This document shows positions 1-64,000 of a DNA stretch of 64,000 bases, piece by piece. Source of the DNA: Hemileia vastatrix (lineage: Eukaryota > Basidiomycota > Pucciniomycetes > Pucciniales > Zaghouaniaceae); the NCBI GenBank assembly GCA_030280995.1, contig JASXTE010000001.1, positions 3,036,001 through 3,100,000 of the forward strand. The letters run 5' to 3'. The notes beneath the pieces were generated by a model, which ran no database searches, had not been told where the DNA came from, and saw only the letters and a program-made list of their open reading frames with translations. Position 1 is the first letter of the stretch; the number at the start of each line of letters is the position of its first letter. A program made the translations under genes and the position numbers.

Positions 1-1412
1 ATTTTTAAAACTTCACAAACCATTTCCAATATAGTTATATATATATAGGCAAGATTATTGAATAGTAAAGAGTATTATACATAAGAGTAAACAGTAACTC
101 TATCCGTGTTAATTCGTTGGTTATTGATGAGTCCCTGATCAGGAACAAGATTGGTAAGCGAAGTAAAGGACAATCTGCTACACAAATTGAAACTCTGATC
201 ACATTCAAACTATATCGCACCCCTTCTTCCATCACCGCCTATGTTTCCCTTGTTCATAGCACCATTGATAGTAGTTTCATGCCCTTGGGGCGAGCGATTC
301 TACAAAATAAATACATACCCCTTCTTCCTCTACTCTCTTTCGCTGGCTATTTATATACATATCTAGAGGAAATCTAAAAAATAAAAATACAAATCGCCGC
401 TTTTTTTAAAAATATATATAGATATATAGATATATATATATATATATAACGGAAAACTTGACATCTGACAACAAAGTGACGTAATTTTGTTGTGTGTGGT
501 CTAATATCAATGTCAAGTGCTCCAACAAGAAAAACACAACTTTTTTCATTGAAGAGCCGCAGGCTTTCTTACGCAGGTTTATATGTGTAGGTAATTACGC
601 TTCAATAAGGAGTATATTGCTCTTCGTTTGTTCGAGCATAGTAGGAAGAGTAATATTAGATTAACAGGTTTATTTTGGACTTGTGATTTGATGACTTTAA
701 CTGTAATCGTTATTCCCGTTACACAAACTCCTAATTGAACTCATTCTCCCCTTTTCCCCGCATACACACGCAAACACACACATACATGCTGTGTTGTGTT
801 GTGTATTTCGTTTATTCTATGCTTAATTCTTCCCCTCATCCGGCAACTCGATGCGTAAGGTATGTCTTATGCCTATTAACCCATCCAAAATGAAGGTGAT
901 TTTAGGACACAACATACCGTGGCAATTAGTGATATTCTATACCCTTAGTGACGAGTGATCCTAATGTTGATGCTGCTAATATTAAGGTTAATTCAAATTT
1001 TGTAGTGGTTGCCGATACATGATCACGGGATCACATGAAATGATATAAAGGTAATCAAGCGACTATAAATTTGACGATAAAATGGAATGATGATTTCAAT
1101 ATAGAGTTGGTGATAAGGGCTAAAGGGTCAAAGAGGGAAGATATGACAAGCGAAGAGTGTAACTCGATATGGGATTTAGAGTTAGGGATTTTGAGAACCG
1201 TGTAGACGACGGCTAAAAAAAGACGGCAGAAAGAAGAAAGATATTAAGTAAGGGTAAAAAAGAAGAAAGGTAAGTAGAAAGCATCAAAGTAGGGGGAACA
1301 AAAGAGATAGTCAAGACAGAAAGATGACGGAAGATGACCAAAGCAGAGATGAGCGGGCAGTCGAGATAGGGTGATTTTATAAAGAAAGACCCTGACAGAG
1401 CGGATGGAGTGA
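1..1412. other. Upstream intergenic region, no supported gene
   Basis: I see no convincing gene here. A TA-rich microsatellite occupies about 411-448, and a CRE/ATF-like TGACGTAA sits at 477-484. From about 1120 to 1400 the strand is purine-rich, which is common upstream of fungal promoters. The open frame 117-377 has no recognisable protein features. Confidence 0.5.
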
Positions 1413-1421
1413 GTATATATA
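1413..1421 (+). promoter_or_regulatory. TATA-like box of the sterol glucosyltransferase gene
   Basis: A TATATATAG stretch lies about 270 bases upstream of the chosen start codon, followed by a G-rich run. It is the only well-formed TATA element at a suitable distance. The 5' UTR would then be roughly 240 bases. The call rests on position only. Confidence 0.4.
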
Positions 1422-1687
1422 GGGGGTGTGATTCACAGCCTGGCAGGACTGAAGATTGTTACTGGTTGATGATCAGCACATCATCTTGCTGTTACTGTCG
1501 CCGCCAAATAAATTAAAACAGAAACTAAACACTACAAAATACAATCAACCATCTACACAAGAAATCCAAACCATCCAGTCTGCAATCTTTCGCCTTCGCC
1601 TTCGCCAAGTCCTCACCCGAATCTCATCAACAGCACTTCTTGAGCCAGGACTAACGCGCATTTGGAGCCATCCTAATTGACGTCCAG

Positions 1688-4600
1688 ATGCCTTACAGCA
1701 CCGCGCGCAAATCCTCTGGATCCACAACGACCACCATCACCCAGCCCACCACTCGTTCTCATCCTCTCCTAACACCTCCACAGCTTGTAGTTGTTTCGTC
1801 TCCTTCACCTTCTTCAAAACCTCCTTCTGTCTCCATGTCGCTGGATTATCAAAATCCAAACCAGTCTTTCTTACAGCTTTTCAAAGCTATCCAGATCCTT
1901 AATCATCCTCAAAACCTCCGTCCTCATCTTCCTTCCTCTTCAACTCAGCATCTCTCCCATCTACAACCCTCTCCTACCTCCCAAAATCCTGCTCGTATGT
2001 CTCTTTCTCTCTTTCCATCTCCCTCATCGTTTAATTCAAATCCAAATCTAATTCATCTTTATCTTTCTCGTTCCTAGAATATGATCCCATGAGTTCTTCC
2101 CTCCTTGCCATCCCTCGCTTGAGCAGTGCGGATGATTCATCTAATGTTTCGCAAGATCATACTTCACCCTCCTGTCCTCCATCCGATCAAGATCTTGAAC
2201 CAAAAACGTACAATCCCACTTCTCCTTTCCCTAATCCTCCATCTTTGCTTGATGCTCAAAGCTCAATACCCTATCAAGCAAGGAGTGATGTATTGGCTGA
2301 GAAACTTGCCGCTATCTTTAACTTACCTCGTGTCGAACCCTTGATGGCTGAGTTTCCCTGTTGGCTCTTTCGTGAAGTCCTCCTTCAAGGCTATTTGTAC
2401 ATCACCAATCGTCATTTATGTTTTTATGCTTACTTAAATCCTTCTACCAATTCTACATCCACTCTCAAGTCTGGTTCATTATCCCGAAAGTACAAAAAAT
2501 TGCGCCGCTACACCAAAAAACATTGGTTTGTCTTAAAAGATGCTGTGCTCTCTTGGTATCCTTCAGTCAATGAACCTTATTTCCCTGATGGGCAAATCGA
2601 TCTCCATTATTGCACTAAAATCGAGCCTATTCAAAAACATAGTAAATCTGAAGACTCTCATGCGCAATGGGCCTTCAAGATTCACTCCTCAGGAGGTAGG
2701 AGGTCAGCTCATCATTTTTTGGCTGATAGTCGTGCTAGTCGTGATGAATGGGTGAAGGCTCTTAAAAAGGTTGCTTTTACTTGTCAAAATCAAGGTGAAA
2801 GCGTCAAAATCTCGATTCCCTTTGAAACCATTGATGGTGGCTTGAATGGTATTGAAAAAAGTAGCTGCTTGAACTTTGCTGAAACTCTTAGAATTGTGAC
2901 CAAGGAAGAATCTGAAGTCGCGGACTCAGCCCTTGAAGAGGCAGCTCCAAAGGTTGTTCAATTAGTAGATGAATATTTTTTTGCCTTTTTCCAAGAGGGT
3001 GGTGTAACAAAACCACATGAAAAAATTCAGGAATGTTTAGAAGCCTTTCTTAAATCTTCTTCCTCCCTTCAAACTTCTTTGATAGTCCCTCCTTCAATTG
3101 CTTCACCTAACGAAGGAGTCGTTATAGAATTGTCGTCTTCCATTGGTTCCCGGGCTGCGGTTTTGTCTCCTCCTTTTTCTTGCCCTTCTCCATCCCCTCC
3201 TATGATAGAGCACACCAGCGACCCTTTGACGGCATCAGAAGCGACACTCAGAAATAAAGTATCTGATTCCACTCGAAATCTTTACCGGCACAAGCCTCAA
3301 TCTCCTTCGCACTCTACTCCTAGTCCATCTCTTCCGCTTCCATCAACTGATGGAACCACCAATGTGGGATGGAACTTGTTACCTAACTGGCTTAAACATG
3401 CTCCTACGACGGCCAAGGAATTGATTACTTCTAAACCTGTTTATTCTGCAAGAGGCCTCATCTCTAGTCCAGCAGATACCGCCGCATTGATGGCTTTCGG
3501 CAAGAGAAAGATCATGAAAAGAAGTTTGACAAACTCAACAGCAGCAGAGGAAGTGATTGACACAGAACCCCTTGATTTGCATGATGATGATAGCGAAAAT
3601 GGCGACAATGCTATGGTAAATGATAGTGGAGTTTTGGTTGATGAACCGGAAATCTTATCCAGTGCTCGTTCAGAATTTATCAATCAAACCAGGTTTCAGT
3701 CTCTGTTTAGCTTGCCCAGTGAAGCAGTATGCTTGAAGAAGATTCCTTGTTATTTGTTTCGTGGTCTTCCTGTTTTCGGCCAGCTATATATTTCATCCTT
3801 ATCAACCCTTGATACATCTGCACCATGTCCCAATAAGAGCAAGTACAAAATTTGTTTCAAAGGCTCAAAACCCATGTCATCCACCAAGATGATATTACCA
3901 GTTCAGGACGTCATCAGTTTTGAAACTCAAAAGGGCTTTAGATTTGGTTACGCTGGTTTGGTGATCATCGTATCTGGTTATGAAGAAATCTTTCTTGAAT
4001 TTCTCAACGAAGCTGATCGTAGTGAAATGACTTACTTGTTAAGAAAATTTTTGAATTTGATAAGTCGAGAAGAGGCTTCTAACATTTTAGGTAAAGCTAC
4101 TCCAGAAGCTGAAGGAAGCGCCGCTCGTGAGGCTCTTGTTTTGAGAGATTTGGAAGCCCATGCTGCTTCATCTGTTACTCCATCTCAACATATAAACAGC
4201 AAAATCTCATCACCTACCAGTCCATCTGCTCATTCTCCGGATTCTGCTCAAAGTCCACCGATGATGTTTAGATCAGCTTCCTCATCTTTCTTGACTTTCC
4301 CTCCCCCTGGCAAGTTGAAAATTACCTGTTTAACAATCGGTTCACGAGGTGATGTGCAACCTTACATCGCCCTTTGTGTTGGCTTAATGAGAGATGGACA
4401 TCAATGTAAAATTGCTACTCATGAAGAATATCGAAAATGGGTCGAAAGTTTTGGAATTGGGTTTGTTGGCATTGGAGGCGATCCAGCTGAGTTGATGAAG
4501 ATTTGTGTTGACAATGGTAAGAGTATTATGGTTTATTTAACTTGTTTGAGTTCAAGTGTGAAAGTTTCTGGGCCAATAAATTCTAACCATCTGTTTCGTG

Positions 4601-6635
4601 TGCTACAGGCATGTTTAGTATTTCATTCTTGAAGGAAGGATTAAGCAAGGCTAGTATCTATTCTTTATGAGTCAATCTCTCCTCTCGCCATTGAATCGTT
4701 AGCTTATTTATTTATTTTTTCTTTTCTTCCTTTAGTTCCGAGGATGGCTGGATGATTTACTTAAAAGTTCTTATGAAGCATGCATAGGCTCAGACTTATT
4801 AATTGAAAGTCCTAGTACGATGTCAGGCATTCATATAGCAGAAAAATTACAAATTCCTTACTTCAGAGCTTTTACAATGCCTTGGACTAGAACCAGAGTT
4901 TATCCACATGCTTTTGCAGTCCCTGACCGAAAGATGGGTGGGCGATACAATATCATGACGTGTGTTTTTTTTTTTTTTTTTTTAACTTTTGCATCAGTTG
5001 TGATCTGTCCTAAATTTTCAATATCATAACATTTCGTTTTTATTTCCTCACAATATTTAGGTACACTATGTTTGATATGGTTTTTTGGACGGCTATCTCT
5101 GGTCAAGTTAACAGATGGCGGAGAGATGTTTTGCATTTAAAGCCCACATCACTAGAAAAACTTGAAACCCACAAGGTTCCTTTTCTTTATAATTTTAGTC
5201 CTGTATTGGTACCTCGACCACTCGATTGGTTTGAATGGATGCATGTTACTGGTTTTTGGGTTTTAGATCAAAATGGAAAAGGCAAAGCAAAAGAGAAAGA
5301 TTGGGATATTGAAGAAGGTTTGGAGGAATTCCTAAGTATAGCTCAAAAGAGCAATAAAAAGGTGGTTTATATTGGTTTTGGATCAGTGAGTTTTTATATG
5401 CGATTTTCGTTTTTTTTCTTAATCATCTCTGAATCCAACCTGCGTTAGATTGTTGTTCCCAACCCAGAGGAATTACTCAATATAGTCATGGAGGCAGTTG
5501 AAAAAGCAGATGTTTATGCTATCATTTCAAAAGGATGGTCCGATAGATTGGCTTCTGATAAAGAAACTTTACCTCTCAGTTTATCAACGAAAGTGGGCGA
5601 AGAAGCTCAAAAATCAAGAGAAGAAATGATTTATCAAGTCAAATCTGTACCTCATGATTGGTTGTTTCCTAAAATCAACGCTGCTTGCCATCATGGAGGC
5701 GCTGGAACGACAGGAGCCAGCTTAAGAGGTCAATCTCATTTCATTCCTGTTATTTATTCCTGAAATAAAAATTGACGATTTAGCATGGCTCTTTTTACTA
5801 CTTCGTATTTTTATTCTCGTTTTCTTTCACATCAGCTGGAATCCCTACTATTATAAAGCCTTTCTTTGGAGACCAATTCTTTTGTAAGTATTCATCATGA
5901 GATTTCTTTAGTGTGAGAGATCAATTCAAGTTTACTTTTATGTGTATGTTCAGGGGCTGATCGAGTGGAAGCACTGCAAGTGGGCTCTGCGGTTAAAAAA
6001 TTAACGGCTAAAGCTTTGTCTAACGCTTTGAAGACTGCTACAACCGATTTGAATCAGATTAGTCGAGCAAAAATCATAGGAGAAAAATTACGATCAGTTG
6101 AGTTATTTTATTTTATTCATTCTTTTTTCCGACCAAGTGACTATTTGAATATTTACATTGTATTTATCTATATTTGTATTTCAGGAGTCTGGAGTCAGCA
6201 AAGCTATTGAATGTATTTATCGAGTCAGTTGGAGTTTTTTTTAAGCTGAAAGTTTTTAAAATTTATTTTGTTAATTTGATTCTTTCTACTGCATCTTGAC
6301 AGGATTATGAATATGCAACCTCTCTCATCAAAAAAGGTACCTCACTTCCAGATTCAGTCGAAAAAGAAATAAGCACTCCTCCTTTAATTGAACCAGTCAT
6401 TTATTCAAGTGGGGGCGAGAGTGACTTTTTATCACCTTCACCGCCCACAGAAAGTGAAAATGAATCACCACCTAGCTCTTTGAAAAAGGGAGGAATGGTA
6501 GTGAGCTCAAATTCTAATAAGATGAATAAACGTAGTGGAAAGGTGGAAAGTAGCTTGGATTCTTCACCTAGGTTGAAGAGTGATGAAGATTCTTCTTCTT
6601 GGGATATGTTATCTTCTAAATCTAAATCTGATTGA
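1688..6635 (+). CDS. ATG26: Sterol 3-beta-glucosyltransferase (UGT51/Atg26 type), ten exons
   Basis: The protein transfers glucose from UDP-glucose to ergosterol-type sterols at membranes. In some yeasts its orthologue is needed for pexophagy. I read exons 1688-1994, 2078-4516, 4609-4649, 4736-4959, 5061-5385, 5449-5728, 5836-5883, 5954-6096, 6185-6223 and 6303-6635. They sum to 4179 bases (1392 residues) with phases matching at every junction, close to other fungal Atg26 proteins. The order is a Ser/Pro-rich N-terminus, GRAM (~172-226), PH (~234-336), second GRAM (~640-745), then the GT28-type N-terminal fold from ~848 ([10 protein letters not shown]) and the UDP-binding half. That half carries [10 protein letters not shown] at 1193-1202 and the GDQFFWADR segment near 1217. 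A Ser/Lys-rich tail ends the protein. Introns are 63-107 bases. Eight are GT-AG. The third (4650-4735) must be GC-AG to keep SK/FRGW in frame. The start is the first ATG after an in-frame stop at 1652. Confidence 0.93.
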
Positions 6636-7097
6636 GTATACACAAATGTATTAGGAAGATGATTAAACACTTTTTCTGGTGACATTGGGTAAGCATTGTA
6701 TGAGTGATTATTGGTTAACATGTATTATTCTAAGAAAGAAAATGGTAGATGGCTGGGTTATATGAATACTTCTTTCTTTTACTTTTTCCCCCTTTCTTTT
6801 TTCTTTCTTTCTTTTTTCTTTTGTATAACATGTGTATGCCAATTTATAAATTTAAAGGTTTTTTGTGGGGGACATTTTGTTTTGGTTTTTTGATTTGGTG
6901 ATTATAGTAAAAGACTTAGTTCCTTCCCCTGTCCCATTATGGCTTTCTGGCATTTTTTTTTCTCTTTGTATACCATTCCTTTCTTGCACACATATGCCTA
7001 CATACATATACATCTGCCCTTGGTCACTTTTGTTGATCCTTATTTCATGCGTGCACCTTATGATTTTTTCTCCTTTTTTTATTCTCTCTTCTCCTCT

Positions 7098-7138
<41 letters not shown>

Positions 7139-7658
7139 AAAGAAGATAGTAGTAGTTGTCAATGTGTGGTAGGTAGTGTATGAGTCATGTTCATGATAAT
7201 AGAGTTGGTGGTTGTAATTGTGTTTGTGTTTGCATCGGGTGATTGGGTGGACTAGTGGTAGTAGATGATAATGATAATAATGTTCTTGCTTCCTTTTTTT
7301 TTAGTGGTAGACTGAAATGATGAAAATAGCAATAGCAATAGCAAGATATCATATGAGTAGTAGTGGTTATGGTTTATGTTAGGTTTGAGTTAAATTAGAT
7401 TTGATTAGGTTTATAGTCATGTATATGATTGATTGGTTGTGCTGATGATAATTTTATTTGATCAATCATATTTGATAATGGTTTGGTTCTCTTGTTGACT
7501 TTGAGAGTGTGGTGAAGGTAAAGACATAGGTATAGTTATACTTAGGTAACTTGGTGGGTGTGGTGGGAGGAGGAGGAGGAGGAGGAGGAGGAGGAGGAGG
7601 AGGAGGAGGAGGAGGAGGAGGAGGAGGAGGAGGAGGAGGAGGAGGAGGAGGAGGGAAG
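6636..7658. other. 3' UTR and intergenic spacer with homopolymer tract
   Basis: This follows the glucosyltransferase stop codon. It is T-rich and includes an uninterrupted run of 38 T at 7100-7137. I see no coding signal; the open frames here come from the T-rich sequence. The run is a likely site of assembly length error. Confidence 0.6.
7565..7654. repeat. (GGA)n trinucleotide microsatellite, about 30 units
   Basis: About 90 bases of uninterrupted GGA repeat, the strand being pure purine. It ends five bases before the first TGTCAGCCAGGCT motif (7659), which marks the start of the transposon-derived sequence. It therefore sits at the border between the host gene's spacer and the retrotransposon nest. 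Confidence 0.95.
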
Positions 7659-7764
7659 TGTCAGCCAGGCTGTACTAAAAGCCCAGTAATTATTATATAA
7701 GACCTGTGAATAAAATTAAAATATTTTATAAGCAAAAAAGGATGCTTCTTTGACTCTTAAATGT

Positions 7765-8852
7765 GCCATAATGTAAAGACCTAAGAGGAAGGACTACTAC
7801 TAGTGCTGACACTAGCCAAAGATGGGACTGACTATTCTGAAAGCAGCAGTGAGACTAACTGAGACTGACTATGTTGGGGCTTTTAATAGTGAGGGTTACA
7901 ATTATGAGAGACTACACAGTAACTGGATTAGTAAATAAGTTGTCCAATGTGGAACACCCCACAGCACTTGCCCCATAAAACCCCCTTATGCAATATTTTT
8001 CCCTTCTGCTTCTTCCCATGCATATTTCCTAGGTACTCTGCCTCCTCACTTCTCAACCCAAATTCTAACCTTAACCCCTCTTTTACCCTTCCTGCCCCCT
8101 GCACTCCTAATAGTTCCCAAGATTTATCTCTTACCCCATAACCTTTCCAATGCACCCCATATTGAATCTTTCCCCTGTATGTCCGCTTAGAAATAATCTT
8201 TTCAACTTTAAACTCCTCTTCATTTCTTACAAAGACTGTCAGCCAGGCTACTAGACTTAACCAGTAAAATAATTAATTATCTTACTGAGGTGAAGCCATG
8301 CCTTTTAAATCCTTATTAATAATTAATTATTTATTAACTACTTATGTATTACTTACAACTAACTAGCTAAGTACACTAAGTAATGTAGATAATTAATAAA
8401 AATATGTACTTGTCCCATACATATTTTACTTCCTAACACCGTGCTCAATAATACAGGTGAGAGGGAATAAAATCAGTACTAAAATATAATAAAAATATAA
8501 AAAAAATTAAAATTCCGTTGAATCTACATTTTAAATCAAATATTTTGTATTAAATGTGATGGACCAAGGGATTCAGAGTTTTATTTCAAATAAAATAAAT
8601 ACCTTTTATTTATGCACTATTTAGTATTACTCTTACTATTTCACATACTCTCTTTATTTAAGTTTTTTTTTCCTCTCACACTCTTGTACTAGGGGATGGT
8701 AATTCCTTGTTTTATTTTATCACATTTTGCCTATAAAAGGCCCTTCCTTTTTGTACCTTTTGATTCATTCCTTGACTTACTTACAAACTTTTATAACACA
8801 TCAATTAAAACACATTTATTACTATTATTTATAAACATTAGTACTTACATCA
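7765..8852 (-). repeat. Left long-terminal-repeat-like segment of element C
   Basis: It matches 39969-40741 in the same orientation along most of its length. Shared blocks include the run from GACCTAAG through TACTACTAGTGCTGA to the GAGACTACA block, the CCCCCTTATGCAATA block, and ends reading ACTTACATCA. Read on the minus strand it begins TGATGTAAGTA next to the end of C pol, as a 3' LTR should. It contains an extra internal section (about 8237-8720). TGTCAGCCAGGCT occurs at 8237 and also at 7659, suggesting a further insertion or recombination. The exact ends and any target duplication are not resolvable by eye. Confidence 0.4.
7928..8236 (-). pseudogene. Chromodomain-encoding fragment of a Ty3/Gypsy polyprotein
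   Basis: An open stretch of about 100 codons reads EEEFKVEKIISKR, then RGKIQYGVHWKGYG, then DKSWELLG. This matches the chromodomain consensus (E/V-E-K-I start, W-K-G-Y core, W-E end) that closes chromovirus integrases. It is separated from the rest of C's integrase by more than 600 bases of non-coding sequence. C's own chromodomain seems to survive only as a broken stretch near 8930-9010, so this fragment may come from a second copy. A tail related to its C-terminus recurs at 40145-40330. Confidence 0.6.
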
Positions 8853-8898
8853 CCGTAATTCTAAAGATATAAATTATAATAATATTTAAAATTACCTC

Positions 8899-11651
8899 TT
8901 ATAATTTGAGTAAAATAATCAAATAGATTAAGAAATACGTACCTTGCTTTTGAGAGTCCATTAAGCCACTTAAAATCCTTGTAGAACCCTCGAATAAATC
9001 TTCTAGACCAAAAGACCCTTTGACAAAGACTGTCACCAGTGGCTCTTCTGGACATCCTGGTATGGTGTCTTCTTGGCACCTTGTGAGTAATGAAATATTG
9101 AACACTGGATGCACTTGTCTCATTGAAATTGGTGGTTTCAATTTGTACACTGAGTTGGATATCTTGTGCTTCATTTTCAATGGACTTACCTTCCTGTGAT
9201 CTAGTTTGGGGCTTGGGCATAATTTAGAAATAAATAGTGAGCTTAACCAAACCTCATCACCTACCTTTAGCACCTGATGCTGGGTTTTCCCTTGATTGTG
9301 ATGGCACTTCATTGACTGTTGAGATATATTGAGCACTGCTTCTAACTCCTGACATATACATAGTATTTTTTGAATCTGCTCATCAGCTTCTGGAACTTGC
9401 AGTGTTGATGGGGTACCAATTGAGAATGTTAGATGGTATCCATAGTTGGCATAGATAGGTTACATGTCTGTTGCAGAATGTGTCTGGTTATTGTATGGGA
9501 ACTCAGCCAATGGTAGCAGCTGCACCCAATCATCCTTCTGGGAATTAACAAAGTGGTTAAAATATTGTTTGATTGCCTTACCCACTATCTCAGATTGCCT
9601 ATCAGTTTGCAAATGCCATTCTGTTGATAAAATGGGCTTAATGATTAGTTTCTCATAATTTGCCTTCAACAACTTAGAGTTAAAATTAATTCCCCTTTCT
9701 GACACTATACTGTCAGACAATCCATGTAACTTCCAGACATGCACCTCCATTAGGTCTGAAATATCATCTGATGTAACCTTGGTAGTGGTGGGGACAAAAT
9801 GTGCCATATCGTTGCAGCAGTCAACTATTTTGATTAAAAAGGTGTTCATTCCTTTCAACTTGGGTGATTCCACTATAAGATCATAAGAGAGTTCCCTCCA
9901 TGGCTGCTTGGTTATACTAAGTGGGGCTATTGTTGTGGCTTTTGGGCTTACCTTGTTTCTCAGGGAATAGTAACATGCTGCTACATAGAACTGGACATAT
10001 GCCTTCATGAAATTTCAATAAAAGTTTCAATTTACCAGCTCCACTGTCTTTGGGGGTCCTGGGTGTCCTTCAATTGGATAATTATGCCTTGATTTGACCA
10101 CCTGCCTCTTGAGCTCTTCATTATTTGGCACCACTATCCTACCATTCTAATACAGTGCTTTACCTTCAAATCCCTTCCTTACCAATACCTCCTCATATAA
10201 CAGCCCCTTCACTAACTCCTGCACTCCCTCATCCATTTCCTGCCCTCTCCTTATCCATTCAATCAAATCCTCATCCACCGATTCCAATTCATTTAGGACA
10301 ACCCCCTCTTCAAAATACCTCTTCAATAACATTGCACCAACAGTGTGTAACTGGTTTGGTGCTGGTCACAGGTCAGGGTGTCACAATAGTGCATCAGGTT
10401 TTCCACTTTTCTTCCCTGGTCAGAATTGAACAACAAAGTTGATGCTACTTAGCAGCTCTTCCCAGTGCACTTACTGTTGAGTCAGATTTTTTGTTGTCAG
10501 GAAGTTTTCCAAGTTTTAGTGATCTCTATAGATAATAACTTGTATATGGTGTGGTTCCCCTTCCAAATAGTGGTTCCAGGTGCATACAGCTTCTACTAAT
10601 TCCAATAGCTCCTTATTTTATATTTCATAGCTCAATTTGGAAACTAGAAGTGTACATGACATATATGCTACTGGGTGTAAGATATTTTCAGAATCAAACT
10701 GGGATAATAAAACACCTAGTGAAAAATCTGAGCAGTCACATTCCAGAACAAATGGATTTAGTAAGTCTGGGATTTCAAGAATAAGGGCTGTCACAAATTG
10801 CCTTTTCAAGTAGTCAAAAGCATTTTGTTGGCTATTTTTCCAAGCAAAATTGGCTTCCATATTTTTTAGGTCATGCAGTGGGCAGCAAATGTGGGAATAG
10901 TCTTTGATAAAATGGTGGTAAAGATTTTCAATGCCCAACAATGACTGGATCTCCTTTACTGATGCTGATGTTTGCCATTCTGTTACTTCATTTACTTTCT
11001 CCTGGTCTTTTTGCACCCTATTCATTGAAATGATCACACCCAGATAGGGGATCTCACTTACTGAGAAGACACATTTTACAAGTTTTAACCATATTTGTGC
11101 ATCACTCAAGCACTGCAAACAGTCCTTTACACATATCTGGTGTTCCTCCATTGACCTGGAGTAAATAAAGATGTCCTCCAGATACACAGCCACATCCAGA
11201 CCTATTCTATCTCTGAAGATGCTATTAGTGAAGTGTTGGAAAGTGGCAGGTGCATTACATGGACCAAATGGTATTACCAACTATTCAAAATGACCAAATT
11301 TAGTGCAAAATGCCAGTTTGTGTTCATCTCCTTCTTTCACACATATGTTGTGGTAACCTGTCCTAGGATCTAGGAATGTGAAAATTTCGGCACCCTGAAG
11401 ACTGTCAATCAACTCACAAGTCAGTGGAAGGGGGTATCTGTTCTTATGTGTCAGCTCATTTAATCTTCTGAAGTCCATACAAGGTCTTGACAAACCATCC
11501 TTTTTACCTGCAAAAATTACAGGGGATGCTCAGGGAGATTTTGATTCTTGCATGAAACCATTCTTCAAATTTTCATCAATCATCTCTTTTAGCACTGTTG
11601 ACTCCAAGTTTGATATTGGGATTATGCGGCTAAATTGAGGGGTTGCACTTG
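8899..11651 (-). pseudogene. Degenerate Ty3/Gypsy pol of element C (RT, RNase H, integrase)
   Basis: Read right to left, reverse transcriptase sequence starts at 11651 with SSATPQFSRIIPIS, then SRPCMDFRRLNELT and FLDPRTGYHNI, then VIPFGPCNAPATFQHF. RNase H follows (FVLECDCSDFSLGVLLSQ). Integrase sequence lies at about 10330-9460 (SYDLIVESPKLKG, SERGINFNSKLL, TDRQSEIVGKAIKQYF), then the post-catalytic region with VHPVFNISLL near 9100. Several stops and frameshifts interrupt it, for example the TAG at 11281-11283. The normally invariant RT catalytic YxDD reads YLED, so it was inactive even apart from the stops. Its upstream half continues at 37917-38190, interrupted by element A. Confidence 0.85.
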
Positions 11652-11655
11652 ACAT

Positions 11656-12813
11656 TGTGGTAGCCTAAAGTTTAGTACGGCACCTAAATATGTAAATGGA
11701 GTTATTACGGCGTGCAAGATTGGCGTTATTATTTTTTTTATAAAAAGGGTTTTATTTAATTTATTTGAGTTTTAAATATGAAGAAATTGGTCACGAGCGA
11801 ATGCCTACACGAAAACAATTTATTTTACGGAGAAAACTTATTTTTACGGTCTGAAAAATTTATAAGTATTAAGTCGAGTCACTCAAGAACCTTGGGAAAT
11901 TTTCCCAGAATTTTTACTATTTTTCTTATATTTTTAAATGAATTTTAAAGTTTTATAGAAATATTTACGTTTTCAAAAATTACTTAACTTTGATGAATTT
12001 TCACGGGGTAATTAGAGCTGCGCAGACTACGAAAATTAGTTTGGTATGTAAAGGGGAAGTAGCTCTATTATGTGTAATTTTTCTAGATTTTTTATTATGG
12101 TTTTTAGGTTCTAAATTGAGTCCGGAAGTCCGGACGGACTCCGTTTCGACTCCGTACGGACTCCGCTTTGACTCCGTACGGACTCCGTTCCGGCTCCGTA
12201 CGGACTCCGTACGGGCTCCGGATTGACTCTGGAAGAGCTCTGGAGGGGAAAACTTAGGCACGTGACTAGGAATACTTAAGCGCTTCTCAAACTCGAAATT
12301 GAGAGGGGGGGACACATCATACAGCTTAATCTTTAACCACCACGGTCTCATTTTTTATTACTCAACAAATTAAAATAACTTGTAATACCCTTATAACATT
12401 TATTATACTTACATAACATTTTAGAAATACAATTCAACAATTTAAATAACACTTCATACAGGGTATCTTTAGAAAGGTCTTCTTCACTGGGACTTGATTA
12501 TTGCTGTCTCATAAAAATTTAAATTATTATAAAAACATAAAAGTCAATCTTTTCAGATCTTTCACTGGTACACCTTAATTGTTGTTATCAGTATTTCTTT
12601 ATCAACAGCCACTTTCTTTAAATCTCAATAAGCGTTAATTATTTTAGAGTTTCATTATTTTCATCAATCAGATCCAAGTAGATTGGTTAGCTTAGTGATT
12701 TAGAATTCCCATTTTGTTATTTTTATTGGAAGGACGGGGTTTTCAGCTAAATCCACATATCTCCTCCGGATTCTGCTTACAGCAAGGCGACTGTAAGAGT
12801 TTACCTTACCATA
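11656..12813 (+). repeat. 5' LTR of element A
   Basis: 1158 bp, TGTGGTAGCC to CTTACCATA. By eye it is the same as the copy at 36759-37916. The U3 part contains the CGG/CCG-rich block at 12119-12222. The 116-codon open frame on its minus strand (12001-12351) comes from that repeat block and is not treated as a gene. Confidence 0.95.
12119..12222 (+). promoter_or_regulatory. CGG/CCG-rich repeat block in the LTR (putative enhancer)
   Basis: Repeats of about 19-20 bp built from CCGTACGG and CGGACTCCG. They are GC-rich in an otherwise AT-rich LTR. CCG and CGG triplets occur in inverted and everted pairs, the layout recognised by fungal Zn2Cys6 regulators. The block recurs at about 20683-20762, 31820-31920 and 37224-37325 with different unit numbers and substitutions. 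A regulatory role is inferred from composition and position. Confidence 0.5.
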
Positions 12814-12815
12814 GT

Positions 12816-12832
12816 TGGCGCCCAACGTGGGG
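12816..12832 (+). other. Primer-binding site of element A (tRNA-Lys-like)
   Basis: TGGCGCCCAACGTGGGG begins two bases after the LTR. It is complementary to a tRNA 3' end CCCCACGTTGGGCGCCA, the sequence I know for tRNA-Lys(CUU) in animals. The fungal tRNA has to be checked. The same site occurs inverted in element B. Confidence 0.85.
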
Positions 12833-12989
12833 TTCGATTTCTCTAGCTTTCTTTAAAGACTTACTTGGATCAAGAACGTTATTAGCCTGCAAGAGGCTTA
12901 TTTTCTGGAACTCTAATTGGATTTTTGTTATTGGCCTGCAAGAGGCTTGTTATTTTATTGATTGTTAACGCTTTTCATTACTTATTGGG
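12833..12989 (+). other. Leader between primer-binding site and gag, two copies of a small hairpin
   Basis: The untranslated leader contains GCCTGCAAGAGGC twice, at 12885-12897 and 12934-12946. Each has a 4-bp GCCT/AGGC stem around GCAAG. These resemble the stem-loops repeated elsewhere in the element. Position after the primer-binding site would suit an RNA packaging or dimerisation signal; that is inference. Confidence 0.45.
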
Positions 12990-15599
12990 ATGTCTTCTTC
13001 TGCTGTTGCTTCTGGATCTTCTAACCCTCTTACTCCCTCAGTTAGAATTGTTTCTTGGGATGGCCCAAAGATTGATGGGGAGGAGGTTAAATGGTTCATT
13101 AGCAGGTATGAAGCTGCTGCTGCTGTTGATGGTGCTTCTCATGTGGATATGGTGAAGCAAGTTAGGTTTTTTATTGCTGATAGGGAGGTGGAAAAAGAGG
13201 TTATTGCTATGCAGGCATTCAAGGACAAGGATTGGGTTAAGCTTTCTAAAGCTATGGTTGATAGATGGGGTGTTAGGTTTACTATGATGGACCTCAATAA
13301 AATCGTTGGAGACTGGCAAGCAAAAGGTGGAGTTTCTTCTATGGCTGACTTCAAAAAGCTCTGTGTTCAGTTTGATGAAGTGGTGGAATATCTCATACTG
13401 GTGGACGAGTTAGTGCATGAGAACCAAGCAAAAGATTTGTTTTGGACAGCATGTAGCAGGGATATTCGTATGGACGTCTTGAAGGATCTTTCAAGAAAAG
13501 ATTTGATAAAGGAACTGCCTAATGGTGAGCAGAAACTGCCGGCTCTGGAGGTTATCAAGGACAACATTCAAGCCCATCTAAAGTTATTGGCGTTGGACAA
13601 ATATCAAGAGTCATGCACTCAATATGTTAGCAAGGTTAGCGAAGTTTTGGCCGAAAACAACGATATTATGGTCAAAGCCCAGGAGGCCAAGAAGGCTCAA
13701 ATGGGATTACCTGCTGCTAAAGTTGAGGGTAATGTAGATAATAAGATGGTCGATCACCTGGCCGATTTAACTAAACAATTAAAAATATTTGTTCAAGAAA
13801 CCCAGAAGGCCAACAAGGCCCCAATCGCTTCTTCGTCGACGTCGACTTCTTATCAGTCCAGAGGTTATGAACGTCGAAATTATAATAGCAATAACAACGG
13901 TAACCGCTTTCCAGGCAATGGGAGAAATGGTGGGAATGGTAGTAATGGATATAGAGGTGGCTATGATGAGCCAAAGGTGTGCTCCTATTGTAATAGGAGA
14001 GGGCATAGAGCAACAGTTTGTTTTGCTCTTGATAAGGATATGGATGCTGGGCGAGTTTTATTTGATGGTAAAGTTTATAAATTTCCTGATGGTTCGTTCA
14101 TCAAGCCCAGTGATGGACAGTCTCCTTCTGATTTGGTCAGAAGAAGTTTAACGGCTGAAAGGAGAGCCAGATTTGAAGAGGTGACGGATGAAGATGTTAA
14201 TGCCAAGAGTGGCGAAAATGGTAATGGTAATGGTGGTAAAGCTGACAAGGGTAAGGAGAAAGAGGTCAGTAAAGCCACATTTTCTACTTCTTTTGGAGGT
14301 TTAGAGCTGGTGACGGTTGCCCAGGTGGAGGGTAGCTGTATGGCTGGCGAATACGATGTTAATGCTGCTAGAAGAGCAGCTGCTACTAAGGCGAAAAGTA
14401 GCATTCAGAGCCAATTGAGGGCTAATCCTGGCAAGGCCAATAACAAAGTGAACCCTTACTCTAAGGACAAGAATTCTAGTGCTCAAACTGCCGCCAACAA
14501 ATTGAACCCTTACTCTAAGGACGAATTATATAAAATGCAGAAGGGGATTGCTGATATGGGGCCCCCTAGTTATGGCAAGTTTGATTTAAATGGTGAGCCT
14601 ATGCCAGAGGATGATTCGGATTCTGAGGAGGACGTACCGTTGGCGTCTCTACCCAGACCAAGTTTTAGCGGTCCCATCCCAATGGAGGGTGTAAGAAGGA
14701 CTAGCAATGGATCAGGATTAGTGCAAGAAGCTGGTGACGGAGTTAGGGTTATAGAAAGTGAAGATGTTATTATGGGAGGTGAAGATGGCTCGGTTGGACC
14801 TCAAGAGGTACCCAGGGCCAAGGTTGTTAAATCAAAGGTCCAGTATGAGCGGCCAGTAGTTTCTGGTCAAGCTAATGCGATGGACGCAGTTTTGAATAGG
14901 GTGAATCAACTTCAGATTCCCTTATCTTTGGGGGAGTTATTTACAATTAGTCCGGCGCTTGCTGAAAAGCAAAAGAAGCATTTGACGAGGCGTCGGGTTT
15001 CCACTGGAGAGGTGGAATATATTTGTGAAAATGCTGAAAAGTTTGGTGAAGATGTAGATACACATTTTTCCGCTCCCCTGGGTTACCTGGTGGTAACTCT
15101 AAATGGTAAAGAAGTAAAGGCCTTGGTCGATTCAGGGTCTCAAATTAATTTAATTTCATTGGAGCAAGCGACGAGTATAGGCTTGCCAATTAAAAGTGGA
15201 ACTGGGGGAAACCTCAGAGGCATTGGAGGGCATGCAACAGAGCTGATGGGTACAGCTGAGCATGTCAGGTTAGGCATTGGTGGATCTGTTGGTAAGGTTC
15301 ACTTTTATGTGGCCAGAGGAGCAGTCAAAACTGTTCTTGGTGGTCCTTTTTTGATGGATTTTGAGGCCAGGATAGGGTATCAAGCTGGCATGGGGATTAG
15401 TTTGGAGATCACTGGTGAAGATATGCGGAGGTTACATATGCGGTTAGCGCCTCCTGGAGATGAAGGTTGGGAAACACGGCCAGGGATTACTACTCTGTGC
15501 CAGTGTTGTGTTTGCACCAAGAAGCGGCATATTAAACGGACAGCTTCTGGTGAATTATGTTTGTTGGAAAGGGATGGAAGCCCTCATTTTTTGGGGTAG
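12990..15599 (+). CDS. Gag-protease polyprotein of element A
   Basis: 869 codons, intact. The N-terminal half is a helical capsid-like region. A CCHC zinc knuckle (CSYCNRRGHRATVC, C-X2-C-X4-H-X4-C) lies near residues 330-343, after an Asn/Gly-rich stretch. An acidic and basic linker follows, then a retropepsin-like aspartic protease with VKALVDSGSQINLIS near residues 711-725 (D-S-G catalytic triad). The C-terminus is Cys-rich. Protease is thus fused to gag rather than to pol. The start is the ATG 157 bases after the primer-binding site. The stop TAG (15597-15599) lies four bases after a TTTTTTG heptamer, and pol is open in the -1 frame. The inverted copy at 28438-31047 has the same length and differs at few residues, so the ORF has stayed intact in both. 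Confidence 0.93.
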   Translation: MSSSAVASGSSNPLTPSVRIVSWDGPKIDGEEVKWFISRYEAAAAVDGASHVDMVKQVRFFIADREVEKEVIAMQAFKDKDWVKLSKAMVDRWGVRFTMMDLNKIVGDWQAKGGVSSMADFKKLCVQFDEVVEYLILVDELVHENQAKDLFWTACSRDIRMDVLKDLSRKDLIKELPNGEQKLPALEVIKDNIQAHLKLLALDKYQESCTQYVSKVSEVLAENNDIMVKAQEAKKAQMGLPAAKVEGNVDNKMVDHLADLTKQLKIFVQETQKANKAPIASSSTSTSYQSRGYERRNYNSNNNGNRFPGNGRNGGNGSNGYRGGYDEPKVCSYCNRRGHRATVCFALDKDMDAGRVLFDGKVYKFPDGSFIKPSDGQSPSDLVRRSLTAERRARFEEVTDEDVNAKSGENGNGNGGKADKGKEKEVSKATFSTSFGGLELVTVAQVEGSCMAGEYDVNAARRAAATKAKSSIQSQLRANPGKANNKVNPYSKDKNSSAQTAANKLNPYSKDELYKMQKGIADMGPPSYGKFDLNGEPMPEDDSDSEEDVPLASLPRPSFSGPIPMEGVRRTSNGSGLVQEAGDGVRVIESEDVIMGGEDGSVGPQEVPRAKVVKSKVQYERPVVSGQANAMDAVLNRVNQLQIPLSLGELFTISPALAEKQKKHLTRRRVSTGEVEYICENAEKFGEDVDTHFSAPLGYLVVTLNGKEVKALVDSGSQINLISLEQATSIGLPIKSGTGGNLRGIGGHATELMGTAEHVRLGIGGSVGKVHFYVARGAVKTVLGGPFLMDFEARIGYQAGMGISLEITGEDMRRLHMRLAPPGDEGWETRPGITTLCQCCVCTKKRHIKRTASGELCLLERDGSPHFLG
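15587..15593 (+). promoter_or_regulatory. Putative -1 ribosomal frameshift site between gag-protease and pol
   Basis: In the gag frame the sequence is T TTT TTG, fitting X XXY YYZ. A stop codon follows one codon later and pol is open in the -1 frame across 15557-15599. Element B has the identical heptamer at 28444-28450 on its strand. I could not fold the downstream RNA, so a stimulatory structure is unverified. Confidence 0.6.
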
Positions 15600-15855
15600 C
15601 AGGGGCTGATTGCTCTAATGTTGTAATCTCTCCTCAGGATGAGATCCCGGATTGCAATAGGTCAGCTCACTTGGAGATAATTCAAGTGGATTCTCAATTA
15701 TTTTCTGTTAATATTACTTTGGAGTGCAAATACGTTATGGACTTTTCTATATGTTTATTGGATTTACCCGGTTGTTCTATTAAATTTAAAAACGGTGAAA
15801 AAGGCAAAATGGGCCAAATTAGGTTGGATAAAAATTGGAAGGGTATGTTTTGTGA

Positions 15856-16660
15856 CCTCCAGCAAGAGGTTAAACTGCAAGTATCTCCTTCTATTATGGA
15901 CCTCCAGCAAGAGGTTAAACTGCAAGTATCTCCTTCTATTACGGACCTCCAGCAAGAGGGTAAACTGCGAAAATCTTATCAAAACCCGATTAAAAATCTT
16001 AGTATAATTAAAACACAAAAAAATAATTTTTGTGAAAATGTTATTCCGGACCTCCAGCAAGAGGTTAAACTGCAAGTATCTCCTTCTATTATGGACCTCC
16101 AGCAAGAGGTTAAACTGCAAGTATATCCTTCTATTATGGACCTCCAGCAAGAGGTTAAACTGCAAGTATCTCCTTCTATTACGGACCTCCAGCAAGAGGG
16201 TAAACTGCGAAAATCTTATCAAAACCCGATTAAAAATCTTAGTATAATTAAAACACAAAAAAATAATTTTTGTGAAAATGTTATTCCGGACCTCCAGCAA
16301 GAGGTTAAACTGCAAGTATCTCCTTCTATTATGGGCCTCCAGCAAGAGGTTAAACTGCAATTATCTCCTTCTATCACGGACCTCCAGCAAGAGGGTAAAC
16401 TGCAAAAATTACATCAAAACTCGATTAAAAATCTCAGTATAAGTAAAACACAAAAAAAATAATTTATGTGAAAATGTTATTTCGGGCCTCCAGCAAGAGG
16501 TTAAACTGCAATTATCTCCTTCTATTTTGGACCTCCAGAAAGAGGGTAAACTGCGAAAATCTCATCAAAATCAAATAAAAAATCTCAGTATAATTAAAAC
16601 ACAAAAAAATAATTTTTGTGAAAATTCAATTCCGGTTCTCCAGCAAGAGGTTAAACTGCC
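15856..16660 (+). repeat. Expanded tandem repeat in the pol linker of element A
   Basis: Thirteen copies of a unit starting CCTCCAGCAAGAGG, in two sizes: 45 bp (DLQQEVKL plus seven residues) and about 105 bp (DLQQEGKL plus 27 residues). They form blocks of two or three short units followed by one long unit. Element B has only one long unit and one closing unit here. All units except the final shifted part keep the same reading frame. The frame is lost by an extra A near the end of the array. Confidence 0.92.
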
Positions 16661-19600
16661 AACTTTCTTTACGGGTGATTTACTGTTGGATAAGGGAAGA
16701 AAAGGTGTAGGAAAATCTGTTTATAAATTAGACGAGGGAAAGGAGAAAAGGGTAAAATTTAAAAATGAAATAAAAATTTTTTCTAATTTTTCTTATTCTG
16801 ATTCTGGCGATGAAGAAGATTCATTTGATGAAAGTTTTAATGGCGATACAAAAGAAAATCTTTTACCTCAAGTTTATTTAGATGTGGACGCAGCCAAATA
16901 TAAGAAGGTAGCAAATAAAGTTCGACCTATTAATGAACCGCTACCTGCTGAATTAAATCCACCTTTGAGAAGACCAAGGTTATCAAGAGATCCTTATGAA
17001 AGTCCCTTGGTAAAGAATCCGCCTGAATTTTCTGAGACGTCAAGAATCACTTTTGAGAGACTGGGTGTTGTTAATTTTGGACCTGATGGTTGGTTGTCTG
17101 GAGAAGAGAAGAAGTTGTTGTTGGATGTGATGGTCAAGCAAGAGAAGGCCATTGCTTTTGTAGAAGAGGAGAGGGGTGTGTTGAAGCATTCCTATGGGGA
17201 GCCTTACAAGATTCCTGTGGTATGTCATGAACCGTGGCAGCAGAAACCGATTCCTATTCCGGCTGCATTGAAAGAAGCTTATATCGAAGTTGTCAGAGAA
17301 CGGATACGCACTGGACTGTATGAGCAATCAACGTCAAGTTATTCTAGTCCGGTATTTTGTATCAAGAAACCGAATGGCAAGCTTAGAGTTGTTCATGATC
17401 TTAGGGAATTAAATAGGGTTACAATAAAGGATGCTGGGATACCACCTAGTGCTGAGGAGTTTGTTGAAGCGTTTGCAGGGAGAGTGTGTTATGGTTTAGG
17501 AGATATTATGGGTGGATATGATGAGAGAGAGTTACATCCGGACTCAAGGCCTCTCACTACATTCGATACGCCACTTGGACACTTACAGTTAACAAGATTA
17601 CCTCAAGGTGCAACAAATTCGGTTGCAGTTTATCAAGCTCAGATGGCTTGGATCCTTCAAGATGAAATTCCACAATATGCTGGAATCTTTATAGATGATG
17701 GAGGAATTAAGGGACCAACAACCGACTATGATAACCAGGTGTTGGAAGAGAATCCGGGGATACGCAAATTTATTTGGGAGTTTGCAATTACTTTAGAAAG
17801 AATCTTGTTTCGAATTGAAGAGGCTGGCTTAACTATTTCAGGTTGAAAATTTTCATGTTGTGTTCCAGCCTTAGAAATATTAGGCCATGTGGTATGTAGA
17901 GAGGGTAGGATTATGTCCAAGAAGAAAGTTAACAAAATTCAGTCCTGGCCAAGACCCAAGAATACGACCGAAGTTAGAGGGTTTTTAGGCGTTTGTGTAT
18001 ATGTTAGAATGTTTATCAAGGACTTTTCTTCATTGGCAGCTCCATTGAGACGGTTAACGAGAAAGGATGCAGACTGGGAGTGGGATGAAGAGTGTGAGAA
18101 GGCGTTTGTGAAGTTGAAGGAGGTTGTAGGGAAGGATTTAGTCCTGCACAAGTTAGATTATGGAAAAGATGCTGGCAGAATTTATTTAGCAGTTGATTCA
18201 AGTCAGGTTGCAGCTGGGGCGGTTTTGTCTCAGATGGATAAAGCTGGTTACATCAGGCCAGTTAGGTATGAATCTGTAGTATTTACTGAGGTCGAATCAA
18301 GATATTCTCAACCAAAATTGGAATTATGTGGTGTGGCTAAAATACTGAAGAAACTTCAGCATATTTTGTGGGGGCAACATTTTGAGTTGCAAGTGGATGC
18401 GAAATCGTTAATCCAGATGATTAATTCCCCAAGTTTACCGAACGCACCCATGACGAGATGGGTAGCTTTTATTCAACATTTTTCATTTGATTTAGTTCAT
18501 AAGCCTGGCAAGACATTTACTATGCCAGATGGTTTATCAAGGAGACCACCCACTGAAGAAGATTCAGACTCAGAGGAGTTCGATGAAGATATACCTATTA
18601 TCAAAGCCAGCACTAAAGGAGCTGAAGACTTTCCATACCTCCCCCATGAGGTTAAACTGGCAGGACTATTGTGTTTAGATTATGATGATGATGACCTCCA
18701 CCAAGAGGATAAACTGGAAAATAGTTTTTATGTTAATAAAGGTGTTGGAAAAGGTGTAGATAAATTCGGCAGAGAGGAGGTAGGAGAAGATGTGGTGTAT
18801 GTAGAGGAAAATGGATTGGTAGTGTGGGATAGTAGTAAATTAAGGAATGGTGTATATGTTGGAGAATTAGAGAATTTAAATAAAAGGGTGGATAAAGAGA
18901 AAGAGGTATTTTCAAATACGGTTTACGAAGGATCCAAAGGTTCAGAAGAAAAACGTCAACATAGCTCGATTAAAGATTCGTTTAGGGGTCAACGATTATT
19001 GGCTCATTCATGTGCAGGTGATATTGGTGATAGAGAAGTCCCTATTGATGTTATATTAATCGATTTTCAAGATGAAGTCTGGGGTCAGACTGGTTTTTAT
19101 TTTTTGTTAGTCAAATATTTGTTGACTTTAGAGAGGCCAGAAGATTGTGAAGACGATGAATGGGTGGCTATCAAGAGGAAGTCATCTACGTTTTACCTAT
19201 CTGGTCGACGTTTAATGAGGAGGAGGTATCCAAATCCTCAAGTAGTTATAACTCAACAGAAGGGGCAAGAATTAGTTTTGAAATCACTGCATGAAGATCT
19301 CGGGCATAGAGGCGTTGGAGAAACATTTAGAAGAATTTCTGATCGATTTTGGTGGCCTGGCATGAAGATGGCTGTTAAACAGTGGGTTCAGTCATGCGAA
19401 GAATGTCAAAGACGAAGTTATTTAAGGCCAAAAGAACCTGGACGCGCGACTGGTGAATATACACTCTTTGGAAGAGTTAGTTTAGATGCCGTTCATATAA
19501 AAGAGGGACGGTATAAATATTTAATTGTGGCCAGAGATGATTTATCTGGTTGGGTAGAGGCAGCGCCTCTTATTAATTTAACTGCCAAAAATGTGGCAGA

Positions 19601-20105
19601 ATTTTTTTTGAATAATTGGGTATATAGGTATGGGGTGATGAAGTTGGTAACGGTAGATGGAGGTCCTGAATTTGGGACAGAGTTTAAAGAGGCCGTATTG
19701 AAAGTTGGATCAAAGGTTAGGGTAGCAACCCCATATTATCCTGAAGCTGAAGGCATGGTTGAAAGAGGGCATCAAGTTATTAAGGATGCTTTAGTTAAAA
19801 TGTGTGGGACAAGTGCCGAAAAGTGGAGGCACTATTTACCTTTAGTTTTATTTGCTGATCGAATCACTGCCAAAAGGACGACCGGATTTTCACCTTATGA
19901 ACTTGTTTTTGGACAGAAAGCAGTTTTACCGGTTGATTTAGAAGCTGAATCATATCTTGGAGTTGACTGGGACACGGTCAAAACTACTGAAGAATTATTG
20001 TGTGCAAGAATGATGCAGCTAGAAAAGAAAGAAGAATATTTAGAAAAGGCATATTCGCGGATGATGAAGATCCGAAATCAATCAGTTAGATATTGGGATG
20101 AGCGG

Positions 20106-21220
20106 TATGGTAAGGTAAACTCTTACAGTCGCCTTGCTGTAAGCAGAATCCGGAGGAGATATGTGGATTTAGCTGAAAACCCCGTCCTTCCAATAAAAAT
20201 AACAAAGTAGGTGTTCTAAATCACTAAGCTAACCAATCTACTTGGATCTGATTGATAAAAATAATTAACGCTTATTGAGATTAAATGATCGTGGCTGTTG
20301 ATAAAGAAATACTGATAACAACAATTAAGGTGTACCAGTGAAAGATCTGAAAAGATTGACTTTTATGTTTTTATAATAATTTTAATTTTTATGAGACAGC
20401 AATAATCAAGTCCCAGTGAAGAAGACCTTTCTAAAGATACCCTGTATGAAGTGTTATTTAAATTGTTGAATTGTATTTCTAAAATGTTATGTAAGAATAA
20501 TAAATGTTATAAGGGTATTACAAGTTATTTTAATTTGTTGAGTAATAAAAAATGAGACCGTGGTGGTTAAAGATTAAGCTGTATGATGTGTCCCCTCTCT
20601 CAATTTCGAGTTTGAGAAGCGCTTAAGTATTCCTAGTCACGTGCCTAAATTTTCCCCTCCAGAGCTCTTCCAGAGTCAATCCGGAGCCCGTACGGAGTCC
20701 GTACGGAGCCGGAACGGAGTCCGTACGGAGTCGAAACGGAGTCCGTCCGGACTTCCGGACTCAATTTAGAACCTTAGAACCATAATAAAAAATCTAGAAA
20801 AATTACACATAATAGAACTACTTCCCCTTTACATACCAAACTAATTTTCGTAGTCTGCGCAGCTCTAATTACCCCGTGAAAATTCATCAAAGTTAAGTAA
20901 TTTTTGAAAACGTAAATATTTCTATAAAACTTTAAAATTCATTTAAAAATTTAAGAAAAATAGTAAAAATTCTGGGAAAATTTCCCAAGGTTCTTGAGTA
21001 ACTCGACTTGATACTTATAAATTTTCAGACCGTAAAAATAAGTTTTCTCCGTAAAATAAATTGTATTTGTGTAGGCATTCGCTCGTGACCAATTTCTTCA
21101 TATTTTAAACTCCAATAAATTAAATAAAACCCTTTTATAAAAAATAATAACACCAATCTTGCATGCCGTGATAACTCCATTTACATACTTAGGTGCCGTA
21201 CTAAACTTTAGGCTACCACA
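20106..21220 (-). repeat. 3' LTR of element B
   Basis: 1115 bp, inverted relative to A's LTRs. Compared with the 5' LTR (31225-32382) it lacks a 16-base segment between direct AAAATAAT copies, has a shorter CGG/CCG block and carries scattered substitutions. The adjoining sequence 21221-21230, read on the minus strand, is GGAGGGAGGA, the polypurine tract. Confidence 0.93.
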
Positions 21221-21269
21221 TCCTCCCTCCAATCGAGAATGTCCCCATTCTTATAACTTTGCATAAGTG

Positions 21270-21302
21270 GTTGAGAAATTCCAAAAGAATTATCTTATCT
21301 AA
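21270..21302 (+). pseudogene. Remnant of antisense gene 2 in element B (last codons only)
   Basis: Eleven codons including the stop read VEKFQKNYLI. They correspond to the end of the gene at 35942-36635 in element A, VEQFQRNYLF. Everything upstream in that gene is missing. The junction fits a deletion between the GTTGAACA copies that flank the missing part in A. This shows B's ancestor carried the gene. Confidence 0.7.
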
Positions 21303-21888
21303 TAAAATAATTTGATAAATTTGTTTTAGCTGGTCTTCTTATAAATCTTTATAATAAAAACGTTCTTTCTTCTTCTCTGGCTTGATATAACATAAAATAA
21401 AATAAAATAAATCTTGTGATGATTCCACTACTGAGAGCAAGGTTTGAATCCCTTCAGACTCCCATATACCAGTCTTCCTTCTTGTCACAGCATTGAGAGA
21501 GTGGATCTTCCTATGAGCCGAATACTCCTGATTCCAACCTCATAGGGCCCCCCACTGAGCCGAATTCTATGATTCCAATCTCGCCATAAGGTCCTCCAAG
21601 CTTCACACCAAAAAAAATGGCCTAACTATGAGGCACTAAAAAAAATCATTCCCTAAAATCCAACTACCATCCTAACTTCTGATTCCTTCATCACAATTTT
21701 CAAACTTTGCTATACAGCAAACCCATAAAATACTTTTGCCAGGCTTCCAATAATAATTTTAACTTTAGACCATGTTAAAGCGCCACAAATTTTACCTAAT
21801 TAACCATTATGCTTTCTTTAGCATCATCACCACTTAAAGTTTTAACCTCCTAAAGCTTTCAGCACCCAATTCCAGAAATAATTGAATA

Positions 21889-22931
21889 GCCAGTTTAGAG
21901 TCTTAGTGGACAGTGATAAATTAAAAGATTGAATTGAGTTATCCAAACAAGATTGACATTCCAATTTAAAGTCTTGGTAGACCAAACATATAATCGATTG
22001 CCAGTTTATGGTCTTGGTGGACCAAAGATCGTTTAGGTGCATAAATAACTTGTTAATTTCCTAAGTAAGGCCTAGGCTTGACCAAAGATTGAATAAATTT
22101 GATAATCCAATTTAATATCATAGTGGACCAAACATTTGATCGACAAGTAATCCAGTATAAGGCCATAGTGGTCCAATGAATGTTGAATTATCCTGCAGAT
22201 ATTAATTTTCCAGTTTAAAGTCATAGTGGACTAAACAATGAATGAACTACCAGTTTAAAGTCATGGTGGACCAAACATTTAATCGATAAGAAATCCAGTT
22301 TAAGGTCATGGTGGACCCAACAGCTTGATAACAGTCCAGTTTAAGGTCTTGGTGGACCTAACATTTGATAACACTCCAGTTTAAGGTCATGGTGGACCTA
22401 ACATTTGATTTATATATAAAAAAAATCGTCTCCAAAAATATCCATAAAATCTTGAACATCCTTGAAATTCAGTTTAAAGTCTTGAAGGACTAACAGCTCC
22501 AATATAAAATCTTTAATGAGAGTCTTGAAAATTAGCCAGTTTAAAGTCTTGGAGGACTAACAGATCCAAAATACGTGTAAAAACCTTAAAGAACGTCTTG
22601 AAGAGTAGCCAGTTTAAAGTCTTGGAGGACTAACAGCTCCAATATAAAATTTTTAATGACAGTCTTGAAAATTAGCCAGTTTAAAGTCTTGGAGGACTAA
22701 CAGCTCCGAAATTCGTATAAAACCCTTAAGGAAAGTCTTGAACAGTAGCCAGTTTAAAGTCTTGGAGGACTAACAGATCCAAAATAGGTATAAAAAAACC
22801 TAAAAGAACGTTTTGAACAGTAGCCAGTTTAAAGTCTTGGAGGACTAACAGATCCAAAATAGGTATAAAAAAACCTAAAAGAACGTTTTGAACAGTAGCC
22901 AGTTTAAAGTCTTGGAGGACTAACAGATGTC
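21889..22931 (-). repeat. Array of stem-loop plus TAAACTGG motifs, element B
   Basis: About seventeen copies of a 22-23 bp motif, here seen inverted as CCAGTTTAAAGTC followed by TTGGAGGACT and similar. Copies between 22530 and 22931 form a tandem of roughly 66-76 bp units. Those at 21889-22400 are spaced 40-70 bp with variable linkers. In element sense each is GGTC or AGTC, a CC(A/T)CCAA-like loop, GACC or GACT, then T-N-TAAACTGG. I see no coding role in this stretch. Confidence 0.85.
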
Positions 22932-23040
22932 TTGAAGTAAAATCCCATTGGTATTGAGTTCTCCTAGACCCTGTTTCCTGTCTAAACTAAATGAATAAAG
23001 CTAAAAAGAATGAAAACTAAAAAAAAATAAAACTGAGAAA

Positions 23041-23235
23041 TATAATAATTTTGATTTAATTAATTAATTTATTTTATTTTATTATTTTATTTTTATTTAT
23101 TTTATTATTTTATTTTTATTTATTTATTTTATTTTATTTTATTTTTATTATTTTATTTTTATTTTTTATTTTATTTTATTTTTATTTTTATTTTTTTTTA
23201 TTTTATTTTTTTTATTTAATTTTAATTTTAATTTT
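23041..23235. repeat. TTTTA-rich low-complexity tract in element B
   Basis: About 195 bases almost entirely of T and A in TTTTA and TTTAT units. Element A has the complementary type of tract at the same place in the element (33540-33690), so it is a feature of the family rather than a local accident. Confidence 0.85.
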
Positions 23236-23390
23236 GTTTTTAATTTAAAATAAAAGATTTTAGAAAAGATAGTTTTTGAAATAAAAGTTAAAATATAATT
23301 TTTGAAGAAAGATAAAAGAATTTGAAAAGAAAGATAAAAAAAGTACTAAAATAAAATTTTAAAATAAAATTTTAAAAGATGCCCCCCGGC

Positions 23391-23842
23391 CATTTGATGA
23401 GCCGTACCCTCGACATCATACCCACATCCAAGTGCAACTTGATGTGGTTACACAATTTTTAGAAATTGAAAAGAAAAGAAAATAAATGAAAGTTTTTAGA
23501 AGATAATTTTTATAATGATGATCACTGGGTGGGCTCCCTCCAATTTATAAAAATGATTAGAGACCACCAGTGAGCATCACCTTTACAATAATTCATAATA
23601 TATATTAAAGAAAAGAAATCACAATCTAACATAAAAAAAATCAAAAACAAAATAAAATAAATAAAAAAAATCTTGAATCCGGCGTTGAGAGCGGTGTCTC
23701 TTGATTTGTTCCAGTTTATAGTCTTAGTGGACTTCCTAAAATTAAAAGACAAAGCCAGGATTCAACTAGAAACAGGGAAAATTTTGGAAACGAACATTAT
23801 GGGGTAATTGTGTATAGAGCAGCCAGCCCATCAATTACCCCC
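23391..23842 (-). other. Conserved non-coding block with two strong hairpins, element B
   Basis: This block matches 32965-33420 of element A. One hairpin has 10-bp arms GGGGTAATTG and CAATTACCCC (23801-23810 and 23832-23841). A second is CACATC, CAAGT, GCA, ACTTG, ATGTG at 23423-23446. It lies between the pol stop and the low-complexity tract. It could be an RNA-structure element; function unknown. Confidence 0.6.
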
Positions 23843-24089
23843 ACACTTGCCAATATTAAATTAAGAAGGTTCCCCTGTGAACACTTCTTCCAATAAATTT
23901 AAAAATTTTTCCAACACTATCTTCACCCATATTTTAAGAATTTTTAATTTTGAAAATTTTCAATGAAGGTTTTCTTGCATTTCGTTATGTTTCATCACAG
24001 TTTCGTCGCCCATATGCAGTGTAATGATAGTAAAGTATTTTTGATAAAAATAAGAAGATAGTTTATACTCGTTGCAGAGGAATCCATAA

Positions 24090-24365
24090 AATTTCGTAGA
24101 TATCATAGTTTATCCTCATTTCGGAGGTATAAATTTAATAAAAGTCATTAAAATTGTAGTTTATCCTCATTTCGGAGTTGATAAAATTTAAGAAATTTCA
24201 TAGTTTATCCTCATTGCGGAGGAATCCGTAAAATTTCATCAATATCATAGTTTATCCTCATTGCGGAGGAATCCATAAAGTTTCATTGATATCATAGTTT
24301 ATCCTCATTGTGGAGGATCCATAAATTTAAGAAGTTTCATAGTTTATCCTCATTGCGGAGGAAGA
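24090..24365 (-). repeat. Tandem copies of the CCTCCGCAATGAGG stem-loop after pol, element B
   Basis: Seven or so copies of a roughly 40-57 bp unit containing, in element sense, CCTCCGCAATGAGG then ATAAACTATG. The first copy overlaps the last codons of pol, which read LRNEDKL before the stop. Element A has three copies at 32630-32745. Confidence 0.88.
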
Positions 24366-27300
24366 CTTCGGCACTCCTGGTGCCTCTAGGATAGAACCGT
24401 TTCACTTGATTGGCCGCTACCCTCTTCTTTAATACTACTCCATCCAACTCTTCTAGCACATATGAACCGCCGGAAACTTGCTCCTTGATTTTATACGGTC
24501 CATTCCACCTATCTGCAAACATTTTTCCCCACTGACTTTCCAAACTCCTATTATACACCAGGACCATATCACCTGGGTTCAAAGGTTTCCTTAATCGATG
24601 TGCCAACCGCTCATCCCAATATCTAACTGATTGATTTCGGATCTTCATCATCCGCGAATATGCCTTTTCTAAATATTCTTCTTTCTTTTCTAGCTGCATC
24701 ATTCTTGCACACAATAATTCTTCCGTAGTTTTGACCGTGTCCCAGTCAACTCCAAGATATGATTCAGCTTCTAAATCAACCGGTAAAACTGCTTTCTGTC
24801 CAAAAACAAGTTCATAAGGTGAAAATCCGGTCGTCCTTTTGGCAGTGATTCGATCAGCAAATAAAACTAAAGGTAAATAGTGCCTCCACTTTTCAGCACT
24901 TGTCCCACACATTTTAACTAAAGCATCCTTAATAACTTGATGCCCTCTTTCAACCATGCCTTCAGCTTCAGGATAATATGGGGTTGCTACCCTAACCTTT
25001 GATCCAACTTTCAATACGGCCTCTTTAAACTCTGTCCCAAATTCAGGACCTCCATCTACCGTTACCAACTTCATCACCCCATACCTATATACCCAATTAT
25101 TCAAAAAAAAATTCTGCCACATTTTTGGCAGTTAAATTAATAAGAGGCGCTGCCTCTACCCAACCAGATAAATCATCTCTGGCCACAATTAAATATTTAT
25201 ACCGTCCCTCTTTTATATGAACGGCATCTAAACTAACTCTCCCAAAGAGCGTATATTCACCGGTCGCGCGTCCAGGTTCTTTTGGCCTTAAATAACTTCG
25301 TCTTTGACATTCTTCGCATGACTGAACCCACTGTTTAACAGCCATCTTCATGCCAGGCCACCAAAATCGATCAGAAATTCTTCTAAACGTTTCTCCAACG
25401 CCTCTATGCCCGAGATCTTCATGCAGTGATTTCAAAACTAATTCTTGCCCCTTCTGTTGAGTTATAACTACTTGAGGATTTGGATACCTCCTCCTCATTA
25501 AACGTCAACCAGATAGGTAAAACGTAGATGACTTCCTCTTGATAGCCACCCATTCATCGTCTTCACAATCTTCTGGCCTCTCTAAAGTCAACAAATATTT
25601 GACTAACAAAAAATAAAAACCAGTCTGACCCCAGACTTCATCTTGAAAATCGATTAATATAACATCAATAGGGACTTCTCTATCACCAATATCACCTGCA
25701 CATGAATGAGCCAATAATAGTTGACCCCTAAATAAATTTTTAATTGAGCTATGTCGACGTTTTTCTTCTAAACCTTTGGATCCTTCGAAAACCGTATTTG
25801 AAAATACCTCTTTCTCTTTATCCACCTTTTTATTTAAATTCTCTAATTCTCCAACATATACACCATTCCTTAATTTACTACTATCCCACACTACCAAACC
25901 ATCTTCCTCTACATACACCACATCTTCTTCTACCTCCTCTCTGCCGAATTTATCTACACCTTTTCCAACGCCTTTATTAACATAAAAACTATTTTCCAGT
26001 TTATCCTCTTGGTGGAGGTCATCATCATCATAATCTAAACACAATAGTCCTGCCAGTTTAACCTCATGGGGGAGGTATGGAAAGTCTTCAGCTCCTTTAG
26101 TGCTGGCTTTGATAATAGGTATATCTTCATCGAACTCTTCTGAGTCTGAATCTTCTTCAGTGGGTGGTCTCCTTGATAAACCATCCGGCATAGTAAAAGT
26201 CTTGCCAGGCTTATGAACTAAATCAAACGAAAAATGTTGAATAAAAGCTACCCATCTCGTCATGGGTGCGTTCGGTAAACTTGGGGAATTAATCATCTGG
26301 ATTAACGATTTCGCATCCACTTGCAACTCAAAATGTTGCCCCCACAAAATATGCTGAAGTTTCTTCAGTATTTTTGCCACACCACATAATTCCAATTTTG
26401 GTTGAGAATATCTTGATTCGACCTCAGTAAATACTACAGATTCATACCTAACTGGCCTGATGTAACCAGCTTTATCCATCTGAGACAAAACCGCCCCAGC
26501 TGCAACCTGACTTGAATCAACTGCTAAATAAATTCTACCAGCATCTTTTCCATAATCCAACTTGTGCAGGACTAAATCCTTCCCCACAACCTCCTTCAAC
26601 TTCACAAACGCCTTCTCACACTCTTCATCCCACTCCCAGTCTGCATCCTTTCTTGTTAACCGTCTCAATGGAGCTGCCAATGAAGAAAAGTCCTTAATAA
26701 ACATTCTAACATATACACAAACGCCTAAAAACCCTCTAACTTCGGTCGTATTCTTGGGTCTTGGCCAGGACTGAATTTTGTTAACTTTCTTCTTGGACAT
26801 AATCCTACCCTCTCTACATACCACATGGCCTAATATTTCTAAGGCTGGCACACAACAGGAAAATTTTGAACCTGAAATAGTTAAACCAGCCTCTTCAATT
26901 TGAAACAAGATTCTTTCTAAAGTAATTGCAAACTCCCAAATGAATTTGCGTATCCCGGGATTCTCTTCCAACACCTGGTTATCATAGTCGGTTGTTGGTC
27001 CCTTAATTCCTCCATCATCTATAAAGATTCCAGCGCATTGTGGAATTTCGTCTTGAAGGATCCAAGCCATCTGAGCTTGATAAACTGCAACCGAATTTGT
27101 TGCACCTTGAGGTAATCTTGTTAACTGTAAACGTCCAAGTGGCGTATCGAATGTAGTGAGAGGCCTTGAGTCCGGATGTAACTCTCTCTCATCATATCCA
27201 CCCATAATATCTCCCAAACCATAGCACACTCTCCCTGCAAACGCTTCAACAAACTCTTCAGCACTAGGCGGTATCCCAGCATCCTTTATTGTAACCCTAT

Positions 27301-28435
27301 TTAACTCCCTAAGATCATGAACAACTCTAAGCTTGCCATTCGGTTTCTTGATACAAAATACCGGACTAGAATAACTTGACGTTGATTGCTCATACAGTCC
27401 AGTGCGTATCCGTTCTCTGACAACTTCAATATAGGCTTCTTTTAATGCAGCCGGAATAGGAATCGGTTTCTGCTGCCACGGTTCATGACATACCACAGGA
27501 ATCTTGTAAGGCTCCCCATAGGAATGCTTCAACACACCCCTCTCCTCTTCTACAAAAGCAATGGCCTTCTCTCGCTTGACCATCACATCCAACAACAACT
27601 TCTTCTCTTCTCCAGACAACCAACCATCAGGTCCAAAATTAACAACACCCAGTCTCTCAAAAGTGATTCTTGACGTCTCAGAAAATTCAGGCGGATTCTT
27701 TACCAAAGGACTTTCATAAGGATCTCTTGATAACCTTGGTCTTCTCAAAGGTGGATTTAATTCAGCAGGTAGCGGTTCATTAATAGGTCGTACTTTATTT
27801 GCTACTTTCTTATATTTGGCTGCGTCCACATCTAAATTAACTTGAGGTAAAACATTTTCTTTTGTTTCGCCATTAAAACTTTCATCAAATGAATCTTCTT
27901 CATCGCCAGAATCAGAATAAGAAAAATTAGAAAAATATTTTATTTCATTATTAAATTTTACCCTTTTCTCCTTTCCCTCGTCTAATTTATAAACAGATTT
28001 TCCAACACCTTTGCTTCCCTTATCCAACATTAAATCACCTGTAAAGAAAGTTGGCAGTTTAACCTCTTGTTGGAGGACCGGAATTGAATTTTCACAAAAA
28101 TTATTTTTTTGAGTTTTAATTATACTGAGATTTTTAATTTGGTTTTGATGAGATTTTCGCAGTTTACCCTCTTGCTGGAGGTCCATAAACATACCCTTCC
28201 AATTTTTATCCAACCTAATTTGGCCCATTTCGCCTTTTTCACCGTTTTTAAAATTAATAGAAAAACCGGGTAAATCCAATAAACATTTAGAAAAGTCCAA
28301 AACGTATTTGCACTCCAAAGTAATATTAACAGAAAATAATTGAGAATCCACTTGAATTATCTCCAAGTGAGCTGACCTATTGCAATCCGGGATCTCATCC
28401 TGAGGAGAGATTACAACATTAGAGCGATCAGCCCC
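24337..28435 (-). pseudogene. Element B pol (RT, RNase H, integrase), broken in two places
   Basis: It is colinear with A's pol but with a short linker (two repeat units) and no B-type interruption, so the integrase C-terminus is complete. RT carries AGIFIDDGG. RNase H, the HHCC zinc domain and the D-D-E core are present, and the GPY/F-like module (RWNGPYKIKEQV) ends near 24400. Lesions are a TGA at 25507-25505 where A has CGA (a C-to-T change), and a run of nine T, in element sense, at 25111-25103 where A has eight, shifting the frame in integrase. The reading frame is otherwise open from 28435. It would be made by -1 frameshifting from gag. Confidence 0.93.
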
Positions 28436-28437
28436 TG

Positions 28438-31047
28438 CTACCCCAAAAAATGAGGGCTTTCATCCCTTTCCAACAAACATAATTCACCAGAAGCCGTCCG
28501 TTTAATATGCCGCTTCTTGGTGCAAACACAACACTGGCACAGAGTAGTAATCCCTGGCCGTGTTTCCCAACCTTCATCTCCAGGAGGCGCTAACCGCATA
28601 TGTAACCTCCGCATATCTTCACCAGTGATCTCCAAACTAATCCCCATGCCAGCTTGATACCCTATCCTGGCCTCAAAATCCATCAAAAAAGGACCACCAA
28701 GAACAGTTTTGACTGCTCCTCTGGCCACATAAAAGTGAACCTTACCAACAGATCCACCAATGCCTAACCTGACATGCTCAGCTGTACCCATCAGCTCTGT
28801 TGCATGCCCTCCAATACCTCTGAGGTTTCCCCCAGTTCCACTTTTAATTGGCAAGCCTATACTCGTCGCTTGCTCCAATGAAATTAAATTAATTTGAGAC
28901 CCTGAATCGACCAAGGCCTTTACTTCTTTACCGTTAAGAGTTACCACCAGGTAACCCAGGGGAGCGGAAAAATGTGTATCTACATCTTCCCCAAACTTTT
29001 CAGCATTTTCACAAATATATTCCACCTCTCCAGTGGAAACCCGACGCCTCGTCAAATGCTTCTTTTGCTTTTCAGCAAGCGCCGGACTAATTGTAAATAA
29101 CTCCCCCAAAGATAAGGGAATCTGAAGTTGATTCACCCTATTCAAAACTGCGTCCATCGCATTAGCTTGACCGGAAACTACTGGCCGCTCATACTGGACC
29201 TTTGATTTAACAACCTTGGCCCTGGGTACCTCTTGAGGTCCAACCGAGCCATCTTCACCTCCCATAATAACATCTTCACTTTCTATAACCCTAACTCCGT
29301 CACCAGCTTCTTGCACTAATCCTGATCCATCGCTAGTCCTTCTTACACCCTCCATTGGGATGGGACCGCTAAAACTTGGTCTGGGTAGAGACGCCAACGG
29401 TACGTCCTCCTCAGAATCCGAATCATCATCTGGCATAGGCTCACCATTTAAATCAAACTTGCCATAACTAGGGGGCCCCATATCAGCAATCCCCTTCTGC
29501 ATTTTATATAATTCGTCCTTAGAGTAAGGGTTCAATTTGTTGGCGGCAGTTTGAGCACTAGAATTCTTGTCCTTAGAGTAAGGGTTCACTTTGTTATTGG
29601 CCTTGCCAGGATTAGCCCTCAATTGGCTCTGAATGCTACTTTTCGCCTTAGTAGCAGCTGCTCTTCTAGCAGCATTAACATCGTATTCGCCAGCCATACA
29701 GCTACCCTCCACCTGGGCAACCGTCGCCAGCTCTAAACCACCAAAAGAAGTAGAAAATGTGGCTTTACTGACCTCTTTCTCCTTGCCCTTGTCAGCTTTA
29801 CCACCATTACCGTTACCATTTTTGCCACTCTTGGCATTAACATCTTCATCCGTCACCTCTTCAAATCTGGCTCTCCTTTCAGCCGTTAAACTTCTTCTGA
29901 CCAAATCAGAAGGAGACTGTCCATCACTGGGCTTGATGAACGAACCATCGGGAAATTTATAAACTTTACCATCAAATAAAACTCGCCCAGCATCCATATC
30001 CTTATCAAGAGCAAAACAAACTGTTGCTCTGTGACCCCTCCTATTGCAATAGGAGCACACCTTTGGCTCATCATAGCCACCTCTATATCCATTACCACCA
30101 TTCCCACCATTTCTCCCATTGCCTGGGAAGCGGTTACCGTTGTTATTGCCATTATAATTTCGACGTTCATAACCTCTGGACTGATAAGAAGTCGACGTCG
30201 ACAAAGAAGCGATTGGGGCCTTATTGGCCTTCTGGGTTTCTTGAACAAATATTTTTAATTGTTTTGTTAAATCGGCCAGGTGATCGACCATCTTATTATC
30301 TACATTACCCTCAACTTTAGCAGCAGGTAATCCCATTTGAGCCTTCTTGGCCTCCTGGGCTTTGACCATAATATCGTTATTTTCGGCCAAAACTTCGCTA
30401 ACCTTGCTAACATATTGAGTGCAAGACTCTTGATATTTGTCCAACGCCAATAACTTGAGATGGGCCTGAATGTTCTCTTTGATAACCTCCAGAGCCGGCA
30501 GTTTCTGCTCACCATTAGGCAGTTCCTTCATCAAATCTTTTCTTGAAAGATCCTTCAAGACGTCCATTCGAATATCCCTGCTGCATGCTGACCAAAACAA
30601 ATCTTTTGCTTGGTTCTCATGCACTAACTCGTCCACCAGTATGAGATATTCCACCACTTCATCAAACTGAACACAGAGCTTTTTGAAGTCAGCCATAGAA
30701 GAAACACCACCTTTTGCTTGCCAGTCTCCAACAATTTTATTGAGGTCCATCATAGTAAACCTAACACCCCATCTATCAATCATAGCTTTAGAAAGCTTAA
30801 CCCAATCCTTGTCCTTGAATGCCTGCATAGCAATAACCTCTTTTTCCACCTCCCTATCGGCAATAAAAAATCTAACTTGCTTCACCATGTCCACATGAGA
30901 AGCACCGTCAACAGCAGCAGCAGCTTCATACCTGCTAATGAACCATTTAACCTCCTCCCCATCAAACTTTGGGCCATCCCAAGAAACAATTCTAACTGAG
31001 GGAGTAAGAGGGTTAGAAGATCCAGAAGCAACAGCAGAAGAAGACAT
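28438..31047 (-). CDS. Gag-protease polyprotein of element B
   Basis: 869 codons, intact, differing from the gag-protease of A at only a small number of residues (for example KFDGEE for KIDGEE near the start, SKNGNG for SENGNG later). The CCHC knuckle CSYCNRRGHRATVC and the protease motif VKALVDSGSQINLIS are both preserved. The stop TAG follows the TTTTTTG heptamer as in A. Because pol is broken while gag-protease is intact in both copies, these elements could still supply Gag particles. Confidence 0.93.
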   Translation of the reverse strand: MSSSAVASGSSNPLTPSVRIVSWDGPKFDGEEVKWFISRYEAAAAVDGASHVDMVKQVRFFIADREVEKEVIAMQAFKDKDWVKLSKAMIDRWGVRFTMMDLNKIVGDWQAKGGVSSMADFKKLCVQFDEVVEYLILVDELVHENQAKDLFWSACSRDIRMDVLKDLSRKDLMKELPNGEQKLPALEVIKENIQAHLKLLALDKYQESCTQYVSKVSEVLAENNDIMVKAQEAKKAQMGLPAAKVEGNVDNKMVDHLADLTKQLKIFVQETQKANKAPIASLSTSTSYQSRGYERRNYNGNNNGNRFPGNGRNGGNGGNGYRGGYDEPKVCSYCNRRGHRATVCFALDKDMDAGRVLFDGKVYKFPDGSFIKPSDGQSPSDLVRRSLTAERRARFEEVTDEDVNAKSGKNGNGNGGKADKGKEKEVSKATFSTSFGGLELATVAQVEGSCMAGEYDVNAARRAAATKAKSSIQSQLRANPGKANNKVNPYSKDKNSSAQTAANKLNPYSKDELYKMQKGIADMGPPSYGKFDLNGEPMPDDDSDSEEDVPLASLPRPSFSGPIPMEGVRRTSDGSGLVQEAGDGVRVIESEDVIMGGEDGSVGPQEVPRAKVVKSKVQYERPVVSGQANAMDAVLNRVNQLQIPLSLGELFTISPALAEKQKKHLTRRRVSTGEVEYICENAEKFGEDVDTHFSAPLGYLVVTLNGKEVKALVDSGSQINLISLEQATSIGLPIKSGTGGNLRGIGGHATELMGTAEHVRLGIGGSVGKVHFYVARGAVKTVLGGPFLMDFEARIGYQAGMGISLEITGEDMRRLHMRLAPPGDEGWETRPGITTLCQCCVCTKKRHIKRTASGELCLLERDESPHFLG

Positions 31048-31205
31048 CCCAATAAGTAAAGAAAAGCGTTAACAATCGATAAAATAACAAGCCTCTTTCA
31101 GGCCAATAACAAAAATCCAATTAGAGTTCCAGAAAATAAGCCTCTTGCAGGCTAATAACGTTCTTGATCCAAGTAAGTCTTTTAAAGAAAGCTAGAGAAA
31201 TCGAA

Positions 31206-31222
31206 CCCCACGTTGGGCGCCA
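31206..31222 (-). other. Primer-binding site of element B
   Basis: CCCCACGTTGGGCGCCA on the + strand, the inverse of the site in A, with the same two-base spacer to the LTR at 31225. Confidence 0.85.
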
Positions 31223-31224
31223 AC

Positions 31225-32382
31225 TATGGTAAGGTAAACTCTTACAGTCGCCTTGCTGTAAGCAGAATCCGGAGGAGATATGTGGATTTAGCTGAAAACC
31301 CCGTCCTTCCAATAAAATAACAAAATGGGAACTCTAAATCACTAAGCTAACTAATCTACTTGGATCTGATTGATAAAAATAATGAAACTCTAAAATAATT
31401 AACGCTTATTGAGATTTGAATAAAAGTGGCTGTTGATAAAAGAAATACTGATAACAACAATTAAGGTGTACCAGTGAAAGATCTGAAAAGATTGACTTTT
31501 ATGTTTTTATAATAATTTGAGTTTTTATGAGACAGCAATAATCAAGTCCCAGTGTTGAAGACCTTTCTAAAGATACCCTGTATGAAGTGTTATTTAAACT
31601 GTTGAATTGTATTTCTAAAATGTTATGTAAAAAATAATAATGTTATAAGGGTATTACAAGTTATTTTAATTTGTTGAGTAATAAAAAATGAGACTGTGGT
31701 AGTTAATGATTAAGCTGAATGATGTGTCCCCCCTCTCAATTTCGAGTTTGAGAAGCGCTTAAGTATTCCTAGTCACGTGCCTAAATTTTCCCCTACAGAG
31801 CTCTTCCAGAGTCAATCCGGAGCCCGTACGGAGTCCTACGGAGCCGAAGCGGAGTCCGAACGGAGTTCGTACGGAGTCGAAGCGGAGTCCGAACGGAGTC
31901 CGTCCGGACTTCCGGACTCAATTAGAACCTTAAAACTATAATAAAAAATCTAGAAAAATTACACATAATAGAGCTACTTCCCCTTTACATACCAAACTAA
32001 TTTTCGTAGTCTGCGCAGCTCAAATTACCCCGTGAAAATTCATCGAAGTTAAGTAATTTCCGAAAACGTAAATATTTCTATAAAACTTTAAAATTCATTT
32101 AAAAATATAAGAAAAATAGTAAAAATTCTGGGAAAATTTCCCAAGGTTCTTGAGTGACTCGACTTAATACTTATAAATTTTTCAGACCGTAAAAATAAGT
32201 TTTCTCCGTAAAATAAATTGTTTTCGTGTAGGCATTCACTCGTGACCAATTTCTTCATATTTAAAACTCAAATAAATTAAATAAAACCCTTTTATATATA
32301 AAAAAATAATAACGCCAATCTTGCACGCCGTAATAACTCCATTTACATATTTAGGTGCTGTACTAAACTTTAGGCTACCACA
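31225..32382 (-). repeat. 5' LTR of element B
   Basis: 1158 bp, inverted, ending GGCTACCACA before GCGG. It differs from B's 3' LTR and from both A LTRs at several sites, including the CGG/CCG block (31820-31920), where several CCGTACGG units have become CCGAACGG or CGAAGCGG. Confidence 0.93.
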
Positions 32383-32656
32383 GCGGTTGGCACATCGATT
32401 AAGGAAACCTTTGAACCCAGGAGATATGGTCCTGGTGTATAATAGGAGTTTGGAAAGTCAGTGGGGAAAAATGTTTGCAGATAGGTGGAATGGACCGTAT
32501 AAAATCAAGGAGCAAGTTTCCGGCGGTTCATATGTGCTAGAAGAGTTGGATGGAGTAGTATTGAAGAAGAGGGTAGCGGCCGATCAAGTGAAACGGTTCT
32601 ATCCTAGAGGCACCAGGAGTGCCGAAGTCTTCCTCCGCAATGAGGATAAACTATGA
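32383..32656 (+). pseudogene. C-terminal integrase segment of element A, cut off by element B
   Basis: After the GCGG duplication the reading continues RLAHRLRKPLNPGD, then WGKMFADRWNGPYKIKEQV and RVAADQVKRFYPRG, ending LRNEDKL and a TGA at 32654-32656. This is the GPY/F-like domain after the integrase core. It is the missing end of the pol that stops at 20105, which proves B inserted into A. Confidence 0.93.
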
Positions 32657-33720
32657 CATTTATCAAATTTTATGGATTCCTCCGCAATGAGGATAAACTA
32701 TGATATCTACGAAATTTTATGGATTCCTCCGCAACGAGTATAAACTATCTTCTTTTTTTTTATCAAATAATTTACTATCATTACACTGCATATGGGCGAC
32801 GAAACTATGATGAAACTTAACGAAATTCAAGAAGACCTTCTTAGAAATTTTCAAAAACTTAAAATTCTTAAAATATGGTTGAAGATAGTGTTGGAAAACT
32901 TTTTAAAATTTATTGGAAGAAGTGTTCACAGGGGAACCTTCTTAATTTAATATTGGCAAGTGTGGGGGTAATTGATGGGCTGGCTGCTCTATACACAATT
33001 ACCCCATAATGTTCGTTTCCAAAATTTTCCCTTTTTCTAGTTGAATCCTGGCTTTGTCTTTTAATTATAGGAAGTCCACTAAGACTATAAACTGGAACGA
33101 ATCAAGAGACACCGCTCTAAACGCCGGATTCAAGATTTTTTTTATTTTGTTTTTGATTTTTTATGTTAGATTGTGATTTCTTTTCTTTAATATATATTAT
33201 GAATTAATGTAAAGGTGATGCTCACTGGTGGTCTCTAATCATTTTTATAAATTGGAGGGAGCCCACCCAGTGATCATCATTATAAAAATTATCTTCTAAA
33301 AAACTTTCATTTATTTTATTTTCTTTTCAATTTCTCAAAATTGTGTAACCACATCAAGTTGCACTTGGATGTGGGTATGATGTCGAGGGTACGGCTCATC
33401 AAATGGCCGGGGGGCATCTTTTAAAATTTTATTTTAAAAATTTTATTACTTTTTTTATCTTTCTTTTCACATTCGTTTATCTTTCTTTAAAAATTAAATT
33501 TTAACTTTTATTTCAAAACTATCTCTTTTAAATTAAATTAAAAAAAAAAAATAATAATAATAATAAAATAAATAAAAATATAAAATAAAAAATAAAAATA
33601 AAAAAAAAAAAAATAAATAAAAAAATAAATAAATAAATAAATAATAAAAAAATAAAAAATAAAAATAAAATAAAATAAAATAAATAAAAGGTATTTTAGT
33701 TTTAGGTAGTTTAGATGTTT
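32657..33720 (+). other. Non-coding region of A after pol: hairpins, stem-loop motifs, A-rich tract
   Basis: It contains repeated CCTCCGCAATGAGG-type motifs up to 32745, a 10-bp-stem hairpin at 32965-33005, one stem-loop plus TAAACTGG near 33070, the 24-base hairpin at 33350-33373, and an A-rich low-complexity tract at 33540-33690. The hairpins are preserved in B. No open frame of interest. Confidence 0.7.
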
Positions 33721-33774
33721 ATATTTTATTTTTCAAACATTATTCAAGAAAGCTACATACCAGGAAGAACACCA

Positions 33775-34788
33775 TCAAGGGTTGTTATCTTTTGAAGAAT
33801 TGAAATTAGAAAATTTAGAAGGACCTTGATTGATTTCCTGGGATTCGAATCTTATTTCACGGTCATGATAGTGTTGAAGCCAGTTGGCTATTTTGAAAAG
33901 GTCTCTTAACGGTTGCTCTCTCATCCAAGATTCTGATCTATCAAAGGGCGGGTATCGTTGGAAATAAGCGATAAGGTTATTAAAATTAGCAAAAAGCTTT
34001 TCAGACACTAGGTGAATCGGAACTCTAGGGAAGCTTGGATTAGGTTCTGGTAGCTCATAAGCTGAATATGAAATTGGAGAACCGGTGGATGCTTATCAAA
34101 TTAAAATATCAGCAAATTAAAACCTGAAGATTAAGAAAATAAAAAGAGACAACTAACCTGTGTCAACACTATCATGATCATAGATAAATGGCTTACTTGG
34201 TAATGGAGTGGGATTTTTTATGTTTAGAAAAGGATTTTTTATTTTTGATAGATGAGGAGGACTGGTGTTGGATTTGGTGTTTGAAGTAGATGTTATGGGC
34301 CTTTTGGATGATACAAGAGAAGATGAAGACTGCTGGCTATTATAGGACCTTTTGTGCTTCAAGATGTTGGAAGAAGGAGAAGAATTGTTAGAAGGTTGAA
34401 GCATGGCCCTGGGAGCAGCAAGAGTTCTTGGGGGACTAGCAGCAAGTCTAGATTGGAGAGAAGGACCCAGAGGATTAGGTGATGGAGAAAGATTTAAATA
34501 GGCTGATGGAGAAAAAGGTATGGGATCTTTAGAGGTTGATGGAAAAGGGGGTGGAGTAGAAGGTGAAGAAGAAGGAAGAGGTTTGCAGAAGGCGGCGAAG
34601 CTAGTAGCAGTGATGGGGAAAGAACCACAGTTCAAGCCAGAACATTTTCTTTTCTTCTCATAGCAGGATAAACAGGCCCTGTTATAAGTGTGCTTTTGCC
34701 AGTTAAAAGAGAAGATACATTCCCTATGGGTGAAGGCACAGTATTTGCAAGATTGATCAGCTGAAGCAATGAAGTCAGAAGGTTTCAT
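33775..34788 (-). CDS. Antisense cargo gene 1 of element A: Cys-rich, Zn2Cys6-like protein, two exons
   Basis: Exon 1 is 34788-34158 and exon 2 is 34091-33775. The 66-base intron starts GTTAGT and ends ATAAG. The spliced frame is 948 bases, 315 residues. Residues about 14-50 hold SCKYCAFTHREC, a 14-residue spacer, then CLSCYEKKRKC and one more Cys. The spacing C-X2-C-X6-C-X14-C-X2-C-X6-C is close to the fungal Zn2Cys6 binuclear cluster (usual linker 5-12), with basic residues in the second half. A long Ser/Pro-rich, basic linker follows. The C-terminal exon has a compact stretch (NLIAYFQRYPPFD, LQHYHDREIRFE). It lies opposite to A's genes, downstream of pol, and is absent from B. A DNA-binding role is inferred; it could also be a Gag-like or structural zinc protein. 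Confidence 0.65.
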
Positions 34789-34882
34789 CTTGTTAGGAGA
34801 TATTTTTTTGAAGAAGAAAACTTGAAACTAGGATGAAGAAAGCTGGTGGCAAAATCTGGGTTCAAGGATAGAGAAGTTGTTA

Positions 34883-35350
34883 GGTCCACCAAGACCTTAA
34901 ACTGGACTATTATCAAGTGTTGGGTCCACCATGACCTTAAACTGGATTTCTTATCGATTAAATGTTTGGTCCACCATGACTTTAAACTGGTAGTTCATTC
35001 ATTGTTTAGTCCACTATGACTTTAAACTGGAAAATTAATATCTGCAGGATAATTCAACATTCATTGGACCACTATGGCCTTATACTGGATTACTTGTCGA
35101 TCAAATGTTTGGTCCACTATGACATTAAACTGGATTATCAAATTTATTCAATCTTTGGTCAAGCCTAGGCCTTACTTAGGAATATATCAAGATATTTATG
35201 CACTTAAACGATCTTTGGTCCACCAAGACCATAAACTGGCAATCGATTATATGTTTGGTCCACCAAGACTATAAACTGGAATGTCAATCTTGTTTGGATA
35301 ACTCAAATCAATCTTTTAATTTATCACTGTCCACTATGACTCTAAACTGG
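34883..35350 (+). repeat. Array of stem-loop plus TAAACTGG motifs, element A
   Basis: About ten copies of GGTCCACCAAGACC-type or AGTCCACTATGACT-type stem-loops, each followed by T-N-TAAACTGG, spaced 38-70 bp. They lie between the two antisense genes. The linkers share short words such as AAATGTTTGG. One or two copies are decayed (35068, and 35155-35180). Confidence 0.88.
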
Positions 35351-35941
35351 TTATTCAATTATTTCTGGAATTGGGTGCTGATAAGCTTTAGGAGGTTAAA
35401 ATTTTAGGTGGTGATGATGCTAAAGAAAGCATAATGGTTAACTAGGGAAAATTTGTGGCGCTTTAACATGGTCTAAAGTTAATATTATTATTGGAAGCCT
35501 GGCAAAAGTATTTTATGGGTTTGCTGTAAAGCAAAGTTTGAAAATTGTGATGAAGGAATCAGAAGTTAGGATGGTAGTTGGATTTTAGGGAATGATTTTT
35601 TTAGTGCCTCATAGTTAGGCCATTTTTTTTTTTGGTGTGAAGCTTGGAGGACCTTATGGCGAGATTGGAATCATAGAATTCGGCTCAGTGGGGGGCCCTA
35701 TGAGGTTGGAATCAGGAGTATTCGGCTCATAGGAAGATCCACTCTCTCAATGCTGTGACAAGAAGGAAGACTGGTATATGGGAGTCTGAAGGGATTCAAA
35801 CCTTGCTCTCAGTAGTGGAATCATCACAAGATTTATTTTATTTTATTTTATGTTATATCAAGCCAGAGAAGAAAGAAAACATCATTTATGTTGAAAGTTT
35901 AAGAAGACCAAGCAAAAACAAAATTTTATCAAGTTATACTG

Positions 35942-36635
35942 TTAGAAAAGATAATTTCTTTGAAATTGTTCAACATCATTATCAAAGCTTTGCATTAAAA
36001 TTCTTCTTTTCATGAGGTCTTCATGGTTATTAGCTGGAGTTTCTTGAAAATAGGCCAGCATTTTTCGTTTCAACTCATTAGTAAAGTCAAGAAAAAGATA
36101 GCGATGAAAATTCGGGTAATGATTGATATAGTCCGTCTTCACTCTACCAACATCATCAGTGTTGGTTATTTCGACAGCTAGAAGTTCAAATATGTTATTA
36201 AGTCATAGGTTTAGTCAATTTTGATTAAAAGTTTTTTTTTAGTAAGATAAATAGGGTGTTACATTTAGAGCCAGGAAACATAGTCTCAGCAAAGTTAGTT
36301 GGGGGTACTGGTGTTATAGGATTAGGATCTTGTGAAGGCAAAATTAGGCCGGGATCCGCTGATGAAGATTGAACTTTTGAAGCTGTTTTTGATCTTATTC
36401 GTTTTAAGAAGACAGGAATTTTGGATCGCTTTTTAGAAGTTGAGGGATCAGGGAGAGCTGCTGGTCCTAAATATACGTTTGTTTTAGAAGGAACTATTGG
36501 CCGGTTACATTTGACTTTTTTCACACGGCATAAGTCGCAAGCTGTTCTGCCAGGAAGATTAGGGTTGGACATTAAACAAGGTACCTGGTATCGAGCGCAG
36601 AGTTCACATGGAGCGACAAGTTCTTTGGAAGACAT
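35942..36635 (-). CDS. Antisense cargo gene 2 of element A: Zn2Cys6-like protein, two exons
   Basis: Exon 1 is 36635-36263 and exon 2 is 36177-35942. The 85-base intron starts GTAACA and ends TTCTAG. The spliced frame is 609 bases, 202 residues. Residues about 9-42 read PCELCARYQVPC, a 12-residue spacer, then CDLCRVKKVKCNRP. This is C-X2-C-X6-C-X12-C-X2-C-X6-C, within the published limits of the Zn2Cys6 pattern, with the usual basic CRxKKxKC. A Ser/Pro/Lys linker follows, then an exon-2 domain (YINHYPNFHRYLFLDF, KRKMLAYFQETPAN). Exon 2 resembles gene 1 only in the LxAYFQ word. Transcription would start within about 125 bases of the 3' LTR and run against the element. B keeps only the last ten codons. 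The start is the first ATG upstream of the Cys cluster. Confidence 0.68.
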
Positions 36636-36748
36636 ATTGATGAGGATGAATTTTATAGTTGATTAAAGAAGATGGTGGTTGAAGGTTAAAGATGAATATT
36701 GTGTTCAACCACTTATGCAAAGTTTTAAGAATGGGGACATTCTCGATT

Positions 36749-36758
36749 GGAGGGAGGA
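36749..36758 (+). other. Polypurine tract of element A
   Basis: GGAGGGAGGA directly precedes the TGTGG of the 3' LTR, as expected for the plus-strand primer of an LTR retrotransposon. The same sequence borders B's 3' LTR. Confidence 0.85.
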
Positions 36759-37916
36759 TGTGGTAGCCTAAAGTTTAGTACGGCACCTAAATATGTAAAT
36801 GGAGTTATTACGGCGTGCAAGATTGGCGTTATTATTTTTTTTATAAAAAGGGTTTTATTTAATTTATTTGAGTTTTAAATATGAAGAAATTGGTCACGAG
36901 CGAATGCCTACACGAAAACAATTTATTTTACGGAGAAAACTTATTTTTACGGTCTGAAAAATTTATAAGTATTAAGTCGAGTCACTCAAGAACCTTGGGA
37001 AATTTTCCCAGAATTTTTACTATTTTTCTTATATTTTTAAATGAATTTTAAAGTTTTATAGAAATATTTACGTTTTCAAAAATTACTTAACTTTGATGAA
37101 TTTTCACGGGGTAATTAGAGCTGCGCAGACTACGAAAATTAGTTTGGTATGTAAAGGGGAAGTAGCTCTATTATGTGTAATTTTTCTAGATTTTTTATTA
37201 TGGTTTTTAGGTTCTAAATTGAGTCCGGAAGTCCGGACGGACTCCGTTTCGACTCCGTACGGACTCCGCTTTGACTCCGTACGGACTCCGTTCCGGCTCC
37301 GTACGGACTCCGTACGGGCTCCGGATTGACTCTGGAAGAGCTCTGGAGGGGAAAACTTAGGCACGTGACTAGGAATACTTAAGCGCTTCTCAAACTCGAA
37401 ATTGAGAGGGGGGGACACATCATACAGCTTAATCTTTAACCACCACGGTCTCATTTTTTATTACTCAACAAATTAAAATAACTTGTAATACCCTTATAAC
37501 ATTTATTATACTTACATAACATTTTAGAAATACAATTCAACAATTTAAATAACACTTCATACAGGGTATCTTTAGAAAGGTCTTCTTCACTGGGACTTGA
37601 TTATTGCTGTCTCATAAAAATTTAAATTATTATAAAAACATAAAAGTCAATCTTTTCAGATCTTTCACTGGTACACCTTAATTGTTGTTATCAGTATTTC
37701 TTTATCAACAGCCACTTTCTTTAAATCTCAATAAGCGTTAATTATTTTAGAGTTTCATTATTTTCATCAATCAGATCCAAGTAGATTGGTTAGCTTAGTG
37801 ATTTAGAATTCCCATTTTGTTATTTTTATTGGAAGGACGGGGTTTTCAGCTAAATCCACATATCTCCTCCGGATTCTGCTTACAGCAAGGCGACTGTAAG
37901 AGTTTACCTTACCATA
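36759..37916 (+). repeat. 3' LTR of element A
   Basis: 1158 bp, by eye identical to the 5' LTR at 11656-12813, including the CGG/CCG block (37224-37325). Followed by the ACAT target duplication. Confidence 0.95.
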
Positions 37917-38200
37917 ACATCAGATCAATAGAAAAGTCATATGGCTGATGAGGTGGCATGATTTTGACTCCTACATCTTCAAACAGTGGTAAGAACTCCC
38001 AATAAGCTTCAGGGATTATTTCCTTAAGGCTTTCTGTTGGATTTGGGGACTGGACCTTAGTTAAAATTTTGGTAGATATTTTCAATGCTGTTGCATAAAA
38101 TTCTAGTTCTTCCTCTCCCTCCAGAACCCCCACCGATTCCTGAGACATAGCATCAAGAGAAAGTGTCAGTTCTTTTGGAAATTTTACCAATAATAATCAA
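37917..38200 (-). pseudogene. Element C reverse transcriptase N-terminal segment, right of the A insertion
   Basis: Minus-strand reading ..IPEAYWEFLPLFEDVGV, then PPHQPYDFSIDLM is the lead-in to a Ty3/Gypsy reverse transcriptase (the E/L-P-x-H-R-x-Y-D-H-x-I-D motif). The next codons are found at 11651 on the other side of element A. This pairing defines C as the insertion target. Confidence 0.8.
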
Positions 38201-38589
38201 ACACCAGGTGAATTTCCAGGAGAGACCAGGGGGACAATGCTTTATCTGCTCCATCCCCCTTTTCATCTCTTTCCTGGCCCTTTCTTTGTTGCACCTTCTC
38301 CTCCTTTTGGTGCACTTTTTCCCGTCTCTATTATTTTCTGATGCTCCCCATTAGAACCCCATCCCCAGCCTGCTCCTTAGAATAAAAAAAAATCATCATT
38401 TCATGCAGCAATTTAACTGATGATAACAGAACATCAGAAGGCTTTCTGGGATGGCCCAGGGAGAAAATACTTTAGCACCAGTTTCCCCTTTCCTTCCCAT
38501 TTGAACCTTCTTTTCCCTTCAGTCAATGTGTGGGTTATAATTTTTCAGTCATTTCATCCCCAGTACCATGTCATACTGGACTTTCAGTT

Positions 38590-39946
38590 TTGTTGCATAT
38601 TACTTGCATTGAGAATCTCTTTTGTTGCACCAGGATCTGTAAAAAACCTCCTCTCTTACTTCTTGTCCCCCACCTGGGGATCCATCAAACATAATTAGAT
38701 TCCTGGGGTGGTCCATTTTTTCTTTTTTCTTTTTATTTCTCTGTAAAAACTTATTTGAAATAAAACAGTCTGTGGCCCAATATTCCAGAAGGGCTTGTAT
38801 ATTTGTTGTGGTGTCAAGGGTAAGTAAAATCAAGTTCAGTATAACATGATTATCATTTATTTAAAGTGGCTTACATGCTTATAATTCTACTTCTAACTTT
38901 CCCTTGTCTTTTCCCTCTAATCCTCTCATGGAGGGCACCATCATCTTTCCCAGGTGCTGTCTTTTTCCTGTGCCTTTCCTAGACTATCCTCCACTTCACT
39001 AACCTTAATTTCCCCTCTACACTTCCTTTCCAGATAAAAACTACTTCCACACGTTAGACACAAAACTTTTCTCATGCACCTGTTGTATTCTTCATCTGAA
39101 AGTCTTCTCTTCCCACCAACACCCTGTGAATTTTCTGCATTGATATCTGTGGCATTTGGGTCTAAAATACTGGACCCACTTTATGGGAAATAGTTTCAGA
39201 AATGAAAAGTGCTACTCCCACCATCCATTTGCCTATGTGTGAGCTTGTTATTGATTTGAATGGCCAGCTCTATGTGCTCTTGGAGAGAGGTTGGAAGCAG
39301 GTGACTGATTAAGGCATTCCTGATTTTCAGCAAGAGTCCATTTTACAAGTGAAACATGAGTGATCCATCTCCCTATGTTGTAAAATGACTAGCATGGCCA
39401 TGGAATTCCAACACATACTCAGAAGCCAAGTGTCTCTGACATAACTGATTTAGTACATACTACAAGGTTGTGGCCCCATTTGGATAACAAAAGTCTATTT
39501 CAAATGCCTGTATGAACTGTTGAAAAGTTTTTTCTGACTGGGAATTTCAAGGATCTCTTTAGTATATGGCCTTTCCCAGTGTTCTGCTTCATCTGTGAGG
39601 TATGATATTTCAAACCCAATTTTTGTTTGCTCATCTGGGAGCTATTGACCCTTGAGAAAGACATAGAGGTTAACCTGTGATGTGTACTGATCTGCTCAGG
39701 GGCCTCATTTTCCATCAAAGATTTCTGGGACCGCAAACTTTGGTCCTTTGATAGGGGAAATTGGTGTGGAAGGAAGTACCTGTGCTTCTGCTTCAGAATC
39801 ATCCAGCTCTTCTTTTTTAAGGCCACGATATGAGGGTTTTGCCTCTTCTAGACATTCCATGAATCTGGCATTCTGTTCTTACAAGTTTGCCATTTTTTCT
39901 TGTATTGAAGAAAGGAGCACAGTGTCAGATTGACCTGAGGGGTTCA
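38590..39946 (-). pseudogene. Degenerate gag and protease of element C
   Basis: The relic starts with ATGAACCCC at 39946, about 20 bases from the presumed primer-binding site. It reads AVPEIFDGK, then ADQYTSQVNLYVFLKGQ, then SYLTDEAEHWERPY, typical of a Ty3/Gypsy capsid domain. Stops and frame changes follow. A CLTCGSSFYLERKC stretch near 39050 looks like a damaged zinc knuckle. At 38833-38700 the protease motif survives as YWATDCFISNKFL, where DSGATDCFIS would be expected. Confidence 0.75.
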
Positions 39947-39968
39947 TGGTTCTTCTGTAGTGCACCAG

Positions 39969-40741
39969 TTATTGATTGGACAAAATTATGAGACCTAAGA
40001 TGGTAGACTACTACTAGTGCTGATGCTAGGCAAAGAGGGGACTGACTATGCTAAAGAAATCAATGAGAATGACTGAGACTGACTATGTTTGGGCTGCCAA
40101 CAGTGAGGGTTACAACTATGAGAGACTACAAAGTAGCAGGATTACTAAATAAGGTTTCGAATAAGGAATACCTCACCTCTCTTTCTCCAAAAACCCCCCT
40201 TATGCAATATACCTCCCTTGTGCCACTTGCCATGCATAGCACCTAGGTGCTCCTCCTCCTCACCTCTCAACCCAAATATTAACACATAACAACCTAAGAA
40301 TAGTAGAAACAATCCCATTTTAAATCTCAATTAAGGGTCTCAACAATTCACATTACATATTTCCTTTAAATGGCCTCTTTATTCTTTATCTAAAAACCTT
40401 TTGATGTATCTAGTTCAATTAATTAAAAACATTTTTTTAGCTCCTTACATTCCCTTTTTAATCTATTGTAATGGTTACATTTCATGTTTTAAAATTTTTT
40501 TGTTTTTTTGTTATTTAACTTTTTTAGATACAAATTATGGAATAAAGAGAGTTCCTTGGCTATATAAGAGCCTAGGTTGAAATTTTCTATTTTTATCCAT
40601 CACTTACTTACAATTTAAAAATACCTTTACAAACTATTTAAAATTTTTACAGATGGACTTCAATTGCATTTTATATAAATACATGTGAATATATTTGTTT
40701 TAAATTTCTTTAGCCTGAAATTTGAAATATTACTTACATCA
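39969..40741 (-). repeat. Right long-terminal-repeat-like segment of element C
   Basis: Direct-orientation match of 7765-8852, next to the start of C gag. Sequence just left of it, read on the minus strand, is CTGGTGCACTACAGAAG, a candidate primer-binding site. Inside, 40330-40145 on the minus strand carries a relic of the post-chromodomain tail (FGLRGEEEEHLGAMHG) also seen at 7928-8090. The right end reads ACTTACATCA like the left copy. Confidence 0.4.
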
Positions 40742-42952
40742 CAAGAACTTCATTGCTGTTAGGACCACTGTGAAAAAACTAATGCTTCTAGACAGTTAGC
40801 CAATAAGAAGAGTAGAAAGGTGGAAAGAGGGGGGGGAAGAAATTCATTCAGGTTACTAAGTTTTTATTTTTATTTTTTTTGTGTGTTTGTGAAATGAGAT
40901 AATACCTTTTATATTTTTAACACCTATCATTGAGATAATACTCTCCTTTTATTACCTCTTACATTAATCTTATAAATTACTGAAATATTAAGCAATAAAA
41001 AAATCTTTTTGAATTGTTTCTCTTGTGGACTATCTAAAAGTTATATTTATTATATATTTAAACCTTTTCTTAAATTAAAACTATCTTCAAATCTATAATA
41101 TGTTAAAACCCAGAGTTGAGCCATACACACCACTTCTATACTGAAAATTTTTAGGGCTAGTGAATAATAATCTTCCACCATTAATAAATTTAGATCCATG
41201 AAAAAAATGGTGTATACTTAATGTTTGAAACAATAAATTTGGTACTCCCTATTTAGGGTTTGATGAATCCTGATTTGATAGATTTGGATTATCTGTGTGA
41301 TGTTTACTGCATATAGAGAGGATGGGATAAAGATATTTTTTGGTTTGATTTTATCCATTATCTCATAAGTATATCTAGGTACACAGGGTGAAAAAAGAAT
41401 ACTTGTAGGCAAGTTTTTTTTCAGCAATCTTAGAGTAATCCATGAAGTAACCTGAAGGAAGCCTTAGAGTGAGACTTTGAGCTCTTTAAAGTTAAAAGCT
41501 ACCCAAACAATTCTGATTATCTGAGAAATAAGGGTAACCAAAAAATCATTCAATATATACTTTTGTATGACGAGAGAATTTCTCAACACAAAAACAACAG
41601 ATTTACTAAATCTTTTAGGCAATTTCAAGTAATAATTTTCTCCAAATTTATACAAAGAGATAAATAACAACATGAATGGTTAGTCCAATGGGTAAGAAAC
41701 ATTTCCACATGTTGGAAAGTTTAATCTATATCATATGCCATCATAAGTAGTTCTTCTTCTTATATTTGAATACTGGTAGGTAACTATTTGTAGAATACAT
41801 TGAATCAATACATATAAAAATCTTATAGCACCATTTGCATGTATAACTCTATCAGTAAATATTTCTGAATTCTTTCAAAGAAACAATAGGGATTCCATTA
41901 AAATTTGAGGTGACTTTTGAAACTTCATCCAGCCAAAAACCAGTTCTGCATCTTTCAAGGTACCTGAAAACTACTAAATAATTTTAGGTATATATTGTAT
42001 AATTATAATAAAACTTTCTGAAATCAAAATTTGGTCTGTGTTCCATTATTTTAATGGTATTGGTGGTGGTAGAAAGGTAAATAGAGTAAAAAAATTTCAA
42101 TAATAAATGAGAATCTATAATATTTGGAACTAATTAATTTAATATTCTATAAAAAATCTCTCTGTTAGTTTGTCTTCCCATTAAAATAAATTTTTTTTTA
42201 AAAATTTAAATTAAAAAAAGCCTCCCATATTCAAAACACCAATTAAAATATACATTAATGAAAAAAAGTAAAGTAAAGCTTGGATGGTAGTTTTTTCATG
42301 TACACGAAGAAAATAGTTTAATGATTCACTATAATTTTGATAAATTCTCTTGTATGATTTAACAACAGTCACCTAAATGAAGTAATTTCACATGCTAGAA
42401 AGTGCCTCCCTCCAACTAAACTTCCATAGTAAATTCAATGATGGGTACCTTCTAGAAGGTGATATTTTTTTCTTTTAATAAGAGATAAGTTTAAATAATA
42501 TATCAAAAGAATAATAATTCTAAAAATTACAATATACTTTAATATCTGAAAATATATTTTCTTGGTATTTTTTAAGGATGAAATAAATTTTAATCTACAA
42601 CTAATATAGAAAAAACTTCCTTCATAGGTGAAATAAAAGGTGATACATCTTTCAGGTTTCATAATTTCAAACCTTTAGTCAAAAATATTTGCAATGAGAT
42701 TTCTGTTTTGTTTCATTACTGCACTATAAATGTTTTGTAATTTATAATGAAATAGATTAATACCATATGAATTAAGAAAATTTTTATCAATGGTAAATCA
42801 GAGGTCTAAGACATAAGCTTATTATAATTGAAATAAATTATTTAATTACTAATAAATTTTAATGATCTCATCAATTTTTTAAATATTAAATTTTTTTCTC
42901 ATTCTTTTGACATCCCTGAAATATTCACCAAAAAAAATCACCTGGAACCTTC
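40742..42952. other. AT-rich sequence without recognisable genes
   Basis: Only short open frames, low complexity and scattered A/T runs. No splice-joined coding path or known domain stood out on either strand. Probably decayed transposon material. Confidence 0.5.
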
Positions 42953-43110
42953 TAGCAGGTGCCAATCCCTCAATCCATTTGTGACACAAGAACAACTCAG
43001 ATTTAATGCCATGCAAGCTAGCATTTTCAGTGTTCAGTGCACGGCCTTTCCAGAAGAATTAAAGCTGAGCTAGAACTGAATCAAATTAAAGATAGGGATT
43101 GGAACCTGTG
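42953..43110. mobile_element. MITE-like element, copy 1
   Basis: About 158 bp bounded by inverted ends AGGTGCCAATCCCT and AGGGATTGGAACCT, which match as inverted repeats at 13 of 14 positions. It shares most of its length, in the same orientation, with 61942-62101, including TCAGTGTTCAGTGCAC and GAAGAATTA. There is no coding capacity, so it would depend on a transposase elsewhere. No clear target duplication. Confidence 0.6.
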
Positions 43111-43474
43111 ATCAGATGCCCACATTTTTTTCTGGTGATTATATTATAAAATTTATAATCTTACCTCATCACAAATCTCCTTGGAAGAATATGTTTGAAT
43201 TTAAGAGTCATGTTAGACTCCTTTGGTTACTTATTTTCTCTACCATATTGAATTTACCTATTTCTATCTATTATCAGTTCCTATTGACTAGTTTCTGCCA
43301 TTTAATGCAGTATATAACATTTCATTACACTCATTACTACACATATTCTTATAAGAATACATACAAAACACAAAATACAACATCTATATACACACATTTA
43401 TATATACATATCTATATATTTAAAAAGGATTATCTCATATATTTTAGCCCTAACTTGTTTATATCATAAAGTTA

Positions 43475-43549
43475 GTGATGATTGGAGAGCATAAAAGATG
43501 GCAAGATTCATTTGTTGAATACTATCTTTTGTTACTCACCAATCATCAC
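43475..43549. repeat. Short foldback sequence
   Basis: Perfect 11-bp arms GTGATGATTGG and CCAATCATCAC, with an inner pair AAAAGAT and ATCTTTT, spanning 75 bp. May be a small MITE or a remnant of one. Confidence 0.5.
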
Positions 43550-43669
43550 CAGGTAATGTAAATTTTCCTCTTATAAGCCTCATTAAATTTTTATACTTCT
43601 TTTATTAATAATTGAAATACAATATTGATATTTTGTTTCTCAACCATCATCAACTGCCTTACAATCTGT

Positions 43670-44000
43670 TGCACCTTTTCCTGCTTGGCTATACCATCCA
43701 AGTCCAGCCATTGTCCTGGCATCATTGTTTTAAGACAGGCCATAGTTTCCCCACATCATTTAAGAATGGCCATTGTTCCTGGAATCATCATTAATATGGG
43801 CCATAGTTTCACCACACCATAATTAAAGACAGACTTTTTTCTTGGAAAAATCATCAACTCAGGTTGTTGTCCCCACGCCATCATCATCAAGCAAGAAAAT
43901 TTCCTCTGCATCATCACCAAGACTGGCAATTGTCCTGGAATCATTATCAACATAACCATGCCATTGGACCATTGCCTCTGGATCATCATCATATTTATTG
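43670..44000. repeat. Degenerate tandem repeat (ATTGTCCTGGAATCATCAT type)
   Basis: Imperfect units of about 30-60 bases built from GGCCAT, TTGTYCTGG and ATCATC words, for example CCATTGTTCCTGGAATCATC and GCAATTGTCCTGGAATCATT. The open frames across it on both strands (43625-43822, 43756-43992, 43864-44112) are produced by the repeats. Confidence 0.6.
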
Positions 44001-47000
44001 GGCCTTTTCCCCCTCACTAATTTTATTACTACATTATCTTTATTATATTACATTTATTATTTCATTGACCCATTGTTGCCACTATATTTTAACAATTTAT
44101 ATTAAACATTAAAATCAAAATAAAACAAAATAAAAAACTTTTTAACCTTATGAAAGTATGATTTGAACCATTTTTGATAAAATTTTTGCAAAAGGCATCC
44201 CTTTTATATATACATGAACTAAAAACTAGAAAAAAGTTGAAAAAAGGATGAAGTTTGACCAGCTCCTTAAGTACTTACATTTTGGCCTTTTTTTTGCTGC
44301 TATATTTTTATTGGCCCTTCTGTTGAGACTGAAGGGCCCTCACCAGGCCCAACTGGGAACAAAAAAAAGGCTTACAATGTTTCAACTTAGTCTTATCAAA
44401 AAGGTTCAACTTATTTTATGAAATTGTTTTATCATGCCTACAGACTTTACTATCTTTATTTCTTTACAAAATACAACATTTCATTATATATAGTACTTTT
44501 TTGCAAATTTCCTTTCCATGATATCCCATAATCATATATTTATTTAATTTGAAATTTATGAATCACACACTTACCCATTATTCAAAAAAATTTAGTTAAT
44601 AAAATTATTTTGAGCAAAAGTCATTGTACCCTTCAAATTTCATTAAAAAAATTCTTGTTTCAAATATTCATCTTTCAATAAAAAAATTGATTCTGAGTGC
44701 CTTCTTTAGACATAAATTGAATTTTTTTCTATGAATTTTCTCATACACTTTGTGGTGGTGTGGCTTCAGTAGAGGGAGAAATGGTTAGTAGTGATAGGAT
44801 GGAATTATCACCTATTTTTGGCAAATAGTGTGGCAGAGGTAATTTTTCGGTGCCCCCAGATTCTTGAAGAACAAAAGTGTCCAAGCCCAAAATTTTTGCT
44901 GAATTTTGTTGAATTCAAGGGATTTTTTCATTATTTTTGAATTTTTCTTATTGTCTTTAACTTGAAATGTGATTTAAGTCACATTCCAAAAATAAACAGT
45001 GTCTTTTCTATCATTTGACTTAATTACATTTCTCTAGCTCAACTAGTCAGTTGATACTCAAGAAAAAAATCTTTTAGCAGATCTGATTAATAAAAAAATA
45101 AAGCTATTTCATTCCAGGTAAAAAAAGGAACACTATTTTATTTTCTTTCATGTAACTTATAGTTTATCTACAAATTTTGGGACTTCAACTAAATTAATAA
45201 GCAAAATATTTTTTAGAGTTTATCAAAAAATATATATAATGAATAAAACTTTTGTAAAAAACAGGTCATGTGAGGAAAAGATGCTGCATCTTTGCTACTT
45301 ACATGACTTTATTCCAGTTCCATTAGTAAAAGTTTTCATATAGACCACAAACTTTCACAATCTTATTTTTTATGTTGTCCATCTGGAAACTTGAACTAGA
45401 GACATTGGAATTAAGTTACATGAGGAAAAAACACAACATATTTTCCTCAGATGACTCCAATTTCAAATTAAGCATAAAAGTAATAAGAAAAAAATTTTAA
45501 AAAAAAATTCTAAAAATGTAATTTTTTCTAAAACATTTCAAGAAAATAATATAAAGTCAAAAAAATCACAAAAAATAAATCAAAAAAATTTTAAAAATAC
45601 TTAAAAAGTTGAAAAATTCAAAAAATTCAAAAAATCTCAATAAAATTAAGAAAAAATTAAAACAATCTGAAAAAATTCAAAAAAACTGTAAAAAATTTAA
45701 TACAAATCTGAAAGAATCAAAAAATTCAGGAAATTTTTTCAAAAATATAAGAAAGAAAAATATAATTTATGTTTAATTTTTTAAAGAAATTTGGTATATA
45801 TATATATATATTGCTGAAACTTACTTGACTAAAATTTACTGCTGATTTTTTCCAGAGGTATTAATAACTGAAAAATCCAAAAAGTGACACTTGGTTCATT
45901 GCAACACAACATTTTTTAAAGTAAGGGCCACTGGAGTTACTAATAGGTAGTTCTGCAGGTAGTCTGAGGGACAAAAAATGACTTTCCTACCAGTTGTCTT
46001 TTTTTTCACCCTGTGGTACTTATAATATCTGTATCTCTTGCCTTTTAGTAAATATTTAGCTCTTGTTTTATATGAAAATAGTGTAAGCAGGTAAGTTAGT
46101 TAAAAAGTCAAAAATAGGGATATTTACCGGACAGGGATATATATAAGAAGCAATCTTAAATCTCAGGATATTAGTCAAGTTTGAGTGCTCAGTTAGAGAT
46201 AAAAGAAGAGAAAGGTTTATTTTGCAATCATCACTTAGGCATCCAACTCTTATACAAGTGATTTGATGTCTCATGATATCAATAGTAGCTGAATGATACA
46301 AAAATATAATAAATTAATGAAAAGAGGTTGCATATTCTATTAATGTGAATCTTAAAGATAGCTTATAAGAGAGCCAGAAATCTCCAATTAGTATGGCACA
46401 ATGATCAGTGGGAAGGTAAAATAGATACAGACAACCTGCATTGGTGCAAGAAATGTTTTTATGATGAATGAAAATTTATTGCCGGTAAGTAAGAAAAAAA
46501 AAGATAAAAGGAGATTAAGTAATGAGACAAATGGTATTATTTATAGCCTTATAAAAGTGTAAATTATCTCTGATTTTTATTGCATAAATATCAGAAGCAA
46601 TGTTAAAATGATTCAACCAACCTAATTAAAAGAGTATGAGCTTAACTAAAAGAGAAGAAAAAAAATAAGTGATACCTGTGATATTGGTTTTAAAATTTTT
46701 TTAATGAAAAATCATAACTTATTGCCAGTAAGTAAGAAGATAATTATAATTGAAATAAAGATAAAGTAATGAGATTGATGGAGAAAGAAAAGTAAAATAT
46801 AAAACATAATATATACACCAGGTCAAAAGTTAGACAACTTGCAGTCAAGTGGTTTTTCAGGTATCTTAAAGTAACATCAGAAGTAACCTTTGAAGGAAAT
46901 TTTTTGCTTAAAGTAGTTACAAGCCAAACCAAAACTGTGAATGTCACTGTACCAAAAAAAAAATTAGAAAAATTATATCTCAACGCTTATTGTTGAACCT

Positions 47001-48720
47001 GTCTATCTGATTTGAACTTGAGTAATTTTCAAAAAAATTTCCTTAGTTCTATATTAGCTTCATTTTCCAGGCAAGAAGTCCTTCATACTAAGTTCCTTTA
47101 CAACATTTATTTCAGGCCATGCAATACCTTTTCATAATTTTCTTTCTGCAGGCTAGAAACAAAGACTTTACCAGGACAAAATTCAATGAAAGAACATATA
47201 AAATTCTCATACCCTGTTTTTGTGAAGGAAGTGTGGGTTTAATTTAATCATTGAAAATTTTACTACATGAAATAATATAATATTATTAATTTTACCATAT
47301 TTTCAAAATGAATTCTAGAAAATAACGTGAATTTTTTTAAATTACTTGATGAATTTTTTATGGTATAAGAGTTAAAATCTCAATTTAAAACTAGACTTAT
47401 ACTTGAAATTTTATAAATATATATATATATAAAAGAATGCACTAATTCAGATTAATCTGAAACCTGTAATTTTTAAAATTGAATCATAGTTTCAGGAATA
47501 TACTTCACCATAATCTAAAAAAAAATAGATGAGTTGATCATTTGAGGTTTCACCCTATAGTGATAAACAAAAGGTTTTGAAAAAAAAATATGAAAGAGCA
47601 GATAAAAATGTAAATAGGCGAGAAAAAAGTGTACTTTCACCAAACATAACTAGCTAATCAGGCACCTTATAGTACTCAATCTGATTTTATTTAATTTTTT
47701 TAATAATTATTTTAGTTAAAGGGTAATTTTAGAAACTTAGGGAGGGGAAATTTAAAGTATTTAAACAGATTACATGTATTCTGTATGCTATGATGAAAAA
47801 TAAGGATTAAAACTAGAATTCCTTTTTGTTAAAAACAGTACAGCTGCAGTTAGTATAAATAAATGAGACAATTTATCCTTCTGTAAAAACTCAAGCTGTT
47901 CTGCTTTCAAAATAACTTGACTTTTACAATAGTAAAGTTCTATAAAAGTTGATAAATCTTCCAAAATGACCTTTTTCTCAGTATCAAAAATGAACTACTC
48001 TGTCACAGACAAATTATAATTGTGTGTTTCTTCTAGAAAGACTTTTGGAAGTTTCCCAGTAAAATATTCTTCAACAATATCATCCATAGGAAAACTCCCG
48101 GGCCCTGAAAAAGGCTGAACACCTTCCATTTCTGGGGGTTTAGGGACCTTCAATTTTTGATCAACCTTTTCCTGATAGCTTACTTATATGTTTGAGATTG
48201 AAAACTTGAAAGAAATTTAGACATCCACCCTTTTTTAAGTTTATTTAAATGTCAAGTAAAACAAGCACTCCTCCATAGGATTGGAGTTATGACACTACTC
48301 CCATCCTGTCTTTCCTCAGTATCAGAGTTAATACAGTTATCTTTAAAAAATCCAGTAATTTCAGGGACCAAAAAATATGAATAAATTTTGATTATTCCAT
48401 CACACAACTTAAAAAATGTGATGTTAATTTATAATAACTATTTTAGAGCTATATAAACAATACTATTAATTCTCTTCTTTTAGAAAGTTTAACTTCAATT
48501 TTTTCAGATTCACCTTTTCTATCTTTTAAGAATAGGTTTATCTATCATTAGCTATATAAGAAAATTTATTAGCTTCTCATGTGCTGCACCTCTGAAGAGA
48601 TCTGAAAACTGCCTCATCTATAATACTTTCATCTAAAATTGAAAATTTCACCAAACCCTTCCCATAATAGCATTTCATCCATCCAATCACAATATAATTT
48701 ACTATACAAGATATGTAAAA
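44001..48720. other. Gene-free AT-rich region with low-complexity and repeat traces
   Basis: A-rich low complexity (AAAAATTCAAAAAATC type) fills 45480-45760 and a (TA)n run lies at 45795-45812. Two related segments, 46457-46532 and 46694-46780, share ATTGCCRGTAAGTAAGAA and AAGTAATGAGA, a decayed direct duplication. CACCAGGTCAAAAGTTAGAC at 46816 starts a segment of about 45 bp that reappears inverted at about 54700-54748. I see no gene. Confidence 0.5.
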
Positions 48721-50600
48721 CATGAGGCAACATGCTGCTACATGTTCTCCTACATATGCTAACCAATATGTTTCAATCCAACACAGTACCTTAATGATAT
48801 TTTGGCACACTTTTGTACATACAAAATATCTACCATGTCCTCATGACATGATGCAGCGCATTTATTCATATTGCCAGGACATGGTAAATTTTCATAAAGA
48901 TGAGGTGGCATGTTGCATCATCTTTTACTTTCTGGCAAATAGTGAAGTTAGTGGGTAGTGTAGTTGCTTACATGCATACATGAGGCGACATGTCGCCTCA
49001 TGTATGCATGTGGGCAACTTGCTTTCTCACATTGTAAAAATAAAAATTATACAAAATAAAATTGAATAGTGTAATTGCATACATGAGGCAACATGTTGCC
49101 TCATGTATGCAATAACAGCAGCTCAGAAAAAAAAACAGGCAAAAGATGAGGCACCATTTTGCCTCATCTTTTGCTTGTTGGTCAAAGGAAGATGCCACAT
49201 ACACTAGGCCATATTTGCATAAAGATGAGGTGGAATGTTGTGTCATCTTTTGCTTTCTGGAAAATAGTGAAGGTAATGGGTAGGGTAGTTGTTTACATGC
49301 ATACATGAGGCGACATGTCCCCTCATGTATGCAATTATAATATTATGTTTTTTTTTTGTATTTTTTTTTAAATGTGAGAAAGCAAGTTTCCCACATACAT
49401 ACATGAAGCAACATGTTGCCTCATTTATGCATGTAAACAACTGCCCTACCCATTACCTTCACTATGTGCCAGAAAGAAAAAGATGAGGCAACATTCCACA
49501 TCATCTTTTTGAGAAAATATGACCTAGTGTATGTGGCATCTTCCTTTGACCAACAAGCAAAATATGAGGCAACATGGTGCCTCATCTTTTGCCTGTTTTT
49601 TTTCTGAGCTGCTGTTATTGCATACATGAGGCGACATATCGCCTCATGTATGCAATTACAATATTTAATTTAATTTTGTTTAAATTTTATTTTTTACAAT
49701 GTGAGAAAGCAAGTTTCCCACATGCATACATGAGGCAACATGTTACCTCATGTATGCATGTAAGAAACTACACTACCAACTACCTTCACTATTTACCAGA
49801 AAGTAAAAGATGAGGTAACATTCCACCTCATATTTATGAAAATGCACACTAATGTATGTCACATATGCCTTTGACCAACAAGCAAAATATGAGGCAACAT
49901 GGAGCATCATCTTTTGCCTCTTTTTCTTCTGGGCTTCTGTTATTGCATACATGAGGCGACATGTCGCCTCATGTATGCAATTAGAATATTAAGTTTTTTT
50001 TTATTTTTTTTCAATGTGAGAAAGAAAGTTGCCCACATGCATACATGAGGTGACATTTTGCCTCATCTATGCATGTAAGTAACTACCCTACCAGTTAGCT
50101 TCACTATTTTACAGGAAGCAAAAGATGAGGCAAAATGCCACCTCATCTTTATTCCTATGCACCCTAGTGTATTTCACATCTGCCTTTGACAAACAAGCAA
50201 AAGATGAGGAAACATTGTGCCTCATCTTTTACCTCTTTTTTTTTCTGAGATTTTGTTATTGCATACATGAGGTGACATGTCACCTCATGTATGCAAAGTA
50301 AATATTCAGTTTTTATTTGTATTTTTTTCTCAATGTGAGAGAGCAAGTTGCCCACATGCATATATGAGGCGACATGTCACCTCATGTATGCATGTAAGCA
50401 ACTAACCTACCCATTACTTTCAATATTTACCACAAAGCTAACAATGAGGCAGCATGCCACCTCATATTTATGCAGATGAACCCTAGTGTATGTCACATCT
50501 GCCTTTGACAAAAGAGTGAAATATGGGGCAACATGGTGCCTCATATTTTGCCTCTTTTTTTTCTGAACTGCTGTTATTGAAAACATGAGGCAATTTGTTG
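48721..50600. repeat. Array of near-perfect palindromes with a ~320-bp higher-order period
   Basis: All palindromes share the core ATGAGGC, a CGACATGTCG- or CAACATGTTG-type centre, and GCCTCAT. 48971-49010 is a perfect 40-bp palindrome (half site CATGCATACATGAGGCGACA). 49074-49113 is another with different outer bases. Four palindrome types (outer bases ATTGCAT.., CATGCAT.., AAAGATG.., CAAAATATG..) recur in fixed order with unique 50-60 bp spacers. Right of 49300 the same type recurs every 316-328 bp. Left of that point the order and spacers are inverted. Short open frames in the array are by-products. Confidence 0.93.
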
Positions 50601-52320
50601 CCTTAAACTTTTGTTGAAAAGTTTATCTGATTCATTTTAAAACTTCATTCTATGAAAAAATTCAGAGTATATGATAAAAATATGCTAAGTAAGAATGAAA
50701 AAATTGAAGTAAGTAAGTGTTATTTTGAGAGGCTTGTGCAAGGCCTTGTGGCTGCCAAAAGGGGGGCAGGGTGGGGCACCCCAGGGCATGACGGTAGAGC
50801 ACTTCAAGTTGCTGAAGTTTTTTGTAAATATATATTGTTGAGTATCTTTATGAATTTCTTTATTTGTACTGGAACTTGAGTTCAGTGAATTAAAATATGG
50901 TTTTACTATTTAAAACTTTTTTAAGAGAGTTCCAGAGGAAAAATATAATATAATATTTTTTATTAAAAATAAATTATTTTATTAGATAGACTTAATCTCA
51001 TAAACTTACTAACAATTTTTTGACTATAAGAAGTTGAACCTGTGCTATGGATTTTAAACAGAAATCAAGTAAGATTACAAGGCATGTGAAATAATAGATT
51101 TTTTATATACTTTGACTGAGATCCACTTTTATTTTAACTCATTTTTGTGCAGTTTTTTAAAACAGGACTTTAAAGTAAGAGCATATTCCAGGCCCTTCAG
51201 ATCCTGCATTTTTATTTCAATACTAGATAATAGAAACATGAGAAAATTACTGGATGTATTTATGTGTCCATAAGCATTTTTCACAAGTCAAAAATTTGGT
51301 TTCTTCTTTTGTAAAAGTGGAAGTTTCAGTATTTTTTTACTTTTCAATTTTTCCTAATCTATTCTTTTAATTTGGGAGAAAACCTTAATTCATATTTTAA
51401 ACAAGTGGAGTTCAAATTATACTTGAAAAAACCAATCATTAATTTTTTAAATTTTCATTGGTCAAGTGGGACCTCTTGTAACTTCAATCTATGTACAAAT
51501 TATAATTCAATTAATATTAGCTTCTGACATATTTCCTGATGGTTTATCTCAAATTAGAGTGATTGAAAAATCTCTGAAAATTATTGGAAATCTGTTCATC
51601 ATTCAAATCATGTGACTTACTTTTCCAAGAAATGTTTTTAGTCTTTTATAAATAGTAATTTCTTCCTGAATTATTGTCTTTCCTCTCATAATTAATTTAT
51701 ATTCAAGATGGAATCATTGTATAGTTCCTCTCCGGTCTGTATTAGCTTACTTCAATTTCACATATCTGACTTCAGAAGCTTCCCAGGGTTTATTGAGAAA
51801 CCTTTTTCACTTCATCTCTCTCATACATAACATATTATCAGGGCTAGGGAACATTCAACTCATATTAACATTAGTAAACAGTGCCCTTCCAATTCCCACA
51901 TCCTCTATGTAATAATTGGCCTCTCAGGATATCAAACTTTATTTTCTCCTGTTGGGGGTTTAGCTTCTAGGGCAGGATTCATCCTCTATATGAGTTGAAG
52001 ATACATTATTACCCCAAAAAGATACAAACTTCCCCCTACTAATTAATATTTTGAATTTTTATCTTTCTAATTTCCTAATAACTATCTCCCAAGGACTTGA
52101 GTCACTCCCCAACATAATTAATCTTATTCTTGACTATAAACCATTGATTAATTTGGGCTGTCATGTGAAAGATATATTCAATCAAAACAATTAAATATAC
52201 TCTATCTCCCCTGATTCTTTATTTCTTATCAGACCTTATCATTCTATAAAAGACATCAATGAAGATTTTTTAGCACAGAGAAGGTGAAAAACATGTCAAT
52301 GAGAAACTTTTCACCTTTCA
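50601..52320. other. Gene-free AT-rich region with one GC-rich patch
   Basis: About 80 bases at 50730-50810 are unusually GC-rich (runs of G and C around GGGGTGGGGCACCCC-like sequence) within an AT-rich surround. They lie in a 75-codon frame of no recognisable family. The rest holds nothing I can name. Confidence 0.45.
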
Positions 52321-52324
52321 AAAA

Positions 52325-52735
52325 GAAACTACAACAAAGCATGTGATAAAAATGGAAAGAATACTCTATTCTCCCCACATGGAGCAAGTACTGTCAGATG
52401 CAGCCAAGGGGGAAGAAGTTAACAGGAGGGATCAATGTAGGGGATAAATATAATAGAGGTAAAAATACTTGTATATAATTTCAAAAACAAACATACCTAA
52501 AAATAGGTCAATCAGCAACTGTGCACCTTACAACAACTACAAAAAAGCATGTGATGAAATAAGAAGGTACAAAAAGATGAGTTTCTGTGGTTAGGATTAA
52601 AAGAATAAGCAGAAAGTAAAAGGAAAGAACCTGGAAAAAGGACTTTATTATCCCCAAAAAATTCAAGAAATGTAAGTTTCAGCCAAGGGGGAAGCAGTGT
52701 ACAGGAGGGAGAAATGGAAGTGATAAAGAGAATAG
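52325..52735 (+). repeat. Diverged direct duplication
   Basis: Two segments share ordered words: ACTACAACAAAGCATGTGAT and CAACTACAAAAAAGCATGTG at 52328 and 52530, then CAGCCAAGGGGGAAG (52402, 52681) and ACAGGAGGGA. The distances between the words differ slightly. Probably an old tandem duplication within transposon-derived sequence. Confidence 0.55.
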
Positions 52736-53229
52736 AGAAAATAAATTTGATGGGGAAAATGGAAACAGCAAGAAGAGGCTTGATTATATGACAAATCGCA
52801 CCATATAAAACAATAGAAAAAACACAATGTTGACTAAGACTACTAAACTACAATACAGAGAAAGAGAAAGGTTCACACTCAAAGACAAAATTCACAAAAA
52901 AAGAATTTTTTTTCAAAAATACCATCTTTCCCCTCAAATTATTCCTCTCATGACTCAAGTAAAGGAAGAAAAAAGAGAGTACAGTTTGCATAGTGATACC
53001 ACCACTGAGAACAGACCTCAAGCAAAAATTATCTTATGATGAAATTTGTTGAGAGAAGACAAAAGAAGCTCTAAAAATTGCTGGGCCATCAGGAAGTTCT
53101 AATCCACTAGGTGTTGGACCCAGCTCATATAATGAAAAATATAGTTCTGATGTAGATAGTTCAAGTAATTATAGCTGAATCATCATTAGATAAAATTTTC
53201 CCTAATAAATATCTTCCTTAGAGTCTGCA

Positions 53230-53830
53230 TTTCAGGAATTTTCTGCCTGTTTTAGACCTTAAATCAAATGGGGATCGGTTGCAACACCAAACGATTTAAC
53301 TTCTTATTTGGATCTTAGTACTAAGGATTTAATGATGGTTCAAAATTTTATTTTTCATACACTCATTACCTCATGGTTCAACTGTGTTTGACACCATTTA
53401 GGGAAGACTGGAACAAATCTCAAGGCAGAAGAATGAATTTTGCTAAAAAAAATTATGATGTGGTTTCTTTGTTTCTAGTTGTGAATATAGAAAATTCTGA
53501 AAGTAAAGAGAAGAATTTATTTAAGTGTATGTCCATTTTTTTATCAATAAAAAAACTTTTCACTTACTTTTAAATCAATGAAGATGAAATTATATCTCTT
53601 CATGATTAGCTGAAGGAGTATAAAAATTCCATGGAAAATTTTGGCCACAAATTCACATCAAGCCTAATGTCCATTTAGCCCAAAATTTTCCTGAAGTTCT
53701 GCAAATATTTGGCCCAGCATCATCAGAGGAAGCTTGGGATCATTAGAGTATGAATCAAATTTTAAGATCTATCCCACAAAATATTAATAAACTCATTTTT
53801 TCATAAATCTTTTTATTACCCATAATTTTT
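53230..53830 (+). pseudogene. Possible CACTA-type transposase relic
   Basis: Several frames retain protein-like stretches. GSVATPNDLTSYLDL occurs at about 53270, then QIHIKPNVHLAQNFPEVL and QIFGPASSEEAWDH at 53660-53750 with stops between. The K-P-x-x-H-x-x-x-x-x-P-x-x-x-x-x-F-G-P arrangement recalls the region ahead of the W-W-x-F-P-F-E-R block in fungal and plant CACTA-like proteins. It is clearly non-functional. Family assignment is weak. Confidence 0.3.
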
Positions 53831-55319
53831 TACATTATTTTTTTGTTTTTATTTGAAATGGAAAAAATGTTAATGGAAATGTTCATCATGATAGTAAATA
53901 TTCAATCTGTTCTTGAGATGAATGACAATTTATTTAAAATACAAATTAAATATTTTTTCAATATAGAAAAAGGAAAGACTTCAAAATAAACTGTTATATT
54001 GCTCTGTGAAGAATATGATTTATGGCCGGAATATTTAAACAAGATTTATAGAAAAATGTCTTTTTTAAACATTTTTTAAGAAGATAAATTCATTGGTGCT
54101 TTAAAATTTCTACAATCTAAAATTACTGATCTCCAATACTAAAACATTGGTGGTAAATACTTCTCATTATACTCAAAACAACAAGGTTATGGGAATATCA
54201 AGAGGCAACAAGATTAGAGTTTTTTTTTTGAGAACGTGGAAGTCACTGAATTTTACCAGATCAAATCTTTATTCTAGTTGAATTGTATGATGCTGTTGAA
54301 AAAAAATAGAAAATCCTTTCTCAAAGCAGGATTCAAAACATTTTGGTGCTACAATTGATGGTCTAAAAATGTTATTATTACTCATAAAGATATTATTGGA
54401 CATGATTCAAGAACTCTCAATCCAAGTGGCTTTGGTGGTGTTTTATCAGATACTGTCTGTATAATGTCATTAAGGAATATAGCCAGTGCATATTAGTCAC
54501 CTTTATAATATCCATTATGAATTCAATATATGTATTTTAGACACCAAAGTATGATCTATTGCCTGTTGGAAATTATGCAAGCAGCAATATATGAAGAATT
54601 CAAATTGGTCCTAATGATTCAGCTATTAGCTATGTGTCATGATGAAAAATTTTCCCACCAAAGTTCCAACACAGGTTTGACTCAGGTTAGACCACAGGTA
54701 CTAAACAACCACTTGACTGAAAGTCGTCTAACTTTTGACCTGGTGATATAGTATTCTTGATTAATCTCCTGCATAACTATTCAATTAACATCTACTAAAA
54801 CATCACCACACAATACACATGGTATCAATAATTTATGGCAGCTTGACTAAACCAATGAGGCTAGGTGACATTTGGTTTCATGAATATTGATGAGATGAAT
54901 CGGGATATATTTTTGACCTCTAGTATTGATGAATTAGGAAAAAATTGATACTGACATGTTCAATATCAGAAGCATAAGCCAGTAATAGCAATAATGAAAT
55001 GGAACTGATATGGTATCAATACAAAAAAGAGAAAATAGTTTCAGTGGCCGGCTAGTAGCAGGTATAATAGATATCTACATAAATGAACTAAAAACAATAT
55101 TTTTCACATTTTTCAAGCTTAATTATTTTTTGGATATAAACTCTTGTAGTATTTTTCTGTAAGTCTGGATATTTCCAGGACTGAGTAAAATAATCATAAA
55201 AAAATTCTAAACACATGTATTACACATGGGGACAATAAGTGAAAGTATACAGTATGTATACATAAGTGAAATCAGTCAGTCAATACAATAGATGCCACTA
55301 TATTACTTTAAATACATGC
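53831..55319. other. Gene-free AT-rich region
   Basis: No intact frame. The inverted partner of the 46816 repeat lies at about 54700-54748. Possible coding relics near 54330-54480 are too damaged to classify. Confidence 0.45.
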
Positions 55320-55600
55320 TGTGGAAGTCTAAAGTTTAGTATGGCACTTAAAATATTCTTTGAAATTAATTCTGGCTCACTTATTATTGATTTGGAAGGA
55401 ACATTCTATTTTGAAATAATTTTATTATAAAGACAATGGTTGGTTTTATGGTGAGGATTGGTCTAATAATTTCATTAAGAAAAACAATTTATTTAACAGT
55501 CAAGAAATGTAGCTATAATCTTAAAAATTTGTGGAAATACAATTTAAGAGTCTCAAGAGCCTAAAACTGTTGTTTTCCTTATTATAGTGAAATAATGAAT
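55320..55600 (+). repeat. Decayed relative of the A/B LTR (5' part)
   Basis: TGTGGAAGTCTAAAGTTTAG, then TATGGCAC, parallels the LTR start of element A (TGTGGTAGCCTAAAGTTTAG, then TACGGCAC). Further in, AAACAATTTATTT and CTCAAGA fall in the same order as in the LTR. The 3' boundary is lost. Likely an old solo LTR, showing the family was present here before A and B. Confidence 0.5.
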
Positions 55601-57072
55601 AAATGCACTTTAAATTATTTAAAAGTTGAATATATGCACTATAAATTTTATAATATTGAGATTGTGCTTTTAAAGATCAATTTGGCTTATTTAGAACTTT
55701 TTATATGGCTACTTAAATTTATAAAAATAACACTTTTAAAAATTGATGTTTTTTTATGCTAGCAATGGCTTCTGTGTACTGGCCTTATGCTGCCTGCATT
55801 TATCCCATGTGCATAGCTTCATTATTAACAAAGTTAGTATTTTGACACTAACTGTACCCCACATTGTATGCTCCATATGTTTAAACATGCTAAAATAGGT
55901 GAGAGGCACTTATTTAGTGTCCTAATTTTATTATTAGTGCATTGATCTAATTATATGCACTAATTTCATTAATAACCTCAAGATTGGCACCCATATTTTA
56001 CTACCACACTTATAATTGACTATTTAGTAAAGGATTTACATGCTCAAGTACCTTCCAAGAGTATTCATTCAGTCGCCCCACATTTCACATCTTATTTTGG
56101 GTTTCTCAACGGTTTCTCAGGCTATATTGGACATTTTTAAATGGGGATTTCATGTAAAAATTTGTTATAATTAATGTTGTAATTTCTACTTTTGATCCCC
56201 CTTAATTAGAAATTATTTTCATGTTCTTTCTTTCCTTAATTAGTCTTTTATTTTAAGAATTTTAAGTATATAATCTCTTTTTGGTTTATTACATTATTTT
56301 GATGGATTAAGCCATGTTACTCTTATACTTTAGCATGTGATATGATTCTTATTTTGTTATTAGATGAACCTTGGACTGATGGGAATTTGTAGCTGCTATA
56401 ATGGGAAATTATTGGCCATGTAAAAGATTGGGAATACAAGGGGAAACATTTGGGTATTTATGGGTATAACAGGAGGAGGTTTTTGGGCTTTTATTCTACT
56501 TTATTTTATATCACCTTACAAATATATAACCAAAACATTGCAATACATATTCATAAGTACTTTGGAAGTCTTTTAAATATTGTTTTAAATCATTGGTTCT
56601 ATTTTTCTACCAACTGTAAGCTGTATGCCATTTATCATAAGTGAGATTAAATTACTGAGACTATTATATTGAATTATGTTTTATTACTTAGCCAGATTTA
56701 AACAAAACTATTCATACTGGACCATTTGGACTTCTAGAAAGCTGACTAATCACGATATTCACATATTTCTATTTGAACTCAGCCTGACATTTTCTCACAT
56801 CTAGCTTTTCAAATTGAACCAAGTATCATTTCTTTTTTGAGTAAAAAAAGAGTACTCTTTTCTTGATGAGTAGTCTGGAATGGTGGGTAAAATAGGAAGA
56901 AAAAAACAATTGGTTGGATGAGAGTGAATTAAATTAAATGGGTAACCAGTTAATCCAGCTCAGGTTTTTTATTTTGGTAAAGATAACTAATACATATATT
57001 TTATTGAAATCATATAGCAAATAGATAAAATTGAATGGGCTTTTTTTATTTTAAAAAGTGATATAATAATAA
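55601..57072. other. Gene-free AT-rich region
   Basis: No coding signal or clear repeat beyond short A/T runs. The rest of the decayed LTR may extend into its left part. Confidence 0.45.
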
Positions 57073-57761
57073 TAGGGGGTCTCAAAAATTATCATATATT
57101 CCATTCAAAAACATCAAAAACTTGGTACTAAGTGATTCATTTTTTATTTGAGGTACACCTCCTCAGGAAAGGTGTACTTGAATTGTATTTTTGTACCTCA
57201 AAGCACTCTTTTTCTACATCTATGAAATTCACACACTCCATATACCTATCATGATTATTCACCACCTGGTACAAACATACCCACATTTAAGCACAAAATT
57301 CGGAAGTATTTGACATCATGACTGAGACCACTTAAACCAATTCTGTCATTTGTCATGGCATCTTTGAATGTAGTTTTAAGGCTGAAGTCCACCAGGTGTG
57401 AGTACTAAAAGGGGGTCTTAAGCATAGAATACACACCTGGTGGACTTTAGCATCAAAACTTCATTCCAGGACTTCATGATAAATTTCAGACTTGGGGTTT
57501 GGGCTCTCAAAAATCAGGTCAAATATTCTCTAATTTTTTGCTAAGATGTGGGTTTGTGTTTACCAGATGCTGAATAGTCATTATTAATGGATGTAGCTTG
57601 TGAATAGAATAGATTTACCCAAAGAAGGGTGTTTTGAGGTAAAAACACATCATTCAAGTACACTTATACCAGGAAGGTTTACTTCATATAAGAATCACCC
57701 TCAGGGTATCAATTTTTTAGCATGATTGAATGGCATATATTCTAATTTTTGAGACCCCCTA
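57073..57761. mobile_element. Terminal-inverted-repeat foldback element
   Basis: The ends are inverted copies. The left reads TAGGGGGTCTCAAAAATTA and the right, inverted, reads the same over 19 bases. The similarity continues through an ATATA..CCATTCAA block about 20 bases further in. The interior has its own hairpin: AAGTCCACCAGGTGTG near 57388 pairs with CACACCTGGTGGACTT near 57435. There is no transposase frame. A TA target site as in Tc1/mariner-type MITEs is possible (TA at both ends). Confidence 0.7.
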
Positions 57762-58810
57762 ATTTATATATTTACATATCTAACATTTATTTTATTTAAT
57801 AGGGGGTGTCAAGAATTTACATCTATGCCTGGAAGACTTCAGTCTCAATAAACCATCATAAATGGCTTAATTGGGGGTAGGCATGTCAAAAATAAGGTTA
57901 AATACTTCTTACTCTTGCTCAATTTCCCCAACCACAGTTCAGTCAGTGAATACACACATCACCTAATCCACTTCATTTCATCCTTTTTCTTTTTTTATCA
58001 TCAAAATTTGCAACTTAAATTGATATATATTCCTCATCACTGTATGTTTTTCCTATTCAATTATTTTATCATTTATTTATAAAGCTTCAGTTTTTATTCT
58101 TTCCTTTACCTCAGGTTTTCTTATCTCACCAAATCTTTGTTAGGATTTTTTTTCTTTGATCCTTTTTTTATTCTATCATTTGTCCTATTTTTTCTTTATC
58201 TTCTCTCTTTACTTTTTCCACTGTTTCTGACTTTTTTCTTTTTTTTTGTTTGTTTCTTTCTTCTCTTTGCTTTTAGGTCCCTCTAACCCCTATACTAGGT
58301 TATTAGTTCCTTGTGTTTTTTCTTTTCTTTTTCTTTTACTGATGTCATCTTTAATTTTTATTTATCTTCATTTTACCCCCTGACTTCTTAACTTTGTTTT
58401 TCAATAAATTGTCTTGGAAATATTCCCTGAATGTTTCCAAGAATTTTCTATAATTTATTATTATTCTTTATTTTTATCAGAAACAACTCAGAAATTCTGC
58501 AAGAACATTTCCAAGTTTCTCTCTAAAATTTTTTTCCCTTTTTTTCAATAAATCATATCTGAAACATTTTTAGGACTTTTCCTGATTTTTAAAGAGATTT
58601 TTTCAATTTTTTTTTTCAAAACAACTTAGAAATTCTGCTAGCACATTTCTGAGTCATTTGCTAAACTTTTTTTTAATAAAAAAAGCACCCTTAGGGTTAG
58701 AATCTTTTGAAAATCTTACTCATTTTAGGTTTTCTTTTCAGATAAATCAAAGTTTTATAAACTGGGTAAGTAAAGTGATGTGTGAATGTCAAATAAAAAA
58801 AGTAAAATTT
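57762..58810. other. Gene-free T-rich region with a lone transposon end
   Basis: AGGGGGTGTCAAGAATTTAC at 57801 resembles the terminal sequence of the neighbouring element, but I find no inverted partner. The remainder is T-rich with recurrent AACTTAGAAATTCTGC-like words near 58490 and 58620. Confidence 0.45.
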
Positions 58811-59148
58811 AGGGGGTGAGGATAATTATGGTAAATATAGAATTTTACAAATCATCATTTTAATTTCTTGAATTTATAATTAATCAGTCATTAAAAATAA
58901 TTATTAACTTCAAGTAATAGTCCATTGGGATTTACTGCTGTATTAAGATAATCATTAAAAAAATTAAATGATTGAATATGTACACAATGCAATTCATTAT
59001 CATATTTTTCATTTGAATTTGGTCACATCTGAAATCATTGGCAGGTATTATTCTGGACTTCATTAATTTTACTTGGTTGATTATATTTCTGTATGTTTTA
59101 CTTATTAATTTATTAAATAAAAATGAAATTTTAGTAATCCTCACCCCC
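58811..59148. mobile_element. Small terminal-inverted-repeat element
   Basis: AGGGGGTGAGGATAATTA at the left end matches the inverse of TAGTAATCCTCACCCCCT at the right end with two differences. The ~340-bp interior is AT-rich and non-coding. Same GGGGGT-type end as the element at 57073. Confidence 0.55.
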
Positions 59149-61197
59149 TCCCATAGTCAATTTAAAGGGAGTTTGATGCCTTTTCTTATATATTTTTTGA
59201 CAAAAATTAGGGATGAATTGGTTGGAAAATATTTTTTAGATGCATATATATGTAATAGAAAAAAGATAAAGAGTTTTAAAAATAAAAAATTTGAATTTTT
59301 TGGTTAAACCTCCTTAGTTCACTATGTCAGGAATTTTGATAGAAATGAATGGATGGCTAAGATGGTTTTCTCGCTGTATAGATCTAATGTTCCATGACTT
59401 AAACTGTAAAGTTTCTCATGATGAGTTATGACAGCACCATTACCATTTGAGCCAAATTTGAAAAGTGCCACAGAGATTTGTATTTCAGGATATCAATGTG
59501 AGAAATGTGGGCTGTTATGGAAAATGGAATGATGGTAGATCAAATCATATGTCCACTTAAAACCATGATAAGTAGTTTGGAAAATTTGTAAAAATCTAGG
59601 TTGAGGAATCACAAAAATTTTCTTATGTATATATTGTGGTTAATGGTCAATAGAAAGTGTTTGGGAAGTAAGGTAGTGGCTCTCTAACAGGTGAATTATA
59701 TAAAACAAGTCTAATTTAGAATTGTAGTATTTATCAGACTCAAAAATAAGTAGAAGGGTGACAGAATTAGTGGCTCTTTAAATCTGTTGACAAAATGAAG
59801 GACTCATGAAAGTCTTTGGGGGGTGAAATAAGGGTGGGAGTAATTAAGAGTTGGAGTATGATGTTAGTGGGGCCTTAAGACTTGATTCAAAGTGCACTGT
59901 ACATGTATGAATGAGTCCCTAAGTACTAGGTGAAGAAAAACTTAAAGGTATGGAAATTTGTGTACCCAGTGCTGACTAACCAAGTTAAAAGGATCAAGTT
60001 CTTGAAAGGCTTGGATGCACTCAAAAAGTGGCATGTTAAGAGCATGTACAGTTGTTCTTGAAAAATCAAATTATAAAATCTGGTGAAACATAAAACAATC
60101 TTGCTAATTGGCTTGTTTCTGTAATTGCTCAAAATATTACTCTATATGAATTTGCTAATGTGCACTAAAACTTGAGCTCCACAGTCATGCATCATTAACT
60201 CCTTATGTCCCCCTCTCTCCTTGTTTCACTTCTGTAGAAAAATCACTGCTTTTTAAATAGCAACATCACTAATTTTAAATAGTAATTTCATAGATTTTAA
60301 ATAGCTATTTCACTGCTTTTATAATAGTGATTTTGCTTCCATAAAAACAGTGGTTGAATCCTGATATTGCCCCTCACTTTACACCCACTAGTCAAATTTT
60401 TCCTTTAAATACTTTTACTTCCAATACTCCTAGTTTTAAATTAAACCATGCAGTGTGTTTGCACAAACTATCCCTGCTTTTATTACTCTATATCCTTTTT
60501 TCATATTCCTCTTCTTGCTCTTCATAATTACATTAACCAAGAGCTGAACTTATCAGTGCTATAGACATGAGCTGCTCACATTCATTTTTCCAAATTTCTT
60601 TTAAAATTATAAATAATTTTTTTCACCTACAATATTCAAAATTATTTTCTTCATTATGAAATTTATTTTGAATCAATAGCAATTCTCCTGCTACTGTCAC
60701 ATTTTCTAATGGAAAATGGTAACGTTTGACATAAAATCATATCAATCCAAGTAAATTTAATAGGATGCTATTTCTCACATTATCTTTTATGTAATTGAGA
60801 TCACATATTAATATTCATTTTATTCAAAAACCTGCACATTTAATGAGTCAATTTTTTAATTCTCAAATAGTCTCATTTGCTATCATGGTTGAGATATGGT
60901 GAAGAGGCTTAGTTTGTAATATGTAATGAAGTACTAAAGCTAAGAACTAAAAATAAGGCTTTTGACTGACATAAAGAAAGCCAAGATTTGGCAAGTTGCT
61001 TTTCTAATGCAAAAAAAGTGTCATGTCATGTTGAAGGGTAGATATTGAATTCGAAAAAATAGATACAAAATAAAATGAAGTAGAAACAATTGAGAATTAA
61101 ATACATTAGAAACTTATGTCCTGTGGTGTTAAGATCATGTGTCTCTCAATTATTCTCAATTATTGACAATTATGAAATTTTTATTTATAGAGATAAT
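59149..61197. other. Gene-free AT-rich region
   Basis: Around 60250-60350 there are irregular 20-27 base repeats of TTTTAAATAG. Otherwise no coding or structural signal. Confidence 0.45.
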
Positions 61198-61260
61198 AGG
61201 GGGTATCAAAGTTAGTAGATCTGCAATTAAATTAATTGCAGATAAAAATTCTTATACCCC
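61198..61260. repeat. Short hairpin with GGGGGTATC-type ends
   Basis: A perfect 12-bp inverted pair, ATCTGCAATTAA and TTAATTGCAGAT, at 61219-61243 with a one-base centre. It sits between AGGGGGTATCAAAG and TTCTTATACCCC. It may be a minimal member of the GGGGGT-ended family. Confidence 0.55.
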
Positions 61261-61941
61261 AATAATCATCTGCAATTAATTTTGAAAATGATTGGGTTAT
61301 AAGACATTTTACATGTAAATTTTCATCTCTTATCTGAAATATTTATCCTCAATTTTTCATAACCACATCTTGAACAACTTTCTGAATGTTCCAGCCTCCC
61401 TACCTTGCTTCCTACTCCCATCCTGTCTATTCCTTCTATCCATTCAGATTCATCACCATCTCATCTACTCCTTTTAGTCATCACCATCAAATATATTAAC
61501 ATTTCTCATTGCCACATATCTTCTCAAATGCAGCCTTCCCCCAGTTGTTCTTCAAATTCAACTACTCCCTCTTTCCCCCATCTAGCTAAGAAGTAAAAGA
61601 CTATTCAACTAAAAAAATATAATCACCTTCTCTTATCAACTGGCCAAAAACTAAAACTAATTATGATTCTTGTTTTATTACTGAGAATGAAACAAAAGTA
61701 GGATGCCCTTTGCATCAAATTTCAATTTCAATCTTCTAATGGCCACCTAATTAAGAAATAAAACAGAGAGAAAGATTGATATTATTCCAAAAAAGATGTC
61801 TGAATGCTTAAAGAACTGTTGAGCCAAATACAAGAAGGCTAAGACTCTTTCATATTTCACTGTTTCTAGTATTACTGACATTTATATCAGTGAGGGAATC
61901 AAATCTATAGACAATCACGACAAAAAAACAGCCAGCTCCTG

Positions 61942-62101
61942 CTAGCAGGTGCCAACCCTTCAATCCATTTGTGGTTCAAGCTTAACTCATATTTGATACA
62001 GCACAAGCTGGCGTGCTCAGTGTTCAGTGCACAGTCTTCTCAGAAGAATTACAGCTGAGCTAAAACTGAATCAAATCAAAGATAGGGATTGGAACCTGCT
62101 A
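61942..62101. mobile_element. MITE-like element, copy 2
   Basis: Same family and orientation as 42953-43110, with TAGCAGGTGCCAA at the left and TTGGAACCTGCTA at the right forming inverted ends. Internal words TCAATCCATTTGTG, CAGTGTTCAGTGCAC and AGCTGAGCTA are conserved. The 85-codon frame starting at 62027 begins inside it, so its first residues are transposon sequence. Confidence 0.6.
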
Positions 62102-62102
62102 T

Positions 62103-62993
62103 CAGGTGCTCACATTTTTTTTCTGGTGAATAAACTTGATTCTTTGTGTTCTTACTATAAAGTGATGGATTCTATATTTAGAGAGAAATCCAATGATAAT
62201 CCCACAGACATGTTGGATGGAGACAATTCTATATCCAATCATGATATTGATAGAACTATTTTTGAATCCTCTTCCTCAAATTAAGCCTCCCCTTTTTTAA
62301 TTCCACAAATTAAGATATCTTTTTTATAGATCCTTATGGTGATATAAACCAATCCAATATAACTTAAATTAGTTATTTTCTTGAATCTAGTCAATTTTTT
62401 ATTTACTTCTCTTTTTCTTATTTATAAAAAGGTTGATGAAAAAACCCAGGAGCCACAGTCAAGAAGTTCTGAAGCTAGCAACAGCAATGATGATGATGAC
62501 AATATACCAAACTCCTCAAACAAAAAACAAAGACTTTCCAATACTCTAAATTCAATCAGTTAAAGAAAAAGAGATAGTACTTCTCAAACCCCTATTTCTT
62601 CTATCAAAGATTTTTTTAGATAAATGTGATGCTGGTGAATGATAGGACACCTCTTGAGAGATTAGTCTGCTTTTGTTTTATTTTTTGTTAATATTTCATA
62701 AAATTTTAGGTAAAGTAGAAGTTTAAAGAGAGACTCTTAACTTTTACAAGCGCTAATATGAACTCTCTTTATGGAGGGATAATAGGGCACAAGACTTGGA
62801 ATAGAGGAGATATGAGCTCTCATCACAGAGGTATGATAGGTAACAAGACTTGGAGGAGAAAAAATTTGAACCAACTCTAAGTATTGAAAAATTGAAGAAA
62901 GAGTAAAAAGCTCTCAAGTGCAATTTTCAATTGGAACAGATTAAACTCAAGTATCAACTTGAAGATGGTTCAAAAAAAAGTTTTTCATTATAG
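62103..62993 (+). pseudogene. Possible Myb/SANT-like (trihelix-type) gene relic
   Basis: Fragments in order: DSLCSYYKVMDSIFREK with NPTDMLDGDNS (62125-62225), an acidic and Ser-rich stretch SEASNSNDDDDN with KKQRL (62440-62560), and a charged C-terminal helix LKCNFQLEQIKLKYQLE ending at a TAG at 62991-62993. That order (YYKxMDxIFxxRP, acidic linker, basic patch, coiled coil) is usual in Myb/SANT-like proteins common in fungal and animal genomes. An in-frame TAA before the last part and unclear splice sites argue for a pseudogene. Confidence 0.35.
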
Positions 62994-63309
62994 AGTGTGT
63001 TAAAGCTAATAAATCTAATGACAAAATTGAGTGCTTAATAAAAATTTTTGATTGATTATCTATTTTTTGTCTTCTTTCCCACTTTTGTTTTTAGGTTTTT
63101 GGAAATGAAAGTATTTAATAAATTCCCGTATATTTTTACACTATCCATCCTAAGTTGAGTAATATATCAAAAAATGTAACAAATTCATTTTAAATGGTCC
63201 CAATGGCAAAATTTTTTTTTTAATTTTTTGGGTTTTCATATCAAGGTTTCCAAAATTACAGCTCAAGTCAATAAATATTCATTTGTTAATATACTTAACT
63301 CAACAATAT

Positions 63310-63480
63310 CCTATATCTTTTATGAAAATTTGGCTATTCCCCCCTACTTGCATTATATTGAAGCAAGGGGTGGGTATCACCAAAAAAATTTCAAGTCAAC
63401 AATTTTGCATGTCAGATTTGAGAATTTGGCAATACCCTCCCCTACATTTTATTGAAGTAAGGGGTTCAAGTCACCGAAAT
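63310..63480 (+). repeat. Two-copy tandem duplication
   Basis: Units at about 63325-63370 and 63423-63472 share ATTTGGC, CCCCTAC, ATTGAAG and AAGGGGT in the same order. Each unit also contains a CCCCTAC/AAGGGG inverted word. Confidence 0.55.
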
Positions 63481-63889
63481 TTAATATAATTACATAAATT
63501 AGTAAAAAAATAAATAAGATATGTTAAATTTACTAGTTTTAAAGTAATGACAATCCCTCATGCCAAAATGCAGATCAAGTCTAGAAACTAAGTTTGGTAC
63601 ATTCCACAGGTGTAGGCTAGAGGAACCCCATGAAAAATTTAATGTTTTCATGATTACCATTTATAAAAAACAAAGGTCATTGGCCCATTAATTTAGTTTA
63701 TTAAAGGCAGGTTATAAATCCACAACCTATCTTTGATATGGATACAACCTACAATACAATTTTTTTTGTTTGATGCACTCTTACACCACTAAATGAAATC
63801 ATGTACTTACTACTAATCACATATTATATTGTATGCAATAATACATACACTTGTTCCAACCCTGTGCAAGGTATCATTCTTCCTTTGCT

Positions 63890-63942
63890 CTCACTCTTTC
63901 TCTTGCTCTTGCTCTCACTCTTACTCTCACTCTTGCTCTAGT
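63890..63942. repeat. CTCTTG/CTCTCA microsatellite
   Basis: About fifty bases of hexanucleotide units, CTCTTG, CTCTCA and CTCTTA, near the right edge of the window. No gene follows before the window ends. Confidence 0.85.
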
Positions 63943-64000
63943 TTTTGACTTTTTTTTCTTAGACTGATTGTTTCTTTTTGTATATCTATACTTTACAAGC

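What the first reader, a model, noticed from the sequence alone, without database searches (positions are those of the whole stretch)
33775..36635. A Gypsy retrotransposon carrying two spliced antisense genes for Zn2Cys6-like proteins
Between pol and the 3' LTR of element A, two two-exon genes run against the element (34788-33775 and 36635-35942). Both splice into clean frames (948 and 609 bases, divisible by three) with fungal-type introns, and both start with a six-Cys cluster. Gene 2 matches the Zn2Cys6 spacing C-X2-C-X6-C-X12-C-X2-C-X6-C and has the basic CRVKKVKC half. Antisense ORFs between pol and the 3' LTR are known in some plant Tat-lineage elements. I know of no described fungal case with a Zn2Cys6-like pair. 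Spliced genes are best kept in an element when transcribed opposite to its genomic RNA, because introns are then not removed during transposition. DNA binding is inferred.
Basis: partly seen in the sequence, partly recalled or inferred. Interest (0 to 1): 0.88.

Follow-up and report, generated by a model that had tools for sequence, protein, structure and literature searches.

The report
Retrotransposon with antisense zinc-cluster gene pair
A fungal jumping gene, closest to ones known from rust fungi, carries two backwards-pointing and likely spliced genes for small zinc-cluster-like proteins that would regulate the element by binding a CGG-rich array in its own control region, a predicted self-control circuit that our literature searches did not turn up in fungi.

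Summary
Element A is a Ty3/Gypsy element with identical LTRs (11656-12813, 36759-37916), 4-bp target duplications and a 4.1-kb pol-to-3'LTR stretch holding two antisense genes at the stated coordinates, each with a predicted phase-1 intron. Exon-1 ORF length and codon use exceed nearly all controls; the splice sites are plausible but not unique. Gene 2 passes Pfam's Zn_clus cut-off, gene 1 does not. In both, the basic, Gal4-like half comes second, unlike Gal4, so they are not ordinary Gal4-type domains. All four LTRs of A and B carry an 11-bp tandem array dense in CGG/CCG, the typical Zn2Cys6 target, which suggests self-regulation (inferred). The only other family copy here, nested B, lacks both genes but keeps a 3' remnant of gene 2, the CGG array and an unexpected dispersed, covarying hairpin motif. 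An antisense zinc-cluster-like pair is new to our (capped) searches. No relatives of either protein were found, and the host genome could not be searched, so conservation and expression stay untested. Verdict: new variant of a known kind; mechanism inferred.

The parts
11656..12813 (+). 5' LTR of element A (TGTGGTAGCC...TTACCATA), preceded by target duplication ACAT at 11652-11655
   Evidence: self-BLAST, 1158 of 1158 positions identical to the 3' LTR; flanks printed
12122..12251 (.). CGG/CCG array in the 5' LTR of A: 20 triplets in 130 bp, 11-bp tandem unit
   Evidence: 300 shuffles of the LTR reach at most 10; at most 8 per 130 bp outside the four LTRs
12990..15599 (+). gag-protease ORF of element A, 869 aa; aspartyl protease by Pfam on the B copy, zinc knuckle by eye
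15557..20105 (+). pol of element A up to the insertion point of B (frame interrupted at 16460-16462 and 17844-17846 as well)
15856..18718 (+). hairpin motif copies inside pol of A (15 anchored sites)
20106..32382 (-). nested element B of the same family, LTRs 31225-32382 and 20106-21220, target duplication GCGG (20102-20105 and 32383-32386); lacks both antisense genes
32383..32656 (+). end of pol of element A after the B insertion
32657..36758 (+). pol-to-3'LTR region of A, 4.1 kb
33775..34091 (-). gene 1, exon 2 (predicted helix-rich C-terminal part)
   Evidence: low-confidence helices
34092..34157 (-). gene 1 intron (predicted), phase 1
34158..34788 (-). gene 1, exon 1: C-x2-C-x6-C-x14-C-x2-C-x6-C cluster, then Ser/Pro-rich linker
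34878..35360 (+). array of hairpin motifs between the two antisense genes
35942..36177 (-). gene 2, exon 2
36178..36262 (-). gene 2 intron (predicted), phase 1
36263..36635 (-). gene 2, exon 1: C-x2-C-x6-C-x12-C-x2-C-x6-C, basic half CDLCRVKKVKC second
36840..36845 (-). candidate antisense TATA-like site in the 3' LTR, 210 bp before the gene 2 start (further matches at 37060, 36967, 36657); no chance control, A/T-rich region
   Evidence: motif match only
36759..37916 (+). 3' LTR of element A, followed by target duplication ACAT at 37917-37920
37225..37354 (.). CGG/CCG array in the 3' LTR of A (5 CGG-N3-CCG and 5 CCG-N2-CGG pairs)

Best explanation
A Ty3/Gypsy retrotransposon, closest in pol to elements named from rust fungi, carries antisense between pol and its 3' LTR two likely paralogous and likely spliced genes for small zinc-cluster-like proteins that would act in the nucleus as regulators of the element, predicted to bind the CGG/CCG array present in all four LTRs of the two family copies here. 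Shown: element anatomy, the two frames, the cysteine clusters, the second place of the basic half, the LTR arrays, and the absence of the genes from copy B. Inferred: splicing; antisense transcription of gene 2 (and perhaps gene 1) from in or near the 3' LTR; nuclear entry (basic stretches such as KKRSKIPVFLKRIRSK in gene 2, read by eye); DNA binding through the Gal4-like basic half; and a trans-acting role that lets copies such as B be without the genes and keep the cis sites. Whether the effect is activation or repression cannot be told; antisense placement would let the introns survive the RNA stage of transposition.
For: Genes real: ORF length and codon-use controls. Zinc cluster: gene 2 PF00172 24 bits above cut-off 21; its residues 29-88 align to Ppr1 (E 0.0081) and 31-46 to Gal4 9-24 (E 0.44, weak) in the PDB search. 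Both proteins have a Lys at the place of Gal4 Lys18 (gene 2 in the alignment, gene 1 by eye), which PMC5559640 (passage) says contacts the CGG guanines; the same paper says Zn2Cys6 proteins typically bind paired CGG triplets, inverted, direct or everted. LTR array: 20, 20, 18 and 17 triplets per 130 bp in A5, A3, B5, B3 against shuffle maxima of 10, 10, 12 and 8, and at most 8 elsewhere in the window. Paralogy: both introns phase 1; exon-2 alignment score reached by 70 of 5000 shuffles, that of the first 60 residues by 14 of 5000. In B the cis sites are kept and the genes are absent.
Against: No transcript or splice evidence. No binding evidence; a CGG array is a candidate target only. With the basic half second, Gal4-type recognition cannot be assumed; and the first half of gene 2 scores nearer Gal4's first half than its second (24 against 16), so a simple swap of Gal4's halves is not shown for gene 2. 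Gene 1 fails PF00172. No homologue of either protein in a collection of 5.8 billion sequences (only relatives sharing 5-residue words can be found), though pol relatives are there, so conservation beyond this copy is not shown. The only other copy in the window lacks both genes.
Confidence: 0.45

Rival explanations
1. The two genes are passengers: host zinc-cluster-like genes captured by one lineage of the family, without a role in the element and now being lost, as in B.
For: B lacks both genes; the gene 2 region is missing at a short shared TCAAC stretch and the gene 1 stretch is replaced by other sequence with tandem repeats. No relatives found.
Against: Two likely related genes with the same intron phase and the same cluster layout, in the place where other families keep antisense accessory genes; frames still open; B keeps a 3' remnant of gene 2, so gene 2 is not a late gain of A; a candidate target array is in the LTR.
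Confidence: 0.25
2. The proteins are accessory factors of another step: for example they bind the repeated hairpins in the genomic RNA (packaging or export), or guide the integration complex in the nucleus.
For: The hairpin motif is frequent, sense-oriented, covarying and flanks the genes.
Against: The basic half of gene 2 resembles a DNA-reading half; hairpins also occur inside pol and in B, which lacks the genes; Pfam lists no RNA-binding domain.
Confidence: 0.15
3. The antisense transcription itself, not the proteins, matters: it makes double-stranded RNA that feeds silencing of the element.
For: Suggested for antisense transcripts of other elements (PMC7264820, passage); 823 antisense long non-coding RNAs on transposons reported for a powdery mildew (PMC10648671, passage).
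Against: Frames, codon use and two cysteine clusters would be unexplained.
Confidence: 0.08
4. Chance open frames read as genes.
For: Many alternative splices keep the frame open, and 7 of 2000 region shuffles give an ORF of 137 codons or more.
Against: 0 of 2000 region shuffles reach 211 codons; codon use; two matched six-Cys clusters at the starts of both frames; PF00172 match of gene 2.
Confidence: 0.04

Closest known systems
Boty-like Gypsy elements of Botrytis cinerea with antisense gene brtn (Zhao et al. 2011; not held, seen only as cited in passages of PMC7264820, PMC8365987, PMC4227169)
   Same: Fungal LTR element with an additional antisense gene, listed by PMC7264820 among those between pol and the 3' LTR; that paper also names Sclerotinia sclerotiorum.
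   Different: Different host; a gag-pol with a chromodomain (PMC4227169 passage). I could not see the brtn sequence, so homology and any zinc cluster are untested. Here there are two genes.
Plant Retand lineage (PMC11963269: abstract, section 11 part 1, section 12 read)
   Same: Long pol-3'LTR region (2.9-6.6 kb there, 4.1 kb here), antisense ORFs there, predicted DNA binding, tandem repeats in the same region in about half; a regulatory role is proposed there too.
   Different: Their usual domain is TRP28 (PF04195), which neither protein here matches. Plant, not fungal. Here predicted spliced genes with cysteine clusters.
Maize Grande gene23 and rice RIRE2 antisense ORFs (PMC7264820, passages)
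   Same: Antisense accessory ORF between pol and 3' LTR; the Grande product is nuclear and gene23 is transcribed from a promoter upstream of it.
   Different: The term 'zinc' does not occur in that paper; plant elements.
Gal4-type Zn2Cys6 regulators (PF00172)
   Same: Six-Cys spacing; basic half CDLCRVKKVKC very close to Gal4's CDICRLKKLKC (alignment).
   Different: The basic half is second, not first; the proteins are short (202 and 315 aa); gene 1 fails the family cut-off.

Membership tests
Ty3/Gypsy LTR retrotransposon | LTRs, target duplication, protease-RT-RNase H-integrase order | tested here: met
   RVT_1 40.4 bits on the B copy; in A Integrase_H2C2 70.3 bits (cut-off 25.5) and integrase core 30.4 bits, just under its cut-off of 32.6
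Antisense additional ORF between pol and 3' LTR (aORF-3R class) | coding frame antisense to gag-pol between pol and 3' LTR | tested here: met
Antisense additional ORF between pol and 3' LTR (aORF-3R class) | present in most copies of the family with conserved frames | tested here: inconclusive
   only one further copy was available (B), and it lacks both genes; the host genome search did not complete (14 tries)
Gal4-type Zn2Cys6 (PF00172) | six cysteines with the family spacing | tested here: met
   gene 2 x12 and gene 1 x14 in the middle loop (sequence)
Gal4-type Zn2Cys6 (PF00172) | family profile above the curated cut-off | tested here: inconclusive
   gene 2 24 against 21, met; gene 1 8.1 against 21, not met
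Gal4-type Zn2Cys6 (PF00172) | basic DNA-reading half first, second half after it | tested here: not met
   profile positions 1-15 match gene 2 residues 31-45 and Gal4 9-24 match 31-46, the second half; gene 1's second half scores 31 against Gal4's first half, 20 against its second
Gal4-type Zn2Cys6 (PF00172) | two zinc ions bound, DNA bound at CGG triplets | not testable with these tools
   needs purified protein
Retand lineage | antisense TRP28 domain (PF04195) | tested here: not met
   only PF00172 listed for either protein with the limit set to E 10 (HMMER's filters drop most matches above about 0.1)
Boty / brtn | homology to BRTN | not testable with these tools
   paper and sequence not held

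The most novel reading that the evidence does not exclude
A fungal retrotransposon with its own regulatory circuit: a duplicated pair of spliced antisense genes for a new zinc-cluster type with the basic half last, acting in trans on 11-bp CGG arrays in the LTRs, together with a dispersed family of covarying RNA hairpins along the genomic RNA as a second cis-acting system, and gene-less copies such as B living off the proteins of others.
Probability: 0.3. Interest if true: 0.85.

Novelty: new variant of a known kind. Interest (0 to 1): 0.62.

Why it matters
Antisense accessory genes recur in LTR elements of plants and at least one fungus, yet their function is open (PMC7264820, PMC11963269). 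Here protein and candidate target can be named together: a Gal4-like basic half and a CGG array in the element's own LTR. If true, self-regulation by antisense genes becomes directly testable, and a zinc cluster with reversed layout would widen what counts as a fungal DNA-binding domain.

Tried and rejected
Chance frames: rejected on ORF and codon controls. Genes as a nested DNA transposon: of 80 inverted-repeat pairs in the region the 25 longest were shown; those that enclose gene 1 (such as 33662-33685 with 35831-35854) are simple A/T-rich runs, and none looks like transposon ends (the other 55 pairs were not seen). The hairpin motif as a conserved protein repeat of pol: the strict peptide occurs in 1 of the 120 listed pol relatives (130 passed the limit, and many cover pol only in part), so it looks family-specific. 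Known RNA family for the hairpins: 3 Rfam matches with E 0.23-0.95, all under their gathering scores. Relatives of the genes: none in the protein collection; none confirmed in viral contigs or genome contigs with gene 2 exon 1, nor for gag in viral contigs, nor for the pol alignment in viral contigs and genome contigs; gene 1 was not tried there. These DNA collections are viral and prokaryotic, so that says little. The bacterial promoter scan does not apply to a fungus and was not used. Homology of the two genes to each other is suggestive only (BLASTP E 0.017 for the single comparison).

Full report
What the window holds. Self-comparison shows element A on the plus strand with LTRs 11656-12813 and 36759-37916, 1158 of 1158 positions identical, framed by ACAT on both sides. 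A is cut at 20105/32383 by element B of the same family, on the minus strand, LTRs 31225-32382 and 20106-21220, framed by GCGG on both sides. Pfam gives aspartyl protease, RT, RNase H and integrase domains, tested partly on the A and partly on the B copy. Of 130 pol relatives at E 1e-10 or better, 120 were listed: the best are unnamed ENA proteins (75% identity over 58% of the query); the best named ones are Puccinia striiformis proteins (72% over 60%), then Austropuccinia psidii (64% over 58%), Phenoliferia and, further off, mushrooms and smuts; one close hit is labelled a bacterial MAG (71%), presumably contamination. The host is therefore probably a rust or a near relative; it is not identified further.

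The two antisense genes. Gene 1 (34788-33775) gives 315 aa, gene 2 (36635-35942) gives 202 aa, each with one predicted phase-1 intron. Independent evidence that these are genes: the longest antisense ORF, 211 codons, is reached by 0 of 2000 shuffles of the region (mean 68, maximum 174) and 1 of 5000 of its own stretch; gene 2's open frame of 136 codons by 5 of 5000 of its own stretch, while 7 of 2000 region shuffles give 137 or more; the sense strand of the region has no ATG ORF beyond 69 codons. Codon choice resembles gag-pol only in frame 0 among the three same-strand frames, z 4.4-4.8 for gene 1 and 3.0-3.3 for gene 2. Control frames from parts of the window outside A and B (4700-9400 and 38000-63000, which may hold some unrecognised coding) reach gene 1's value 0 of 204 times and gene 2's 3 of 300 times; some reverse-strand frames of the genes themselves also score fairly high, up to 3.4 for gene 1 and 2.9 for gene 2.

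What they encode. Gene 2 passes PF00172 (24 bits, cut-off 21); gene 1 does not (8.1 bits). The best of gene 2's two matched stretches lies on residues 31-45 against profile positions 1-15 (the other stretch is not shown by the tool), and the PDB search aligns residues 31-46 to Gal4 9-24 (E 0.44) and 29-88 to Ppr1 (E 0.0081). That is the first, DNA-reading half of a Gal4-type cluster, but here it stands second. Position-by-position scores of the halves agree for the second halves: gene 2 60 against Gal4's first half and 15 against its second; gene 1 31 against 20. For the first halves they are mixed: gene 1 leans to Gal4's second half (23 against 16), gene 2 to Gal4's first (24 against 16). So the basic half is last in both, while a plain swap of Gal4's halves is shown for neither with certainty. 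The proteins are zinc-cluster-like, not proven members. Both have a lysine at the place that in Gal4 contacts CGG according to PMC5559640 (passage). The genes look like old duplicates: same intron phase, same layout, exon-2 score reached by 70 of 5000 shuffles and N-terminal score by 14 of 5000. This is suggestive, not strong, and the N-terminal score is partly forced by the cysteines. Single-sequence models were poor (mean pLDDT 61.1 for gene 2 residues 1-62, 56.6 for gene 1 exon 2).

A candidate target. Each LTR of A and B has an array of an 11-bp unit; in A it gives 5 CGG-N3-CCG and 5 CCG-N2-CGG pairs. There are 20, 20, 18 and 17 CGG/CCG triplets in 130 bp for A5, A3, B5 and B3, against maxima of 10, 10, 12 and 8 in 300 shuffles each and at most 8 in any 130 bp outside the four LTRs. 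It lies upstream of gag-pol in the 5' LTR and about 590-720 bp upstream of the gene 2 start in the 3' LTR. Zn2Cys6 proteins typically bind paired CGG triplets in inverted, direct or everted order (PMC5559640, passage). This makes self-regulation the simplest mechanism. It remains inference, because the basic half is in the unusual place and no binding data exist.

Copy B. B aligns with A on both sides of each gene but lacks A 35988-36704 and has other sequence (22364-23090, with a tandem array) in place of A 33690-34877. It keeps about 45 bp of the 3' end of gene 2, and the join falls in a short stretch, TCAAC, that A has at both ends. So gene 2 was more likely lost in B's line than gained in A's; for gene 1 the direction is open. 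B keeps the LTR array and the hairpins. Between A and B, gag shows 30 silent and 13 replacement codon differences in 870 codons and a 440-codon RT-RNase H piece 13 and 10, which points to constraint on gag at least; no such test is possible for the two genes.

An unexpected second feature. A hairpin motif, stem 4, loop 6, stem 4, one base, then TAAACT(GG/GC/AT), is scattered in sense orientation through pol and the pol-3'LTR region. TAAACT is preceded by a full stem at 24 of 27 sense sites in A and 23 of 26 in B, at 0 of 13 antisense sites in each, and at 1 of 27 sites outside the elements; the base rate of such a stem at any position is about 3%. With a slightly wider anchor, 48 of 58 sites have all four pairs. 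Stem types in the elements: CCTC/GAGG 25, AGTC/GACT 11, GGTC/GACC 7, the wobble forms GGTC/GACT 4 and TCTC/GAGG 1. Only the two outer pairs vary much; over 26 distinct stem-loops the four pairs stand in 19, 25, 24 and 25, and no shuffle of 2000 reaches the total of 93 (maximum 86), though relatedness of copies is not removed by that control. Rfam has no match above its gathering scores. Its role is unknown; a signal in the genomic RNA is the natural guess.

Known kinds. [quoted passage not shown] In Retand, all representative elements have antisense ORFs, mostly for TRP28 proteins predicted to bind DNA, with tandem repeats in the same region in about half (PMC11963269; abstract, section 11 part 1, section 12). 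The present element parallels Retand closely in layout but not in domain. My literature searches showed no fungal LTR element with antisense zinc-cluster genes. I saw titles and starts of abstracts of capped lists (6 of 6, 20 of 58, 20 of 52, 15 of 20, 15 of 34, 5 of 5, 10 of 29 and 5 of 5 papers), and most subscription papers are outside that library, so this is a weak claim of novelty.

Limits. The host genome search was busy at all 14 tries, so copy number, conservation and expression are untested. The protein collection holds relatives of pol but none was found for either gene; relatives without shared 5-residue words cannot be found there, and genes inside transposons may be left unannotated, so this is weak evidence of absence.

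Noticed in passing
15856-18718 and 32632-35351 (+); [quoted passage not shown]
   Followed up: partly
20106-21220 and 31225-32382 against 11656-12813 and 36759-37916: Age order looks inverted: nested B has LTRs differing at 54 of 1112 aligned positions while A, into which it inserted, has identical LTRs. Template switching, gene conversion or assembly error could explain it.
   Followed up: partly
16460-16462, 17844-17846 (A); 25505-25507 and about 25097-25131 (B): The pol frames of both A and B are interrupted, so neither copy looks autonomous as assembled.
   Followed up: no
2089-4632 (+): A host gene piece with GRAM, PH and glycosyltransferase-28 domains, like fungal sterol glucosyltransferases (that name is recalled; domains).
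   Followed up: no
9460-11280 (-): Remains of a different Gypsy-like element with RT, RNase H and a weak integrase match below its cut-off.
   Followed up: no
48889-50603: Direct and inverted repeats of about 83-85% identity in close array, not part of A or B.
   Followed up: no
LTRs, e.g. 37362-37367: A CACGTG box lies just downstream of the CGG array in the LTRs (seen by eye).
   Followed up: no
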